DNA of 64,000 nt from Leadbettera azotonutricia ZAS-9. GTDB lineage: Bacteria; Spirochaetota; Spirochaetia; Treponematales; Breznakiellaceae. This document shows, one piece after another, positions 1 through 64,000 of this stretch. The notes under the pieces were generated by a model. It saw nothing but the letters and a program-made list of their open reading frames with translations. It did no database searches and was not told the DNA's origin. Every line of letters starts with the position of its first letter. Within the stretch, counting starts at the first letter, position 1. The position numbers and the translations under genes were made by a program. Where the stretch lies: positions 1,225,121 to 1,289,120 of the forward strand of contig NC_015577.1 of assembly GCF_000214355.1 (NCBI RefSeq), written 5' to 3'.

Positions 1-100
1 TGCTTTGTCCGGCAGGCTGGCTGCCGCCGCTTGCAAAGACTGTCCCTGCTGCGATAATCAGCACAAGGACGGTCAATACAAAAGTTCTCATCATTTTCAT
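1..100 (-). CDS. ABC transporter solute-binding protein, N-terminal fragment
   Basis: Only the first 33 codons lie in the window; the gene runs off the left edge. The ATG at 100-98 follows a good ribosome binding site (AGGAGT, 7 bases upstream). The visible peptide is a signal sequence (MKMMRTF, then a hydrophobic stretch, then VFASGGSQPAG). That ending closely matches the start of the family 5 solute-binding protein at 2304-4076 (LFASGSQSGAA), and FASG/S-Q ends are common in treponemal binding proteins, so I infer a periplasmic binding protein. It is the last visible gene of the minus-strand group behind the two URO-D-like genes. The substrate cannot be judged. Confidence 0.6.
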   Translation of the reverse strand, partial: MKMMRTFVLTVLVLIIAAGTVFASGGSQPAGQS

Positions 101-126
101 AAATGACTCCTAAGAGATAAATATTT

Positions 127-145
127 TTACAGATAAAATCTGTAA
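127..145. other. Perfect 8-bp inverted repeat between genes
   Basis: TTACAGAT-AAA-ATCTGTAA lies in the 65-base gap between the URO-D-like gene (ends 166) and the next minus-strand gene (starts 100). It could be a weak transcript hairpin or an operator. There is no long U run, so a terminator is not well supported. Confidence 0.35.
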
Positions 146-165
146 TTTCCAAGACATTCGCCGCA

Positions 166-1164
166 TCAGTTGAATTTAACGCCGTATTCCCTGAGCCGCC
201 CGAGCTCCGCAAGGGCCTTTTCTTTCGAGTCCGCCCCGGCTTGCAGCACGCCCCTGGCTTTAAAATCATAACACTCGTTCTGAGTCGGCGCAGCCCAAAT
301 AGGCGGCCCCTCCCTGAAAAAAACAGAAGCATCCCTGATGATCTTGTCAGGCTGCCCCAGATTAAGGAGGGTAAGACCGGGGATCTCTTTCAAAAGACCC
401 CACTGGTGCTTTGCGTTGGCGCAACAGTGCATCCCAATTCTGCCGCCGTAACGGGCAGATAAATCGCAGAGGGTCGGAATCGAAAATTCCTTGCATAGAT
501 CGGTACTGATAGAACCAATTTCATCTTCAGAAAGGGTAACGCCGTAGGGCATATAGTATTCAGGGTAATGGGCAATAAAATTTTTGCCGAATGTTTTAAA
601 CCAGAGATCCAGAAATTCAGTCAGAAGCTTATACACCATGGCGATAAGATCCTTTACCGCTTCGCTTTCTTCGTACATGGACACAAAGAAATCGACCTTT
701 TCCCAGATTATGGCCGCAATGTCCAGAGGGCTTTGAATATCAGGCAGCTGAATGAGCGCTTCCGGGGCTGCGGCTTTTAGTTTTTGCGCATATTCAAAAA
801 CCTTCATCAGAGACGTATCTTCAAGTTTTGGCTGTTTTAGCTTCGCCGCTTCTTCTGCGCTCGAAACGAGGGGCCTGGCGTAAGGATTATTGTCACCGGG
901 ATAAAAAACCGGACAGCCAAAGGCCCCGGCGAAAATATCAGTTCCCATGAGGGTGGTGACACAGGGAACCCTGTCGTCGTCCAGCCAATTCATGGCGTCC
1001 ATCTGCACACGATACCTGTTGATATCCCAGTTGAAGAAGGCGTCCATAGTATCGGGTGACGGGAAGGGCCTGACGCCGAACTCCGCGAGTTCAATGAGAA
1101 CCATGGTACGTGTTTTTCCATCATAAAAATCGCACCATTTCTGTTTTCTTTCTTCGATATTCAT
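166..1164 (-). CDS. Uroporphyrinogen decarboxylase (URO-D) family protein
   Basis: A 332-residue protein of the URO-D fold, which includes haem-pathway decarboxylase and the cobalamin methyltransferases MtaA/MtbA. Near residue 245 it has GMHCCANAKHQW, which sits where methyltransferases of the family carry their zinc-binding H-x-C motif. This makes a methyl-transfer role more likely than haem synthesis, but this is inference. The ATG overlaps the stop of the upstream gene by 4 bases (ATGA), so the two are translationally coupled. It sits between two ABC binding-protein genes, which suggests catabolism of an imported compound. No corrinoid protein gene is visible nearby. Confidence 0.72.
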   Translation of the reverse strand: MNIEERKQKWCDFYDGKTRTMVLIELAEFGVRPFPSPDTMDAFFNWDINRYRVQMDAMNWLDDDRVPCVTTLMGTDIFAGAFGCPVFYPGDNNPYARPLVSSAEEAAKLKQPKLEDTSLMKVFEYAQKLKAAAPEALIQLPDIQSPLDIAAIIWEKVDFFVSMYEESEAVKDLIAMVYKLLTEFLDLWFKTFGKNFIAHYPEYYMPYGVTLSEDEIGSISTDLCKEFSIPTLCDLSARYGGRIGMHCCANAKHQWGLLKEIPGLTLLNLGQPDKIIRDASVFFREGPPIWAAPTQNECYDFKARGVLQAGADSKEKALAELGRLREYGVKFN

Positions 1165-2219
1165 GCCTGTTCCTTGCTATAATCCTGAACTATTTTGAAT
1201 ATTCTGTCTGCTTCTTCAGGGTTCTTGCAGGCAGTATTGATAAAAAGCCCTTTTGCGGAAAGATTTTCCAAAAGGGGCTTTACATATTCGGGGCGTATGA
1301 TAACGAGGAGCAGCATGCCGCTTTGCTGGATTTTCTTCAGCGCCTCAAGCTGTTCAACGGGCGAGGGCTGGCCTTCCACAAAGGTATATTGAATCATTTT
1401 AAGATTTTTTATCTTTAATAATTTATCCAGGTGCCTAAGCTGTTCCCTACCGTCAAGATGATAACAGGGATACTCCAGAATTTGCGACTGCGCCTCAAGT
1501 TCGCCCAAAACAAATTCGCTGAACTGGCCGGGCGAAAGCATCACCGAAATATCCGACTGCATCTGGGAATGGAGGCCCCTGGCCCAGGAGCCCATCCAGC
1601 CGATGCAGGAACCGCCGTGATTGTTGTCCTTTATTGCATCATAAGTGTCGCGTATGATTTCTTCCCATGCATGCTGAATCAGTTTTAGCTCTGCTTTAAC
1701 CTTGCCGGGGTCTTCGAGCATATCGATCATGAGCTGCTCGCTGCCCCTTAAATGGGCCAAGGCGTCGAGGTTTCCGCAGCAGTCGGGCATGGAAAGAATA
1801 AATTCATCGCTGCTGTTGTCCGCCAAATACTTGGCAAGGTTTACTGTGGATTTATATAGAAAAGAATCTTTGGAAAACCGCAATTCTTCTTTTTCGTCAA
1901 TGGGAAAGAACCAGACCGTTTCGGCAAACTGGTGCCGTATGTTGTTGAAAAACCCGGCGTGGCCTGCTGCGCCAAGGTAAACGGGGATGAGGGGATACGC
2001 TTCCCCCAGGTAATAGGTATTTTCGGAATCTATTCTGTTCTGCTTAAGACGGGTTTCCCCATCGGTCCATGCTTTTACAATATCTTCATAACTTGAATAC
2101 TCAGGCGCTTTGGAAGGCCCTTTAGGCGCAGTAATTCTTATGGCGCAGCGGCCGAAATACTCATGATTCCAGAAAAATTCAAAATGTTTTTTTATAATAT
2201 CAAAATCAACATACTTCAT
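1161..2219 (-). CDS. URO-D family protein, second copy
   Basis: A 352-residue protein distantly related to its downstream neighbour (166-1164), with the URO-D-type ending that includes CYHLDGREQLRHLD near residue 253. Proteins of this type in gut bacteria are often annotated as trimethylamine-corrinoid-protein-2-like or URO-D-like, with no proven reaction. The stop overlaps the next start by 4 bases, so the pair probably acts together, perhaps as a heterodimer. The gene lies just past a hairpin terminator at 2246-2280 that follows the family 5 binding protein, so its expression may depend on read-through. Confidence 0.7.
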   Translation of the reverse strand: MKYVDFDIIKKHFEFFWNHEYFGRCAIRITAPKGPSKAPEYSSYEDIVKAWTDGETRLKQNRIDSENTYYLGEAYPLIPVYLGAAGHAGFFNNIRHQFAETVWFFPIDEKEELRFSKDSFLYKSTVNLAKYLADNSSDEFILSMPDCCGNLDALAHLRGSEQLMIDMLEDPGKVKAELKLIQHAWEEIIRDTYDAIKDNNHGGSCIGWMGSWARGLHSQMQSDISVMLSPGQFSEFVLGELEAQSQILEYPCYHLDGREQLRHLDKLLKIKNLKMIQYTFVEGQPSPVEQLEALKKIQQSGMLLLVIIRPEYVKPLLENLSAKGLFINTACKNPEEADRIFKIVQDYSKEQA

Positions 2220-2245
2220 GTGGTGTCCCGCTCTGATGGTTTTGC

Positions 2246-2280
2246 AAAAAGTCCACAGGCTTTTAAGGCTCTGTGGACTT
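2246..2280 (-). terminator. Rho-independent terminator after the family 5 binding protein
   Basis: A perfect 10-bp stem (arms 2249-2258 and 2271-2280, AAGTCCACAG/CTGTGGACTT) with a 12-base loop, followed on the minus strand by a run of five T (2250-2246). It lies 24 bases beyond the stop of the 590-residue binding protein and 27 bases before the next start. Partial termination would give an excess of binding protein over the downstream enzymes, as is usual in ABC operons. Confidence 0.85.
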
Positions 2281-2303
2281 TTAAGTACAGATTCTAAGTT
2301 GGC

Positions 2304-4076
2304 TTACTTTGCTTTGAGGTTATAGAGGGCTTTGATACCGTAACCATCGCAGCAAATCGTGGGCGGAATGTTGGAACCGTCGTTGATCTTGGGGAAGCCT
2401 GTCCATACGGAGGTATTCACTGTGTGGAAAAGGCCGGGGCGGTACATGAGGCCGGCAGTGGGCATTTCCTGGAGATAGATGATATTGAGCCTGGTCCAGA
2501 GCTGCTTAACCTTGGCGGCGTCAGTCTCGGAAGCAAGCTGGTTGATGATCTGGTTGGCTTCCTGGTTCACCCAGCGGCCCCAGTTCTGTACCCGGTTGGG
2601 AGTCCCGGCAGGGGGAATATCCTGGGAACCCATGGCTGCATAGGCCCTGGTCCAGGGAGAAGCAGCGCCGGTACCCCCGGGGCTGTCCATGAGAATATCG
2701 AAGGTGGTGTTGTCTTTGTCCTGCTGCCAAATGGGGGATTCGGGGAAATAGGTCTGGATATCCATACCTAAAGCGCGGCCCGACTGCGCCACTACTTCGA
2801 GAGAAGCGTTCCAGTCCGCCCAACCATAGGGACATTCAGCTTTGAAAGAAAGTTTGACTCCGCCCTTAGCGCGGATACCATCAGCGCCCCTGACCCAGCC
2901 GGCCTGATCCAGAAGCTTGTTAGCTCCTGCAATATCAACGCCCGACCACTGATAGGGTTTCAGGGCTTCGGTGTCGATGAGGGCCTGCTCTGCGGGAACA
3001 GGGAGCATGAGGGAAGGCACCATCTTGGCAGTGTAGCCTGACATGGCGTTGGTTCCGATCATGTCGTAGTCCAGGGACATGGCAATAGCCCTGCGTACCG
3101 CAGGATCATTCAAACCAGGCTTGGTGGTATTGAAGATGATCATGGGGATAACGCCGGGGAAGTAGTAGGGGGCCTGAGGTATGTAGGTCTCTACCGGAGC
3201 GCCGCTTTCCCAAATGCGCCATACCTGGGTGATGAACTGCTGGGACATATCAACCTGTCCGGCCCTGAAGGCTTCATCACCCGAAGTGTTATCTTTATAC
3301 ACATTGTGGGCCACGTATTTGGGTGTGGGAAGCTTTCCATAGCGGGAAGCATGTTTGCCCCAATAGTTATCGTTCCTGACGATTACCATCTTGGTGTCAT
3401 CATGGAAGTAGGGAAGATAAGGGCCCGTCCCGATGACATCCCAGCCTACGAACTGGATCATGGCGGAAGGATCGCTTGAGAGATTCTGCTTGTCCCAATA
3501 CGCCTTGGAGGTAATGGGATGGGCGGAAATGGCGGCTTCAACGTATTTGGGATTGAAGTTTGAGGGTTTGCCCTTGAACACTACAGTGTAGTTGTCCGTG
3601 GAGCTCACGCTGTCCAGATATGCCCAATAGCCCGAGGCGGCAATGGAGTATTTCTGGGCCAGGACAAAGGAATTTACCACGTCCGCGGCTGTCAGGGCCG
3701 ATCCGTCGCTGAATTTGACGTTCTGATTCAGCTTTACCGTCAGGTTTTGGCCGCTCCAGGCGTAGGAATCGCCAATCTGGGGATAGAGTTTGCCGTCCAG
3801 CATGTTGTAGAGGAACAGGGTTTCGAACTGGAGCTGGCGCTCGCCGCCGATAAAGGCGTTGTTGCTGTTCCCGTAAGGGTTGTTCCCGCCGGGGGCGCCC
3901 CACTGGAGGCCGTTATAGTAAAGAGTTTCTTTCCGGGGGAGCGTATCCACCGAAACAGCGCCGCTGCTGCCCGATGCTGCGGGTGCGGCGCCCGACTGGC
4001 TGCCGGACGCAAACAATGCGCCGCAGACCACCATCAGAACGATGACGAGTGAAATGATTTTTCTTGCTGTTTTCAA
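2304..4076 (-). CDS. ABC transporter solute-binding protein, family 5
   Basis: A 590-residue exported protein of solute-binding family 5 (dipeptide, nickel or oligosaccharide importers). The signal peptide ends CGALFASGSQ. The mature part shows family features: a segment like LTVKLNQNVKFSDGSALTA (near 125-145), then LNDPAVRRAIAMSLDYD (near 320-336). The start is TTG at 4076-4074, supported by AGGAGG five bases upstream. A strong promoter lies at 4115-4143 and a terminator at 2246-2280. It is longer than the usual ~530 residues, as in relatives for oligosaccharides. No permease or ATPase genes are in the window, so the partners are encoded elsewhere. Substrate not assignable. Confidence 0.88.
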   Translation of the reverse strand: MKTARKIISLVIVLMVVCGALFASGSQSGAAPAASGSSGAVSVDTLPRKETLYYNGLQWGAPGGNNPYGNSNNAFIGGERQLQFETLFLYNMLDGKLYPQIGDSYAWSGQNLTVKLNQNVKFSDGSALTAADVVNSFVLAQKYSIAASGYWAYLDSVSSTDNYTVVFKGKPSNFNPKYVEAAISAHPITSKAYWDKQNLSSDPSAMIQFVGWDVIGTGPYLPYFHDDTKMVIVRNDNYWGKHASRYGKLPTPKYVAHNVYKDNTSGDEAFRAGQVDMSQQFITQVWRIWESGAPVETYIPQAPYYFPGVIPMIIFNTTKPGLNDPAVRRAIAMSLDYDMIGTNAMSGYTAKMVPSLMLPVPAEQALIDTEALKPYQWSGVDIAGANKLLDQAGWVRGADGIRAKGGVKLSFKAECPYGWADWNASLEVVAQSGRALGMDIQTYFPESPIWQQDKDNTTFDILMDSPGGTGAASPWTRAYAAMGSQDIPPAGTPNRVQNWGRWVNQEANQIINQLASETDAAKVKQLWTRLNIIYLQEMPTAGLMYRPGLFHTVNTSVWTGFPKINDGSNIPPTICCDGYGIKALYNLKAK

Positions 4077-4114
4077 AATTCCCTCCTAGGATAATTTAGA
4101 ATAAAACTTATATA

Positions 4115-4143
4115 ATTATCCACCCGTTCTTTCAGTCTGTCAA
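4115..4143 (-). promoter_or_regulatory. Sigma-70-type promoter for the family 5 binding protein
   Basis: On the minus strand, TTGACA (4143-4138), a 17-base spacer, and GATAAT (4120-4115): a near-consensus promoter. It implies transcription start near 4108 and a leader of about 30 bases containing AGGAGG. Confidence 0.75.
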
Positions 4144-4233
4144 CTTTTTTTTTCGTGAGATAATGGAGTTTATTGAGAAAAATGATATAAAATCGGAGAT
4201 ATACCCGGTGCGCCGCACAGGCAAGGCCAATGC

Positions 4234-6279
4234 CTATATTTCCCTCAGCTCGCTTTCCCCCACAAATTTGATGAATTCCTCCCGCGAGGCTTGGGCCTTC
4301 TTTTCCAGGCTTAAAATTTCTTCATCCAGGGAGTCTATCTTTTCGTCGATGCCATCCATGCGTTTAAGGTACTTCTGCCCTTGGGGGCTTGTGCTTCCGG
4401 CGGACTCAAGGTTTTTCCGCACCCTCTCCTGGTCTTCGATGAGCTTTTCCCTTTTGCCTTCACGCTCTTCCTTTTCTACAGTGGCATTTTCCTCTTTTGC
4501 TTTCAGATCCGCTGCTTTGCGGAGGAAATCGCATACATCTTCCGGGAATCCCCCGGTAGTCGAATATTCAAGGAGACTGGTATTGTTCCCCCTGTTAAGG
4601 ATTATAGATGCGGATACGGGCTTTTCTTCTTTTACAGTGAACACAGTTTCGCTGTTGGGCTTTAATTCCATTTTAAAGCGGTAAAGCGTAAATGTTTTTT
4701 CATCATACGAGGAAGGTTCAGAGAGTTTTGCCCCGGAAGCAATGGGATGCTCGATGATGAGTTTCTTTGATTCCGACGATGCATTTCTTATTGTATAGGC
4801 ATTTGTGTAAACATATCGCTTTTTTATCTGCAGGCATCCCGGGATAATGGCCGCGCCGGTTATCGCCTTTTCTTCCGAACAGGCAAGGCTTCCCGATACA
4901 GTAAGATCATCGCCATAGGAGATGATGCGCTTTTCATTCTCGGGGAAGAATTCGATCAGCGCATCCCCGGCATACCCGTTATCATAGACCGAAATGGGGC
5001 CTGCGGGCAGTTTCATCCCTGTGGTATTGACAAGCTCAACGCTGATAGCCGGATGCAATGTCCCGCCTTCCCTGGCTTCGACGCCGTTGAATACCAGGGT
5101 TTTGCCGGCTTCGATTTCCGCTTCTACCAGGGGGAACATGGCGCTTCCCCGCCTGGCAAGGCTCACCGGCCGCTTGAGGGTAAACTCGAACTGGTCGCCT
5201 GTATCCCTGGCCTGGGCGGTTTCTACAGCGCCGCCGGAAACATCTTCGTCCTCAATTTCATCATCCGTTTCGCTATTAAAACTACCAAGGTAGTTGGAAG
5301 CGATACTGTTTTCTTTCATGCCGCCGGATGCAAATGCCTGAGTAATATCCTCCCTGACTGTTGACCTTCTCCTGGAGAATGAAGGGTATGCATCGGCTGC
5401 CTCAGTCCCCGATTCGTAGGTTCTTGCCTTGGCAATGCCCGCGATGGCCAGGGGCAATTCGGGCCTGTCCGTGCGGTATGGCGCATAGAGGTTTTGGATA
5501 AACGAAACCGGCCTGCCTGTGACCAGGGAAAGCTCGACGCCATCCCAGTCGGTATCGCTGTCGTTGTCAACAATAGCCCAGCCCTGGAGCATTGGCTGCC
5601 TGCCCGCAAGCTCAAGGCGGTAGCCCACCTTCCAGACCGGCGTGGGGATCACATAGCTGAGGGACACTTCTCGCTTCCCTTCCCCGGTCAGGGAAAGGAG
5701 GAGGTTCACATTGTCCTTGTCCCTGGCCCCAAGGATGAGATCCAACGCCCGGTTTAAGTCGGCGTTTATTTTTTCATCTTTGAAAGAAAAAGAGGCTATA
5801 TCTTTTAACGCAATGGATTTGATCCCCTGGCCGGTAACCAGGGTAAGCCACGCGTTCTGAATCACCGGTTTCTCCCCGAGCTCATAGGCTTCGCCGGGGC
5901 GGGCCTCCCTGTATTCGGTACTGAGAATGCGCCCCGTGATCGGCCCCGGCACTGACACTTCGATTTCAGCTCCGGTCATTGAATTGAGAAGCTCCGCGAT
6001 ACTATCGCTGCCTGAAGGGTCGATTTTAAGGCTCTTCAATGACTGCCGCAAAGCTTCTTTGGATGAGTAGCTCACCGTAGGGAAGTCCGATGCAGGATCG
6101 TTCACAACCAGGGACTTGAGGGCATCATTGACCGCATCCTCCCTGAAGGGCAAATTAATTGATGCAGCTTTTTCTATGCTGCCCGAATGCCTGAAAAACC
6201 CTACCCCCGAAGAGAAAAGGGCTATGCGTTCAACCTTAAGATCCTTTCCTTCCATAATAATGCAATAATCGCATAGCAT
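4234..6279 (-). CDS. DUF4139 domain-containing protein
   Basis: A 681-residue protein matching the DUF4139 family (MuiA-like) from memory of its pattern: an N-terminal small domain (KVERIALFSSGVGFF near residue 14), a central segment LSYVIPTPVWKVGYRLEL (near 206) that is the family hallmark, and a C-terminal half ending in a Glu/Lys-rich coiled coil (about 580-670). There is no signal peptide at the ATG used. A second possible start is Met9 (6255); neither has a clear ribosome binding site. Function is unknown; some relatives affect capsule or mucoidy. It is divergent from the methyltransferase at 6353. Confidence 0.75.
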   Translation of the reverse strand: MLCDYCIIMEGKDLKVERIALFSSGVGFFRHSGSIEKAASINLPFREDAVNDALKSLVVNDPASDFPTVSYSSKEALRQSLKSLKIDPSGSDSIAELLNSMTGAEIEVSVPGPITGRILSTEYREARPGEAYELGEKPVIQNAWLTLVTGQGIKSIALKDIASFSFKDEKINADLNRALDLILGARDKDNVNLLLSLTGEGKREVSLSYVIPTPVWKVGYRLELAGRQPMLQGWAIVDNDSDTDWDGVELSLVTGRPVSFIQNLYAPYRTDRPELPLAIAGIAKARTYESGTEAADAYPSFSRRRSTVREDITQAFASGGMKENSIASNYLGSFNSETDDEIEDEDVSGGAVETAQARDTGDQFEFTLKRPVSLARRGSAMFPLVEAEIEAGKTLVFNGVEAREGGTLHPAISVELVNTTGMKLPAGPISVYDNGYAGDALIEFFPENEKRIISYGDDLTVSGSLACSEEKAITGAAIIPGCLQIKKRYVYTNAYTIRNASSESKKLIIEHPIASGAKLSEPSSYDEKTFTLYRFKMELKPNSETVFTVKEEKPVSASIILNRGNNTSLLEYSTTGGFPEDVCDFLRKAADLKAKEENATVEKEEREGKREKLIEDQERVRKNLESAGSTSPQGQKYLKRMDGIDEKIDSLDEEILSLEKKAQASREEFIKFVGESELREI

Positions 6280-6352
6280 TGGATTTCTGTAAATACGAGC
6301 CCTCTGTCCGAAAATGGCTAGTATTTCCCTTTTCCTGTTGTATAATTGGTCA

Positions 6353-6895
6353 ATGATTTATACCAGCACCTTAAAGACGCCCCTGGGGCCGATAACCGTG
6401 GCAGCGGAAAACGAAGCCTTGACCGGATTATGGTTTTTTAATCAAAAATACTATCCCTGCCAAACGGCAGAATGGATTGACAAATCCGATTATCCGCTTT
6501 TTAAATCCCTGGACAGCTGGCTGGGCGATTATTTTGCAGGGAAAAACCCGAAACTTGATTTTAAACTGAACCCCTGGGGAACGGTTTTTCAGAGAAGGGT
6601 GTGGAACAAACTTTTGAAAATCCCCTATGGAAAAACCAGCACCTATGGGGCTATCGCGGCGCAACTTGAGGCGGAAAAGAGATCCTCTCCCAGGGCTGTG
6701 GGAGGCGCCGTGGGGCATAACCCCATTTCCATACTCATTCCCTGCCACCGGGTCATAGGCTCATCGGGAAACATCACTGGTTATGCAGGGGGAATCGACA
6801 AAAAGCTGGCCCTGCTCCGGATTGAACAAATCTTTTTAAGCCCTCAGGTACGAGATGATATTGACAAGGGAGTTTTCAGAACCGAAGGCCCCTGA
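6353..6895 (+). CDS. ogt: Methylated-DNA--protein-cysteine methyltransferase
   Basis: About 180 residues; suicide repair enzyme that moves the alkyl group from O6-alkylguanine to its own cysteine. The active site IPCHRVIG is present, with the winged-helix segment just before it (PYGKTSTYGAIA, then RAVGGAVGHNP). The start was placed at 6353 (MIYTSTLKTP) because homologues begin at this point; an in-frame ATG at 6314 would add 13 residues with no ribosome binding site. A TATAAT at 6342-6347 puts transcription start almost on the ATG, so the mRNA may be leaderless. The last 60 bases overlap the kinase gene on the other strand, tail to tail. Confidence 0.9.
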   Translation: MIYTSTLKTPLGPITVAAENEALTGLWFFNQKYYPCQTAEWIDKSDYPLFKSLDSWLGDYFAGKNPKLDFKLNPWGTVFQRRVWNKLLKIPYGKTSTYGAIAAQLEAEKRSSPRAVGGAVGHNPISILIPCHRVIGSSGNITGYAGGIDKKLALLRIEQIFLSPQVRDDIDKGVFRTEGP

Positions 6896-8065
6896 TTTGG
6901 CAACAATGGTCATCCTTTTGCCCTCGCCTCCCCAGGCATTGGCTAAAACCACGCCCGGTTCTATCTCGGCAAGGGGGGTGATGCGATCCATGCAGAGTGC
7001 CTCCATAAGCGCGAGGAGGGTGTCGCCTCCGAAAACGGAAACGCTGAGTTCCCCTGAGCCGCGTATTGCAGAAGCAGCAAATCGCGCAAGGCCCTTGGCG
7101 ATTTTTCCGGCGGAAAGGCTGTCCTGAGTCCTGGGAAGATCCCCGTTGGTAGAGACTATGCAGGATTTGTCATTTTTCAGATGGGTTCGCACTTTTGCTG
7201 CCAATTTTTTTGCCTCCTCTGATTCGGTCCGGAAATCAATGAGCATGGCGGAAGAAATCTTTACGAGGGGCACACCGCTTAAAGACGCCTTCTCAATCTG
7301 TTCAACTGAAGCAGGGTGGAGGCTGCCTGAAAGCGCGAGCAGGGGCAGGGAAGGATTCGGAATGAGGCTGTGGGTGTCCGGAATCTCCTGGCGTGCAAGG
7401 GGCAGCAAGGCCATAAGCACCCTGGCAAACCCTGCGCAGCCTGCGCTTGCTTTTAGAAGCCCCTCTTTTTTTAGCAAATCGCCAATGGCGTCCATGGCGC
7501 TATTTTCCCTGCAATCGAATACGCCAATACCCCGCCTTTTTTCTCCCCCTGGGAGTGAGCCATCCTGGGGAATGGAAATGACAGGAAGATTTGATTCCTG
7601 GGCTATGATGTCCTGTACGGCGCTTGAGCCTATGGGGTTTAGGGGATCGCGAGCCATGGGGGTTTGATCAATGGGGGTGCCGTTCAGGAGTTGGCGGCCG
7701 GCTTCAGTGGTCCTGCCAAGATCGGGGTATGCGGGTATGAAGGGCAGGAAATCAATGCCTCCGGCTTCCATCAGCGCTTCAAGCTCGCAGCCAATATGGC
7801 CCCGGAGGCAGGAATCGGTTTTTTTATACACAAAAGGGATGCCCCGGGCAAATCCGGCCAGTGTAAAAATTCGCTCCCTGGCCTGGGCTGGGAGAAGGTG
7901 GCGGGAATCGGTGTTGATCACCAATACCTCTGCCCCAGGATTGTTTTTTCCTTCTGCATAATTTGGGAAGGGGTATACGTCAGTCGGGATTCCTGCCCGG
8001 GAAAACTGAACCCCTGTGTCCAGGGCGCCAGTAAGATCGTCTGCCAGGATCAATAACTTGTACAT
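6836..8065 (-). CDS. Four-carbon acid sugar kinase (DUF1537 family)
   Basis: A 409-residue member of the DUF1537 kinases (DtnK/DenK/OtnK group), which phosphorylate D-threonate, D-erythronate or 3-oxo-tetronates at O4. The N-terminal hallmark YKLLILADDLTGALDTG is present, and the C-terminal nucleotide-binding half has SGSLHPAS (near 250) and SVFGGDTLLALMEAL (near 340). In the known pathway (DtnK plus PdxA2) the phosphorylated acid is oxidised and decarboxylated to dihydroxyacetone phosphate; the PdxA2 candidate is at 9377. The ATG has a GAGG site upstream. It diverges from the LarA-like gene, with 37 bases between starts, so one control region probably serves both. The exact substrate is not readable. 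Confidence 0.85.
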   Translation of the reverse strand: MYKLLILADDLTGALDTGVQFSRAGIPTDVYPFPNYAEGKNNPGAEVLVINTDSRHLLPAQARERIFTLAGFARGIPFVYKKTDSCLRGHIGCELEALMEAGGIDFLPFIPAYPDLGRTTEAGRQLLNGTPIDQTPMARDPLNPIGSSAVQDIIAQESNLPVISIPQDGSLPGGEKRRGIGVFDCRENSAMDAIGDLLKKEGLLKASAGCAGFARVLMALLPLARQEIPDTHSLIPNPSLPLLALSGSLHPASVEQIEKASLSGVPLVKISSAMLIDFRTESEEAKKLAAKVRTHLKNDKSCIVSTNGDLPRTQDSLSAGKIAKGLARFAASAIRGSGELSVSVFGGDTLLALMEALCMDRITPLAEIEPGVVLANAWGGEGKRMTIVAKSGAFGSENSLVNIISYLRA

Positions 8066-8102
8066 AAGGGCCTCAATCTATAGAATTGCGAAAGGTAGGT
8101 CT

Positions 8103-9383
8103 ATGTATAACATTATTCCGAAATTGTGCAATGAGATAAAGCTCCCCCGTATGCTCAAGGTAAAGCAGCTTTTTGATACTGACAAGATCGAAGCGGACCG
8201 CATCAACGAAGCTGTCCTGGCGGAATTGTCCCGGCCCCGCATCGCTGCCCGCATCAAACCGGGCATGAAGGTTGCCATTACCTGCGGCAGCAGGGGTATC
8301 AGCAATATCGCCCTCATTATAAAAAGCATTGCAGGTTTTGTAAAATCCAGGGGCGCCCATCCCTTTATAATCCCCGCCATGGGAAGCCATGGCGGGGCTA
8401 CTGCCGAGGGCCAAAGAGCCCTCATCGAAGGCTACGGCGTCACCGAGGATTTTGTGGGCTGCCCCATTGTGTCGTCCATGGAAACCGTGGTTATAGGAAA
8501 AAGCGAAGAAGGCCACGGGGTGCGCTTAGACCGCAATGCCGCGGAAGCGGACGCCATAATTGTGTCGGGCAGGATTAAACCCCATACGGATTTTAGGGGA
8601 ACCTACGAAAGCGGCCTTATGAAGATGATGACCATAGGCCTTGGGAAAAGGGAAGGCGCCGATATGTGCCATGAAAAAGGCTTTGGCCATATGCACAGCA
8701 TGATGCCCCTCTTTGCCCGCTGCATACTTAAGAACGCCCCCATAGCCCTGGGCCTGGGGATTCTGGAAAATGCCTATTACGAAACCTATAAAATTGTTGC
8801 CCTGGAGCCTGAAGAATTCGAAACCCGGGAGCCTCTGCTTCTTGAAGAAGCCAGATCCCATCTGCCCCTGATCCAGTTCGATTCAGCCGATGTGCTTGTG
8901 GTAGACCGCATAGGCAAAGATATTTCGGGAGACGGCATGGACCCCAATATAACCGGGGCAAACCACTGCACACCCTATGTTTCAGGGGGCCTTAAAGCCC
9001 AGCGCACGGTTATCCTTGATCTGACCGACGCAACCCACGGGGCCGCCTTTGGCGTCGGGATTGCCCACACTACCACAAGGCGGCTTTTTAATAAAATCGA
9101 TTTTGAGGCTACCTATATCAACGCAATTACTGCCACAGTTCTGGACTTCGCGCGCATCCCCTGCATCCTTGACACTGATCGCGAGGCTGTGCAGCTTGCG
9201 GTAAGAACCTGCAACGGTATTGATAAACAGCAGCCCCGCATCATCCGCATTCCCGACAGCGTCCATACCAGCGAAATTTGGATATCCGAGGGGATGAAGC
9301 AGGAAGCGGAGAAAAACCCTCGTCTTGAAATTCTTGCCCCCCCGGAAGCCTGGCCTTTTGACAAAGACGGGAATTTATGGTAA
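8103..9383 (+). CDS. LarA-like / DUF2088 family protein, possible hydroxyacid racemase or epimerase
   Basis: About 426 residues, close to the length of lactate racemase LarA. Segments match the family: AITCGSRGI, AMGSHGGATAEG, GRIKPHTDF and SGLMKMMTIGLG, then a His-rich stretch (MCHEKGFGHMHSM). The His of SHGG, the His of KPH and the Lys of LMKMM sit where LarA has its catalytic and cofactor-linking residues (my alignment by eye). LarA relatives use a nickel-pincer cofactor and some are C2 epimerases of sugar acids. The ATG at 8103 has AAAGGTAGG upstream; the longer frame from 8016 has no support and crosses the divergent gene. The stop overlaps pdxA2 by 7 bases. A role as acid-sugar epimerase feeding the kinase is inference. 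Confidence 0.75.
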   Translation: MYNIIPKLCNEIKLPRMLKVKQLFDTDKIEADRINEAVLAELSRPRIAARIKPGMKVAITCGSRGISNIALIIKSIAGFVKSRGAHPFIIPAMGSHGGATAEGQRALIEGYGVTEDFVGCPIVSSMETVVIGKSEEGHGVRLDRNAAEADAIIVSGRIKPHTDFRGTYESGLMKMMTIGLGKREGADMCHEKGFGHMHSMMPLFARCILKNAPIALGLGILENAYYETYKIVALEPEEFETREPLLLEEARSHLPLIQFDSADVLVVDRIGKDISGDGMDPNITGANHCTPYVSGGLKAQRTVILDLTDATHGAAFGVGIAHTTTRRLFNKIDFEATYINAITATVLDFARIPCILDTDREAVQLAVRTCNGIDKQQPRIIRIPDSVHTSEIWISEGMKQEAEKNPRLEILAPPEAWPFDKDGNLW

Positions 9384-10438
9384 ACAACAGCGATGGGCGG
9401 CCCCGCATAGGCATCACCCTGGGAGATCCTGCGGGCATAGGCCCTGAAATCGCCATTAAAGCCCTTTCCCATAATGAGGTTTACGAAGAATGCGTTCCGG
9501 TGCTTATCGGGGACACCCTGGTTATCGAGGACGCACTAAAAGTAACACATAAAACATTTACGCTTAATAAGATTTCTGCCCCGGAGGATGCCCAGGGCAG
9601 GCCGGGCACAGTCGATTATTTCCCTTGCGGTATTATTTCCCAAAAAGGAGATTATGCCTTTGGCGCTCTGGGGCTCAAATCAGGGGAAGCTGCCTTTCAA
9701 TATGTGGTCAAGGGAATTGACCTTGCGATGAAAGGCGAAATCGCCGCGGTTGTTACCAATCCTATCAACAAGGAAGCGATACATCTTGCAGGCCATGAAT
9801 TCGCAGGGCATACGGAGATCTTCGCCCATTATACCAACACAGAAGATTACGGCATGCTCCTCAGCGCGGGGGGCAGCACGGGACTCAATGTAATACATGT
9901 TACCACCCATGTGTCCATGCGCCGGGCCTGTGATCTGATTACCGAAAAGCGTGTCCTCGCAGTGATACGCCTTGCGGGCGAAGCCCTAACCCTGATGGGA
10001 AAGGAAAAAAGGCGGATTGCGGTAGCGGGCCTTAATGCCCATGCCTCCGAAAACGGCCTGTTCGGAAAAGAGGAAGAAGAGAGCATAATCCCGGCGATTA
10101 AAAAAGCCAGGGCAGAAGGCCTCGATGTCACAGGCCCTGTGCCCCCTGACACGGTCTTTGTAAAAGCCCTGGGCGGGGCTTTTGACATAGTGGTGGCCAT
10201 GTACCATGACCAGGGTCATATCCCCCTAAAACTTTGCGGATTTAAAATGGATCCTGCCACAGGGCTGTTTTCCCAGGTCTCAGGCATCAATACTACCATC
10301 GGCCTCCCCATCATCAGGACTTCGGTCGATCACGGCACTGCCTTTGACAAGGCCGGCAAGAACGAAGCCAACGAAGAAAGCCTTCTGGACGCTATCGCCA
10401 TGGCTGTGACCATAGCCAATAACAGAAGAAAAGGATAA
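9377..10438 (+). CDS. pdxA2: PdxA-family 4-phospho-acid dehydrogenase (PdxA2-type)
   Basis: 353 residues of the PdxA family, NAD-dependent oxidative decarboxylases. Motifs: GDPAGIGPEIAIKAL near the start, NPINKEAIHLAGHEFAGHTE (near 134, metal-binding His), and AMYHDQGHIPLKL (near 274). True PdxA makes vitamin B6 precursor; PdxA2 uses D-erythronate/threonate 4-phosphate and gives dihydroxyacetone phosphate. The context (DUF1537 kinase, LarA-like protein, no other B6 genes) favours PdxA2. The ATG lies inside the end of the upstream gene (7-base overlap), so the two are coupled. The stop abuts the convergent gene at 10439 with no room for a terminator. Confidence 0.85.
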   Translation: MVNNSDGRPRIGITLGDPAGIGPEIAIKALSHNEVYEECVPVLIGDTLVIEDALKVTHKTFTLNKISAPEDAQGRPGTVDYFPCGIISQKGDYAFGALGLKSGEAAFQYVVKGIDLAMKGEIAAVVTNPINKEAIHLAGHEFAGHTEIFAHYTNTEDYGMLLSAGGSTGLNVIHVTTHVSMRRACDLITEKRVLAVIRLAGEALTLMGKEKRRIAVAGLNAHASENGLFGKEEEESIIPAIKKARAEGLDVTGPVPPDTVFVKALGGAFDIVVAMYHDQGHIPLKLCGFKMDPATGLFSQVSGINTTIGLPIIRTSVDHGTAFDKAGKNEANEESLLDAIAMAVTIANNRRKG

Positions 10439-11002
10439 TCAGTCTCCGAAGTCCGCCTTGAACGCCATGGTGGCCTCGAGGGTCTTCGCCACTTTCTCGG
10501 AAGCTTTTTTGGCATCAGCCTGGGGAACACCCGCATCCTTGTTGAAGGACTTCTCGAAGAAAAGGGCCATGGTGCTATAAAGATCCGGCAGATCGTAGAA
10601 CACAAAGGAAACATTAAAGCCCGAGGGCTTTGCGATTGTGAAGGAAGAGAGGGAATCGTTGGGCTTTTTCCCGATATAGATCTTCACCTGGTTTTTTGCG
10701 GTGATAAGATCAAGCTCGCTGAAGCGGAGAGGGATCTGGTCAGTCTTGTCCCTCAGGTAAGGCTCGGTGCCCTTTTGCGGATACGACGCCGGTTCAAGGA
10801 GCAGGTGCAGCTTTTTACCGCTGGACTGGAAGGTCAAGCCCGCCCCGTCGGGGTAGATAGCCTTCACTCCTGAATAAGAAATAACCTCGTATATGGAATA
10901 ACCGGTATTTCCGTTGATGAAGGACGAAACGATATACGCTTTATCCTTGGGCAGCTTCTCCTGGGCAAAAGCCTCGAACAAGTCCATCGCTTTAATAGCC
11001 AT
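10439..11002 (-). CDS. Conserved hypothetical protein
   Basis: 187 residues, soluble, no signal peptide. I do not recognise the family. It begins MAIKAMDLFEAFAQEKLPKD, has a mixed beta-rich middle and a helical Ala/Lys-rich end (about 155-180). The start is secure: AGGAGGAAAAC precedes the ATG. It converges on pdxA2 with no gap, and about 90 bases separate its start from the end of the TPR gene. Confidence 0.6.
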   Translation of the reverse strand: MAIKAMDLFEAFAQEKLPKDKAYIVSSFINGNTGYSIYEVISYSGVKAIYPDGAGLTFQSSGKKLHLLLEPASYPQKGTEPYLRDKTDQIPLRFSELDLITAKNQVKIYIGKKPNDSLSSFTIAKPSGFNVSFVFYDLPDLYSTMALFFEKSFNKDAGVPQADAKKASEKVAKTLEATMAFKADFGD

Positions 11003-11092
11003 GTTTTCCTCCTTTTATTTATGCATTAGCAACTTTATACTAAGCTTTTTTTCAGAATTCGGCAACAGGTATTTATGAATAATATGAATTTT

Positions 11093-13057
11093 TCAAGCGT
11101 TTTTTCCAGTTTTTTGCTTTCGCCTTTTCTGGGCTTCCTTGTCGTAGTATTTGCCATCGCCGGGATCGCCGTTCTTCCGGGCAATCACCGCCATCCACTC
11201 GTAGGGTCTGGGATCTTTCTTGTCCAGAGCAGCCGCTTCGCGCAGGTAATCGAAGGCTTTCTCAACCTCTTTTTGCCTGAACATAAGTATGCCCAGGGCC
11301 AAAGCTATTTCGGGGGAGTTTTCAAAGAGCTCCCATGCCTTTTCCAGCACGCTTACCGCGAAATGCACCGCCCCGGTCCGCTCCAGGCAGCCGGAATACT
11401 CCACAAGAAGCTCAATGTCCTTGGGTTTTTCCCTGAGCAATGCCTTGAGGAAGACCGCGGCATCCCTATAGCGGCCTGTTTTGCGGTATGCGTAGGCCAA
11501 AACCCGCCTTAAGCTGGGATTGGAAGGCTCCCATGCCAGGAGTTTTTCAAGATCCAAAGCCGCTTCAGCGTATTTGCAGATGCGAATGAGGAAGAGGGCC
11601 CGCTCGCGCCGTATATTGAAGTTGTCAGGCCAACGTTCAAGATAGGACTTATAAGCCCCTTCAAGGGCCTCCGGATCGGTTTCTTCCTGAGCTTGTCCCA
11701 GGGCTTGACCCGAGGCCTGTCCCAGGGCTTCCAGGGCCGCGATCTTGCCCAGCCAGGCTTCCTCGTGATCGGGCTTTAGGTTGAGGGTCTTTTCGAACCA
11801 GCCCATTGCCTGGGGCAGGAGGCCGATTTTGAGGTTCGCAACCCCAAGGGCGTACATGAGTTCAGGCTCGGGCCCCAGCTTCCTAACCGCATCCTGGAGC
11901 AGGGCAAGGATCTTCTGGTCATCCTGGGAAGTGCAGGATTCGAGGAGTATGGTGAAACGCTTTATGAGGTTCTCGTCGCCCCCAAGGGATTTAGCCCCTC
12001 GCAAGGCCCGCTTCAGGGCTTTGAAATCTTTGCCCTCCCAGGACACGAGCATATCGGCATAATAGAATTCAAGCTCGTCAGGCTCGGCTTCGATAGCCCG
12101 CAAAAGATGGTTGTGGGCAGCTTCGTAGTTGCGGAGGTTCCTCATGGCTTCGGCGCAGAGGGCGTGAACCATGGGGTTGTCTTCCCTGCTGCGGAGCCAG
12201 TCCCTGGAGGCGTCCGCCGCCCTGCGCCATTCCCCTGCGTCAAGGAAGGAGCGGATCATGAAGATATCCACCAGTTCGCTGTTCCAGGGAAGCTCGGGAA
12301 CATCCGGCTCCTTGAGCCTGATGCGGTCTATTTCCTTTGTGGCCTCTGCGGTATTTCCCAGGGCCATGAACACAGAAGCCCTTGACCAGCGTATGCGCCT
12401 GTCGTTGGGGGCAAATTTAAGGGCCTGGGAATAGTGCTCCAGGGCCTCGTCCATATTGCCAAGCTCCCTGGCGGCTCTGCCCAGTTCAAGCCTCAGGTAC
12501 GGGCCGTCGGCCCCGCCGTTTTCCAGCACGAAGCGGAGCATCTGGGCGCCCAGGTCGTATTCCTCGTTATGGCAGAGCCTTACGCCCCGCACAAGGAGGG
12601 CGTTGAGGTAGGCCCGGTATATGCGTTTGTCGTTGGGGGCGGTTTCCACTGCCTGCTGGAATACATCAACCGCTGCCTGGGAATGCTTGGATTTGAGGTA
12701 AGCCATGCCCAGGACAGCCATCACCTGGGGATCGCCCGGATTGAATTCGAGGCTCTTCCTGAGCAGGGGCACTGCCTTGTAGGGAAGCCCCAGGGTGAGG
12801 TAGGTGCGGCCCGCAAAGAGATAGCCTTGGCTCGATCTCGGCCTCAGCTTGAGGTAATCGTCAAATACTGCCAAGGCACGGGAATAGTCTTTGAGCGCAT
12901 GGAGGGATCGCCCCAAAAGAAGCCATGCCTCGGGGGGCGCCTCGGATTCGGAGATCAGCTCCCCAAGAATCTTGACCGCTTTCCGGTAGTCCCTTCTTTT
13001 CCCTGCCTCCGCAGCCAGGGCAAGCTTTTTAAGAGCCGGGGAAACCCTTTTTGCTAT
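11093..13057 (-). CDS. Large tetratricopeptide-repeat (TPR) protein with no canonical start codon
   Basis: A helical repeat protein of about 650 residues made almost entirely of TPR units (for example AVFDDYLKLRPRSSQGYLFAG and ALEHYSQALKFAPND), ending in a Lys/Arg-rich tail (YYDKEAQKRRKQKTGKNA). The first usual start codon in frame is TTG at 12916, but the 47 codons upstream of it also read as TPR-type helices (KKLALAAEAGKRRDYRKAV), so the protein very likely starts earlier. No ATG, GTG or TTG exists there. The frame reaches the pta stop, where an ATA codon overlaps the TAG (ATAG); I used that as the provisional limit. Possible explanations are a non-standard start, a -1 slip on AAAA before the stop giving a Pta-TPR fusion, or a sequence error. 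Probably cytoplasmic, protein-binding. Confidence 0.75.
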   Translation of the reverse strand: MAKRVSPALKKLALAAEAGKRRDYRKAVKILGELISESEAPPEAWLLLGRSLHALKDYSRALAVFDDYLKLRPRSSQGYLFAGRTYLTLGLPYKAVPLLRKSLEFNPGDPQVMAVLGMAYLKSKHSQAAVDVFQQAVETAPNDKRIYRAYLNALLVRGVRLCHNEEYDLGAQMLRFVLENGGADGPYLRLELGRAARELGNMDEALEHYSQALKFAPNDRRIRWSRASVFMALGNTAEATKEIDRIRLKEPDVPELPWNSELVDIFMIRSFLDAGEWRRAADASRDWLRSREDNPMVHALCAEAMRNLRNYEAAHNHLLRAIEAEPDELEFYYADMLVSWEGKDFKALKRALRGAKSLGGDENLIKRFTILLESCTSQDDQKILALLQDAVRKLGPEPELMYALGVANLKIGLLPQAMGWFEKTLNLKPDHEEAWLGKIAALEALGQASGQALGQAQEETDPEALEGAYKSYLERWPDNFNIRRERALFLIRICKYAEAALDLEKLLAWEPSNPSLRRVLAYAYRKTGRYRDAAVFLKALLREKPKDIELLVEYSGCLERTGAVHFAVSVLEKAWELFENSPEIALALGILMFRQKEVEKAFDYLREAAALDKKDPRPYEWMAVIARKNGDPGDGKYYDKEAQKRRKQKTGKNA

Positions 13058-14049
13058 TTTGTCCGTGAGAGTGTAACCGCGCAGGTAACGACAATGTCGT
13101 CTACCGATGCGCCCCGTGAAAGGTCGCTTATGGGCTTTGCAAAACCCTGGAGGAAAGGCCCGAAAGCCTCTGCCTTGCCCAGACGCTGCACCAGTTTGTA
13201 GCCGATATTGCCCGCCCCAAGATTCGGGAAAATCAGGGTGTTCACCTTGCCCCTGATGGGGCTGCCCGGGGCTTTCTTGTCGGTGACCGAGGGAACCAGT
13301 GCCGCGTCCGCCTGGAGCTCGCCGTCAAAAAGGAAGTCCGGCTTTTTGTCCTTGAGGATATTCACCGCGTTCTGCACCTTGGCAACGTCATCGTGCTTTG
13401 CCGAACCCTTGGTTGAGAAGGACATGAGGGCCACTACAGGGTCCGCGCCAAGGAATTCCCTGCATGACAGGGCAGCGCTCTCGGCAATATCGGCCAATTG
13501 TTCCGCAGTAGGATCGGGCACCACTGCGCAGTCGGAAAAAATGAGCGCCCCGTCCACGCCCCAGGAAGATTCAAGGCCGGTCATGACAAAACAGGAAGAG
13601 GCGGTCTTAACCCCCGGCACTGTCCCGATAATGGTAAGGCCCGCCCTGAGCACATCGGCAGTGGGGTGCTCGGCTCCCGAAACCAGGGCATCAGCCTCGC
13701 CCAGGTACACCATCATGGCGCCCCAGCGGTTGGTATCGAGCATATCGGTTTTGGCCTGCTCCGGGGTCATGCCCTTGTGCTTCCTAAGCTCGTAGAAGGT
13801 GTTTGCGTATTTCTCCAGCTGGGGGGAACTCTCAGGGTTGATGATATTGACCCCCGAGAGGTCCACCCCCTCCTGGGCCGCTATCTTCTTCACTTCCGAT
13901 TCCCTTCCCAAAAGGGTCACCAAAGAAGCCAGCTCCTCGTCCGCAATGATCCTGGCAGCCTTTATGGTCCTTGGCTCAGTCCCTTCAGGCAGCACCAGCT
14001 TCTTCTGCTTGTCCTTTGCCTTGGCCTTCATCTCTTTTATAAAATCCAT
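13054..14049 (-). CDS. pta: Phosphate acetyltransferase
   Basis: 331 residues, the short single-domain form of Pta, which interconverts acetyl-CoA and acetyl phosphate in fermentative acetate production. Family segments are present: LVLPEGTEPRTIKAARIIAD near the start, EADALVSGAEHPTADVLRAG (near 118), KTASSCFVM (near 150) and LIFPNLGAGNIGYKLVQRL (near 272). The ATG follows TAAGGAG. The end overlaps the downstream TPR reading frame (see that entry), so the two genes form one transcript. No acetate kinase gene is in the window. Confidence 0.93.
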   Translation of the reverse strand: MDFIKEMKAKAKDKQKKLVLPEGTEPRTIKAARIIADEELASLVTLLGRESEVKKIAAQEGVDLSGVNIINPESSPQLEKYANTFYELRKHKGMTPEQAKTDMLDTNRWGAMMVYLGEADALVSGAEHPTADVLRAGLTIIGTVPGVKTASSCFVMTGLESSWGVDGALIFSDCAVVPDPTAEQLADIAESAALSCREFLGADPVVALMSFSTKGSAKHDDVAKVQNAVNILKDKKPDFLFDGELQADAALVPSVTDKKAPGSPIRGKVNTLIFPNLGAGNIGYKLVQRLGKAEAFGPFLQGFAKPISDLSRGASVDDIVVTCAVTLSRTK

Positions 14050-14436
14050 TATCCGCTCCTTATTAAGGGAAATTTTTCAAGCTTTATTATAACCCTTTAG
14101 GCGGAAATTGAATAGACAGATTTGGCGCCTGGTGTTCCTGCTTGTAAAAAGGCGCCATATCATTATTTTCAGCATCCGTTGCCTCATTTTCATAATCCGT
14201 TCCTGTTTCCCATGATCCGTCTCGTGCTTTTTTATGACCCTTTGGATGAATTTCAGGATATTTCCTGTTTTACAGGATCAGGTATGATGATTTCCAGGAG
14301 ACGGATCAGGTTGCTCATGTCACGGGTCGCCTTTTTATTGAAGGGTTTCATGAATTTCAAGACCTGTATCGTGTTTTTAAGGATATGTTTGGGTTTTTTT
14401 AAGAACGGTATAATCGGGTAAAGCTAAAGGGTGCTG
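14050..14436. other. Intergenic stretch without a credible gene
   Basis: Holds the pta leader (TAAGGAG) and then about 340 bases with short reading frames only. The plus-strand frame at 14122-14421 has a protein-unlike, basic and aromatic-rich composition and no ribosome binding site. Fragments of the type CCGTCTCGTG and GAGACGGATCAGG recur in opposite directions, so this may be decayed repeat DNA. Confidence 0.4.
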
Positions 14437-14475
14437 AAAAAAAAGGGAGACCGGCACAATGTATGCCAATCTCCC
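14437..14475 (-). terminator. Rho-independent terminator of the hypothetical gene 14514-15122
   Basis: On the minus strand GGGAGA…TCTCCC closes an inner GGCATA/TGTGCC stem, followed by eight T (14444-14437). A strong intrinsic terminator 39 bases beyond the stop codon. Confidence 0.88.
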
Positions 14476-14513
14476 CTGCCCCTGGTTATTAAGGCTCTCT
14501 ATGCGGAGGAACG

Positions 14514-15122
14514 TTATCCTTCCGCAGTGTTCCTGAGCCCTGTCTGGCGGTGGTTGAGTTCGTCCATTATGGTACGCTTGCCCCTTTTGAAGTAGGGTCT
14601 TAGCACCTCATGCTCCGCCTCTGCGCCGGGAACCCGACGGCGGGCCGCTTCCCTGACATAGTTGTAGTAATCAACGCCATCGTGATAGGCCGCATCGCTG
14701 TCGTTGAGCATGCTGTCGGAAACGATCTTGGCAAATTGCCGGATCAGGGTCAGCAATGCCCGCTTGCGCTCAAAGTCGTCAATGGCGCCTTTGAATTCGG
14801 CCATATCCAGAAAGGTCGGCACGAATTGGGGGTTTACCCCCGCATGGCTGAAACTGGTCTGGATGAAGCCCCAGTTCTTGATCCCCGCCCCAATCAGGCG
14901 CAAGCGGTCGTGGGGGGTAAAGGTGTTGCCGAATTTTGCGAACAGGTTCATGGCCTCGGTTAACTGGGCGGTAATGCTTTCCGCCGTCTCCTGGCTGAAC
15001 ACGCCTCTGATCGCTTTTTCGCTGTTTGCTGCTCCAGGGCCCGTTGTTTTTTCGGCGTCCTTGGGATCCGTCCCGATTCCGGCGGCATCAACCGCCATTT
15101 TTTCTGTCAAAAAGTTTTTCAT
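14514..15122 (-). CDS. Conserved hypothetical protein
   Basis: 202 residues, cytoplasmic, largely helical. Begins MKNFLTEKMAVDAAGIG, with an alanine-rich first 40 residues, then LTEAMNLFAKFGNTFTPHDR and LRLIGAGIKNWGFIQTS, and a strongly basic end. I do not recognise the family. It is a single-gene unit with its own strong terminator (14437-14475) and a long upstream region. The start ATG is 15122-15120. Confidence 0.6.
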   Translation of the reverse strand: MKNFLTEKMAVDAAGIGTDPKDAEKTTGPGAANSEKAIRGVFSQETAESITAQLTEAMNLFAKFGNTFTPHDRLRLIGAGIKNWGFIQTSFSHAGVNPQFVPTFLDMAEFKGAIDDFERKRALLTLIRQFAKIVSDSMLNDSDAAYHDGVDYYNYVREAARRRVPGAEAEHEVLRPYFKRGKRTIMDELNHRQTGLRNTAEG

Positions 15123-15275
15123 GGTTATAATATACTAAATTTTTCCCCTGAGGCAACAATTTTTCGTAATAAATTACAAAAAAAGTAAGGAAATTTTCAG
15201 CATTGCGGGCGTTTTGCGCACAATATAAGGCTTGGCGTAAATTGTTGCTAACCCCCGAGTCCAATTCCTTAAGAG

Positions 15276-15310
15276 AACAACATACCCCGCAGCTTGCCGC
15301 AGGGTTGTTG
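15276..15310. repeat. REP-like palindromic hairpin
   Basis: An imperfect inverted repeat: AACAACATACCCCGC, a short loop, GCAGGGTTGTTG. GC-rich palindromes of this kind in gaps between genes are typical of dispersed REP/MITE elements. Copy number cannot be counted from one window. Confidence 0.45.
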
Positions 15311-15342
15311 ATTCGTGGATTTACGGACTTTCTTTGTTATAC

Positions 15343-15419
15343 CCACGGATTACATAGATTTCACGGATTAAGGCAAAGAGATCACCTATAAAATCCATGC
15401 TAATCCGCGTAATCCATGG
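15343..15419. repeat. Inverted ATCCGTG-type repeat
   Basis: Arms at 15343-15370 (CCACGGATTACATAGATTTC…) and 15392-15419 are imperfect reverse complements, each built from the unit CACGGATTA. A further copy of the unit lies at 15312-15325 (TTCGTGGATTTACG). Noncoding arrays of this wording occur in several bacterial genomes as dispersed repeats. With the hairpin at 15276 it fills most of the 367-base gap 15123-15489. Confidence 0.5.
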
Positions 15420-15489
15420 ACTTTTTATTTATATGTGCTGGCCCTGCCAAGCCCTTGACCCTATCCCCCTGTCAGGCTAAATTCTCCTT

Positions 15490-15855
15490 ATGACGGATGT
15501 TCACAACGACGTGCTTGAGGACGAGGATTTCGACACCATTTTGGCTCAGGATATTGAATTCCACGGGGTGCTCAATTTTGAAAAGCCCTTCCTGATCAGG
15601 GGAAGGCTTTCCGGGGATATCATTGCCCGGGGGCTTCTGGTGGTGGATGAGGAAGCGGTGGTGGAGGCCAATATCAACGCCTCCAAGGTGATTATCCGGG
15701 GGTCGGTGAAGGGGGATGTGACAGCCTCCGAGAAGGTGGAAGTGACCATTACCGGCAAGCTGTCGGGGAACGTGACAGCTCCTGAAATCTTTATGGAAAC
15801 AGGCTGCCTTTTTAACGGCCGCTGCAATATGACGGAACGAAATCCAAGGATATGA
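15490..15855 (+). CDS. Bactofilin (polymer-forming cytoskeletal protein)
   Basis: 121 residues. Bactofilins are right-handed beta-helix proteins that self-assemble into filaments on the inner membrane and position cell-wall enzymes. The repeating hydrophobic/Gly pattern is clear: LIRGRLSGDIIARGLLVV, ANINASKVIIRGSVKGDV, VTITGKLSGNVTAPEI. A short acidic N-tail (DVHNDVLEDEDFD) precedes the helix, as usual. In spirochaetes bactofilins have been tied to cell shape. The stop overlaps the next ATG by 4 bases, so it is coupled to the TPR protein. Confidence 0.9.
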   Translation: MTDVHNDVLEDEDFDTILAQDIEFHGVLNFEKPFLIRGRLSGDIIARGLLVVDEEAVVEANINASKVIIRGSVKGDVTASEKVEVTITGKLSGNVTAPEIFMETGCLFNGRCNMTERNPRI

Positions 15856-16475
15856 GAAAGCTTCTGGCCCTCCTTTTTGCTCTGTCCTGGATATTCAGTG
15901 TCGAAGGCCAAACCAGGCCCGACGCGCTCCAGGAATACCGGGCCGGCAATTTTGAGCGGGCGGTCGCTATATGCAGGGAAGAGCTGAGGGACGCCCCTAG
16001 AAACCTTGAATCCCATGTGGTGCTTTGCTGGAGCCTTGTGCGCCTGGGCCGTTATGCCGAGGCCCAGCGTTATGCCCAGGCAGGGCGGGATATTTCCCGC
16101 TATGACGCAAGGATCATCGAAGTCCTGGGGGAGATAAGCTACTACGAGGGCAGGAACAGCGAGGCCCTTTCGTTCTTTCAGGAATACATCAATCTGGCGC
16201 CAGAGGGCCAGCGCATCGATACGGTTTATTACTTCCTCGGGGAAATCTACATACGCCTGGGGCGTTTCCGCCTTGCGGACATTGCCCTGACCACGGCGGT
16301 TCATTGGGCGCCGGGCAGCGCTGCCTGGTGGACCAGGCTGGCCTATGCCCGGGAAAATGCCCTTGATTATGGCGAGGCCGTTGCCGCCTATGAAAAGGCT
16401 CTTTCCCTGGATGCCCAGCTCAGCGATGCCCGCCGCGGGCTTGACCGGGTCCGCCAGGCCATGGCGGTGCGCTAA
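15852..16475 (+). CDS. Exported TPR protein
   Basis: 207 residues with a signal peptide (RKLLALLFALSWIFSVEGQ) followed by TPR units: ALQEYRAGNFERAVAICREE, YYEGRNSEALSFFQEYINLA, YYFLGEIYIRLGRFRLADIA and ALDYGEAVAAYEKALSLD. Probably periplasmic and protein-binding. The overlap with bactofilin suggests it helps link the bactofilin scaffold to envelope machinery; that is inference. mtaB follows 5 bases later. Confidence 0.8.
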   Translation: MRKLLALLFALSWIFSVEGQTRPDALQEYRAGNFERAVAICREELRDAPRNLESHVVLCWSLVRLGRYAEAQRYAQAGRDISRYDARIIEVLGEISYYEGRNSEALSFFQEYINLAPEGQRIDTVYYFLGEIYIRLGRFRLADIALTTAVHWAPGSAAWWTRLAYARENALDYGEAVAAYEKALSLDAQLSDARRGLDRVRQAMAVR

Positions 16476-16480
16476 GCGAG

Positions 16481-17863
16481 ATGCCTTCCGTTGCTCTTTA
16501 TACCCTGGGCTGCAAACTCAACCAGCTTGAAAGCGAATCCATAGCCGATGCTTTCCGGAAGGCAGGGTTCGCCCTTATCCCCTGGGGGGAAGGCGGGGAA
16601 GAGTCGCCGGGCAAAAATTCGGCTGATATACTCATCGTAAACACCTGTACCGTAACTTCCCACTCCGAGCAGAAGGCCCGGCACGTGATACGCAAGTGTC
16701 TGCGGGACAACCCTCTGGCCATCCTCATTGTGACAGGCTGCTATGCCCAGCTCGAGGCAAAAGCCCTGGAAGCCCTGGGTAGGGAGGACAGGCAGGGCGG
16801 TAGGCTTTTTGTGATCCCCGGGGACAGCAAAAGCGCCATACTGGATCTGCCCGGCTTTTTGGCCGGGGCAGGGGAGGGGGCTTCTTATCAATCTTTGACA
16901 GAGGATTGGCTGGGCAAGGGCAGCCCCGAAAACGCCTCGTTCCGTTTTAGCCCTGCGGAGTTTTCCTTCCACTCCCGGGCCTTCGTCAAGATACAGGATG
17001 GCTGCGACAATTCCTGCGCCTATTGCAGGGTGAGCATTGCCCGGGGGAAGAGCCGGAGCCTCCCGGCCGGGGAGGCCCTGGCAAGCCTCAAGGCCCTTGA
17101 AGACAAGGGCTTTGGGGAGGCGGTGCTTACGGGGGTGAATATTTCCCAATACAAGGATGAAGCTGTCCAGGGCCTTGGGGGGCTTCTCGAATATCTCCTT
17201 GAAGGGACCAAAACCATAGCCATAAGGCTTTCTTCTATAGAACCTGAAGTTTTCCCGCCTGGCTTTATCAGGGCGATTTCCCATGAGCGGGTAAGGCCCC
17301 ATTTTCATCTTTCCCTTCAGTCGGGAAGCGGGGCCGTGCTCTCCCGCATGGGGCGGCATTACACCCCTGCGGAAGCAAAGGAAGGCCTGAGGCAGCTTCG
17401 GGAAGCCAGGGACGATCCCTTCATGGCTTGTGACATTATAGCGGGCTTCCCTGGGGAGACCCCTGAAGATTTTGAAAGAACCTTCGAATTCTGCCGGGAG
17501 GCCGATTTCGCCTGGATTCATGCGTTCCCCTTTTCCCGGAGGCCCGGGACAGCGGCCTGGCATTTTAAGGGTCGGGTGAGCGAACGGGAGGCTGGGGAGA
17601 GGGCTGCCCGGCTTGAGGCCCTGGCCCGCAACGGGAAAGCTGCCTATGCCCAGCGGTGGATAGGCAGGGAGCTTGAGTTCATAGCCGAAGCCGATCAGGG
17701 CAAGACGCCGGGCTTTATGCCAGGAGTTACAGCCAATTACCTTAAGGCCCTCATCCCACTTGACGGAGAGAAGATTGAAGGGGGGGCTTCGATACGCTGT
17801 CGCATCCTGAAGGCGGCGAAGGGCGAATCACGATTTGACGTTGTGGGGATAAAAGTAATATGA
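16481..17863 (+). CDS. mtaB: tRNA t6A37 methylthiotransferase MtaB
   Basis: 460 residues; a radical-SAM methylthiotransferase that turns t6A into ms2t6A at position 37 of tRNAs reading ANN codons. The N-terminal domain has the three cysteines for one iron-sulfur cluster (TLGCKLNQLE, VNTCTVT, TGCYAQ). The radical-SAM motif is CDNSCAYC (near 174-181). A C-terminal TRAM-like domain is present (from about 400). The LGCKLNQ wording fits MtaB rather than MiaB or RimO. It is the third gene of the bactofilin run, 5 bases behind the TPR gene. Confidence 0.88.
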   Translation: MPSVALYTLGCKLNQLESESIADAFRKAGFALIPWGEGGEESPGKNSADILIVNTCTVTSHSEQKARHVIRKCLRDNPLAILIVTGCYAQLEAKALEALGREDRQGGRLFVIPGDSKSAILDLPGFLAGAGEGASYQSLTEDWLGKGSPENASFRFSPAEFSFHSRAFVKIQDGCDNSCAYCRVSIARGKSRSLPAGEALASLKALEDKGFGEAVLTGVNISQYKDEAVQGLGGLLEYLLEGTKTIAIRLSSIEPEVFPPGFIRAISHERVRPHFHLSLQSGSGAVLSRMGRHYTPAEAKEGLRQLREARDDPFMACDIIAGFPGETPEDFERTFEFCREADFAWIHAFPFSRRPGTAAWHFKGRVSEREAGERAARLEALARNGKAAYAQRWIGRELEFIAEADQGKTPGFMPGVTANYLKALIPLDGEKIEGGASIRCRILKAAKGESRFDVVGIKVI

Positions 17864-17909
17864 TATAGAGGAGGAAAATCTGTTTGAAATTTTCCAAAGG
17901 AGTTCTGGT

Positions 17910-18671
17910 TTGGCAAAGGTAAAAATCCCCAGGGTCTTTCCCATTCTTGGCGTGGTTTTGATATGGGGCGGGCTGTTCGTATCTTGCACAGAATTCTTCT
18001 CCACATCCCTGGCGCCCTGGGCGGCCCGGAATCCTGACAATATCATTCCCGCAGTAACTACGGGCAATGTAGATGAGCTCATTGCCATGACCGAGAACAA
18101 CCCTGATATGTCCCTTGCGGTGCTTAAGAAAATCGAGGATGCGGCCAAGAATGCCACAGGAGACGCAAAAACAGCCCTGCAGACCGCTGCCCTTGAAGCC
18201 GCCGTCAATGCCACTGGCATGGGGTCGGCAGTGCTGAACAATGTTGACAAGCTGGTCACCGTTGACGAAGACAATGCCAAAAAGCTCGTCCTGGATGCCA
18301 TCCATGACATGAAGAACCTGGACGCATCATGCAAAACCCTGATGGGTATACTTCCTCCCCCTCCTCCTATTACCTATCCGCCTACTCCCGATCCGGCCTT
18401 TGACGCTTTTACTGCCAATGCGAACCCTGATGAATTGGCCATGGCTGCAGCCATGCTTTTGGCGGGCGAATTGAACAAACAGGATGACCCGGAGGCATAT
18501 ATCAACGATTTTGATCCCAAAAACATAAACGATCCGGAATCGTCGGCAAATTTAGCTGCTGCATTGGCTCTGGTAGCTGCCATAGATTATGATACAATTG
18601 AAGACAACGGCCCCTTACGGCAACTCCTGGACGGGTTGCATCTGCTTCCCGATGACTATGTCCACCCATAA
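17910..18671 (+). CDS. Hypothetical lipoprotein with Ala-rich helical domain
   Basis: 253 residues, starting at TTG 17910, chosen because AAAGGAGTT lies five bases before it. The signal ends LIWGGLFVSC, a loose spirochaete lipobox, so the mature protein probably starts at Cys26. The rest is Ala-rich and helical with a Pro-rich break (LPPPPPITYPPTPDP near 150). I do not recognise the family. The next gene, an outer-membrane protein, follows closely, so the two are probably co-expressed and may work together in the outer membrane. Confidence 0.65.
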   Translation: MAKVKIPRVFPILGVVLIWGGLFVSCTEFFSTSLAPWAARNPDNIIPAVTTGNVDELIAMTENNPDMSLAVLKKIEDAAKNATGDAKTALQTAALEAAVNATGMGSAVLNNVDKLVTVDEDNAKKLVLDAIHDMKNLDASCKTLMGILPPPPPITYPPTPDPAFDAFTANANPDELAMAAAMLLAGELNKQDDPEAYINDFDPKNINDPESSANLAAALALVAAIDYDTIEDNGPLRQLLDGLHLLPDDYVHP

Positions 18672-18703
18672 GGGAACCTGCAATGAAATTTATAGGAGTA
18701 TCC

Positions 18704-19846
18704 ATGCACCGGCCAAGCCCCGCTGTTATCCTTGCCCTGTTCATTATCTTCCCTGCCTTGCATCTTGCGGGGGATACTATTGAGCCTTTTGTGATGCCCC
18801 AGGCCCGTTTCGCCGGCCTTGGGGGGAACCATGCCGCATTGGGGGATAATTTTTACAGCCTTTTCACCAACCCCGCTTCATTTGTCGATGTTGAGGAAGA
18901 ATTCAGCGCTGCCGAGTTGTCCATATCAACCTACGGGCCTGTGCTGGAGCTCATAGACCTTTTCAGGACGAATTCAAGTTCCCTGGACGGCCTGGATCTT
19001 TCGGGCATCATAGGCCCTGCGGGTTTTGCCGCCGGCTTCGAATTGGGCGGCCCTCTGGCCCTGGGATGGGTGGGCCGGGGCCTGGGGCTGGGTATTTTTA
19101 ACCGCCTTAAATCCACGGCTGCGATAAGCGGGACTAAAATACGGCCCATGGTAGCCGGTGAAATACTCCTTGTCGGGGGCTATTCCTTCAGAATAATAGA
19201 AAACGGAAGCCATTTATTGGATGCGGGTTTTTTGGGGAAGGGCTTTTTCCGGGGCGACTTAAAACTGGAAGCCCCCATTTTTGATGTTGGGTCTTTTCTG
19301 GAAGACCCTACTGATCAGCCTTTTGGAACCTACCTCGGCATGGGCGTCGATCTTGGCGTCCGTTACACTTTCCGTGAAAACCTTGCCGCGGCCATAGCCT
19401 GTTATGACGTCTATTCGCCGGTCCTCGTGACCCCCTATGACTCGATTTCAGCCTTTACCGACCGCGACGGCCCGTCGGGTTCCGGATCCTCTTATGCGAC
19501 CGTAAGGCGCCGCCTTGATGTGGGGATGAAGTACCGTATACGCAGCGAATTCATAGATCGCTATATTTCCCGCATTACCGTCATGGCCGACTACCGTGAC
19601 ATTCTTGACCTCACGTCCCTGATCCCCAGGAACCCCATCCTGAACGTGGGCCTTGGCCTTGAACTCACTGTCCTCAATGCCCTGAGCTTTCGCATGGGCA
19701 TAACCGACGCCCTTCCAAGCTTCGGCTTGGGCCTGGATCTTACCTTTATGACCCTGGATTTCGCCATTCGCGGCAAGGAACTTGGCCTTGACCCGGGCAT
19801 CCAGCCCGTTTACGGCCTGGATCTTAGCCTTCTTTTCCGTTATTAG
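18704..19846 (+). CDS. Predicted outer-membrane beta-barrel protein
   Basis: About 380 residues with a signal peptide (VILALFIIFPALHLAG) and alternating beta-strand pattern. The N-terminal part (ARFAGLGGNHAALGDNFYSL then TNPASF) resembles PorV/FadL-like barrels that start with an AGLGG-type hatch. It ends LSLLFRY, a terminal aromatic typical of BAM-inserted proteins. I placed the start at 18704 because AGGAGT lies five bases upstream; an ATG at 18683 would add seven residues. Cargo unknown. Confidence 0.7.
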   Translation: MHRPSPAVILALFIIFPALHLAGDTIEPFVMPQARFAGLGGNHAALGDNFYSLFTNPASFVDVEEEFSAAELSISTYGPVLELIDLFRTNSSSLDGLDLSGIIGPAGFAAGFELGGPLALGWVGRGLGLGIFNRLKSTAAISGTKIRPMVAGEILLVGGYSFRIIENGSHLLDAGFLGKGFFRGDLKLEAPIFDVGSFLEDPTDQPFGTYLGMGVDLGVRYTFRENLAAAIACYDVYSPVLVTPYDSISAFTDRDGPSGSGSSYATVRRRLDVGMKYRIRSEFIDRYISRITVMADYRDILDLTSLIPRNPILNVGLGLELTVLNALSFRMGITDALPSFGLGLDLTFMTLDFAIRGKELGLDPGIQPVYGLDLSLLFRY

Positions 19847-19909
19847 AGCAATAGCCAAATCCATCGGGCTTGACTTTTCTGGTTATATTTGATAATTTGT
19901 CAAAACCCT

Positions 19910-19982
19910 GGGCCGCTAGCTCAGTCGGTAGAGCAACGCCCTTTTAAGGCGTGGGTCACGTGTTCGAATCCCGTGCGGCTCA
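19910..19982 (+). tRNA. tRNA-Lys (anticodon TTT)
   Basis: A 73-base cloverleaf: acceptor GGGCCGC/GCGGCTC, D-arm GCTC…GAGC, anticodon stem ACGCC/GGCGT with loop CTTTTAA, T-loop TTCGAAT, discriminator A. CCA is not encoded. The T-stem (ACGTG/CCCGT) has one T-C mismatch at its second pair. The gene is followed by an integrase stub (20120-20260), so its 3' end has probably served as an attachment site. Confidence 0.95.
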
Positions 19983-20119
19983 TTTTTGTAATTCTTTATG
20001 TTATAAGGAATTACGACAATGAAAATGGTGGTGGCTTTAGCCTCAACCACCGGAAGACCGGAGCTATTACTTCCAAACTGATGGGAAAGGTTACAGTAAA
20101 ACCTTTCCAGAAGGGGGGT

Positions 20120-20260
20120 ATGGCTAACCGGTCTTTTTATTTGTTCAAACACAAGAACGGCATATTTTACGCTGAATTTCATGATAAGGTATCTGGGGTG
20201 CGGATTGCACGTTGTCCAAAATCCCCAATACCCATACAAGACCAAGACAAACCATTTTAG
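20120..20260 (+). pseudogene. N-terminal stub of a tyrosine-type integrase
   Basis: A 46-codon frame with its own AAGGGGGG ribosome binding site. It reads ANRSFYLFKHKNGIFYAEFH… and then KVSGVRIAR. This matches, from memory, the opening beta-strands of tyrosine recombinases in treponemal genomes (FYLFKR-GIYY-V-F-D type). After about 32 residues the similarity ends and the frame stops in low-complexity DNA. No catalytic domain is present nearby. Position just beyond tRNA-Lys fits the remains of an integrated element whose body was lost. Confidence 0.55.
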
Positions 20261-20296
20261 TTTAAAACAAAACTGTATAAAACAAAACAAAACAGC

Positions 20297-20325
20297 TTGA
20301 CACTGATAATAAAACCTATTATTGT
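20297..20325 (+). promoter_or_regulatory. Promoter with an internal dyad, upstream of modD operon
   Basis: TTGACA (20297-20302), a 17-base spacer, and TATTGT (20320-20325). Between and over these lies a dyad ATAATA-N5-TATTAT (20306-20322), flanked by GACA and TGTC. An AT-rich dyad covering the spacer and -10 is where a metal-responsive repressor (Fur, DtxR/TroR type) would act. It does not match the ModE consensus as I recall it. The rest of the 369-base gap 19983-20351 holds the integrase stub and A-rich DNA. Confidence 0.6.
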
Positions 20326-20351
20326 CCTTGTAGCTAACCAAGGAGAAACTC

Positions 20352-21194
20352 GTGTTTATTACTGACGAAGAAATCGGTCGGCTTATCTCTGAGGATGTAC
20401 CCTACTTTGATTTAACAAGTCATGCCTTGGGTATAGGCAGGGAAAGAGGACAAATAGAGTACTTTACCAGAGGAAATATAGTGATATGCGGAACTGAAGA
20501 AGCAGCTCGAATATTCCGGTATCTGGGCATCGAAACCAAAAACTGTACCCCGTCGGGTCAAAAAGCAGCCGCAGGCTCGGTCCTTATCACCGGGACCGGG
20601 GCAGCAGAACAGCTTCTTATGGCATGGAAGGCAGCGCAAAACATTCTGGACCACCTTTCGGGGATAGCTACCCTAACCCGGCACATGGTGGAAGAAGCGA
20701 GGAAATATAACCCCCGGATAGCCATACTTACTACCCGGAAGGGGTTCCCTGGTACCAAGAAGCTTGCAGTCAAGGCCACTCTCGCAGGCGGGGCTGTTCC
20801 CCATCGGCTGGGAATTTCCGAAACCATTTTGATATTCAAGCAGCACCTGAATTTTATTGGCGGCGCCGAGGGCCTTATCAAAAAAATGCCCGCCCTAAAG
20901 GGGGAGTGCTGCGAAAAGAAAATTCTTGTGGAAGCGGAAAGCTACGATGAAGCACGCCAATACTGCCGGGCCGGGGCCGATGGCATACAATTTGACAAGC
21001 TGCCCCCGGAAGCTTTGGGAGAAGCAGCCAAGCTGTTAAAGAAAGAATTTCCGGGGGTAACCCTGCTTGCCGCCGGGGGTATCAAACCGGAAAATGCAGG
21101 CGCGTACGTAAAAACCCAGATAGACGGCATTGTAACCACAAGCCTATTCAATGCCCCGCCTGTGGATATTGGGGTAAGGATAAACCCGGTATAA
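20352..21194 (+). CDS. modD: ModD, molybdenum-transport-associated phosphoribosyltransferase-like protein
   Basis: 280 residues, a homologue of quinolinate phosphoribosyltransferase (NadC). The N-terminus (FITDEEIGRLISEDVPYFDL) and the active-site stretch (TTRKGFPGTKKLAVKA, AGGAVPHRLGISETIL) fit the ModD subgroup. ModD genes are known from molybdate-uptake operons; the reaction is not established. The start is GTG at 20352, backed by AAGGAGAAA and by the usual ModD opening. It is the first gene after the promoter at 20297 and leads a plus-strand run up to 31622. Its presence is the main hint that the downstream transporter handles molybdate or tungstate. Confidence 0.85.
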   Translation: MFITDEEIGRLISEDVPYFDLTSHALGIGRERGQIEYFTRGNIVICGTEEAARIFRYLGIETKNCTPSGQKAAAGSVLITGTGAAEQLLMAWKAAQNILDHLSGIATLTRHMVEEARKYNPRIAILTTRKGFPGTKKLAVKATLAGGAVPHRLGISETILIFKQHLNFIGGAEGLIKKMPALKGECCEKKILVEAESYDEARQYCRAGADGIQFDKLPPEALGEAAKLLKKEFPGVTLLAAGGIKPENAGAYVKTQIDGIVTTSLFNAPPVDIGVRINPV

Positions 21195-21228
21195 ACCGGC
21201 TTATAAAAAAGGCAAAAGGAGATTGGCG

Positions 21229-21993
21229 ATGAAACAAAGAACCGTCCGGCGGATATTTCCGTTAACCGCAGGATGTATATTCTGTCTCGCGCTGACTGCA
21301 AACCTTGCAGCAGCCCCTGCTGCAGAAAAAGCAGTCTCGTCAAACGCTATTTCATCGCCAGGCATGTTCCCCGGGAATCCCTTTATCGGAGTTTGGCAGG
21401 CAGGGGACGCTGTCTATAATTTTACTGCCGACGGTAATTTCACCACTGTAAGTACCCACTGCTGCGGGCTCCGGTTTCTGGATGAGTATTCCTACTATAT
21501 TTATAAGGACACCCTCATCACCTACGGTGCATTGATGGGCGGCTCTCCTAACATAAAGCAGTATTCGTTTGCTGTCCTAAATACAGGCGCCATCAAGGTA
21601 ACAAGCGGGGGTGGAACCGAATGGCTATACTCCCGGCTTTCGGAAATTCCCCACGAGCTGATAGCCAGGGAAGAAGATTTCTTTGGGTACGCACCGGAAC
21701 AAAACGGGACAAACCCCTTTGCCGGGAAGTGGAATGTAGAAGCGGGGAACCTGCAGTCCCGAGGAGCAAAATCCCTGGAATTCAGGACAGACGGGACGGC
21801 CAGTATTCGATCCGGGGGAGGCCGCTCCACAGAATCCTGTTATCTGGTACGGGAAGACGGCCTTGCCTTAATTACCCTAAAGGGCAAAACACCGCTTATA
21901 CAGGAATACACTTTTGAAGCGCAAAAAGAAGGCATTACGGTAAACGAAAAAGAAACCGGCCTTTTATGGGCTTTTCTTAAAAAGGGAAACTAG
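21229..21993 (+). CDS. Exported two-domain NPFIGxW protein with HCCG motif
   Basis: About 254 residues. The signal peptide ends TANLAAAPA. The mature part has two similar domains, each opening NPF(I/A)G-x-W: NPFIGVWQAGDAVYNF (near 45) and NPFAGKWNVEAG (near 163). This is the G-x-W opening and YxF-x-DG strand pattern of lipocalin-like barrels; I infer a calycin-type fold. Domain 1 carries HCCG at residues 77-80, repeated in the protein at 25785 but nowhere else here, a plausible soft-metal site. The start is ATG 21229 with AAAGGAGAT upstream; TTG 21223 is less likely. Not a known family to me. Confidence 0.7.
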   Translation: MKQRTVRRIFPLTAGCIFCLALTANLAAAPAAEKAVSSNAISSPGMFPGNPFIGVWQAGDAVYNFTADGNFTTVSTHCCGLRFLDEYSYYIYKDTLITYGALMGGSPNIKQYSFAVLNTGAIKVTSGGGTEWLYSRLSEIPHELIAREEDFFGYAPEQNGTNPFAGKWNVEAGNLQSRGAKSLEFRTDGTASIRSGGGRSTESCYLVREDGLALITLKGKTPLIQEYTFEAQKEGITVNEKETGLLWAFLKKGN

Positions 21994-21994
21994 A

Positions 21995-22792
21995 ATGAAA
22001 AAGGATCCTGCTCATTTCCACACTGTTTTGGGACTTTGCCTGATAAGCCTTGCCGCCTGTTATAGCGAACCGGAAATAAAAAACGATTCCCATACGTTCC
22101 TGACAAATCCTTTTATCGGAAGATGGCAAACGGGAAGCGAATATTACGAATTTAGGGAAGACGGAACAGGGGGGGTATCCTCAAATTTGAACGGGCCTTT
22201 TGCAAATGATTTCAGTTATTTTATCTGGTATGGACAGGGACTGGGTAATTTACCAAAGCATAATACCCTGATTACCGCCGGGGGAGATACCACCACTGCC
22301 GGGAATGCAGAGATAAAACAATTTGCTTTTTTGGTTAATTCCAATGGAACCATTACCTGTACCCCCCAGATTTTGACGCCCGCTGCCAATGGGTCCTTTA
22401 CCATTGCCCCTGATAGCGCCGCTGCGGCGGTATTTAATCCTCTGGGAAGCGCCGCAAATAAATCTTTCGCCTTGCATAATCCCTTTATCGGGGAATGGCA
22501 TGCGGCATGGAATGGTTCTGAACACGAAGGCAGTGACAGTACCTGGTCGTATCAATTCAGGGCCGATGGAACGGTAAAAACGTATCACCATGGCCTGCAT
22601 CAATTTGAAAACGGGTACCTCGTCCGTGGGCAGGTTCTGGTAATACTGGGCGAATGGCGTTTTAACGATAACTTTGGTTACATATCTTCCACCTTTACGA
22701 TACATGATAACGGCAATATCAGCAGCGATGAACAGGATCATGGCGGATTGCATTGGGATTTTACGCGGGTTGATACCGCAGAATGGAAATAG
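21995..22792 (+). CDS. Two-domain NPFIGxW lipoprotein
   Basis: 265 residues with a lipobox near residue 22 (SLAACYSEPE). Two domains of the operon's shared family: NPFIGRWQTGSEYYEFREDG (near 38) and NPFIGEWHAAWNG (near 163). Domain 2 is His-rich (TYHHGLHQF and QDHGGLHWDF), which could bind metal. It has no HCCG; the equivalent region in domain 1 reads SSNLNGPFANDFSYF. The gene starts one base after the preceding stop and is followed 12 bases later by the multicopper oxidase, so it is in the same transcript. Likely a periplasm- or surface-anchored metal-binding protein (inference). Confidence 0.7.
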   Translation: MKKDPAHFHTVLGLCLISLAACYSEPEIKNDSHTFLTNPFIGRWQTGSEYYEFREDGTGGVSSNLNGPFANDFSYFIWYGQGLGNLPKHNTLITAGGDTTTAGNAEIKQFAFLVNSNGTITCTPQILTPAANGSFTIAPDSAAAAVFNPLGSAANKSFALHNPFIGEWHAAWNGSEHEGSDSTWSYQFRADGTVKTYHHGLHQFENGYLVRGQVLVILGEWRFNDNFGYISSTFTIHDNGNISSDEQDHGGLHWDFTRVDTAEWK

Positions 22793-22804
22793 GGAGGAAT
22801 AAAA

Positions 22805-24262
22805 ATGAAAACGAAGATTAATTTATGGAAAAACTGGTGCTATTCCTTTTGGGTAGTGATAGCCCTGTCGGCCCTGCTGTCAATTATTTCCTGTGGGGAA
22901 GCAGGCGGCGGAAACGATGAGGTTTATGATGAACCCAAAACTGTCATTAATCCTTTTAATATTTTGTCCTATGAACCTAAAACCAACTATAGCATTGATA
23001 TTACAAGCGATGAAATCGCATTAAGAACGATAGGACAAAAAACCAGGGTGTCTCGATATGAAACTGGACTCCCCGGCGGCATGATTATTGTTCCCCGGAA
23101 CCAGGAGCTGAATTTTCATGTTACAAATCATGATGTGGACTCAACAAGTCTCCACTGGCATGGCCTAAGGGTCCCTTATGACCAGGACGGTCCCGGTAAA
23201 ATGATTGATAAGAATAATGCGGCTGATTTTACTTTTACCCTGAATATGACTGGAACCCACTGGTACCATCCCCACATGCGGCCAATTTTGCCCCAGCTTA
23301 ACGCTGGCCTGTATGCGCCTTTTATTGTGAAGGAAGATTATGACAGCAAGTATGCCGGTGATTATGTGCTTACCCTTGATGACTGGTATCTTGGATCGGA
23401 CAATCAACTTGACAGCGGCAGCGACTCCCACGGAAGTATGGATGTAACGGGCTCCCTGGAAACAGTGAATAAACAACGAGGATCGGACATTTATCCCATT
23501 ACGTTAAAACAGGGGGAAATCGTCAAGCTGCGTTTTATTAATGCATCAACCTCCCAATATCACACCATATCAATGGAGGGGCATACATTCCGTGTTACCC
23601 ATTTGGATGGACATTATTTGCAGGATCCCTATACGGTGAACAATTTCAGGCTCGCAGCAGGAGAACGGGTCGATGTGGAATTGAAGGGGATAAAGAATAG
23701 CGGAACCTATTATATCAGAAACGGACGAAGTTATGGTATCCGTATTCCTGTTATCTATGAGGGAATAGGGGAAGAAATGGAATCTCCTTTTGTACCCGGC
23801 CCATCCGAAGCATTTCCGAATATTGAAAGCCAGCCGGTGGATCATGAGTACCATCTTAATTCCGGAATGAACGGCGGAAGCGGGGGGCATGAAGGCGGCG
23901 GTTCCATGCTCATGGAATGGTACATCAATAATGTGGCTTATCTTGACGGGAGTGAACCCATAGATATTCAGACTGTTAGCGTTGACACGGTGTATAAATT
24001 CCGGTTTATTAACGAAGAAGGATCTGGCATGATGCATTCCACGGTTTACCATCCCATGCATTTACATGGGGGACATTTTCAGGTGGTATCCCTGAATGGC
24101 ACACCGCCGCCCCGGGAAACATTCAAAGACACACAGGAAATTCCTCCGCTTCAATATGTTGATATTGCGGTCAAATTTTACAATCCCGGCGATTGGATGC
24201 TCCATTGCCACATAATCGATCATGAAGATAACGGTATGTTGACCATTATCCATGCAGAATAA
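22805..24262 (+). CDS. Multicopper oxidase, lipoprotein
   Basis: 485 residues; a laccase/CueO-like enzyme that oxidises a substrate (Cu(I), Fe(II) or phenols) and reduces O2 to water. All copper ligands are visible: HWHG (H117, H119), HWYHPH (H152, H155, H157), HPMHLHG (H416, H419, H421) and HCHIIDHEDNGM (H467, C468, H469, H473, M478). The signal ends LSIISCGEAGG, so it is probably lipid-anchored at Cys30 or so. A Gly/Met/His-rich insert (MNGGSGGHEGGGSMLM, near 356) recalls the Met-rich copper loop of CueO. GGAGGA precedes the ATG. It lies between NPFIGxW genes in the metal-uptake operon, which favours metal oxidation over lignin-type chemistry. Confidence 0.92.
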   Translation: MKTKINLWKNWCYSFWVVIALSALLSIISCGEAGGGNDEVYDEPKTVINPFNILSYEPKTNYSIDITSDEIALRTIGQKTRVSRYETGLPGGMIIVPRNQELNFHVTNHDVDSTSLHWHGLRVPYDQDGPGKMIDKNNAADFTFTLNMTGTHWYHPHMRPILPQLNAGLYAPFIVKEDYDSKYAGDYVLTLDDWYLGSDNQLDSGSDSHGSMDVTGSLETVNKQRGSDIYPITLKQGEIVKLRFINASTSQYHTISMEGHTFRVTHLDGHYLQDPYTVNNFRLAAGERVDVELKGIKNSGTYYIRNGRSYGIRIPVIYEGIGEEMESPFVPGPSEAFPNIESQPVDHEYHLNSGMNGGSGGHEGGGSMLMEWYINNVAYLDGSEPIDIQTVSVDTVYKFRFINEEGSGMMHSTVYHPMHLHGGHFQVVSLNGTPPPRETFKDTQEIPPLQYVDIAVKFYNPGDWMLHCHIIDHEDNGMLTIIHAE

Positions 24263-24288
24263 TTTTTTTCATAAAAAGGAGAAGAAAA

Positions 24289-25704
24289 ATGAAAAGAAAC
24301 AGTAAAATGCGGGGCGGAATCATAGCCATTGCTATAGCCGCCATCACAATTGTCCTGGGTTGTTCCCAGCCGAACGGGGATGACGAAGGAGGAGGGATTA
24401 TCGGATTCACCTTCACGGCAGCTTCAGGTTTGAAGTTGGGGAGTCCCAATACATCTATAGGCGCCGTGGCCGGAACCTTTAGCATTGCATCGTGGATATC
24501 CGCTCCGTATACCTATGCCCTGGTGGCCGGGAGCGGCGGCAATGACGTGGACAACGCAAAATTTGAGATCGAAAATGAAAAATTAAAGATCAAGACTGTA
24601 TTGCAGGTTGCAAAGGTATACAAGGTATATCTACAGGTTAGTGACAGCGAGGGGAAAAATTTTTCCAAGGGCGTAGAGTTCAGTATAGCCGGCAGTATCA
24701 CCGGTGTACCGGCAGAGTGGTATATGGGAGTTCCTCTTGATTTAACGAGTGTTGTAGTGAATCTTCCGGAAGCGCCCGATAAAACAGCGGCGGATATTGT
24801 ATGGGCCAGGAATAGCGCTGGCGCGGATTTTGCGGCCGAAACAGGGATCTACGAAGATCATGTGTTTTATCCTGAAACCTTCGGCAGTACCACCCTCTGG
24901 GCGATCGTCGCTGATGGAGATGGAAAAGATGATAACCATAGCGAGTCATTTACGGTAAATTTTCTTTTTCCCCCAAATCCCTTTATCGGATCATGGACCG
25001 GCAGTGACAGTGCAGTATGGACCTTCAAAACAAACGGGACCTTTGGCAGAGATGCCGTTGCCGATTATGGCAGTTTTGCGGTATGGAGCGGAGCCCAAAA
25101 CCGTAAATTCATGATTGCCGTTACCGGAGACCCCGATGAAATTACCGTAACAAATGTTACCCAAGCGTACTATTCAACTAGCGAAGAAGCAAAGGGGGCG
25201 TATCAGGCATACTCCTATGAATTGGGCAATAATTTTATTAAAATAACTCCCATAACCTTTGAATATGACGCAGCTAATAAACAGGATGCCATGCTGTTTG
25301 AGAGTTCCGGAGCTCCTATTACCCTTACCCGGATAAGCGGTGAACCGGCGCCCCTTGATTTATCGGGGAGCGTGCAGTATGGTGATTGGAAGGGGGGGTT
25401 TAGCGAAAATCCCTTCACTGAACCACACGCCCCAATAACCAGTAGTCCGGGTCTCCACTATTATGCAAACGGAAGCGTCAGGCAGAATTATGACGGCGCA
25501 TGGCTAAACCGTGGCGCTGTCCACGCCATCGTTGGAGCGGCAGGCAGGCGCTGGGACCCGCCTGTTGTAAGTTCCAGGGACACAATTCACGACACAAGCG
25601 GCGGAGAGATAGTCATAATACATGAGTATCGGCCTGAGAAAGGCGGACCCTTCTCTCGGGGTACCAGTGCCAACTTATACTGGAATATACAGAAGGTACA
25701 GTAG
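24289..25704 (+). CDS. Large NPFIGxW lipoprotein with extra N-terminal domains
   Basis: 471 residues. The signal ends ITIVLGCSQPNG (lipobox). Residues about 40-215 look like two Ig/cadherin-like beta domains (FTFTAASGLKLGSPN…, then FSIAGSITGVPAEW…). Then comes a family domain opening NPFIGSWTGSDSAVWTFKTN (near 229) and a more distant one (YGDWKGGFSENPF, near 364) containing several His near its end. The ribosome binding site is AAAAAGGAGAAG. It is the longest of the four related proteins in the operon and directly follows the multicopper oxidase. A hairpin (25715-25751) separates it from the next gene. Confidence 0.65.
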   Translation: MKRNSKMRGGIIAIAIAAITIVLGCSQPNGDDEGGGIIGFTFTAASGLKLGSPNTSIGAVAGTFSIASWISAPYTYALVAGSGGNDVDNAKFEIENEKLKIKTVLQVAKVYKVYLQVSDSEGKNFSKGVEFSIAGSITGVPAEWYMGVPLDLTSVVVNLPEAPDKTAADIVWARNSAGADFAAETGIYEDHVFYPETFGSTTLWAIVADGDGKDDNHSESFTVNFLFPPNPFIGSWTGSDSAVWTFKTNGTFGRDAVADYGSFAVWSGAQNRKFMIAVTGDPDEITVTNVTQAYYSTSEEAKGAYQAYSYELGNNFIKITPITFEYDAANKQDAMLFESSGAPITLTRISGEPAPLDLSGSVQYGDWKGGFSENPFTEPHAPITSSPGLHYYANGSVRQNYDGAWLNRGAVHAIVGAAGRRWDPPVVSSRDTIHDTSGGEIVIIHEYRPEKGGPFSRGTSANLYWNIQKVQ

Positions 25705-25714
25705 AAAAGGAAAA

Positions 25715-25751
25715 ATGGAACCGGGTGGACAAAAGTTCCATCCGGTTCCAT
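25715..25751 (+). other. Long intergenic hairpin inside the operon
   Basis: A 15-bp stem with one G-T pair: ATGGAACCGGGTGGA, loop CAAAAGT, TCCATCCGGTTCCAT. No U run follows, so it is more likely an mRNA-stabilising or processing element than a full terminator. It begins 11 bases after the stop of the 24289 gene and ends 34 bases before the next start. Confidence 0.6.
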
Positions 25752-25784
25752 TATAACAGGGCGACTAATTTTTTGGAGACTGCT

Positions 25785-26585
25785 ATGAAAATGAAAAAAC
25801 CATTTGGAAATTGCCTAAAGAGAAACCTTATCCTCCGCTTTTACAGGGAAGGTATCCGGTGGCGGCTTCCGGTACTTATCTGTTGCGCTATACTGTTGGC
25901 TTCTTGCGCCAACGGGACTAATCCTGATGCCGGACTTGGCGATGACGACAGCGTTCCTTTACTCAATGCTTCCATCGCCGCTGTACCCTATGCAGAAAAT
26001 GGTCCGGATCTTGGACAACTTCAGGGCTGGCAATGGGCAAAAGAGGGAACGGATTTTAAATGGATTTTCAAGAACGACGGAACAATTTGGGTCATTCATT
26101 GTTGCGGAGAACTGTATAAAAACCAGTTTAGCTATCTAATAAGCGGAAATGTTCTTATCACCTATGGAACCGAGACAGAAAAAGCTGATGAACTTATCGT
26201 ATCAACTTTTACAATGGCAAGTGACAGCACTTCCTTTACCAGAACAGATGGTCTTGGCTTTGTCCGGGGAAATGCGGAGACCGCTGATACAGGCAATTTT
26301 CCGTCGCTGGTGTTGAAAAATGATTTTATCGGAAAGTGGCTGATGAACGATGGTTCAATATATCTATTCTCAAATGCTGGTGAGCTTACGATAACTTCTC
26401 CATCGGGTACGGAGGAGAGCTGCGCATACTTTATACGGGACAACCAATTACTTACCCTTGGCCCTTTGAGCGATGGAACAAAAGTACCATTACGGCAGTA
26501 CAGGTTCCAAAGGGGCAGCGGCAAAATAACACTGCGTAATGCCGCCGATAGCGGTAAATTTATCCTTACCCCGTTTGTTGAATAA
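25785..26585 (+). CDS. Two-domain NPFIGxW-type lipoprotein with HCCG motif
   Basis: About 266 residues from ATG 25785, chosen for the TTGGAGA site before it; a GTG at 25725 lies inside the hairpin. The lipobox is ILLASCANG (near 43). Domain 1 has lost the NPFIG opening but keeps WQWAKEGTDFKWIFKNDG and HCCG at residues 105-108, followed by YKNQFSYLISGNVLITYG, very like the protein at 21229. Domain 2 opens NDFIGKWLMNDGSIYLF (near 182). The shared HCCG-x(6-7)-YSY/FSY pattern shows the two proteins are paralogues. Function unknown; soft-metal binding is inferred. Confidence 0.68.
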   Translation: MKMKKPFGNCLKRNLILRFYREGIRWRLPVLICCAILLASCANGTNPDAGLGDDDSVPLLNASIAAVPYAENGPDLGQLQGWQWAKEGTDFKWIFKNDGTIWVIHCCGELYKNQFSYLISGNVLITYGTETEKADELIVSTFTMASDSTSFTRTDGLGFVRGNAETADTGNFPSLVLKNDFIGKWLMNDGSIYLFSNAGELTITSPSGTEESCAYFIRDNQLLTLGPLSDGTKVPLRQYRFQRGSGKITLRNAADSGKFILTPFVE

Positions 26586-26600
26586 ATCCGCTCGTTATAA

Positions 26601-27584
26601 ATGAGTATGAATTTTATAATGCATAAAAGACTCTTGTCTTTTTGCTTTATTGTTTTTATGGCGGCCCAAACCATCCAGGCCCTGCCGTATATTCCCGGAT
26701 GTCCTCTTCATGAAAGCTGTGTCCGCGCCTTGAGGAATGAACAGAGGAACAGGCGGCGGACCCTTAAGAACCAGGATCTGAATGATTTAGGCGCAACGGC
26801 GGGACATAACCTGAATATTGGCATTATCGCGGGTTTTGATGATCTGGCGAATAAATCAAGAACTCCTGTTTTTACTTTAAAACCTTCACTGGCGTATTTT
26901 GGCAGTTTTGGTAATTTTGATCTCTATGCAGGGGCCTTTTATACTTTTTTGTTTGATGATCCTCTGGGACAAAAAGGAGGGCTGCAGGAAACGCTGGGAT
27001 ATAATTTTTTCCCCGGAGATTCTTTCACAATCACGGTCGCTCTTGATAATGACAACCAGCTTAACATATCTCCCGGAGAACCAGCCTTCGCTTTTGCTTC
27101 GGCAGAACCCGGCATTTCGTTTACCATGGATTTGAAGCATGGAGAATTCTCCGCCGCCGCAGGCTTGCCCATAGACTATTCGGCCTTTTTAAATGCCAAA
27201 ACCGAAGCCGCCCGTGAAATCGCCATTGATTCCTATTTTACCCTGGGGTATACCTTTCCCTTCGGTCTCGGCATATCAACAACTTCCCGTATATGGGTCC
27301 GCCCGGATCTTGAATACGGAGAAACAGAACTAAACCTGATCTATGGGGCAAAATCATTTTACGGATCTTTTACAGTAACTGCCGATGACCGCTTCAAACT
27401 CTGGTCGCTTGAACCGTACCTGGCCTATACAGTTAAACAGGTAACTTTTTCGGCTTCTGTCCTGTTTGAAAATATCGGCGGCGCCGGAACAGGCAGCCCT
27501 GTAGTGGATACAGAAATCGGCGCAGACCGGATTGCCATCACCCCATCCATCGGGGTACGGTACCGGTTTGGAGAAAGGCTGTGA
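26601..27584 (+). CDS. Predicted outer-membrane beta-barrel protein of the metal operon
   Basis: 327 residues with a signal peptide (SFCFIVFMAAQTIQALP) and a mature N-tail with two cysteines and a histidine (IPGCPLHESC), then a basic stretch (RNEQRNRRRTLKN) and about ten amphipathic beta-strands ending ITPSIGVRYRFGERL. I infer an outer-membrane pore or receptor. No clear ribosome binding site precedes any of its possible starts (26601, 26607, 26619). Its end overlaps the GTG of the next gene (GTGA), so it is coupled to the binding protein. It may be the outer-membrane entry point for the ligand of the ABC importer. Confidence 0.65.
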   Translation: MSMNFIMHKRLLSFCFIVFMAAQTIQALPYIPGCPLHESCVRALRNEQRNRRRTLKNQDLNDLGATAGHNLNIGIIAGFDDLANKSRTPVFTLKPSLAYFGSFGNFDLYAGAFYTFLFDDPLGQKGGLQETLGYNFFPGDSFTITVALDNDNQLNISPGEPAFAFASAEPGISFTMDLKHGEFSAAAGLPIDYSAFLNAKTEAAREIAIDSYFTLGYTFPFGLGISTTSRIWVRPDLEYGETELNLIYGAKSFYGSFTVTADDRFKLWSLEPYLAYTVKQVTFSASVLFENIGGAGTGSPVVDTEIGADRIAITPSIGVRYRFGERL

Positions 27585-28726
27585 TTAAACGCATGATGGT
27601 AAAAAAATATATCCTCGGTATGATTCTGATCATACTCTTGGGCGTGCCTCTTTTTGCCAGGGGATCAGCTCAAGGCATTCGGCAGCCTTTGCCCTCGCGT
27701 CCCGAGATCCCGCCGGGATGGAAGCCTTTTACCATTATTGATATGGGAGGCAGGGAAGCGCTTATCGAAAGGCCGGTACAAAGGGTATATGCCATAAATC
27801 TCATTGGCGATACTTTTATCCGAGCCATAGACATAAGCAAAGCTGCAGGCTGGGCCAATCCTTATACCAGGGATGAAAAAAGATATATGGGTAAATACGC
27901 TCAACTCCCCATGTTGGGAGGATGGATGGGATCAAGCCCCACCGCCAACCTTGAGGAACTGGTCAAGGCCGATATTGATGTGATTTTTGTTACCGCCGCG
28001 GCCCTAAAAATAGGACCAGCGGAACATTCCATGGCGGATACTATTCAGAGCCAGACCGGAATAACTACGGTGCTCATATCCAATAACCTTTATGATACGG
28101 GAAACGCTTTGAGGCTTATGGGAAAGGTGATGGAGCTGGAAGAAAGAGGAGAGCTGCTGGCCGCCTACTGCGATACCGAACTTGCTAAAATGGAAACAGC
28201 TCTGGCAAAAATAAGCGAAAAGGAACGGAAGCGTATCTATTATGCCGAGGGCATCCAGGGGCTGCACACGGACCCCTCGGGTTCTTCTCACGCCCAGATT
28301 TTTGATTTTATGAGGGCTATCAATGTGGCGGATGTGGAGGAATTTACGGGTAATGGCATGCATGGCCAGGGGGCAGTATCTCTTGAGCAGGTTATCGCCT
28401 GGGACCCGGAGATTATTTTGCGGAACACTACCATGACGCAGGCAAATCCTTCTGCCGCAGTACAGGCCATCCTGCAAAACCCTGACTGGGCGGGGATTAA
28501 GGCAGTAAAAGAACGGAAAGTTTATCTTACCCCCCTTCTGCCGACTAACTGGGTAGACCGGCCGCCTTCGATCAACCGTATTCTTGGGATGAAGTGGCTG
28601 GCCAACCTTTTTTATCCTGATCATTTCTCCTTTGATATGAGAAGCGAAGCAAAAGAATATTTCCGCCTCTTTTATAATCTTGAATTAAACAATGAAGAGC
28701 TGGATCATATTTTAGGAAATAATTAA
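27581..28726 (+). CDS. Periplasmic metal-chelate binding protein (FecB/BtuF/MolA type)
   Basis: 381 residues. A signal peptide (ILGMILIILLGVPLFARGSAQG) without lipobox Cys, then the type III binding-protein fold with a long backbone helix: FTIIDMGGREALIERPVQRVYAI near 63, LEELVKADIDVIFVTAA near 125, VSLEQVIAWDPEIILRN near 267, and WVDRPPSINRILGMKWLANL near 323. This class binds ferric siderophores, cobalamin, haem or, in MolA, molybdate/tungstate. Start is GTG overlapping the upstream stop, with GGAGAAAGG before it. The ligand cannot be read from sequence; ModD in the operon points to an oxyanion metal. Confidence 0.85.
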   Translation: MIKRMMVKKYILGMILIILLGVPLFARGSAQGIRQPLPSRPEIPPGWKPFTIIDMGGREALIERPVQRVYAINLIGDTFIRAIDISKAAGWANPYTRDEKRYMGKYAQLPMLGGWMGSSPTANLEELVKADIDVIFVTAAALKIGPAEHSMADTIQSQTGITTVLISNNLYDTGNALRLMGKVMELEERGELLAAYCDTELAKMETALAKISEKERKRIYYAEGIQGLHTDPSGSSHAQIFDFMRAINVADVEEFTGNGMHGQGAVSLEQVIAWDPEIILRNTTMTQANPSAAVQAILQNPDWAGIKAVKERKVYLTPLLPTNWVDRPPSINRILGMKWLANLFYPDHFSFDMRSEAKEYFRLFYNLELNNEELDHILGNN

Positions 28727-29806
28727 TTGCACCATATTCCCATTGAAGGCATCCCGTCCCGCAATCCGGTTTTGCCGGGATCGGGAATAGCAGGACTGGT
28801 ATACCGCAGACGAGCCTGTTTTTTAACTGTCCTCCTTATTCCTGCTGCCGTTATAGTATTTCTGCTTTCAGTTGCATCAGGCCGCTATGCTATACCCTTG
28901 GGAGAAATCTTCTCGGTGATCGCAGGCAGGGGGGAGGGTATTTCTCGCCGGATTAGTGCCATAGTGCTTAATGTGCGGATTCCCCGGGGGGCCGCAGCCC
29001 TGCTCGCAGGAATGGGGCTTTCAGCTTCCGGCGCCGCATACCAAAGCCTTTTCCGCAATCCCATGGCATCTCCGGATATTTTGGGCGCTGCAGCGGGGGC
29101 CTCTTTCGGGGCGGCGTTGGGCATACTTATTAATCAGGGGAACGCGGCCATTCAGTTTCTTGCCTTTGTCGGTGGAATTGCCGCAGTGGGTTTGACCTGC
29201 CTCATTAACGGCATAGTAAACCGGAGGCAGCCAGGGCTTATCATGCTGCTCCTTTCGGGAATGGCGGTAGGCGGTCTTTTTACTGCACTGGTATCGGTAG
29301 TAAAATATTTTGCCGATCCTGACAATCAGCTTCCGGCCCTTACCTTCTGGCTTATGGGAGGCCTTGCGGGAGTGGAAGGCGGACAGGTCCGCACCGCAGG
29401 CATAATCATAGTGCTCTGTCTTTTGATTATGCATTTTAAGCGCTGGACGCTGAATCTGCTCTCCTTTGAAGATGATGAAAGTCAATCCATGGGGGTTTCC
29501 CTCAGACGGGAACAGGGTATAGTCATAATCCTTTCTACCCTGCTCTGTTCGGCTTCTATTTCTCTCTGCGGTCCTGTTGGATGGGTAGGGCTTCTTGTTC
29601 CACATACCGCCCGGATGCTGGCTGGTTCCAATAATCGGGATATGTTTCCCCTGGCGGTCCTTTTGGGAGGTATATACATGATGATTATGGATGATATTGC
29701 CCGGAACGCCGCAATGGTGGAAATCCCCCTGGGGATATTAACCGCCCTCATCGGGGCTCCCTTTTTTATCGTTCTCCTTTTTAGGGGAAATTATTTTAAG
29801 GAATAA
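28727..29806 (+). CDS. FecCD-family ABC permease, subunit 1
   Basis: 359 residues with about 9-10 membrane segments. FecCD hallmarks: VLNVRIPRGAAALLAGMGLS, FRNPMASPDILGAAAGASFG, FWLMGGLAG and CGPVGWVGLLVPHTARML. The start is TTG at 28727, directly after the upstream TAA, with AGGAAA about eight bases before it. Together with the next gene it should form a heterodimeric channel, as in FepD/FepG. Confidence 0.9.
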   Translation: MHHIPIEGIPSRNPVLPGSGIAGLVYRRRACFLTVLLIPAAVIVFLLSVASGRYAIPLGEIFSVIAGRGEGISRRISAIVLNVRIPRGAAALLAGMGLSASGAAYQSLFRNPMASPDILGAAAGASFGAALGILINQGNAAIQFLAFVGGIAAVGLTCLINGIVNRRQPGLIMLLLSGMAVGGLFTALVSVVKYFADPDNQLPALTFWLMGGLAGVEGGQVRTAGIIIVLCLLIMHFKRWTLNLLSFEDDESQSMGVSLRREQGIVIILSTLLCSASISLCGPVGWVGLLVPHTARMLAGSNNRDMFPLAVLLGGIYMMIMDDIARNAAMVEIPLGILTALIGAPFFIVLLFRGNYFKE

Positions 29807-29808
29807 AA

Positions 29809-30834
29809 GTGAAGGAAATAAAAGCTGTAACCGGCCGCAGGAAAAATCTGCTTATGGCATTGCTCATGATCCTCCCCTTGGGAGCAGCGGTTTTTTCCCT
29901 TTTCATCGGAAGGTATCATATTACCCCTGAAGAGTTTGCCAGGGCTATAGCAGCTTTTATAAATTCCGGGATAAATACCAACAACGCCGAAACGGTAATC
30001 TTTAAGGTACGGTTCCCCCGGATTATCGCCGCTGCCCTTGCCGGGGGGAGCCTTGCCGCTGCGGGATTGGCCTATCAGATCGTATTCCGCAATCCCCTTG
30101 CCTCGCCGGATGTACTTGGCGCTTCCGCAGGGGCAGGCTTCGGAGCCTGTATTGCCATCATCGCGGGCGCATCTCCCCTGGTAATTCAGGGAACGGCTTT
30201 TCTGTCGGGCCTTGCAGCGGTAGGCTTAACCTGTCTTATCTGCGGCAGACTGGGCCGTGGCGAGGCGGTGCTATACATCCTTGCAGGAATGGTGATCAAC
30301 GCGGTCTTTCATGCAGGCATAGGTTTGGTTAAATATACTGCCGATCCCTACAGCCAGCTTCAGACCATCACCTTTTGGCTTATGGGCAGCATGACCCTGA
30401 TAGAACTATCCCAACTGCCCATTCTGGCCCTGGGAACAGTAATAGGCATGATTCCCTTAATCCTTTTCCGCTGGAAACTCAACCTCCTCAGCTTTGATGA
30501 TACTGAATCTTCAAGTTTGGGATTGGACACTGTCCCTTTCCGGCTGCTCATTATTGCTGCCTCTACCCTCCTCTGTTCAGTTGCAACAGCAACTTGCGGC
30601 ATGGTGGGTTGGGTGGGGCTCATGGTACCTCACATTGCCCGCAGCTTGACCGGGGCCAATACCCGGTATCTTCTTCCTGCTTCCTTTTTAATTGGCAGTG
30701 CATACTTAATATTTATCGATGACATTGCCCGGATTATGCTCTCCATCGAATTACCTCTGGGGGTGCTTACTGCCATTATAGGCGTACCGGTATTCATCGT
30801 CTTGCTGGTGAAGGGACAGGGCAAATGGAAATAA
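29809..30834 (+). CDS. FecCD-family ABC permease, subunit 2
   Basis: 341 residues, paralogous to the preceding permease: VIFKVRFPRIIAAALAGGSL, FRNPLASPDVLGASAGAGFG, FWLMGSMTL and CGMVGWVGLMVPHIARSL. About nine membrane segments. The start is GTG at 29809, two bases after the preceding stop, with AAGGAATAAAA upstream. The stop overlaps the ATPase start by 10 bases. Two distinct permease genes, rather than one homodimer as in BtuC or MolB, suggest an asymmetric substrate path. Confidence 0.9.
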   Translation: MKEIKAVTGRRKNLLMALLMILPLGAAVFSLFIGRYHITPEEFARAIAAFINSGINTNNAETVIFKVRFPRIIAAALAGGSLAAAGLAYQIVFRNPLASPDVLGASAGAGFGACIAIIAGASPLVIQGTAFLSGLAAVGLTCLICGRLGRGEAVLYILAGMVINAVFHAGIGLVKYTADPYSQLQTITFWLMGSMTLIELSQLPILALGTVIGMIPLILFRWKLNLLSFDDTESSSLGLDTVPFRLLIIAASTLLCSVATATCGMVGWVGLMVPHIARSLTGANTRYLLPASFLIGSAYLIFIDDIARIMLSIELPLGVLTAIIGVPVFIVLLVKGQGKWK

Positions 30835-31622
30835 AGCAAAACAGCATAGAGGCAAAAAATCTTGCCTGCGGATATGGGGGTAAGGCTGTTATAACTGAAC
30901 TTGATTTTGTTCTTAACCGGGGAGAAATTCTTTGCATACTGGGACCCAATGGATCTGGAAAAACGACTCTCTTCAAAACCCTTCTGGGTTTTTTACCTCC
31001 TTTGAATGGAGAGATTCTTGCAGGCGGAGAGAACATAAAAACATGGTCCCGAAAAAAACTGGCCGAAAAAATTGCCTATGTACCCCAGGCGCACACCCCC
31101 CCCTTCCCCTATACAGTGGAAGATGTAATCCTTATGGGCAGGACTGTCCGTTTTGACAATCACCGAAACCCCCAAAAAAAGGATTATGAAAAGGCTGATG
31201 AGATTATGTCACTGTTGGGGATAGGGGATTTCAAATACCGGCTCTATACGCAAATAAGCGGCGGCGAGCGGCAGCTTGTCCTGATTGCACGGGCGCTGGC
31301 GCAGGAACCGGAATTTCTCATCATGGATGAGCCGGCATCCAGCCTGGATTTTGGCAACCAGATGCGGCTTCTCAAACATATTATCAGCCTTAAAGAAACC
31401 GGGGCAGGCATCCTGATGACAAGCCACCACCCGGATCATGTTTTTCTTTGTGCCTCACGGGTCATGTTAATCAGAGAAGGCAAATCTTTCGCCGCAGGAA
31501 CCTGTGATAAAGTACTGACTGAAGAAAACCTCAAGGCCGTCTATGGTATCGACATCAAGGTTATAAGTACCGCCGCCGGGGATGGCAGAATCATTCGATC
31601 CTGTATTGCCGATTTTTCGTAA
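30825..31622 (+). CDS. ABC transporter ATPase, FecE/BtuD/MolC type
   Basis: 265 residues with a full ATPase set: Walker A GPNGSGKTT (40-48), Q-loop YVPQ, signature SGGERQ, Walker B LIMDEP, and the switch His in TSHHPDHV. It energises the two FecCD permeases. It overlaps the permease gene by 10 bases and is the last gene of the run from 20352; no terminator is obvious in the next 100 bases. Confidence 0.93.
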   Translation: MEIKQNSIEAKNLACGYGGKAVITELDFVLNRGEILCILGPNGSGKTTLFKTLLGFLPPLNGEILAGGENIKTWSRKKLAEKIAYVPQAHTPPFPYTVEDVILMGRTVRFDNHRNPQKKDYEKADEIMSLLGIGDFKYRLYTQISGGERQLVLIARALAQEPEFLIMDEPASSLDFGNQMRLLKHIISLKETGAGILMTSHHPDHVFLCASRVMLIREGKSFAAGTCDKVLTEENLKAVYGIDIKVISTAAGDGRIIRSCIADFS

Positions 31623-32035
31623 GGGAATATCAAATCCGTTCTTTATTCCGGAGAAGAGAAGATATATACACCAAACAATCTGTAGTGTCGTCTTTGGATA
31701 TATTTCTATAACTGTTTATTGTGCTTTTATAATATTCAACTGTTGATTCTGGTCCCATCCCGCCTAAAATGCCTATGGATGTCAATAATACACGGGAGGT
31801 GTAATTTCATCCAGCTCCGTGCTTGCCTGATCCAGCAAGGAATGAATTTTTTCGAGCCGGGTTTCAATACACGGCCCCAAAAATCATCTTTTTCGTTCAT
31901 AATAATTCCGAATGAAAGCAACACCATTCTAATTAGAATGTTTTTCTGAAAAAAACATTCAGTTAAATTACAATGATAATATACTGAAATTTTTGAAAAA
32001 CGGCAAATGAATAATCCGTGCAAGCCTTAAATTTG
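31623..32035. other. Intergenic region between convergent operons
   Basis: 413 bases, AT-rich. It holds a perfect 16-bp palindrome CATTCTAATTAGAATG (31925-31940) overlapping a hairpin GAATGTTTTT/AAAAAACATTC (31936-31960) that could stop transcription from either side. A minus-strand frame (31736-31900, MNEKDDFWGRVLKPG…) has no ribosome binding site and I do not count it as a gene; it may be a remnant. Confidence 0.45.
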
Positions 32036-35000
32036 CTACCGGTTATTTATCCTGGTTGTGGTATATCCAAAGCGGCCCCGTCCCGCGTTGTTGATGTATA
32101 CGCCGCCGCCTCTGGGAACCCGGTAGGTCTGAACCACCCGCTTTTCTCCGGGATAGAGAACATAGCTTTCCATGTGGGAGGCCCAGCCCTCTATGGCGGG
32201 GCTGTATTTGGTGGGGCCGCCCACGGTTATGGCTGTCGTGTCGGCAGTCCCGGCTACAAATCCTATATAGGCGGTGGTGGTAATTTCCCATGAAACCCAG
32301 TACCAGGTGGTATTATCGGGAGCATCCTCATCCCAGCCTGTCATAAGGCGCATGCCGGTTTTGGGATTGTCCCATGACAAGGGGAAGCCCGGGGTGCTTA
32401 CACTACCCGAAAGGCTGTCTCCGCCGTGGATCCAGAGCCTTTCCTTTCCGTCAGATATGTATGACATAACGCTATTGGCCGATCCCTCTTTTCCTATATC
32501 CCGGACATCTCCTGCCTCCAGGGGATTGGTAATCATTACCAGTACGGTTTTGTTCGCCGATTCATACGCGAAAGAGCCATCATAACCTTTGGAGGCCAGG
32601 GCTAAAATCCTTACCTTGAGGGCATGCTGAGCGTCCTGGTTGACGCCTAGCTTTGGGGTATTCCAGGCATTGTAGGTCTTCAGGCTGCCGGTCGACGGTC
32701 TTTGTGATATTGCGCCTGTAGCACGATCCCCTGTGCTGTGGGGTGGCAGGCCCTCGGCTATGATCGCCCGCTCGCCCCAGGTAACCGCGTTTTTGGTGAG
32801 CCAGGGTTCATTATAAGCGGTGTTGTCGGCAATCCCGAAGCCCTGTATGTCGGGTAATTCCGCGGTTGCATAGGTAAGCTGGACCCCCGGAGTCTGGCAA
32901 TCAATTTTCATTCCTGCATGGACAGGCTGCCGGGCGGATACGGGTGTAATGCTTTGTACGCCATAGCTAAAAGGACTTCCCGGTATCAGAGCTTCCTGTT
33001 CTTTCTCAATGCGGATCACGGGATTGTTGACTCCGCCGAGCAGGAGGGCGTTTTGAGAATTATCATGGAGATTCCCCGCAGATACTTCATCTATAAACGC
33101 ATCAGAGGGCAGGGTCATGGTGTATTTCGCCCCAAGGGTGGGAACCGCATAGGAACCACTTAAAGCCACGGATACTGTAGACGCAAATCCTGTACTGGTA
33201 ATTGTTACCGCGTTTGATGCTACGGGGATGATCACCTGGTGCATATCCGTAGCCTTGAAAATGTTTGCTATTACAATATTTGATGTATCATAATAGTAAT
33301 TCAGGATAAATTTTTCGGACAGATCGGGTTCGTAATTTGCATTGGTGCCGTTTGTGCCCCTGGTGTAGTATTGGTACAGGTTTCCTGATACGGTCGAAGC
33401 GTTGCCGTTTACTTTTTCATACTGGGCTCTGGTCAGCGCCGCAGGGAACAGATAGGGTTCAGCTGCGGTGTCTTCCTGGGTAAGGTAAATAGCCGCAGTT
33501 CCCTGCCCCTTGTACACCATGCGGTCAAAGGTGAATGTTAATTTTGCATCATCTCCGCTCAGGTTTAATGCGGCGTCAACGATCGAAGGCGTGCCGGTAA
33601 GTATGCGGAGCCTTTTCTGGTTTTCAAGACGCATGGCCGGTTCCAGGTTTCCAAGATTGCAGAATGCGGCGGTAACATCCATAGTTCCGTCTTTGATATG
33701 CGCCATTCCGCCGTCATCGTCAATGGCGGTAACTTTAAGATAGCTGTCGCCCGGTGTAAGCGCATCGCCGGATTTGACATCATAAGAAAAGCTCCATTGG
33801 GTTCCCCCGCCGTTTGAAACATCGGTACAGCCTGTAACCCAGGTTCCCCCAGTGGTTCCGGCCTCGTTGATATTAAGCTTTATTCTCGGGGAACCGCTTA
33901 TGGTTATTTTTTTCCTGGAATAGAGATCCACTTTAATGATATCGCCTGAGGTGTATATTTTTTCCGGCAGGGGCGAGCTTATTTTGGTAAGGAGATTCCC
34001 GCTATCTATGGTAACATTGACCGTACTGGTTACAGGCGACTTGTTCCCCGCGGTATCGGTCTGGACAGCCCTGATATAATAGTCCCCGTTTGTGTTGAGG
34101 GAAACCGGTCCGGTATAAACTGTCCACGCCGGGTCAGGATCATTGCCGTTTATGGTGTATTCCATTTTTGCACCCGGTTCCCCCGTAAGGGCAAAGGTCT
34201 GGTTTAAATTGTAATATATCACGTCGCCGGTAATGCCGCTGATTTCAGGTGTCGCTGGCGCGGTTGTATCAATGGTAATTATCGGAGAAGGCTGGGCTGC
34301 CGAAAAACCGGAAGAAGGAAAGACATCAACCAGAGGGTTCCCCGCAGTATCCGTAATGGTTCCGCCTGTAATGTTTGCTGCCCTGAGCCGGGGAGGCGTT
34401 TTTCCTTCTGTATCCTCGCTGTGGCTTTCCCCGCCGTTTACCTCATAGCGGAAAAGGAGCGTGTTTCCCCCGACGGTTTGCTGAAATACAGCATGAGCGC
34501 CGTTATTGAAATTCAATGCCGGACTGCCGGTCACATTTATGTTTTCAGAAGCCTCCAGTTTAAAGTAGAGGATCGCTCCGTTGCCGTAAGATCCTGCGGA
34601 GGATACCGCCATGACTGCAGAGATCACGGGCTTTTGGGTATCAATGCCGAGGTTCTTTCCTCCCCCCAGAGAATTCGTGCCTGACGGAAGGCTCATGTCC
34701 GCAGCCCTCCCGGTAATGTCGGCGATGGTACTCCCGCTGATGATGGTCTTTACATCCAGCCTGCGGATATTGTCAGATACGGTAAACGGTCCGCAGCTGA
34801 AGCTGAGGGTGTTGTAATTCTTCCCGCCCGTATATGAAGCAATAATTGTATTGTTTTCATTATACAAGTCCTTGAGGACAAGCGAGGGATCTCCCCCTGT
34901 CCATGTCACGGCTTTGTTAAAATCAAGATTAATGGTGATGCTCTCGCCTTCACGGTACATGCGATTATCATCGGGACTTGTTATCCGGGCAAGGGAAGGG

Positions 35001-37174
35001 GTATCGGTTTCGACTACAAAGGATGCCTCGGTGCTGCCCTGATTCCCGGCAAGATCGCTTACTTTAGCCCTGAGATTGGCTGCCGGGTTCTCCCTGATTT
35101 TTTTACCGCTTGGTGTTATTGAAGCTGCCGACACCGGCGCGCTGGTCCAGGTAATCCAACCGTCATGGGCAGGACTTGTGTGGCTGATGCTGCTGAAATT
35201 AAATCCGTTCCAGGTAACTGTAAAATCCTTTACAAGGGGAGGCGTCTGCCATGCCCAGGCGCTGACCGAATCGTCACGCCAACGGCCGGACAGAACAAGG
35301 GTGTCGCTGTTGGAGAGTGCCGCCAGGTTAAGATCGTCGCTTATCGGCAAGGGTGCGCCGCCGCTGACCGTAACGGTATCAAAAGAAATTTCGGGTGCCG
35401 AGATGTCCCGGCCGCTGATCCATTCCAGGACATTCCGCTTTTGGTTTACCGGGTTATTGTTGATCACAAGAACTACAAATTCCTGACTGGGAAAGACGCC
35501 GTTTATATTCGTGCCCAGATCGTTCCGGCTTATACGCCAGGCAAAATCCCGGCGTTTTTTGCCGTCTTCGTCTTTTTCGCTTTCGAGGATGCTTGTCAGT
35601 TTCCATACCTTGCTCAGGTAACTGTCCGAACCTGGATCAGTATCTACCCAGGGGCTGGACTCTGAGATGCCTGCATGATTCATGGCGCTGGTCCAGCCTG
35701 CATAGATTTTGTTCCTGAAGCTTCGTTTAACAGGGTTGTTCAAGGGACTGACCCACGCAATGTAGACATCGGCGATGCCGGTATTATCTGTTGCATAGCC
35801 GGAAATCCCGACATACCCCGAAGAGTCTCCCAGGAAGGGAGATTCCTGATCGGGGCTTGTAATGTACGCGTTGGGAAGGCTCAGGTCTTTCACATTAAAG
35901 TAGCCGGTATCTTTCCCGTGGACGCCGTGCCTGTCGGTAACATCCGCAGTAATGGTATAACTGTCGGCGCCCAGTTCAAGCTTCACATCCCACTGAAAGG
36001 ACATCGGATAACCGGAGGCCGCAAAGGTCTTGGGATATCCCTGCACCATGGTGCCCGATTCGTCCGCTCCCCTGTATATGGAAATGGTTACCTCGTCAAT
36101 ACCGTCATCGTCATAGGAGTGGCCGAGATAGCTGTTTGAATCCGCCACTATTTCGCCGGTTTCCCCAGGGGTCTTGTTGAATTCCGGGGGAAGCTCGGTC
36201 CAGGGAATATCCGCCGTAGGGTCCCAGGCGATCCACCCGTTCCGTTTCCATTCATCGTTTCCGGCTTTGTCGTAGCTTTTTGTTATGACCTGGAGATAGG
36301 TCCGCTGTGCCAGGGGATCAGGAGAGGGCGCAATGGCCCGGGAAAATACCGTTTCCTTGCCGCGGCTCCGGATTTCGGATTTTAATATGGTGATTTTAGC
36401 GTTCCGTTCAATATTCTCCAAGGTATTTTCATAATAGATATTGCCGTCTTTATCCGCCAGTTCGATGCTGAGATCCCTTACGGCTGTGTCTTCGGTAATC
36501 TGCCAGCGGAATTCAAAATCGCCGTTTAATAGTTCATTCAGTACCGCCAGCTCTTTCGGCTGTTTTGCGTCAAGCGCCGCCTCGACATCGATATAATCCC
36601 CCGGATCTGTCTCGTCTTTTACCGTAAGGATTGGATTGAGAACGGTAATTTCCGGAGGAGTAACATCGTACACGACAACTCTCGACTGGGCTGAATTGGC
36701 GCCGCTGTTGCGGGCATCGTCGAAAGCTATGGCGGTTATGGTATACTGGCCTTCTTCCGGGGAAGATCCGTTGTCAAGATTTATTTCAATCGACCAGTTA
36801 AAATATGTACCGTCCAGGCTGTTCCAGTACGTGTCAGGCGAGGGCTGAACCGGTTCCCAGGATGATTGGGCGTCTTCTTTTGTTTTCCATGAGCCAGAAT
36901 CCCAGCGCCATTCACGGGAAGAATTACTCAGGGTAACATGGAGTTCTTCTACGCTGCCATCCGCATCATATACGGTTCCCCGCAGGGGGAAAACGGACTG
37001 CACATTGTCCATATAGTTGGGGTTGCTTATTTCAAGGACCGGACCGGTCAAATCCAGTTTGGCTCCAAGGGCAATCTCACAGCCTGTCAGCAGTATTGCG
37101 CACAGAAGTCCTGCGGCCTGAAATACCGGAACAGAAAAGAATTTGTTTTTTTTGTCTGCCCTTTTGTTATTCAT
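32036..37174 (-). CDS. Giant Ig-like repeat surface lipoprotein
   Basis: 1,712 residues. The signal peptide ends LLCAILLTGCEIALG (lipobox). The mature protein is a chain of bacterial Ig-like beta-sandwich modules, recognised by recurring phrases: VYDVTPPEITVLNP, FVVETDTPSLARITSP, GNPLVDVFP, APATPEISGITGD and ITIDTTAPATPE. Such proteins extend from the outer membrane and act in adhesion or surface coating. It ends with a non-repeated 300-residue module (WYWVSWEITTTAYIGFV…). GGAGGAAT precedes the ATG. It lies 15 bases behind the frame-shifted paralogue 37190-41939, and the two are probably one transcript. Confidence 0.82.
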   Translation of the reverse strand: MNNKRADKKNKFFSVPVFQAAGLLCAILLTGCEIALGAKLDLTGPVLEISNPNYMDNVQSVFPLRGTVYDADGSVEELHVTLSNSSREWRWDSGSWKTKEDAQSSWEPVQPSPDTYWNSLDGTYFNWSIEINLDNGSSPEEGQYTITAIAFDDARNSGANSAQSRVVVYDVTPPEITVLNPILTVKDETDPGDYIDVEAALDAKQPKELAVLNELLNGDFEFRWQITEDTAVRDLSIELADKDGNIYYENTLENIERNAKITILKSEIRSRGKETVFSRAIAPSPDPLAQRTYLQVITKSYDKAGNDEWKRNGWIAWDPTADIPWTELPPEFNKTPGETGEIVADSNSYLGHSYDDDGIDEVTISIYRGADESGTMVQGYPKTFAASGYPMSFQWDVKLELGADSYTITADVTDRHGVHGKDTGYFNVKDLSLPNAYITSPDQESPFLGDSSGYVGISGYATDNTGIADVYIAWVSPLNNPVKRSFRNKIYAGWTSAMNHAGISESSPWVDTDPGSDSYLSKVWKLTSILESEKDEDGKKRRDFAWRISRNDLGTNINGVFPSQEFVVLVINNNPVNQKRNVLEWISGRDISAPEISFDTVTVSGGAPLPISDDLNLAALSNSDTLVLSGRWRDDSVSAWAWQTPPLVKDFTVTWNGFNFSSISHTSPAHDGWITWTSAPVSAASITPSGKKIRENPAANLRAKVSDLAGNQGSTEASFVVETDTPSLARITSPDDNRMYREGESITINLDFNKAVTWTGGDPSLVLKDLYNENNTIIASYTGGKNYNTLSFSCGPFTVSDNIRRLDVKTIISGSTIADITGRAADMSLPSGTNSLGGGKNLGIDTQKPVISAVMAVSSAGSYGNGAILYFKLEASENINVTGSPALNFNNGAHAVFQQTVGGNTLLFRYEVNGGESHSEDTEGKTPPRLRAANITGGTITDTAGNPLVDVFPSSGFSAAQPSPIITIDTTAPATPEISGITGDVIYYNLNQTFALTGEPGAKMEYTINGNDPDPAWTVYTGPVSLNTNGDYYIRAVQTDTAGNKSPVTSTVNVTIDSGNLLTKISSPLPEKIYTSGDIIKVDLYSRKKITISGSPRIKLNINEAGTTGGTWVTGCTDVSNGGGTQWSFSYDVKSGDALTPGDSYLKVTAIDDDGGMAHIKDGTMDVTAAFCNLGNLEPAMRLENQKRLRILTGTPSIVDAALNLSGDDAKLTFTFDRMVYKGQGTAAIYLTQEDTAAEPYLFPAALTRAQYEKVNGNASTVSGNLYQYYTRGTNGTNANYEPDLSEKFILNYYYDTSNIVIANIFKATDMHQVIIPVASNAVTITSTGFASTVSVALSGSYAVPTLGAKYTMTLPSDAFIDEVSAGNLHDNSQNALLLGGVNNPVIRIEKEQEALIPGSPFSYGVQSITPVSARQPVHAGMKIDCQTPGVQLTYATAELPDIQGFGIADNTAYNEPWLTKNAVTWGERAIIAEGLPPHSTGDRATGAISQRPSTGSLKTYNAWNTPKLGVNQDAQHALKVRILALASKGYDGSFAYESANKTVLVMITNPLEAGDVRDIGKEGSANSVMSYISDGKERLWIHGGDSLSGSVSTPGFPLSWDNPKTGMRLMTGWDEDAPDNTTWYWVSWEITTTAYIGFVAGTADTTAITVGGPTKYSPAIEGWASHMESYVLYPGEKRVVQTYRVPRGGGVYINNAGRGRFGYTTTRINNR

Positions 37175-37189
37175 TTATTCCTCCTTAAA

Positions 37190-38149
37190 TTAATCTTGCC
37201 AGAATGCCTGGAGACTGATATAGGTAGTATTTCCATAGGTGCATTTGATGTGGCCCTTCTGAAACCCAAGCTGGGCGTTCAGGCTGGTTCCGCTGAGAGT
37301 GTAACCGGCGCTCCTCAAATACCAGTCGCTCACAATTTCCCAGCTTGTCCAGGCAAAATGGGCGTTTCTGGTATTGTCTGTCCGGTACATCTGCCTCATG
37401 TAATGGGTGTAGGGGGTCTGATCCATGAGGGGAAAACCGGAGATAGTCGGGATTGACGAAAGAACATTGGAACCCTGGACAGCAATGGCGGGGATCACTC
37501 CATTGCCGTCGCGGCTTATATGGCTAAAAAGCACTACCGAGCGGAAAGCACCTTCGTATCCGTAAGCCGTGCCTGTAAAGTAATGCAGGTTGGTATTCAC
37601 CGTTGAATAGGCTGCGGCGGCCTTTACATAATCCTTTCGGGACTCGAAGAAATTTCCTGCTGTGGCGCCGATGGGGATAGAATCGCCTGAGATATAGGCA
37701 GTGGAGGCGCTTACTCCTTCAAGAACACTTTGGACAATATCGGGATTGCCCAGGTCAGGAGCCAAATCGTAAGATGTATTCCAGGCGATTGTTTTGGCCC
37801 CGTTGTTTACCACCCCGTATTTGATCACCGCGCCGGGGGTTTCGCTGTCGATGCGGAACCGGGTAGACGTTTCGGGCGTCGTATATGTCGCATTATGGGA
37901 TTTCCTTTCCACCCGGACTACCGGCGGGGAAATGCCATCGGACCAGAACTGATAGGAGTCCACACCCAGAGCGCTTGAGGCATTGCCGGCCTTGTCCTGG
38001 AAACATCCTGACTCAATGCCGAGTGTCCACTTGACCCCGGGGGCAAGTCGCTCCGGCAGAGTTATGGTAACCGTGCTGCCTGTGGGGCCGCCTATCTCTA
38101 CAGCGCTGGAAGTAACGTCAATTTCCTGCCAGCGGTATTTTGATCCTTC
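37190..38149 (-). pseudogene. C-terminal part of the frame-shifted Ig-like lipoprotein
   Basis: Open from codon GAA at 38149 to the stop at 37190 (about 319 residues), but with no ribosome binding site before its first start codon (GTG 37963). Translated from 38149 it reads EGSKYRWQEIDVTSSAVEIG… and flows into a C-terminal module (AHFAWTSWEIVSDWYL) like the end of the 1,712-residue neighbour. It is the missing tail of the gene 38148-41939, out of frame by one base at a run of nine T. It may still be made through slippage, so pseudogene is provisional. Confidence 0.75.
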
Positions 38150-41100
38150 AAAAAAAAATCCTGAGCCCGGCGTTGTCCAGCCCTAAGTTGAAGCTCAGCA
38201 CATATTTGGAATCCGTATCCGGGACATAGGTATTTCCCTGTACATTAAGGCCCTGGGTAGTTTTTTTGTAGCCTGCAGAGTCGCTTACCAGTGCGTTGTA
38301 ATTGGGGATATTCAGGAATTCCGCTTCCGCTATAACCGGAGGGATATGCCAATTCGCGGCAGGGCGTAAGGTTATGATCCCCGATTCCTTGTAAACCGGT
38401 TCGCTGTAGGTTAAGGTTATTTTGCGGTCGCTTCCGATGATGCTGCCGCTTGAACCGCTGAAATGAACCGGAGAATAAGAGCTAATGACAGGCGGTATGG
38501 CATCAGCCTTAAGATCCTGATCCGGCACGCTTTTGTCATTCAGTTCTGCGGCAGTGTATCCTGATTTTGTATTTCCGTAGAGATCCTGCACTCCGCTCAA
38601 ATCCACGGAAGATATGGTGATGGGAGACATTACATCCCCTGCCTGTATGGTATAGCTAAAGGCGAGGGTTGCGGCGTCGCCTAGTTGTTCTATCACCCCG
38701 GCAATGCGGTTCTGGGAATCCCCTGAAGCGCCGCCTTTGAGGGTTATCGTTGCAGTGGTTCCCGGCAGGGTGTATACCTTGTCGGCAAAGACGAGATTAA
38801 AAACAAGTTCCTGTCCTGCGGGATAGGTTTTGGCCGGCTGTTCGCAGATTATCCTGTCGAGCAGCGGGAAGGTTCCGTTAACCGTAATTGCCAGAGGCGT
38901 CGGCACGGGGGAGATATTCCCGGCGGCATCGGACGCCCGGACAGTTATCTGGTGGGCGCCTCCCGGGAGCGCTATATTCCCGGTTGTCCATCCTATCCAG
39001 GACATTCCGCCGTTAAGTGAATACTGGGCTGTCCGGGGGCTGCCCGGATCGGCGCTGTCTGCGGATGCATCAAGGATAAACGAAAGGGATTTGAACAGAC
39101 CGGAAACGAGATTGCCCGATCCCGGTTCCCCGTTTACCAGAACCTGCTTCAGCCCGGGCGTAAAGGGAGGAACCGCGTCAATTCCTGTTTCAGGATTCAA
39201 GGACGCAGGGTTTGCTGCTGTCCCGGTAAGGGCGGTATTTGCCGCCGCGTTTTCGTCAAAGGAGTTTTCCGCATAGTCGGTAATGCTGCCGCCGTTAAGA
39301 TCGATCCCCTCGGCCCTCAAGGTTTTTCCGGCAGTGTATTCTCCTGCTTCGGGGGTATAGGTGAAGAGGATATTCTGACCATCGGTGCGGGAAAAGATCG
39401 CTGCCGGAGAGGCCGCGCCGGTGATTCCCGAAAGTACCAGCTTGGGCGATCCCGATACCAGGGCATTCTCGGTGAGGGTGAGGGTGAAGGTCAGTGTTTC
39501 CCTGCCCGCATACCAGCCGCTCGATTGTCCCGAGACATCCATAGCCGTAACAAGCGGGGCAATGCCGTCAACAACCAGGGTTTTGTTTTTTTGCAGCGAC
39601 CCGGAGTCGCCGGTCCAGGCCGGGGTTCCGCCGATGCCGGGAATGACGGCGCTTATGTTTCCGCTTGCTGCCTCAATGGGCGAAGCGGCGCTGTGCAGTT
39701 TGGCTGAATAATCTCCGGACATAACATGGTAGGTGAAGGCAAGGATTGAAGTACCGGCCCCGCCGGTATAGTCCGCGAGCTTCCAGCTCGTGTCTTCGGG
39801 AGTAAAACCGAGCCTGAGTTTCGGGGTTCCGTTAACATATTGAACGGGTTTTGAAAATTCAGCATAGAGGATCACCGAATCGCTTTCTTTGGTAATGCTG
39901 CCGTTGCTCATTCCCGAAGTAATATGTAACAAAATCGGTATTTCGGTAAACAGAACTGTTATATCCGCAAAATTGGTGTTGCCCAATTGGTCAGTTACCG
40001 TAACCCGGTATTTGGCGCGTTCCTTGTCCTGGGTATCCGCTTTGGGAATAAGACGGCTCCATTCTGTCCCGGTGAATTCAGGGGTATAGGTATGAATAAC
40101 GCTGATGCCCTGGATTTCCTGTATTTCTATATCCAGGTTTCCGATGCCTGTAGCAGTAAATCTGAAAACAAAATCCTGCAAAATGTCCTGCACATCGGAA
40201 GTTGCCGCAAGGTCTATTTCTGGTTTTACATTGTTGCCGCTGAGCCTGAAGGTTCTGGTAGTAACCCCGCCGAAACTGGACGCATAGAGGACAAAAAGTT
40301 TCGGGTCCCGTTCTTCCCCGGGGAAATCGCTGAAGATATTGAAGGGTTTGCTGAAGTCCTGCTGAATAAGGCTGTCACCGGCGTCACTCATGGGGCCCGG
40401 GATCAGCTCCCAGTATTTGATGGTTCCCCCTGACGGAAGGGTAGGCTGATCGAGCCCTTCCTTGGTTTCGTTTACCTTCCCTGCGTCATTGCCCGGTATC
40501 CATGCAAGCCTGATCCTGTCGGCCCCGGCAATGTCAAGGACATACCCGCTGATGGTAAAACTGCCGTCATTCCCAATTTGAGGGATGCTGTTTTCCTGGG
40601 GACTCTGGATGACGATGGAAGGCTTGTCGGCTTCAAGGTAATTTACCCGAAAAAGGGCGGCTTTCCAGACACCCGCAGTTCCGCTGCTCTTCCGGTCCTT
40701 TGCGGAAATCGCCAGCAAAACATTTTTGCCCTTGCCAGGATCATCGGCGGTTGCGAAAAACCTTTGGATTGAACCCGGAGCGCCGATGCGGCTGGGGCCG
40801 AGCTTTGCCGTAGCATTGCTGCTGTTCATGAGGTACTCCAGCCTGGCTTCATCATCCATGCCTGGAATATTTGTCTCCCACTCGGACAGGGTAAAGAATG
40901 CAAAATAAACTTCCGCAATGCTGTCGTCATCAGAAACCCAAATTGAGATCGGCAGGCCCGGAGCGATATTGACGATATTGCCCTTTCCGGCCTGGTCCAC
41001 CGAGGGGCGGGGAATGTCCGATTCGGGATACCAGCAGAGATAGCCGAAAAAATCTGTATTCACGTTTCCGGCCTGGTCCCGGCTTTCTACTTCTGCGCGG

Positions 41101-41939
41101 AAATAATGCTTTCCTGTTGAATAATCTCTTCCCAGTTCAGGATGATTATTGCTGTAATTGATAATATCATCGTGGGTAATAAACCATGCCGGAGAAAAAG
41201 GACCGCCCCCGTTTCTTTCCATATTATCAATAACAATGGATCCGTTTTCATCCTTGAGGGTAAGCTCTGCGGCGACAGGAATAAATGATTCTTCAACTGT
41301 CCCCTTGAGGGTAAAGGATTCGTTTTGAAAAGCGTCTATATGTATATAATCGCTGGCGTCGAGGTCTTCCAATTCCTGCTGGCTTTTCAGGGGATAACGT
41401 ATTCCCGGACGGCGTTCAATTTCGAGATTCGTTACCGCAGGGCCGTCGGTATCTACCATCAGGGTTATCTGCTTTACCGAGCTTTCGGCCGAAATGTTTC
41501 CGGCGTGGTCAGACAGGGTAAATCGGAAGGTCCGCTCACCATCCTCCTTTAATCTGATCGTAAGGACCCACTGATTCCCGGGCTTGCCCAGAATGGGGAG
41601 AGGTTCCTCGTCGAGGGTACTGCGGTTTCTGCGGACGCTGCCGTCGGGAAGCAATTCTTCAACTACCAGGCGTTCCGCTGCCTTGTTGTCATAGGCGGTT
41701 CCCTTGAAGGTAAATTCGGCGCCCACAAAGATCAGGCCCCTGTAGGTTTTTAGATTGATTTCGTTTCCTCTTGTGTCGATGAGAGTATCGACTGTCAGTA
41801 CCGGAGCAGCGAGGTCCACGGTATCTCCGAGACCCACGCCGCCGGTGCAGGAAATCAGAAGTGAAATGAGCAGCACTATTGTTCCTGCTTCTTTTGCGAA
41901 GCAGGTTTTCTGATTGCCGATTTTGAACCGTATTCTCAT
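38148..41939 (-). CDS. Giant Ig-like surface lipoprotein, N-terminal part, ends at a T9 run
   Basis: 1,263 residues from ATG 41939 (AAGGAGG upstream; the longer frame from 41975 has no site). The signal ends LLISLLISCTGGVGLG, a lipobox, followed by DTVDLAAPVLTV, like the opening of its 1,712-residue neighbour. Ig-like modules follow (LMVDTDGPAVTNLEI, LVVDGIAPLVTAMDV, IDAVPPFTPGLKQV). The frame ends IFF-stop inside a run of nine T (38158-38150). Eight T would continue for 319 more residues to 37190, giving 1,582 in all. This is a surface protein whose full-length form depends on the tract length or on slippage at it. Confidence 0.8.
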   Translation of the reverse strand: MRIRFKIGNQKTCFAKEAGTIVLLISLLISCTGGVGLGDTVDLAAPVLTVDTLIDTRGNEINLKTYRGLIFVGAEFTFKGTAYDNKAAERLVVEELLPDGSVRRNRSTLDEEPLPILGKPGNQWVLTIRLKEDGERTFRFTLSDHAGNISAESSVKQITLMVDTDGPAVTNLEIERRPGIRYPLKSQQELEDLDASDYIHIDAFQNESFTLKGTVEESFIPVAAELTLKDENGSIVIDNMERNGGGPFSPAWFITHDDIINYSNNHPELGRDYSTGKHYFRAEVESRDQAGNVNTDFFGYLCWYPESDIPRPSVDQAGKGNIVNIAPGLPISIWVSDDDSIAEVYFAFFTLSEWETNIPGMDDEARLEYLMNSSNATAKLGPSRIGAPGSIQRFFATADDPGKGKNVLLAISAKDRKSSGTAGVWKAALFRVNYLEADKPSIVIQSPQENSIPQIGNDGSFTISGYVLDIAGADRIRLAWIPGNDAGKVNETKEGLDQPTLPSGGTIKYWELIPGPMSDAGDSLIQQDFSKPFNIFSDFPGEERDPKLFVLYASSFGGVTTRTFRLSGNNVKPEIDLAATSDVQDILQDFVFRFTATGIGNLDIEIQEIQGISVIHTYTPEFTGTEWSRLIPKADTQDKERAKYRVTVTDQLGNTNFADITVLFTEIPILLHITSGMSNGSITKESDSVILYAEFSKPVQYVNGTPKLRLGFTPEDTSWKLADYTGGAGTSILAFTYHVMSGDYSAKLHSAASPIEAASGNISAVIPGIGGTPAWTGDSGSLQKNKTLVVDGIAPLVTAMDVSGQSSGWYAGRETLTFTLTLTENALVSGSPKLVLSGITGAASPAAIFSRTDGQNILFTYTPEAGEYTAGKTLRAEGIDLNGGSITDYAENSFDENAAANTALTGTAANPASLNPETGIDAVPPFTPGLKQVLVNGEPGSGNLVSGLFKSLSFILDASADSADPGSPRTAQYSLNGGMSWIGWTTGNIALPGGAHQITVRASDAAGNISPVPTPLAITVNGTFPLLDRIICEQPAKTYPAGQELVFNLVFADKVYTLPGTTATITLKGGASGDSQNRIAGVIEQLGDAATLAFSYTIQAGDVMSPITISSVDLSGVQDLYGNTKSGYTAAELNDKSVPDQDLKADAIPPVISSYSPVHFSGSSGSIIGSDRKITLTYSEPVYKESGIITLRPAANWHIPPVIAEAEFLNIPNYNALVSDSAGYKKTTQGLNVQGNTYVPDTDSKYVLSFNLGLDNAGLRIFF
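38150..38158 (-). repeat. Homopolymer T9 (A9 on plus) at a frame break
   Basis: Nine T on the coding strand inside the lipoprotein gene. With nine the frame reads ATT TTT TTT TGA (stop); with eight it reads ATT TTT TTT GAA and stays open to 37190. Nine-base A/T runs are known slippage sites for DNA polymerase and for RNA polymerase (for example T9 in Shigella mxiE). Confidence 0.9.
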
Positions 41940-42267
41940 ACATGCCTCCTTGTATATGTACTTGAAAAAATGCATAGCCGAGGCAGTTTCAAAACAACCA
42001 ATTTTGGAACCAGCTCATTCAATAATAAAATAATGAAAAAAGTTTATTGGGGCAAACAAAAAAAATCATAATCAGGGGAAAAACCCAACTTTCTTTTGAT
42101 TCTTTGTATTTTCCCAAATACGATCTTCCGGCGGAGGATTTGACTATGAAGCAAAAGGGGAAACTATTGCTAGGGTGACGGTTAAGCAGCGGAAGAGTCG
42201 AAGAAGTAAAAATTCAATTACTAATTTTTATCTTATTCCTTGTTCGAATTATTCTTTTTTTGCATAT
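41940..42267. other. Intergenic region before the phosphoesterase gene
   Basis: About 330 AT-rich bases. The left end carries the leader (AAGGAGG) of the lipoprotein gene. A plus-strand frame ending at 42178 has protein-like wording (YDLPAEDLTMKQKGKLLLG), possibly the tail of a lost gene, but no start or ribosome binding site fits. Nothing else is supported. Confidence 0.35.
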
Positions 42268-42297
42268 CAGCTGTTTTCTGTAAACAGTTGATTTTTT
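42268..42297 (+). terminator. Hairpin with T run just before the phosphoesterase
   Basis: CAGCTGTTT-TCTGT-AAACAGTTG (one G-T pair) followed by ATTTTTT. A good intrinsic terminator shape on the plus strand, only 17 bases before the ATG at 42314. With no plus-strand gene just upstream, it may act as an attenuator or block stray transcription. Confidence 0.6.
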
Positions 42298-42313
42298 GTT
42301 TAAAAGGTGTAAT

Positions 42314-43057
42314 ATGAGGTTTATGTCTATCCTGTTTTCCGGCGATTTTCACGCCAATGAGATTAATGAACTCTCGTACATTTCCAGGGAGACCCTTGTC
42401 GGCAAATACAGCAGAGAGGAATACAGCGGTATCGCCTGGCATGTGATACTTGGGGATGGCGGGTTCTTATGGCCGCACAAGCAGAAAACCGATGAGGCTA
42501 ATTTTATGGCTTTATCCAAACGACCTTTCCCCGTACTCTGCATTGTAGGGAACCATGAACCTATACTTGGCAGGAATGATATACCCGAAGTTGATTTGGG
42601 CCTGGGCGAAACGGTCTATCAAATACATGACAAGCCCCTGGTTGCATACCTCAAAAGGGGCAAGGTTTATACCATCGGCGGCTTTAAGTTTTTGGTTTTG
42701 GGGGGAGCCCTGTCTATCGACAAGGGGTGGCGCAAGCCTTCCGTTTCCTGGTGGGCGAAGGAGTATTGGTCCGAAGAAGAGAAGGAGGATCTTTTTGCCC
42801 TTCTTGAAAAAGAACATGATTTTGATTATGTCCTTGCCCATACCGGCCCGAATACTGTCAATGTTGAATTGTTTGGGGATATCATGCCGGGTTCGCCTAA
42901 ATTCAAAGACGAAGTTGCTATTCTTAACGATGAGATAGATTCCAGAATAAACTGCCGGGGGTGGTGGTGCGGCCATTGGCACAAGGATCGTTATTTTTAC
43001 GATGAGGACAGGCAGAGGGGCTATCAGTATTTATATAAAGGCACCAATATCCTTTAA
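42314..43057 (+). CDS. Calcineurin-like metallophosphoesterase
   Basis: About 247 residues with the metallophosphoesterase motifs in order: SGDFHAN (D-x-H), GDGG, GNHE, AHTGP and GHWH. Members hydrolyse phosphomonoesters or diesters using two metal ions; the substrate is not predictable. The protein is soluble. ATG 42314 was chosen because AAAGGTG lies before it and homologues begin close to the SGDFH strand; the TTG at 42296 falls in the hairpin. The Trp-rich middle (KPSVSWWAKEYWSEEEK) is unusual but intact. Confidence 0.85.
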   Translation: MRFMSILFSGDFHANEINELSYISRETLVGKYSREEYSGIAWHVILGDGGFLWPHKQKTDEANFMALSKRPFPVLCIVGNHEPILGRNDIPEVDLGLGETVYQIHDKPLVAYLKRGKVYTIGGFKFLVLGGALSIDKGWRKPSVSWWAKEYWSEEEKEDLFALLEKEHDFDYVLAHTGPNTVNVELFGDIMPGSPKFKDEVAILNDEIDSRINCRGWWCGHWHKDRYFYDEDRQRGYQYLYKGTNIL

Positions 43058-43124
43058 TTCGTGGCGATGAGGCTTTTCATTTCTCCGTATCTTTGATATA
43101 CTAAACTTGCGTATAGGTTTATAT

Positions 43125-44294
43125 ATGAAGTGCTTTATCCATGCCGATCTTGACGCTTTCTATGCCTCGGTTGAACAGCTCGACCATCCCGAGTACCGGG
43201 GGAAGGCTGTGATCGTCGGGGGCCTCCCCGGGGACAGGCGCAGCGTGGTTTCCACTGCTTCCTACGAGGCGAGGAAATTCGGCGTCCATTCTGCCATGCC
43301 TCTGGCACAGGCAGTGAAGCTCTGCCCCAAGGGCATCTATTTAAGGGGCAGGATGAAGCGCTACCAGGAAAAGTCCCAGGAGATCATGGCGATTTTTGCG
43401 GATTTTTCCCCTGATGTTCAGCAGCTTTCGGTGGACGAAGCTTTTATCGATATTAGCGGCATGGAAGGTCTTTTCGGTCCCCCTGCGGGTCTTGCCCAAA
43501 AACTTAAAAACACCATACGGGAAAAAACCGGCCTCACCGTTTCTGTAGGGCTTGCCTCCAACAAGTACATCGCCAAAATAGCCTCGGGCATGTCGAAGCC
43601 CGACGGCCTCTTTGTCATTCCCCTAGGGGATGAAGAAAAATTCATGCGTTCATTGCCGGTAAGCAAAATTTGGGGGGCTGGTGAAAAAACCCAGGAGCTG
43701 TTCAAAAAACACAGCATCAGAACCTGCGAGGAATTGAGCCGCCTCTCCCTTGGCGTCCTTACATCGATTTTTGGGAATGCCTTCGGCCTCTTTCTCTACC
43801 GCGCGGTAAGGGGCGAGCCTGCCGAGGTTTTTGACGAGGGCAGGGGTACCCATTCCATGAGCGCCGAACGCACATTCGATTACGACCTTTATGATGAATT
43901 TGCCATTGAGACTGCCCTCCTCGATATTTGCCAGACCCTTATATGGAGGCTCCTCGACTGCGAATGGCAAAGCCGCACAATCTCCATAAAAATACGCTAT
44001 GAGGATTTCTCCACAGAAGGGGTCCGGGAAACTTCCCAAGATCCGGTTAGTACCCTGAATGATCTCTACAAAAGGCTTCAGGACTTGTTCCATAAAAAGT
44101 ACAGGCCCGGCAGGGGGGTTCGCCTTCTTGGCGCGGGCCTTATGAACCTTGAATCCTTCAGTCCCCGTCAATCGGATCTTTTCAATACCGGAGACGAAAA
44201 GGAGCGCCGCCTTGAACAATCCATTCTGGAGATAAATAAAAAGTTCCCCAATGCGGCAGTGAAGCGGGGCCGCACATGGCTTGCAGACGAATAA
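43125..44294 (+). CDS. dinB: DNA polymerase IV (Y-family)
   Basis: 389 residues; error-prone translesion polymerase. Motifs: FIHADLDAFYASVEQ at the start (catalytic Asp), YEARKFGVHSAMP, SVDEAFIDIS (second catalytic site), GLASNKYIAKIASGMSKPDG and a helix-hairpin-helix part (VSKIWGAGEKTQELF). The little-finger domain is complete. ATG 43125 was chosen by homology; the TTG/ATG at 43107 adds six residues that homologues lack. There is no beta-clamp motif I can place with certainty at the C-terminus (QSDLF near 353 is a candidate). Confidence 0.94.
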   Translation: MKCFIHADLDAFYASVEQLDHPEYRGKAVIVGGLPGDRRSVVSTASYEARKFGVHSAMPLAQAVKLCPKGIYLRGRMKRYQEKSQEIMAIFADFSPDVQQLSVDEAFIDISGMEGLFGPPAGLAQKLKNTIREKTGLTVSVGLASNKYIAKIASGMSKPDGLFVIPLGDEEKFMRSLPVSKIWGAGEKTQELFKKHSIRTCEELSRLSLGVLTSIFGNAFGLFLYRAVRGEPAEVFDEGRGTHSMSAERTFDYDLYDEFAIETALLDICQTLIWRLLDCEWQSRTISIKIRYEDFSTEGVRETSQDPVSTLNDLYKRLQDLFHKKYRPGRGVRLLGAGLMNLESFSPRQSDLFNTGDEKERRLEQSILEINKKFPNAAVKRGRTWLADE

Positions 44295-44308
44295 AGCTTT
44301 GTTATAAT
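44281..44308 (+). promoter_or_regulatory. Promoter for the SDR gene
   Basis: TTGCAG (44281-44286), 16-base spacer, TATAAT (44303-44308), overlapping the last codons of dinB. An AAGAGGAAC ribosome binding site follows before ATG 44329. Confidence 0.65.
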
Positions 44309-44328
44309 ATCCTGATAAGAGGAACATT

Positions 44329-45117
44329 ATGGCAGAAAAAATTCTTGACAGATTCAAGCTGGACGGCAAGACCGCCCTGGTTACCGGAGGAGGGCAGGGC
44401 ATTGGCCAGGCCTACTGTTTCGCCCTGGGCGAAGCAGGCGCAAAGATAGCTGTGGTAGACATCAACACCACCGTTGCGGAAGAGACCGCCCAGGCCCTGA
44501 CAAAAAAAGGCATAGAGGCTATTGCGATAACCACAGATGTTACAAAAGAAGACGAAGTAATAAAGATGGTTAAAACCGTCATAGACAAATGGGGCTTCCT
44601 CACCATAGGCGTCAACAACGCCGGCATGGGTGTCTGGCGCGATGCGTTAACCCAGGACTTTGCCGAATGGCGGAAGATCCTCTCCCTCAACCTCGATTCG
44701 ATCTTCCTCTGCTCTCGCACCGAAGCCGTGGAAATGGCAAAGAAAGGCTATGGCAAGATCGTCAACACCGCTTCCATGTCCGCCCATATTTCCAACACCC
44801 CCCAGAACCAGGCAGCCTACAACAGCTCCAAAGCCGGTGTGCTCCATCTGACCCGCAGCCTCGCTGCCGAATGGGCGCCCAAAAATATCAGGGTAAACAG
44901 CATCTCCCCGGGTTATACAAAAACCGCCCTGGTAGACAAGCTCCTCGAAACCCCGGAAGGCAAAACCATGCTGCCCAAGTGGCTGGAAAAAGTCCCCATG
45001 GGGCGCATGGCTACCGTGGAAGATCTGCAAGGCGCCGTTGTGTATCTGGCATCGCCCGCATCGGATTATGCCACCGGCACAGATATTATCATTGACGGCG
45101 GATATTGCTGCTGGTAA
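44329..45117 (+). CDS. Short-chain dehydrogenase/reductase (SDR), sugar alcohol type
   Basis: 262 residues of the classical SDR family. The NAD(P) motif TGGGQGIG is at 19-26, with DINT at the end of beta-2, where an Asp favours NAD. NNAGMG, then the catalytic Ser/Tyr/Lys set ([20 protein letters not shown]), and SPGYTKTAL follow. The N-terminus ([17 protein letters not shown]) and [11 protein letters not shown] end resemble sorbose reductase or polyol dehydrogenases. It has its own promoter and ends 4 bases from the convergent kinase gene. Confidence 0.85.
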
Positions 45118-45121
45118 TAAT

Positions 45122-48100
45122 TTAACTATTCTTCTGTAGACTATCTATTTCCCGAATGTACTCAGCAAGCTTAAAGTCCTGCTGTTTAATGTGCTGTATC
45201 ACCCAATGCACTATGGTAGTTGTAACACGATCCCAAAGTTCCTGCGAACCCCCTTTGGTATCGTACTCCGCGCAGAGCTGTGCAACAGTAGTGCGGAAAT
45301 CATCATGAAGCTTTTTGTGATCCCTATAGCCAGGGTAATTGTACCGGCTTGAAAGAGCTTCTTCATCAGTAAAGTGTTTAGCCGTATAATTAACCAGGAA
45401 GTCCAAAGTTTCTTTCAGGAACTTTGGATCCTGCCTGCTCTTGCAGGCTTCGGCCAAATTGCTCGTAAGGCGGAATATCTGCTTGTGCTGTGAGTCAATT
45501 TCGGCATTGCCTGTAGCAAGATCCTGGCTCCAGGCAATGCCGTTTTTCCATTCCTCGCTTTCGTCTCCGGTTTCGCCGTATTTGATATAGGCGGAATTGC
45601 CGGCCCTGTCTTTGGGCAGATATTTCCGCAGTTTTGCCAATACTTCGTTGAAGTCCAGAGGCTTGCCTACATGGTCGTTCATGCCTGCCGCAAGGGATTT
45701 TTCAATATCTTCCCTAAAGACATTGGCGGTCATGGCGACGATGGGAATAGCATGAGCCTTCTCAAAATCCATTGCCCTGATGGTACGGGTAGCTTCGTAG
45801 CCATCCATTTGGGGCATCTGAACATCCATGAAGATCATGTCGTATTTATCAGGATTTTTTCTGAACAAGTCTACTGCGATGGCGCCGTTCTCGGCGCAGT
45901 CTATCGAGAGGCTTGTGGGTTCAAGGAGAGTCAGGACTATTTCGCGGTTTATCTCCACATCTTCGGCTAAAAGCAGCTGAAACCCTTCAAAACAGCCGTC
46001 CTGATCTTCAATCGTGTCACTGGGGAGAACGGCATTGTCTACGCCGAGACATTCGTTGACGAGGTCCGCGATAGCGGAGGGGAAGAGGGGTTTGGCGATG
46101 AATTTGTCCACCCCCGCGCTTTTGGCTTCCCTTTCAATAGTGCTCCATTCAACGCCCGAAATCATGGTCACTACCGACTTGCCGCCGCTTGTTTCCTTGA
46201 TTTTTTTTGAAAGCTCCATGCCGTTCATGCCGGGCATTTTCCAGTCAATAAAATAGATATCGTAGCAGCCCTTTTCGTCGATAAGCTTGAGGGCTTCTTC
46301 ACTGCCCGAAGCGAGATCGCATTTGACACCGAAGTTTTCCGCTACGTCGGCAAAGTATTGCAAAATTTCGGGCTCATCGTCCACAGCAAGGATCTTCACG
46401 TTGCTCCAGTTTACACCGGGGTTGAGGAAATTCCTCTTTTCAATGCTGCCCTTCTGCATTTTGATGGTGAACGCAAAGGTGGAACCCTGTCCAAGCTCGG
46501 ATTCTATCCAGATTTGCCCCCCCATGAGTTCCACGATGCGTTTGGAGATGGCAAGCCCCAGCCCTGTGCCGCCGAATTTTCTGGTAGTGCTGGATTCCGC
46601 CTGTTCAAATGAAGTGAAAAGCCGTTCCTGCTGTTCCGGGCTTATGCCTATGCCGGAATCGGTTACTTCTATCTGCACGATGCAGAAGCCGTTTTCTTCT
46701 CCCGCATAATGGGCGTTGAGCCGTATGGTTCCCTGCTCGGGGGTGAACTTTACGGCATTGCTCAACAGGTTTGTGATCACCTGGGCCAGACGCTGGTCGT
46801 CTCCGATCAGGGAATTGGGGATTTTTTTATCAATGGTAACATAGAAGGATTGCTGCCGCTGGTCTATGCGGAAGTTGATGACGTTCACCACTTTTTGGAG
46901 CATCTTCTCAAATTCGAAAGTTACCGGAGACAGCTCGAGTTTGTTGGCTTCGATCTTGGACATATCAAGTATGTCGTTGATGACCCCCAAAAGGTGGGTG
47001 GAGGCGTCTTCTATCTTTCCAAAGGCGTAATCCTTCTTTTCGATGTCAGAGGCGTTTTTGCCTATGGATGTCATGCCGATTATGGCGTTCATGGGGGTGC
47101 GCATCTCGTGGCTCATGTTGGAGAGGAAGTCGCCCTTTGCCTTGCTGGCCTGTACCGCCTGATCCAGCGCGGCCGAGCGGGCCCTTTCCATGAGGTCCCG
47201 GGAAACCGCCCCGGCAATGGCGCTGGACACAGTACCCACAAGCTGGGCGTCGCTGTCCGACCATACCCGCGCAGTTTCGCACTCTTCAATGCTGATCATG
47301 CCCCAGTAGGAAGAATCCACATAGAGGGGCGCCCAGATAAAGGATTTGAGGCCCACTTTCTCGTTGAAAATGCGGAATTTGCCCCCGCTGTCTGTAAGGG
47401 TGTCATTGCAGTAGACAGTAGGCACATAGCCTTTTTCCGGCATGGTTTTGGGAAATGTGGTGTTTATTTGGTCGTTGAACCCGGTCTGGGTAGGATCGGG
47501 CTTCCATTCATCCTTGGAGAACCAGTTGTAGACAGGGCGGCTTTCTTCTGTGACAGGGTCGGCCACTGCGACAAGCACCCTGGTCACCTTGAGGAATTCT
47601 CCCATGCGCTTTAAAGCTTCCTGGATAAGAAGACCCATGGGGTCTTTGGAGATAAAACTTTGGGAGATATCGGACATGAGTTCCTGCTGTTTGAGGCGGG
47701 AACTGAGGATGGTATCGTTGTTGTTCCTTACCACCGCGCTCGCCAGGAGCAGACTCCCCGAGCGGAGTATGTTTACATCGTCGTCGGAAAACACCCGCTC
47801 CCGGCGGCAATCGTCGAAACTCACAAAGCCCCAAAATTTTTCCTGAAGAAGGATGGGTATGGCAAGTATGGATTTTATGCCGAATTTGGAAAGGCCAAGC
47901 TGTTCATCGCCGGAAAGAATCGAAATAGGGCCGTTGACCTGCCTTCCCTCGGTAAAATTCCCCTCCCAGCTGGGGATGGCGGTGGTGTAATGTTTTCCGG
48001 TCTCGGCAGCGAGACTCATATCCGCTACGCCATTGTTCAGCCATTCGTACTGCTGTTCATAGCTCAGTATGCCCTCAATAGTACGATTCTTCCATATATA

Positions 48101-48850
48101 CATGCGGTCTGCGTCTACACAACGGGCCATGACATCCATGGCGCTATGAATGGTCTTGTCCAGATGCTCGGATTCAGTTGAAATAAGCATCTCGGCAACC
48201 TGATTCACCACCCCGAGGAGCTTATCCCGGTAAAAAAGATCCTCTTTGGCGCTGTCTGCCTTTTCCCGCTCCTCATTATAAAGCCTGTTCTGGAAGGCAA
48301 TCATCAGGCCTATGCAGATTCCCACTACCACGAAGGTTTGAATATGGTCCAAATAGCGGTAAGAATCCTCCACCGGTACTACGAAGGCATCGAGAGGGGG
48401 CCTGGAGCTGAGAAAATAGCAGGCAATAGCCTCCAGTATATGGGCTATAAGGAAAATTATGCGGTTTTTCCCCGAGGTGAGGAGGAAAATCACCACTATG
48501 CTCAAGACAAAGTAACCCGGCATAGCGCTGTTCACCCCTCCCAGGGCAAAAAAGAGCAAGGGAAAGAGGATAAAGCAGAGCACGAGCACCAATATAAGCT
48601 GGCAGACCCGGTATAGCTTGAAGTGGTTTGCCAGGAACATCACGCCGATTATGGCAAGATTGATGGCCAGCACGACCAAAAGAAGCACGGCATGCGCGCC
48701 CATTACCATGCGGGTAATCAGGGCAGTAAAGGCAGTACCCAGGCCGATGAGGTAGATCATGTTCCCTACCCGGGCTTCCAGGGGCAGCAGTTCGTTGAAG
48801 ACATACTTCTGGATGAGGCCCGAGGACCCCCGAATCTTATTCTTCGTCAT
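45122..48850 (-). CDS. Hybrid sensor histidine kinase with two receivers and a hemerythrin domain
   Basis: 1,242 residues. Order: about six membrane helices (20-195), two GAF-like domains (about 215-370 and 400-560), histidine kinase dimerisation box SNMSHEMRTPMNAI (phospho-His 581), ATPase boxes NLLSNAVKF, DSGIGI, GTGLGLAI, receiver 1 (phospho-Asp 869 in FIDWKMP), receiver 2 (Asp 1009 in FMDVQMP), and a C-terminal bacteriohemerythrin (DSQHKQIF, HFTDEE, HKKLH, HIKQQD). Hemerythrin di-iron sites bind O2 or NO. In this position, after the receivers, it could gate output by oxygen. No response-regulator gene is adjacent, so the target is elsewhere. No strong ribosome binding site is seen before the ATG. 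Confidence 0.9.
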   Translation of the reverse strand: MTKNKIRGSSGLIQKYVFNELLPLEARVGNMIYLIGLGTAFTALITRMVMGAHAVLLLVVLAINLAIIGVMFLANHFKLYRVCQLILVLVLCFILFPLLFFALGGVNSAMPGYFVLSIVVIFLLTSGKNRIIFLIAHILEAIACYFLSSRPPLDAFVVPVEDSYRYLDHIQTFVVVGICIGLMIAFQNRLYNEEREKADSAKEDLFYRDKLLGVVNQVAEMLISTESEHLDKTIHSAMDVMARCVDADRMYIWKNRTIEGILSYEQQYEWLNNGVADMSLAAETGKHYTTAIPSWEGNFTEGRQVNGPISILSGDEQLGLSKFGIKSILAIPILLQEKFWGFVSFDDCRRERVFSDDDVNILRSGSLLLASAVVRNNNDTILSSRLKQQELMSDISQSFISKDPMGLLIQEALKRMGEFLKVTRVLVAVADPVTEESRPVYNWFSKDEWKPDPTQTGFNDQINTTFPKTMPEKGYVPTVYCNDTLTDSGGKFRIFNEKVGLKSFIWAPLYVDSSYWGMISIEECETARVWSDSDAQLVGTVSSAIAGAVSRDLMERARSAALDQAVQASKAKGDFLSNMSHEMRTPMNAIIGMTSIGKNASDIEKKDYAFGKIEDASTHLLGVINDILDMSKIEANKLELSPVTFEFEKMLQKVVNVINFRIDQRQQSFYVTIDKKIPNSLIGDDQRLAQVITNLLSNAVKFTPEQGTIRLNAHYAGEENGFCIVQIEVTDSGIGISPEQQERLFTSFEQAESSTTRKFGGTGLGLAISKRIVELMGGQIWIESELGQGSTFAFTIKMQKGSIEKRNFLNPGVNWSNVKILAVDDEPEILQYFADVAENFGVKCDLASGSEEALKLIDEKGCYDIYFIDWKMPGMNGMELSKKIKETSGGKSVVTMISGVEWSTIEREAKSAGVDKFIAKPLFPSAIADLVNECLGVDNAVLPSDTIEDQDGCFEGFQLLLAEDVEINREIVLTLLEPTSLSIDCAENGAIAVDLFRKNPDKYDMIFMDVQMPQMDGYEATRTIRAMDFEKAHAIPIVAMTANVFREDIEKSLAAGMNDHVGKPLDFNEVLAKLRKYLPKDRAGNSAYIKYGETGDESEEWKNGIAWSQDLATGNAEIDSQHKQIFRLTSNLAEACKSRQDPKFLKETLDFLVNYTAKHFTDEEALSSRYNYPGYRDHKKLHDDFRTTVAQLCAEYDTKGGSQELWDRVTTTIVHWVIQHIKQQDFKLAEYIREIDSLQKNS

Positions 48851-48990
48851 AATCTACTATAGTATAATCAAATCCCCGTATTAGGGCAAGGTTCCGGAAA
48901 ACCCCAAGCATAGACAGAATTTTCCCTGTATGGTATTTTGTGTTTTGCGTTTTTTGGACAATTTTGCAAATCCTTTTGGTTTTTTTCAAT

Positions 48991-49010
48991 ATTGTGATAT
49001 ATTGTGATAT
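48991..49010. repeat. 10-bp tandem direct repeat in a divergent control region
   Basis: ATTGTGATAT twice in a row, in the 197-base gap between the kinase start (48850) and the lipoprotein start (49048). Tandem half-sites of one helical turn are typical of regulator binding; here they lie 38 bases before the GTG, over the expected promoter. Confidence 0.45.
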
Positions 49011-49047
49011 AGGGTAATCTATTATAAAAGGGGTAGAAGGGGAAGTC

Positions 49048-52000
49048 GTGAAATTTCTAAAATCTCCAGGGCTGGTTGCTCCTGTTTTTATATATGGCTT
49101 CCTTCTCATCGCTTTCGCGACAGCTTTCCTTGCTTCCTGCAATAATATGGCCATAACTGATTTTGTGGAGCAGAACACGAACGTGGCCAGGGCGGTAATG
49201 TGGGATATAAGGGATTCGTCTAAAACTATGCCGGATGGCGCCGGCAGTAAGCGGACGGCCTTTAAACGTACCTGGAATGAAAAAGAACAGGAAGATACTC
49301 TGGTTTTTTACATTGACCCCACCCTTGTCGGTGACAATAAGATCCCGATTCCCAATCTTTTAAAGCCTGCCGATATTGAGCTTGATGTAGCCCTCCTTAA
49401 TCCTCAAGGGTACGATCTTGTCATTGTTCCGGAATTTACAGTGGATAATCCCCTCAATACGATAAACGGCCAGCGGAGTGTTACGGCTGAACAGACCGGC
49501 AAACAAACAGCACTGGTAAAGATAAACCATGCGCTTATCGGCGAGCGTTACCGTATAAAGCTTCATATTACTATGGCCGACGGTTCCCGGGTTTTTGAAA
49601 CCTTTACCAGCCTTCCGCCCATAGTCTTCAATACGGTACTGAGCAGCCCCCTGAACCTGGAGATATATGCGTTTAATAATAACTCGGGTTCGATATGGTA
49701 TCCCTATGCCCAATGGGAAATCTCCCAGCTTTCGAATGCCCACCCCGGGATTAGCAAGCTGACCCTGGTTTTCCAGGAACAGCAGGATAACGCTGACTGG
49801 ATCACTGCCGAATATACCTACGAACGGGATGAAGCTTCGGGTAATACCAAATGGGTTCTTACCAAGATAGAAGGCGGCACTGCCGGCGACATGGTCTCTA
49901 CCCTGATAGACAATTCGCAGCCCCTGGAATCTTTTTTAAGACTCCGGGGAGCGTTCCCCATGCCGATTGCAAACGCCTACCTCCCCGATTTGGCGCCGCC
50001 CGCCAGTGGAGGCTGGAGAGAGGAAACAGGCAAACTTTTAAGCAAAGGCAAGGATATAAACGGCAAAGAAATTTCTTCGGCCTTCTCGACCTATAATTTC
50101 ATTGTCACCCTGGTAGATGAATACGGCCTTTCAGCCCAGGCAAGCTTTGACGACGGCCCCCTGGCCAATGAAACTACCATACTCGAATCCTTAAGGCTCT
50201 TTGACTATACCAATAATACTGATGTTGAACTCTCTGCGTTTAAATACACCAAGGGCTTTGTCAATTATTCACTGGAAGTCCCCTACGATGTACGCACTAT
50301 CAGGCTGAGTTATGAAAAAAACATTGATTACCCTGAACAGGTAGTATTTTATAAGTCCGCCATCCCGGGCCCTCCCTTTGATTTGGATTATGGAGTAACA
50401 ACCAATATCGTTTTTGAAGTGAGCTTTGGCACTGATGCACCCTCAATTTACAATATAGCCGTTTCGCGCCTGAGTCCCAGCCGTGACTCTTACCTGGACA
50501 GCCTTTATTTGATTGATGAGCCTTTGGGACCGCGGTATGACACCATGCCATCCTTTAAATTCGACGATTCTGATACAACGTATATGATCTATGTGCCCTC
50601 TACGGTTGAATACATCAATCTGAAGGCACTATTGCCCAACATACCTGAAGGAGAAGAGGGGTATACTGCCGCCAATCCAAAGGTGCCTTCAAGGCTGAGC
50701 GTTCAGTTCCTAAAAAACGATCTGGTGAATTTCCCCGAAGGCGAGAAGAAGACAGACGGTGATTGGGAGCACATACCGATTGGTTATAACGAAAATATTT
50801 TCCATATAAATGTCAGGCCCGAGATGGGGCTTGTGAATACCTATAACCTTATGGTGGTACGTGCGCCTTCCTCTAATGATACATCCGCAGATCTTACAAA
50901 CCTTACCGTTTCGGGTATAATCCTAAGTCCGACTTTTGGCGCCGAGCCCAAACGTGAAAGTTATACTGCTGATGTTCCTTATGGGACAAACAGCGTTACT
51001 GTTGCTGCTGCGGTGCAGACAGAGACCCCCGGAGCTGCAGTGGTCAATGTTAATGTAAAGAAAATAGGTATCCCGGACAGTCTGCCCATTACGGTTTCAG
51101 GGGCGCTGAAAAATATATATTCAGCCGTTTTGAACCTTACTGCCGGCGAGTCCTACCCGGTGACCATTACCGTTGCCAATGGACTTGCCCGCAAGGATTA
51201 CCATGTACTGGTGAACGCTATGCCCTCGACACCTGTCATCAGTTCTGCTGCGCCTGGTGTGGGCCAGGTAAGGCTGAACTGGACCGAGTCGACGGCGGCA
51301 AGCAATTACGAAGTGTATTACAGCAGCACTGCCAATTTTGCCCAGGCCGCCAGGGTTGGCGGGGATCTTCCTGCATCTGCCAGGGCTTACACCGTAACAG
51401 GTCTTGCAAATCATCAAACCTGGTATTTCTGGGTTCGGAGTAAAAAGGGTTCCATACTTGGGGCCCCGTCTACTGTTGTGAACGCCATGCCCAGAAGCGA
51501 TAATAAAGTGCTCACAAATATAACAGTTGCGGATGCCGACGGGAACGGCTATCCCCTGGATAAGACCTTTGCTTCGGGTATCGTCGATTATTCCCTCATA
51601 GTTCCTTGGTCTGCCGGTGCCATTACTATCACCGGCGCAAAGGGCGAGAGCAATCAGGCCCTTGAATTCTCGGGCGGTACCGGCGGAGTACAAACCGGTA
51701 GCCGTTATAATTTTACCCTTGAACCGGGAGCAACGGCGCCTGTTACTGTCACGGTTAAAGCTGATTATGTAAATATTCCCGGCGCTGATGCAGCGTCCTA
51801 TACTACGACCTATAGGGTCACGGTGACCCGCAGGCCTGGTACTCCTGCCGGATTCTCGGCCCTTCCCGAAGATGGTGAAGCCTTCCTGCAGTGGAACAGC
51901 GCGCCCGGGGCCTCTTCTTATGCGGTGTATTACCGGAAAGGGGTGGCCGGCAATCCTGTTCAGCTTATCCTGACCGGAACCGAACCTCATGATGAAACCA

Positions 52001-53397
52001 GTCCCCATATCGAAACTGTTTCCGAAGCAGCCGGTGAAGTCACCTGTACGGTAAAGGGTTTAACCAACGCCACAACCAGTGATTCATCGGCTTATTACTT
52101 CTGGGTACAGGCAGTCAAGGAAGATCTTGCCGGCGCCATGAGCGAAGCAGTAAGCGCTGTCCCCCGGAGCAAAAGTGTGATGCTTGCAGGGATTACCCCT
52201 GACGGAGAGTCCCTTAGTCCGGCTTTCGAGGCCGCCCTTCAGGCTTATACGGTGACTATTTTAGATCCGCTTAAACCAAGCGTTGACCTTAATGTGGCGC
52301 AGCTCCCCGGACAGGAATCAAGGCAGCTCATCAGCGCCGTTATAAGCGGCGGTACTTTGAGTATCCTCTCATCCAACAAGTATACTGTTTCTCTGAACCC
52401 CGGAAGTTCCGCTGCTGTAATCTTTACAGTGCGTTCCAACGAGGGCAGCGATGTCATGGAATACAAGGTGACGGTAAACCGTAAGCCCGCTACAGTGACA
52501 GAATTTTCTGCGGTGAAGGGAAACCGTCGGGCGGTATTAACATGGAATGTTTCTGCCGGGGCCTCGGGTTATGATGTTTTCAGCGGAACTGCAGACACGG
52601 CGGGAAGCGTGCTCCCCGTTACAGGCACGGGGCCGCGCATAGAGTCCCTTACCACATCAGGCAGCGCAGTTACCTGCATTGTGTCAGGGCTTACCAACAC
52701 GGCCACTTATTATTTCAGGGTCCGCGCGAAGGCCGAAACCTTTGCGGGGACTATCCGGGGAAACATGGGGCTCAGTTCCGGCGAGATCAAACCCTTAAGC
52801 AATGTGTATGAATTGACTAATCTGGTCCCTTCTGCCGGTTCCCTGTCTCCGGCTTTTAATCCTGATACGCTTGATTACACTGTAGTTGTTCCTTCGGGTA
52901 CTGCCTCGGTGACTATTGCTGCGTTCAGGGACGCAGCTGAAGCCGCATCTGTTACGCCTTCAGCGTCCCAAACAATTACCCTTGTGTCCGGTGATGCACC
53001 GGGAAATAACAGCAGCGGCAAGGTTTCGTTCATGGTTACTGCTCAGGATGGAAGCAATAATCGAACCTATACTGTATCCGTACAGACTGCGGGTATCGGT
53101 ATCAACTTTACCATGCCTCCTGATTGGAAGGGAGGGGAAGATATTACCCTTGTCGGATCCTCTCTCTCCTGGGCTTCTGATACTCCGCTGACAGTCTCAG
53201 CTGCGGATTTGTTGACAGGGATAAGCGGATATACCTGCCAATGGTTCAAAGACAATGTCGAAATTTCCGGGGCAAACGACCCAACCCTCACGATCAGCGC
53301 CAGGAAATTCAGTCAGACTCAGCATGTGCTTACCCTCAGAATAGTAATATCCGGAACGGTTTATTCTAAATCTGTTAGCTTCACGGTAGGGCCCTAA
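49048..53397 (+). CDS. Giant lipoprotein with fibronectin III and cadherin-like modules
   Basis: 1,449 residues, start GTG 49048 (AGAAGGGGAAG upstream). The signal ends FATAFLASCNNM (lipobox). The N-terminal 600 residues are beta-rich and not assigned. From about 620 on, cadherin-like beta-sandwich modules (LTNLTVSGIILSPTFGAE; LTNITVADADGNGYPLD; LAGITPDGESLSPAFEA; LTNLVPSAGSLSPAFNPDT) alternate with fibronectin III modules (VRLNWTESTAASNYEVYY; AFLQWNSAPGASSYAVYY; AVLTWNVSAGASGYDVF). The protein is presumably exposed at the cell surface. The next gene starts two bases after its stop. Confidence 0.85.
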   Translation: MKFLKSPGLVAPVFIYGFLLIAFATAFLASCNNMAITDFVEQNTNVARAVMWDIRDSSKTMPDGAGSKRTAFKRTWNEKEQEDTLVFYIDPTLVGDNKIPIPNLLKPADIELDVALLNPQGYDLVIVPEFTVDNPLNTINGQRSVTAEQTGKQTALVKINHALIGERYRIKLHITMADGSRVFETFTSLPPIVFNTVLSSPLNLEIYAFNNNSGSIWYPYAQWEISQLSNAHPGISKLTLVFQEQQDNADWITAEYTYERDEASGNTKWVLTKIEGGTAGDMVSTLIDNSQPLESFLRLRGAFPMPIANAYLPDLAPPASGGWREETGKLLSKGKDINGKEISSAFSTYNFIVTLVDEYGLSAQASFDDGPLANETTILESLRLFDYTNNTDVELSAFKYTKGFVNYSLEVPYDVRTIRLSYEKNIDYPEQVVFYKSAIPGPPFDLDYGVTTNIVFEVSFGTDAPSIYNIAVSRLSPSRDSYLDSLYLIDEPLGPRYDTMPSFKFDDSDTTYMIYVPSTVEYINLKALLPNIPEGEEGYTAANPKVPSRLSVQFLKNDLVNFPEGEKKTDGDWEHIPIGYNENIFHINVRPEMGLVNTYNLMVVRAPSSNDTSADLTNLTVSGIILSPTFGAEPKRESYTADVPYGTNSVTVAAAVQTETPGAAVVNVNVKKIGIPDSLPITVSGALKNIYSAVLNLTAGESYPVTITVANGLARKDYHVLVNAMPSTPVISSAAPGVGQVRLNWTESTAASNYEVYYSSTANFAQAARVGGDLPASARAYTVTGLANHQTWYFWVRSKKGSILGAPSTVVNAMPRSDNKVLTNITVADADGNGYPLDKTFASGIVDYSLIVPWSAGAITITGAKGESNQALEFSGGTGGVQTGSRYNFTLEPGATAPVTVTVKADYVNIPGADAASYTTTYRVTVTRRPGTPAGFSALPEDGEAFLQWNSAPGASSYAVYYRKGVAGNPVQLILTGTEPHDETSPHIETVSEAAGEVTCTVKGLTNATTSDSSAYYFWVQAVKEDLAGAMSEAVSAVPRSKSVMLAGITPDGESLSPAFEAALQAYTVTILDPLKPSVDLNVAQLPGQESRQLISAVISGGTLSILSSNKYTVSLNPGSSAAVIFTVRSNEGSDVMEYKVTVNRKPATVTEFSAVKGNRRAVLTWNVSAGASGYDVFSGTADTAGSVLPVTGTGPRIESLTTSGSAVTCIVSGLTNTATYYFRVRAKAETFAGTIRGNMGLSSGEIKPLSNVYELTNLVPSAGSLSPAFNPDTLDYTVVVPSGTASVTIAAFRDAAEAASVTPSASQTITLVSGDAPGNNSSGKVSFMVTAQDGSNNRTYTVSVQTAGIGINFTMPPDWKGGEDITLVGSSLSWASDTPLTVSAADLLTGISGYTCQWFKDNVEISGANDPTLTISARKFSQTQHVLTLRIVISGTVYSKSVSFTVGP

Positions 53398-53398
53398 G

Positions 53399-56300
53399 AT
53401 GGGAAAGTACATGAAGAAATGGTTAAAGGCGTCTTTTAGCCTTAATTTAGTATGCGCAGCTTTATTCCTTGGCGCTTGTTCGGATCCTTTTAAGCCCGAT
53501 TATGCTTCCGGGGGCAATACGCCCCCTGATGGCATGGGCTTTGTGAGCCTTGTGCCGAGTCCCCAAAAGACTCTTGTTCCGGATCAACTGCCCGGGATAT
53601 TCAGCTATTCACTGGTGTTTACCGCCGCCAATAAAGCACCTGTACACATTGGCGAAGGAAATCCTGTTCCTTTTTCTTCTTTGGTCGAGATTCCCCTGGA
53701 ACCCGCAACATGGACCGTTGAGTTGACCGCCTGGCAGAAGGTAAGCGGGGTCTTTCATGAATCGGGTTCGGGAACAGGCCTGCTGCCGGCATTGATTGCA
53801 GGCGCCCATGTCTGGAAATCTATCGATGTTAGTTATTTCCCCCTGAACAGCGGGGGTATCGGTATTTTCGAATACAGCGTTAGCTGCACAAAGTCCGACG
53901 TAAGCGGAACCCTGGTGTTAAGCCCCTATCCCGCAGGTGGAATCAGCTACCCGGTGAACCTTGCCGGCTTCCCCGCATCGGGAACCCTGAGCGTTCCTGC
54001 AGGGCAGTATACCCTTGCCCTTACCCTGACAGACAGCGCTACAGGAAAAACAGCCGGCGAATACACGGCGGTCCATATCTATCCCGGCCTTAAAACCAGA
54101 GGTGACTTTGCCTTTGACAACAGCCGGTTTACCGGAATAGTAAGTCTCGCAGGAAAACTGTCAACTTCAGTTTCCGGTACAAACCTTAGTAATAGTGTGG
54201 AAGTGAGGGCTTATTCTGATTCAGCACGGCAGACTTCTCCTCTTGGCATATTTTCAAATTATAATTACACGAATGCCCAGGCAGAATGGATTCTGAGTGT
54301 TCCTGCCGGTACGCCCCAGGTTTACCTCAGGTTTATTGCTTCGGATAGTGATACGGCCGTGACGCTGCCATATATTTATGATCCGCCTGTACCTATAACG
54401 AATATCCCTGCCGAAGGTCTCTATGGAGGCGCCCTTCCGGTATACACCATGACCATAAACAGCATTGGTGCTTCTATTGATACATCGCGGGGTAGTATTG
54501 TTATCGCAGGATCACGGAAAGCAGCCGCCATCGGTGAGAGAATTACGTTTAATGCTAATCCTCAACCGGATAGTTTCCTTGCATCCGGTACTGTTAAAGT
54601 GAATAACGGCAGTGTTGCTTTGACCGGAGCGTCTAATCCTTATTCCTTTACCATGCCGGCAGAACCTGTCAGTATAAGCGCTAAATTTCTCTCTTCTGAA
54701 TATACCCTTTCGGGAACCCTTGGAACAACACTGCCTTCAGGCTTTGCCCTGGCAGCCATGGATTACGCCCTTGTTACTGCCTATAAAGATGCGGCTCACC
54801 TTCTTCCATACAGCGGAATCTCTCCGGCTGTTCCCGCCGCCACCGCATGGACCGGTATGAAGATCACGTACAGCGAACTTGCAGCCAATGGCATGAAGGT
54901 TTATTTTGGGATTAAGCTTAAGGGTGCCGACGGCTTTGATTATTTAGGAAAGGGAAGCGCGGATATAGCGGCTGAGAATGAAACTTCCGGTATTCCCCTT
55001 GCGGCAACGGTTTACCATATTACGAATTATGTTGATGCCGGCCGCGGCACTTTTGGTCTTTTCCCGGCAGCGAAAAAAGGCGCTTATGAAGGCGAACCCG
55101 TTACCCTTGATGTCCTCAGTAGTGTATCCGGGTATTACCTTGATCCGGGTTCTGTTAAGGTGACTAAAACTGCCGATCTTAATCCGCTGACAAACACGGT
55201 TCCGGTAACTCCTGCGGGTGGTACGGCTTTTACGTTTATTATGCCCTCTGAAGATGTAACCCTGTCGGCGAATTTCTATTCTTCTGTTAAAATTTCGGGG
55301 AACCTGGGTATTACCAAACCCCTGGCTGTTACCTTGAAATCGGGCGCCAATATCATGGTCGCTGCGTACAGCAGTGCCGGCCGGAACGATGCAGACATAC
55401 TGTCCGCATCGTATTACTCGCGGACTGCAAGCGGCTGGACCAGCGACACTGTCCAGTGGGGCCTGGATGTACCCGCAAATGCGGGCACTGTCTATATCAG
55501 GGCCGTGATGACAGGGGATGACAATTACCGTTATCAAAAAGATGATGTTGTAAGCGGCATTGGTACGGTGAATATTAACAGGAATATTTCCTGGACTGTA
55601 CGCGGAATTACTCATACAATAACCGGGAACGGCAGTCTCCATCATAGGCCTGCGGCCAATCCCGGTGAAGATGTTACCATTACGGTAACCCCCGAAGCCA
55701 ACTGGGGCCTTAAGCCGGGAAGCCTCATAGTTTCAAACACTAGCATATCGGGAGCTGCCAGCCCCTATACCTTTGTTATGCAGGATCAGGATACTGTCAT
55801 AACGGCGGTCTTTATAGATCGTGTAACGGTGTCAGGCACTGTCAGCTATGATATACCGGCAAGTATGACCTCACCGGCAAGCGCCTTTACAAATGTTAAA
55901 GCTGCGGCCTACAGGGATGAAGGCCGTACAAGCCTGGTGGAAGAAGTTACGCTGGCATCACCTTTCACCGCCTACAGTATGCCCAATATTCTGATCAATA
56001 TTCCGAATCTGTACTTTACGATTACCGCAACAGGTAGCGATAATTATCAATACGTGTATAAGCCCGCAGGATCTATTCCGGTAGTTTTGAGCAATATTAC
56101 CGCCCATAATCTTTCGATGGAGGTCTACGGTATCACCATAGGCGAATTTGATCATGGTGTGATTGCTGCATCCAAAGATGAGGTGTCCAGACCTGCGGCG
56201 ACTCCGGGGGATACTGTCACGTTAACCGTGACTCCTGAGACTAATTGGGGCCTTAAACCGGGAAGCCTTACAGTTACAGGCAGTTCGGTTTCAGGAAGCG

Positions 56301-57217
56301 GCCTCGTGTATACCTTTATCATGCCGAGCCTGGACGTGAGCGTTGGAGCAGAATTCATAGATCGTGTTACAGTCTCGGGTAATCTTACTGTTTCGCCCTT
56401 GCCTGCCGGAGTAACGCTCTCGTCTGTAAAGGTCGAGGCATTTAGTGATTCCTCACGTTCATCCAGCCTGGGTGTATATAATCCCGGATCGGTATCAGGT
56501 ACGTACATCTTAAACAGCATCCCGATTAATACCGCCGCTCTTTATTTTACCATCACGGCAGTTGGAGGGGATGGGTATGAGTATATATCAAAACCTGCTG
56601 CTCCAATCGCAACAGCCTTAGATGATGTTACGCAGAACCTGACCATGACTATTTACGGTATTACCCTGCCCGCTGTTACCGGCGGTACCGTCACTATGAG
56701 TAAGCCTGCCGCATCCTCCCCTTACCAGCCTGCCGCTAATCCGGGTGAAACTATCACCCTAACCGTGACTCCTGACGATGCTAATTGGGTTCTTAAACCG
56801 GATTCTCTTACGGTTACAGGCACTTCGGTTTTGGAAAGCAGCCTCGTGTATACCTTTACCATGCCGAGCCAGGACGTGATCGTTTGGGCGGAATTTGTTT
56901 CAACCAATGCCCTGTTGGCTGGCTTTACCCTGACCGCTGGCGATACACCTACCACTTTCTCGGTTTTTACAGACAATGGGGGTGGTACATACTCTGTTAG
57001 CATTACAGACGACTATGTGGATGCAGTATTAACCGTATCGCTTCAAAATGCGAATGCCTCCATTGAAGTCGATGAAGTTCCTTACACCAGTAATGACATG
57101 ATTGTAACGCTGAATGATAGTAATCCGCGTATAACCATTGTAGTGACAGCCCAGGATGGCAGTACCACCCGTACGTATTATATCAATAAATCGCAGGCAG
57201 AAATTGGAAATGACTAA
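53399..57217 (+). CDS. Giant lipoprotein with bacterial repeat modules
   Basis: 1,272 residues. The signal ends AALFLGACSDPF (lipobox). Residues about 340-1,180 hold at least five copies of a roughly 180-residue unit: a strand ending in TITVTPEANWGLKPGSL, then VYTFIMPSLDV and AEF, then VTVSGNL…, similar to InlB-type and bacterial-repeat modules. The last copies are also alike at DNA level (56216-56355 and 56757-56896). A cadherin-like module ends the protein (LLAGFTLTAGD…TAQDGSTTRTYYI), the same closing type as its upstream neighbour. Second gene of the operon; a Met at 53411 is an alternative start. Confidence 0.82.
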   Translation: MGKYMKKWLKASFSLNLVCAALFLGACSDPFKPDYASGGNTPPDGMGFVSLVPSPQKTLVPDQLPGIFSYSLVFTAANKAPVHIGEGNPVPFSSLVEIPLEPATWTVELTAWQKVSGVFHESGSGTGLLPALIAGAHVWKSIDVSYFPLNSGGIGIFEYSVSCTKSDVSGTLVLSPYPAGGISYPVNLAGFPASGTLSVPAGQYTLALTLTDSATGKTAGEYTAVHIYPGLKTRGDFAFDNSRFTGIVSLAGKLSTSVSGTNLSNSVEVRAYSDSARQTSPLGIFSNYNYTNAQAEWILSVPAGTPQVYLRFIASDSDTAVTLPYIYDPPVPITNIPAEGLYGGALPVYTMTINSIGASIDTSRGSIVIAGSRKAAAIGERITFNANPQPDSFLASGTVKVNNGSVALTGASNPYSFTMPAEPVSISAKFLSSEYTLSGTLGTTLPSGFALAAMDYALVTAYKDAAHLLPYSGISPAVPAATAWTGMKITYSELAANGMKVYFGIKLKGADGFDYLGKGSADIAAENETSGIPLAATVYHITNYVDAGRGTFGLFPAAKKGAYEGEPVTLDVLSSVSGYYLDPGSVKVTKTADLNPLTNTVPVTPAGGTAFTFIMPSEDVTLSANFYSSVKISGNLGITKPLAVTLKSGANIMVAAYSSAGRNDADILSASYYSRTASGWTSDTVQWGLDVPANAGTVYIRAVMTGDDNYRYQKDDVVSGIGTVNINRNISWTVRGITHTITGNGSLHHRPAANPGEDVTITVTPEANWGLKPGSLIVSNTSISGAASPYTFVMQDQDTVITAVFIDRVTVSGTVSYDIPASMTSPASAFTNVKAAAYRDEGRTSLVEEVTLASPFTAYSMPNILINIPNLYFTITATGSDNYQYVYKPAGSIPVVLSNITAHNLSMEVYGITIGEFDHGVIAASKDEVSRPAATPGDTVTLTVTPETNWGLKPGSLTVTGSSVSGSGLVYTFIMPSLDVSVGAEFIDRVTVSGNLTVSPLPAGVTLSSVKVEAFSDSSRSSSLGVYNPGSVSGTYILNSIPINTAALYFTITAVGGDGYEYISKPAAPIATALDDVTQNLTMTIYGITLPAVTGGTVTMSKPAASSPYQPAANPGETITLTVTPDDANWVLKPDSLTVTGTSVLESSLVYTFTMPSQDVIVWAEFVSTNALLAGFTLTAGDTPTTFSVFTDNGGGTYSVSITDDYVDAVLTVSLQNANASIEVDEVPYTSNDMIVTLNDSNPRITIVVTAQDGSTTRTYYINKSQAEIGND
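56216..56355 (+). repeat. Internal coding repeat, copy A (copy B at 56757-56896)
   Basis: The phrases AACCGTGACTCCTGA, GCCTCGTGTATACCTTTA and CATGCCGAGCC recur with few changes about 540 bases later in the same gene. This points to recent duplication of one protein module and a site where recombination could change its length. Confidence 0.75.
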
Positions 57218-57228
57218 AGGAGCAAGTT

Positions 57229-59112
57229 TTGTCAGATAGTAACAATACAGATATCGCAAAAAAAACCAGCACAGGGGTCAGATTTCCTTTTGGCATAAGG
57301 CTGGTTGTTATTGTTACTGTGATACTCCTGGGGGCTATCTGGGCTATTTCGGGTCTTATGGCTGCGATGGTTGCTTCTGAATTTGGCAGGAGCGCCGAAG
57401 AAAACAACCTTACTATCAATAACAGGGCTGCGGCCGGAATCGAAGAAAACATCTACAAAATCAGGGCCGACGCCCTCATACTCCTTGATACCATTGATTC
57501 CATAAAAGATTATGCCATTGGCGGGGGTTCTTCGGCTCTGGTAAGGCAGGCTGAAAATATTTTCTTTGAACGGAACCAAACCATCCTGGCGCTTATAATC
57601 CCCGGCAGCGATGAGTATATAAACCGGGCATTTTTTACGAATCGCGAAGTTAATCCTTCCGGGTTGGCTGCCTGGCTTTTGCGTGAGCGGGAGGCAATCG
57701 AAAGGGCAAGCCAGGGCGAACCGGTCTTAAGAAATGCGGCTTCCGCGCTGGATATGCCCCTTCTGGTTCTCTTTTACCCCTGGCAGGAAAGGGGCGTTGA
57801 AGAGGCAGCGGCGATTTTCTTTTCCCCGGAAATTCTATCCAAAATATCCGGCGCAGGGGCCAATTCGACCTTCCTTATCAATGATGCAGGGGATGTGCTG
57901 GTTCACCCGGATATGAAAATGGCCCTCGCGGGCGCAAACGAAGCTGACAGCCTCCTGGTAAAAAGCCTTTGGGAGAGCAGCGGGGAAAGCATAGCGCTTC
58001 TTTATACTGATGAAGGCAGCAGGTTTTACGGAGCAGGGCGCAGGCTTTCCATTGCCGGGGCGGCTGTGTTTTCGACCCTCGAATACAGCCTCATTACCCA
58101 GCGCATTGCCGCTACTACGAGAAGCAATATACTCCTCTCCATAACAGTAATGTTCCTCGCCATACTCATCTCATGGTTCTTCTCTAAAACTGTTACTACC
58201 CCCATCAGGAAGCTTATGAAGGCTGCGGCAAAAATAGAGCTTGGCGAATTTCAGCTTAATGATCTGAAAGCCAAATCCCATGATGAATTGGGGCTTTTAA
58301 CTTCCCGCTTTGTTCATATGGGGAATGAGCTTTCCAAGTGGGAACAGGTAAAGAACCTGGTAGGCCGTTTCAACAACAGCGCTATTTCTGCGAAGGCCAG
58401 AAATGATGAGTTTGTTTTGACAGGCGAATACAGGCAGGTTGTAATAATCTACTGTGAATTTCTTTCTTTTCCGGAAATTTCAGCCGGGCTGAGCGCCGCA
58501 GAATCCCTGGCTCTCCTTAACCGTTATATTTCCAAAATGGTTGACAGCGTGGAAAAAACAGGCGGTGTGGTAGACAGGAATATGGGGAGAAGTTTGATAG
58601 CTGTCTGGGGCGCTCCGATGTCCCAGGCGGACAGGGCTGCTGACGCCATGAACTGCATACGTTCAGCCTTGATGATGAGGGCAGCCCTGTGGGAGCTTAA
58701 CGCCAACCGGGGGGCCAACGATAAACCCCTTATCCGTATAGGTGTAGGTATACACACAGGGGAGGTAATCGCAGGCGGCCTGGGGTCCAAAAATCTTGTG
58801 GAATACTCGGTAGCGGGGGATGCAATAGATATTGCAGCCCAGGCAAAAGTCCTATGCGCGGCAAACAGGACAGACATTCTTGTCACCCAATCAGTTGTCG
58901 ATTTGGTTGAGGGCAAGATCCTCTCGGAGGAACTTGCGCCCTTTGCGGCCGGCGGCAAGCCGCTGGGTATTCACGGGCTTGTAAACCTCAAAGCGCTAAA
59001 AGCAAAGGAGAAGCAGCGCTGGCCTTTCACCCTTGATGACGTAAGGGAATCATTAGGCCATGGCGGGCCGGTTCCCGGACAGGCGGCGGAAACTTCCGTC
59101 GGCGGGGAATGA
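57229..59112 (+). CDS. Membrane cyclase-like protein with degenerate class III catalytic domain
   Basis: 627 residues, start TTG 57229 (AAAGGAG six bases upstream). Order: membrane helix (about 22-50), periplasmic sensor domain (50-290), second helix (about 302-325), HAMP linker (TPIRKLMKAAAKIELGEF…), then a class III adenylate/guanylate cyclase fold (about 400-570). Key positions are changed: first metal Asp reads Glu (IIYCEFLSF), second metal Asp reads Arg (NMGRSLIAVWG), and the usual Asn and Arg of D-A-x-N-x-A-x-R read Asp and Gln (GDAIDIAAQ). It is therefore probably inactive and may signal by protein contact. A cyclase/FecR/beta-barrel order like this is found in Treponema pallidum (TP0485-TP0483 region, from memory). 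Confidence 0.85.
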   Translation: MSDSNNTDIAKKTSTGVRFPFGIRLVVIVTVILLGAIWAISGLMAAMVASEFGRSAEENNLTINNRAAAGIEENIYKIRADALILLDTIDSIKDYAIGGGSSALVRQAENIFFERNQTILALIIPGSDEYINRAFFTNREVNPSGLAAWLLREREAIERASQGEPVLRNAASALDMPLLVLFYPWQERGVEEAAAIFFSPEILSKISGAGANSTFLINDAGDVLVHPDMKMALAGANEADSLLVKSLWESSGESIALLYTDEGSRFYGAGRRLSIAGAAVFSTLEYSLITQRIAATTRSNILLSITVMFLAILISWFFSKTVTTPIRKLMKAAAKIELGEFQLNDLKAKSHDELGLLTSRFVHMGNELSKWEQVKNLVGRFNNSAISAKARNDEFVLTGEYRQVVIIYCEFLSFPEISAGLSAAESLALLNRYISKMVDSVEKTGGVVDRNMGRSLIAVWGAPMSQADRAADAMNCIRSALMMRAALWELNANRGANDKPLIRIGVGIHTGEVIAGGLGSKNLVEYSVAGDAIDIAAQAKVLCAANRTDILVTQSVVDLVEGKILSEELAPFAAGGKPLGIHGLVNLKALKAKEKQRWPFTLDDVRESLGHGGPVPGQAAETSVGGE

Positions 59113-62036
59113 CAGGCCGGGATTTTATAATGGGAAAGAAGGATCCAAAAAACAATACAGCCCTGCACTGGTACAATCCTGATTCTCTTCTTTTGAATAT
59201 TATTGTACTGGTGATCTGCGTGTTTGGCATTGCGGGGAGCGTATGGCTGTTCAGAAAAGATCTGAACGACACCCGGAAGAGGCTTGAACAGGAGCCCGTG
59301 GGCTTTCTCTCATGGAAGGATAACACGGTGCAGCGCCTTGCTTCCCGCAGGGTGCAGTGGGACAGGCTGGAGCGGTATTTCCCTGTGTACGATGGCGACA
59401 CTGTCAGCACTGCCGCCCTTTCATCAGGGCGCATAAGTTTTGTCAATGGCGAAACAGTAGAGCTTTCCGAAAACACTGCCATAAGGATTTTTTACCACGA
59501 TGAAGATATTTCGCGCTTTATTATAATGGAAGGCGATGTAACAGTCCTTGCGGATCGTTATACTGTGGACCTTGTGTCTTCCCTGGGCAGCGTTAACCTC
59601 AACCCCAAGGCCAAAGCCGAACTCCGTACCGGGGAGGGCCTTAGCATAAAAATGCTGCAAGGTTCGGGCGTCCTTGTGGCCGGAAGCAGGAACCGGCGGG
59701 CGGAAGCCGGCGAAGCCCTGGAGCTTAACAGAGACGGGGAATTCCTTGAAGATCCGAAAGTGGTGATGATTTCTCCCGGCAGGGATGGCAAATCGCTTGC
59801 AGCAGGCCAGGGGAAGATCCCGGTTGAGTTTATCTGGCGCACGGTAAATTTCCCTCCAAACGGCGGGGTCCGCCTTGAAGTTGCCAGGGATAAAAAATTT
59901 GCCCAGCTTGCAAGCTCCTGGTATGGAACCAATGAAAGTTCAACCCTGGTGGATCTTGAGCCCGGCGTGTATTACTGGCGGGCCTATATGCCCCCGGTTC
60001 TGAAGGGCGCCGATTCGGGCAGGATAGAAGTTCTTCGTTCATCCGCGCCCCAGGCGCTTTTTCCTTCCGACGGCACTGTGTTCAGCTATAACAATCAGGT
60101 GCCGGAAATAAACTTTACCTGGATTGCGCCCGCCGAGGCTTCGCAGATCATCCTCGAAGCGGCGGACAACCCGGCCATGGAGCGTCCCAAATTCCGGCAG
60201 CTTATAGATGAAGTATCAGGCAGGGGCGGTTCTTTTGCATATCCCGGCCTGGAAAGCGGAATCTGGTACTGGCAAATACGGCCTGTGTATCCCGATAGCG
60301 TGAAGGCAGAAGAAGCGCCTTCCCTGGTTAATTCTTTTACGCTTACAAGGAATACCGCCTTTGAGGCGCCTCTTCCCCTGACTCCCGCAGTGAACAGTAC
60401 CGCATTTACCGGTTCGGGCAGGGGGGATATTTATTTTTCGTGGAAGCCCCTGGCGGAAGCGGAGAATTATACGGTTTTGATTTCTCAATCGGAAGATTTG
60501 TTGAATCCCCTGATTTCTGAAACAGTGAACCGGAACTATTATGTGTATAATGGGGATAAAGGGATACTTAACGAAGGCGAATATTATTGGGGTGTGTTTA
60601 TGACAGGCCCCCAGAACCTGAGATCCCCAAACAGCAATCCTGTTTTCTTTATTGTCAGGAATGACGAGGCTTCTGCCCGCACGGTTTTTCCGCCCGATAA
60701 CTTCGCAATACCGGCGGCCCGTTCCCCGGACCTGCAGTACTCCTGGAAAAACCCTTATGCCCGGCCCGCAAGGTTTCAAATTTCCGAGCGTGCCGACTTT
60801 GTGGATCATATCCTGAAAGACGATCTCATTTTCGGTTCCGGCATCCAGGGCCCGTTTTTAAAACCCGGGGCGTATTACTGGCGCATAGTTGTAGAAGGGG
60901 ATGGTGATTCAGGCGATCCCATTTTCAACAGCCGTCCTGTTCCGCTCACGGTAATACCTGCTTTGAATGCACCAAAAATGATCTTTCCCGGCAATAATGA
61001 AAATCTCAGGGTAGAGGAGGGGAAGGCCATTAAATTTACCTGGGAAAGGGCGGCCTATGCAGATTATTATACTGCCGCTATTTTCCTTGAAGGAAGGAAT
61101 ACCCCTTTAGGCGAAATTGATCTGCTCAGCAATAACGAGATTGATGTTTACTTTGACACCAGGACTGCGGGCAGGTTCCGCTGGACAGTGCAGGGCTTTA
61201 CCCGGCCTACCAGTGACAATTCGGGAAGGAACGGCCTTGTGGGCGAGGGGCGCTTTACCATTAGCCCTCCCCCGGGCATAGCGGCTCTTGGGGCGAACTG
61301 GGCTGTTCCCCGCATCAACAACATGATTGTTGTTCCGGGCCAGCAAGCAGCGCCCATAACCCTGGTATCCCCTGCTTCGGGTGTCAATATACCGGGCATC
61401 AATGCCCTCCGCTCCCCTCAGGAAGCCAGGTGGACAAGCACCGATCCCCTGATGAATGTGCAGCTCATTGTTTCCCGAAACCCCGATCCTATCAGCGATC
61501 CCAGGGCCATTATCCTGGATGCAGGAAGATCCGCGCGGGCTATGCCCTTCCCCTCCTTAACCGATGGGATATGGTACTGGACAGTCAGGGCCGACACCTC
61601 TGACGGGCGGGGGGTTGGGCCCGGCAGTTCTTCATGGTTTACCGTGCTTCCCATACCGCCCCTGCCTTCGCCGGAGCAGACTATGCCGGCGAACGATGCA
61701 GTAATCAGCCTTGCCCAGATGACCAGGGACAGGAATATCACCTTTTCCTGGAATGAAGTTGAAGGGGCCAACGCGTATATCTTTACCCTCTTCGGGGATG
61801 GGGAGCAGCCCAGGGTGCTCCTTACCAACCCTCCTGACCCGCAGCCCAGTTTTATCCTGTATGATTTGAACATTCTTGATCAGGATAACTATTTATGGCA
61901 GGTTGAGGCTGTCTACAGAAACAGGAACGGTGTCCTGGAACAGCGGGGCATCGCGGAACGTCATCCCTTTGCCTTTGATATACAGGTTTCGGACGACATA
62001 CAAGTGAATGATCAAGGAACCAGGTATGGCCAATAA
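59109..62036 (+). CDS. FecR-domain membrane protein with repeated beta modules
   Basis: 975 residues. One membrane helix near residues 28-50 (LLNIIVLVICVFGIAGSVWLF fits it, given here in part: IIVLVICVFGIAG), then a FecR domain (about 90-200: YDGDTVSTAALSSGRISF, EGDVTVLADRYTV), then five or six beta modules with the recurring ending YYWRA/WYWQI/YYWGV/YYWRI/WYWTV. These modules look like fibronectin-like folds that may bind peptidoglycan or glycans. The ATG overlaps the cyclase stop by 4 bases (an internal Met at 59130 is an alternative). It likely spans the periplasm and works with the proteins before and after it. Confidence 0.8.
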   Translation: MTGRDFIMGKKDPKNNTALHWYNPDSLLLNIIVLVICVFGIAGSVWLFRKDLNDTRKRLEQEPVGFLSWKDNTVQRLASRRVQWDRLERYFPVYDGDTVSTAALSSGRISFVNGETVELSENTAIRIFYHDEDISRFIIMEGDVTVLADRYTVDLVSSLGSVNLNPKAKAELRTGEGLSIKMLQGSGVLVAGSRNRRAEAGEALELNRDGEFLEDPKVVMISPGRDGKSLAAGQGKIPVEFIWRTVNFPPNGGVRLEVARDKKFAQLASSWYGTNESSTLVDLEPGVYYWRAYMPPVLKGADSGRIEVLRSSAPQALFPSDGTVFSYNNQVPEINFTWIAPAEASQIILEAADNPAMERPKFRQLIDEVSGRGGSFAYPGLESGIWYWQIRPVYPDSVKAEEAPSLVNSFTLTRNTAFEAPLPLTPAVNSTAFTGSGRGDIYFSWKPLAEAENYTVLISQSEDLLNPLISETVNRNYYVYNGDKGILNEGEYYWGVFMTGPQNLRSPNSNPVFFIVRNDEASARTVFPPDNFAIPAARSPDLQYSWKNPYARPARFQISERADFVDHILKDDLIFGSGIQGPFLKPGAYYWRIVVEGDGDSGDPIFNSRPVPLTVIPALNAPKMIFPGNNENLRVEEGKAIKFTWERAAYADYYTAAIFLEGRNTPLGEIDLLSNNEIDVYFDTRTAGRFRWTVQGFTRPTSDNSGRNGLVGEGRFTISPPPGIAALGANWAVPRINNMIVVPGQQAAPITLVSPASGVNIPGINALRSPQEARWTSTDPLMNVQLIVSRNPDPISDPRAIILDAGRSARAMPFPSLTDGIWYWTVRADTSDGRGVGPGSSSWFTVLPIPPLPSPEQTMPANDAVISLAQMTRDRNITFSWNEVEGANAYIFTLFGDGEQPRVLLTNPPDPQPSFILYDLNILDQDNYLWQVEAVYRNRNGVLEQRGIAERHPFAFDIQVSDDIQVNDQGTRYGQ

Positions 62037-63294
62037 AAGAGGAATAATTTTTCTGCTTTCAATTTTGATATTCCCGGTCCTTCTTTTTTCCCAGGAAGAT
62101 CCTGATTTTGATCCTGAGCCCGAGCTGCCTCCGGCCATGGATCAGGCGCCGGCTGTGCCCGAAACAAATCCCGATTCTACTGCTTTCCGCATTCAGGGGG
62201 CGGAGGGCGCCCTGAATTTTATCCAGCGTCTGTCATGGGAGAAGGCAGTGTACGCTTCCCGCTACGAGATAGTCGTGCAGGTGAAGCGGGTAAACACTTT
62301 TGTCGAAGTAATGCGGTACATAGTGGAAGAAAATTTTGTGGAAATTTCAGTGCCCGCAGGCGAATACCGCTATAAAATTTCCAGCTTCAATGTTTTGGGC
62401 CGCCTTGACAGGGAATTCCCCTGGGTTTCTTTCACTGTAATCCAGGCCCAGCAGCCAAGCGTCTTTAGCTATCTTCCCGAAAATTTTTACTTTGACCGTC
62501 TCTCCCTCAGGATGATACGCATTGAAGGGGTCAACCTCCTCATGAATTCTGAAATTTACCTCCTCCGCCGCAATGAAGATCCCGCTGAGGAAGAAGCAAA
62601 GATCATCCCCCGCGAAATAAGGCGCAACGACCTTGGGGAATTTGCGGACCTTTTTTTCTTTGAAGAAGACCTGGTCGCGGGCCTCTATGACATCATCGTG
62701 AAGAACCCCGGAGGCCTTGAAACTGCCGCAGGGCCTTTCGGCATTTCGGTGGCCAAGCCTTACGATATCAATGTATCGGGAGCTTATGCCCCTATGGTAA
62801 AGCTCTACGGGAATACCGCCTATGTTATCGAGTCTGCGGCTATCCCCCTGGGTTTTGGGGCAAGGGGCAGCTTTGTCCCTTTTAAGTGGGACATAGGTTT
62901 TTTGGGGGTAGAGGCGAACCTTAACTGGGCATATTTTTCCATGGATTCTGAAGATCCCAACGGCCGCCCTGTCAGCACCAGGGCAAGCATGCTCAGCTTC
63001 CATGTGGGCCCCCTCTACCAGTACTGGTTCAAAAAGAACGTTCTGGCCCTTAACGCCCGCGCCGGCCTGGGCATAAGCAGCCTCCTCAATTATCATTTCG
63101 AATACGCCGATACCGGCGCGGCGTCAGAGTCTCTAAACTCTGCGTTTTTTTCCGTTGCCGTAGGCGCATCGGTTCAATATTTATTTTACAACCAGATCTT
63201 TGCCGAAGTAGGCATTGATTTCATGCACGCTGCCGCTTCGGACCTTCCCATGGGTTTCCTCCGATTTGCTTTAACCGCTGGATGGCAGTTCTAA
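62026..63294 (+). CDS. Exported beta-barrel protein, possible adhesin
   Basis: About 422 residues from ATG 62026, preceded by AAGGA; ATG 62008 would add six residues. Signal peptide IFLLSILIFPVLLFSQ, an acidic Pro-rich linker (EDPDFDPEPELPP), a fibronectin-like domain (about 55-150), an Ig/TIG-like domain (IRIEGVNLLMNSEIYLL near 165-250), and a C-terminal barrel of about 160 residues ending GFLRFALTAGWQF, a classic terminal Phe. In T. pallidum the protein at the matching position is described as fibronectin-binding; orthology here is inferred from order and layout only. It overlaps the FecR gene by 11 bases. Confidence 0.75.
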   Translation: MANKRGIIFLLSILIFPVLLFSQEDPDFDPEPELPPAMDQAPAVPETNPDSTAFRIQGAEGALNFIQRLSWEKAVYASRYEIVVQVKRVNTFVEVMRYIVEENFVEISVPAGEYRYKISSFNVLGRLDREFPWVSFTVIQAQQPSVFSYLPENFYFDRLSLRMIRIEGVNLLMNSEIYLLRRNEDPAEEEAKIIPREIRRNDLGEFADLFFFEEDLVAGLYDIIVKNPGGLETAAGPFGISVAKPYDINVSGAYAPMVKLYGNTAYVIESAAIPLGFGARGSFVPFKWDIGFLGVEANLNWAYFSMDSEDPNGRPVSTRASMLSFHVGPLYQYWFKKNVLALNARAGLGISSLLNYHFEYADTGAASESLNSAFFSVAVGASVQYLFYNQIFAEVGIDFMHAAASDLPMGFLRFALTAGWQF

Positions 63295-64000
63295 ATGGAA
63301 AAGATATTGCCGTTTTTACTGTTGCTGGGAGCAGCGTTCTCGGGATGCAGCAATGGCATCTACGTTCCCCCGGAAGAGCCGCCGTCAGGGGCCGAAGTTT
63401 CCGGGCGGTTTCGGGAACACCTGAATGACGATTTCACTGTCGATTTAGGATTTGAAAGCCATCTCCCCATTGTTGTGGTTGATACCCAGGGGGAATCCTT
63501 TGAACTGACCCGGTATTGGAATAGTGAAAGTGGGTATGCCGTGCCAATTCCCGGGGCGAAACTTTACATGGCAAGCGTTATCTCCGTCTATGACGCCGGC
63601 GCCGCGCTTAATAAGATCACCGATACCCCCGCATACCAAACCGATGCCCATATAAGGCTTTCTCTTGAACCTTTGGCGCCTTTTGACCCGGTGGAAAAAG
63701 TGGACTACCAGATAAATCTGCGGGATCAGGGCGGAAACGACAAAAAACTTGCCCTGCTGGGCATGAAAAGCCGCAGCGAATGGATACTGCGAGGCAACTC
63801 AAGCGACGGATCACTGATCCGGAATTATCTTGCCAGGGAGGTTTCTAAACAGGTAATGCATAATACTCCGGATTTGCGTTTTTGTGAGCTTTTAATTAAG
63901 TCTACCGGAGGCTACGAATACAGGGGAGTGTATACCTTATGCGAGACTGTGGGCGAGGGGGAAGGTCTGCTTGATTTGGACGGCAATTTGCCGCCCTTCA
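63295..64000 (+). CDS. CotH-like lipoprotein, 5' part
   Basis: Starts at ATG 63295, directly after the preceding stop, and continues past the window end (235 codons visible). The signal ends LLGAAFSGCSNG (lipobox near Cys18). The part from about residue 150 matches the CotH kinase-like family: LGMKSRSEWILRGNSSDGSL, then RNYLAREVSKQV, then ELLIKSTGGYEYRGVYTLCE. CotH proteins are protein kinase-like; the catalytic part would lie mostly beyond the window. Last visible gene of the operon that starts at 49048. Confidence 0.82.
   Translation, partial: MEKILPFLLLLGAAFSGCSNGIYVPPEEPPSGAEVSGRFREHLNDDFTVDLGFESHLPIVVVDTQGESFELTRYWNSESGYAVPIPGAKLYMASVISVYDAGAALNKITDTPAYQTDAHIRLSLEPLAPFDPVEKVDYQINLRDQGGNDKKLALLGMKSRSEWILRGNSSDGSLIRNYLAREVSKQVMHNTPDLRFCELLIKSTGGYEYRGVYTLCETVGEGEGLLDLDGNLPPF

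Follow-up and report, generated by a model that had tools for sequence, protein, structure and literature searches.

The window analyzed here, a 64,000-nucleotide stretch covering positions 1,225,121-1,289,120 of the single 3,855,671-bp contig of the Leadbettera azotonutricia ZAS-9 genome, harbors an 11-gene operon which, from its gene content, folds and linkage, we read with moderate confidence as an envelope molybdenum-acquisition operon serving Mo-nitrogenase. ZAS-9, or Treponema (Leadbettera) azotonutricium, is a termite-gut spirochaete for which N2 fixation has been reported (PMC13067680). As the same set of envelope genes is found inside the nif and molybdate-transport genes of a relative, it most likely aids molybdenum supply for N2 fixation; the metal is narrowed to molybdenum by: 1) this nif-mod embedding in the relative G247; 2) the co-occurrence of the core with ModD and NifD; 3) the MolBC-like importer. 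We view the operon as a variant of a metal-acquisition system with a possibly new core, and our literature searches found no paper describing the 11-gene operon.

The operon and its surroundings

All 11 ORFs predicted in the preliminary description, on one strand with small gaps or overlaps, are present at 20352-31622 with gaps from -10 to +28 bases (+28, +1, +12, +26, +20, +15, -4, 0, +2 and -10 in operon order). The features are as follows:

20297-20325, + strand: candidate sigma-70 promoter TTGACA-17-TATTGT (consensus match only)
Overlapping the candidate promoter: dyad GATAATA..TATTAT, a possible operator for a metal repressor (consensus only)
20352-21194, + strand: ModD, QPRTase-like (TIGR01334)
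21223-21993, + strand: N1, exported lipocalin-like two-domain protein, HCC at residues 79-81
21995-22792, + strand: N2, predicted lipoprotein with two lipocalin-like domains, HHGLHQF in domain 2 (model; weak DUF5640 match)
22805-24262, + strand: multicopper oxidase (MCO), predicted lipoprotein, lipobox IISC, Met-rich loop reduced
24289-25704, + strand: N3, predicted lipoprotein, N-terminal cadherin-like segment (by eye) followed by lipocalin-like domains
25725-26585, + strand: N4, predicted lipoprotein (start may be later), lipocalin-like, HCC motif
26601-27584, + strand: predicted outer-membrane beta-barrel (OMP), mature N-terminus LPYIPGCPLHESCVRALRNEQRNRRR (strand prediction, alignment)
27581-28726, + strand: periplasmic binding protein (SBP), MolA-related (Peripla_BP_2)
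28727-29806, + strand: FecCD permease 1 (Pfam FecCD; best solved relative MolB, 2nq2_A, 7.1e-61)
29809-30834, + strand: FecCD permease 2 (best solved relative MolB, 2nq2_A, 7.5e-59)
30825-31622, + strand: ABC ATPase (Pfam ABC_tran; best solved relative MolC, 2nq2_C, 6.1e-41)

Several of the earlier assignments were borne out: ModD scored 229.6 bits, above the NCBIfam cut-off of 178.85, and is the only ModD of the ZAS-9 genome; the oxidase is complete, with three cupredoxin domains and four copper-ligand motifs; and the metal-chelate-type import genes were recovered by Pfam for the SBP, permease 1 and the ATPase and by MolB for permease 2. The proposal of one promoter fared less evenly, with the TTGACA-17-TATTGT match looking good and promoter-like matches in the region being at chance level (22 found vs. 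18.4 +/- 4.1 expected). The dyad over this promoter gave a best Fur-box score of 13/19, a value reached by 14 of 400 random window segments, and its Fur-like score barely exceeds background.

The nearest feature upstream of the operon is a tRNA-Lys (19909-19983), with a short ORF in between that is without Pfam match; the first gene downstream lies on the opposite strand. GC3 of the 11 operon genes (0.44-0.55) is lower than that of the neighbours (mean 0.583, sd 0.055), which suggests acquisition.

Envelope proteins of the core

Judging from sequence and from a model of N2, the four NPFIGxW proteins have two lipocalin-like domains each and are exported, most of them with a lipid anchor. The preliminary description had recognized an exported two-domain family, which stands, but had placed the exact motif in all four members, which does not, since NPF[IA]GxW is found twice each in N1 and N2 and once in N3, with N4 carrying the variant NDFIGKW. 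The lipocalin signature GxW is part of this motif. N2, N3, N4 and the oxidase carry putative lipobox-like signal peptides. An AlphaFold model of N2 (12-sequence alignment, pLDDT 82.7, pTM 0.79) comprises two beta domains, with the C-terminal domain matching Bacteroides lipocalin-like proteins at Z 10.8-11.2 and rmsd 2.3-2.5 over 89-90 residues; siderocalins are among the weaker fold matches. In alignments read by eye, HCC or HHC is conserved in the first domain of all six N1/N4-type members, and all eight N2-type members have HHx(2-3)HQF[ED]N in domain 2, the His/Cys clusters occupying equivalent places in both domains of the family. These clusters are metal-ligand-like and may represent putative metal sites.

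The barrel (327 aa) is without Pfam match and is predicted to have 14 strands at low confidence (model pLDDT 50.7); the outer-membrane barrel of the earlier account accordingly stands as a low-confidence prediction, and given this pLDDT we used only the strand pattern of the model. The model resembles porin-type barrels, but porin matches are no evidence of function; by Pfam and this low-confidence model, the barrel is not a FecA-type, TonB-dependent receptor with a plug domain. Relatives of the barrel end in Y-R-F at the C-terminus.

A 21-residue peptide, LPYIPGCPLHESCVRALRxEQ, opens the mature barrel and is nearly invariant across the six aligned sequences from the window and five relatives. 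In four of the five relatives, a near-identical peptide is also present in a separate protein of ~100 residues with membrane segments, sometimes as CPFHESC or CPLHEYC, and a further genome (G188) has the small peptide protein by profile match only. Searches of the ZAS-9 genome and of G063 yielded no relative of this small membrane protein. A DNA pattern for GCPxHESC matched 6 of 200 family genomes, with no match for the reversed control; in the GTDB r220 species collection, a slightly longer pattern matched five termite-gut spirochaete contigs and gave two isolated matches in unrelated phyla (L105, L107), which are about what chance would give (by our estimate, ~4 in the whole collection). That a single peptide recurs in two envelope proteins of the cluster with no other relationship suggests that it may mark a common docking partner or a metal relay. 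Neither this shared peptide nor the lipocalin identity had been noticed in the preliminary description.

The oxidase retains all three cupredoxin domains by Pfam, and its copper ligands are complete, the four motifs being HWHG, YHPH, HPMHLH and HCHIIDHEDNGM. Its Met-rich loop, however, holds 3 Met in the window and 1 in the G247 homologue vs. 9-12 in homologues from copper clusters. As the Met-rich region of CueO serves Cu(I) oxidation, the oxidases of the window and of G247 have probably been shaped for a substrate other than Cu(I), and with the Met-rich loop of the copper-cluster homologues lacking and the copper ligands kept, oxidation of a molybdenum ligand appears more likely than that of Cu(I). 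The best solved relatives of both oxidases are laccases, including the Thermus thermophilus enzyme. Multicopper oxidases require O2 and ZAS-9 is regarded as an anaerobe, which counts against the molybdenum reading. E. coli YacK/CueO is described as oxidizing phenolate siderophores (Kim et al. 2001, as cited in PMC12364333).

These features bear on a copper-handling role, which we consider an unlikely though still live rival. Here, the oxidase would convert Cu(I) to Cu(II), the HCC/HHxxHQF lipocalin-like proteins and CPLHESC peptides would buffer copper, and the link to molybdenum genes would reflect Cu-Mo antagonism (thiomolybdate) or protection of nitrogenase. HCC and CxxHxxC do resemble soft-metal sites that would also suit Cu(I), and the nearest spirochaete homologues of the oxidase (G017, G107) cluster with HMA-domain, copper P-type ATPase-like genes; against this role are the reduced Met-rich loop, the absence of copper ATPase and efflux genes from both full loci, the poor fit of a FecCD importer for copper export, and scores far under cut-off for the copper resistance (122.6 vs. 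478.95, TIGR01480) and CueO (111.5 vs. 525 bits) models.

The importer and the core in relatives

Both permeases and the ATPase have MolB and MolC as their closest solved relatives, while the SBP matches two uncharacterised structures (4pag, 2.9e-46; 4ovk, 3.8e-21) ahead of MolA (3psa, 1.9e-14). In a tree of FecCD permeases of the family, the window pair and a pair from G052 group with one further permease (support 86/85), which has a MoCF-domain gene and a formate dehydrogenase as neighbours and shares its contig with ModABCD. The majority of the family's FecCD systems (30-40% identical) fall in a separate clade, several near TonB-like and DUF364 genes, and were therefore left out of substrate inference. 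The close homologue in G052 (L033), likewise with two distinct permease genes, lies on a contig of 4.9 kb that has none of the core genes, and hence speaks neither for nor against linkage; elsewhere in that genome, the OMP and the lipocalin-like proteins have distant relatives only.

Iron chelates and cobalamin are the usual cargo of FecCD transporters, and the operon might accordingly import a ferric chelate delivered by siderocalin-like lipoproteins, with the MCO acting as ferroxidase or catechol oxidase and ModD as a passenger. Siderocalins among the weaker fold matches and the Fur-like dyad overlapping the promoter would agree with such a role. We nevertheless regard it as unlikely, though a live rival, since the operon is without TonB or a TonB-dependent receptor, the closest solved relatives of the importer are MolBC, the core in G247 accompanies ModABC rather than FecCD, and the Fur-like score is so near background.

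In ZAS-9 itself, the nif cluster comprises NifH, two GlnB-like proteins, NifD, NifK, NifE, NifN and NifB, with modA-modB-modC beside it at ~2.95-2.97 Mb, ~1.7 Mb from the operon; none of modA, modB and modC is in the 11-gene operon. The operon is therefore not the only molybdenum route of this genome, and the FecCD importer as sole route is ruled out. The core, comprising the barrel, lipocalin-like proteins and oxidase, recurs in relatives without the FecCD importer, as seen in the following loci, of which the first four mostly end at contig edges:

G063: OMP-N1-N2-N2
G036: OMP-N2-peptide-N4-N3
G170: OMP-N2-peptide
G184: peptide-N4-N2-OMP-N2
G247 (L100; JAISSH010000134.1, MAG Treponema sp. Mcx344_bin19), single strand: nifD-nifK-(ferredoxin-like)-nifE-nifN/B-nifV-modA, then the core as peptide-MCO-N3-N4-N2-OMP-N2, then modD-modB-modC

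G247 is the one relative in which the core is physically joined to nif/mod; the FecCD importer is absent from its cluster, with ModABC in its place. The order MCO-N3-N4 is common to G247 and the window, with identities of 57%, 44% and 41%, respectively, and both MCO and ModD are present in these two most complete loci. The G247 contig includes housekeeping genes (L108) and its nif genes are ~80% identical to those of a congener, which argues against a chimera. Among 200 family genomes, the core was found in six, falling in six genera. ModD is present in 4 of these 6 genomes vs. 6 of the 194 others (Fisher p 4.6e-5) and full-length NifD in 4 of 6 vs. 13 of 194 (Fisher p 5e-4), in tests that take no account of phylogeny or genome incompleteness. 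Full-length NifD was not detected in G036 and G184, nor ModD in G036 and G170, all three being drafts of 76-91% completeness.

These distributions modify what had been proposed earlier. The general idea of a scarce metal being captured at the surface, handled by redox chemistry in the periplasm and then imported fits, but 11 genes as one fixed system do not, given that the importer is not conserved (a result that, for the binding protein, does not extend to G170, G184 and G247). Homologues scattered without the transporter, named at the time as evidence against the proposal, are partly what we find, with G247 having ModABC instead; similarly, the suggested co-occurrence of the NPFIGxW core held for ModD and failed for the FecCD importer. 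Our best reading is that the importer is exchangeable, apparently MolBC-like in ZAS-9 and ModABC in G247.

The possibility that no single pathway is involved also has to be weighed, i.e. that a surface-protein cassette was inserted among unrelated transport genes in ZAS-9 and into the mod operon of G247. Beyond the lower GC3 and the tRNA-Lys just upstream, G238 has unrelated surface genes inserted between modA and modB, so that this site may be an insertion hot spot. We find this account unlikely, however, though it too is a live rival, as evidenced by: 1) two genera with differing importers in which ModD and the core share one gene run; 2) the statistical tie of the core to ModD and NifD; 3) the very tight operon spacing, with overlaps; 4) a search for an att-like repeat of the upstream tRNA, which found none.

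A proposed route for molybdenum

Under the molybdenum-acquisition reading, the barrel would admit molybdenum-bearing complexes, such as molybdenum bound to catechols of siderophores or of lignin origin, or copper-associated thiomolybdate, and the lipocalin-like lipoproteins would bind the complex or its metal. We surmise that the oxidase may then destroy the ligand and free molybdate where O2 reaches the hindgut periphery, with the ABC importer (MolBC-like or ModABC) moving molybdate to the cytoplasm for FeMo-cofactor synthesis; ModD would work in the cytoplasm. In Rhodobacter capsulatus wild type, ModD from the nif-mod cluster was detected in Mo-limited but not in Mo-replete cells (PMC6925177). 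A bolder version, which we put forward only tentatively, is that of a diazotroph molybdenum-scavenging machine of a new class. One CPLHESC peptide for docking or metal relay would be common to its barrel and small membrane protein, and lipocalin-like carriers with a dedicated MCO would strip molybdenum from its ligand, or from copper-thiomolybdate, while still at the envelope and hand it to the molybdenum importer that the lineage has.

Known systems share parts of this arrangement. MolABC (HI1472-1471-1470), the molybdate/tungstate importer of Haemophilus influenzae, provides the closest solved relatives of both ZAS-9 permeases and of the ATPase, and the SBP is related to MolA, although closer to two uncharacterised proteins; however, MolABC has one permease gene (homodimer) vs. 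two different ones in ZAS-9, and no partners of the outer-membrane, lipocalin-like or oxidase kind. In H. influenzae, Mol and Mod are believed to operate side by side (PMC4031551), which we liken to the presence of both importers in ZAS-9. The mopA-modABCD operon next to nif in R. capsulatus similarly combines ModD with a Mo-nitrogenase organism, and the G247 core is flanked by modA, modD, modB and modC beside nif; in the window, by contrast, modABC is not adjacent, and the R. capsulatus operon is described without mention of any core protein (PMC6925177). Catecholate molybdophore uptake by Azotobacter vinelandii offers an analogy of a diazotroph taking molybdenum from organic complexes (PMC3440940), but the ZAS-9 operon is without a TonB receptor and siderophore synthesis genes, and an MCO step would be new. 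The ZAS-9 MCO has three cupredoxin domains and complete copper ligands, as do periplasmic CueO/PcoA-type enzymes, yet differs in being a predicted lipoprotein with a reduced Met-rich loop and Mo/nif rather than copper neighbours. Lastly, domain 2 of N2 has a barrel and GxW motif like those of bacterial lipocalin-like proteins (PDB 4iab, 4gzv, 4i95), from which the NPFIGxW proteins differ by two domains per chain, conserved His/Cys clusters and tandem paralogues.

More broadly, the operon bears on how molybdenum reaches nitrogen fixers living in anoxic habitats rich in sulfide and ligands; a review notes that very little is known on thiomolybdate bioavailability and suggests unknown mechanisms (PMC3440940). 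Sharing of the CPLHESC peptide by two envelope proteins that are otherwise unrelated is an unusual hint of docking or metal relay, and as the operon sits in a cultured termite-gut diazotroph, these proposals are directly testable. If true, this would be, according to our literature searches, the first molybdenum system on record to have outer-membrane, lipocalin-like and oxidase components of its own.

Flanks and promoter region of the operon

Window 19909-20351: tRNA-Lys and a short ORF, directly 5' of the operon
Window 20300-20326: dyad overlapping the core-operon promoter region

The order in the window is tRNA-Lys, the short ORF (ending at 20260), which on visual inspection resembles what is left of an integrase N-terminus and has no Pfam match, and then the low-GC3 operon, which we surmise is possibly an island at a tRNA site. 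A dyad likewise overlaps the core-operon promoter region upstream of the outer-membrane barrel (OMP) gene in G063 (L072), with half-sites TGATAAT/TGATATT in the two dyads, and both are possible candidates for a metal-repressor operator. Located 3' of the operon (window 32036-62036) is a series of very large ORFs (1712, 1275, 1242, 1449, 1272 and 975 aa), at least the first of which is similar to a lipoprotein with Ig-like repeats.

Importers and mod/nif loci of relatives

L034, own genome 912000-931900: another FecCD importer
L047, L081, L084: further FecCD importers of the family
L172 (G238:C69), 426-9147: modA-to-modB interval, by eye

Neighbours of these four importers comprise TonB/TonB-dependent receptor-like genes, DUF364/DUF4213 heavy-metal-chelation genes and cobW GTPases, with nitrogenase-like NifH/NifD genes adjoining the importer in L081 and L084. 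The L172 interval harbors, by eye, lipoprotein, formylglycine-enzyme-like and barrel-like genes in the position that the core occupies in G247, whose locus (L100) carries a single 867-aa ORF (15818-18421) with fused NifN-, NifB- and NifX-like regions.

Distant OMP relatives

Without the CPLHESC peptide:
L166 (G052:C80), 7124-10087
L176 (G157:C38)
L174 (G167:C188)
L161 (G252:C240)

Each of the four loci combines a lipocalin-like gene, bearing an HVHHG/HVHEG motif, with a nearby SBP_bac_3-like gene; some contain another lipocalin-like gene that shows weak similarity to the NPFIG family, and FtsX-type ABC or ECF-sigma-like genes lie close to some. Near L174, a DUF4418 protein displays the motif GCPMHSMAC, similar to CPLHESC. 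We speculate that these distant-OMP loci possibly represent a sister metal system.
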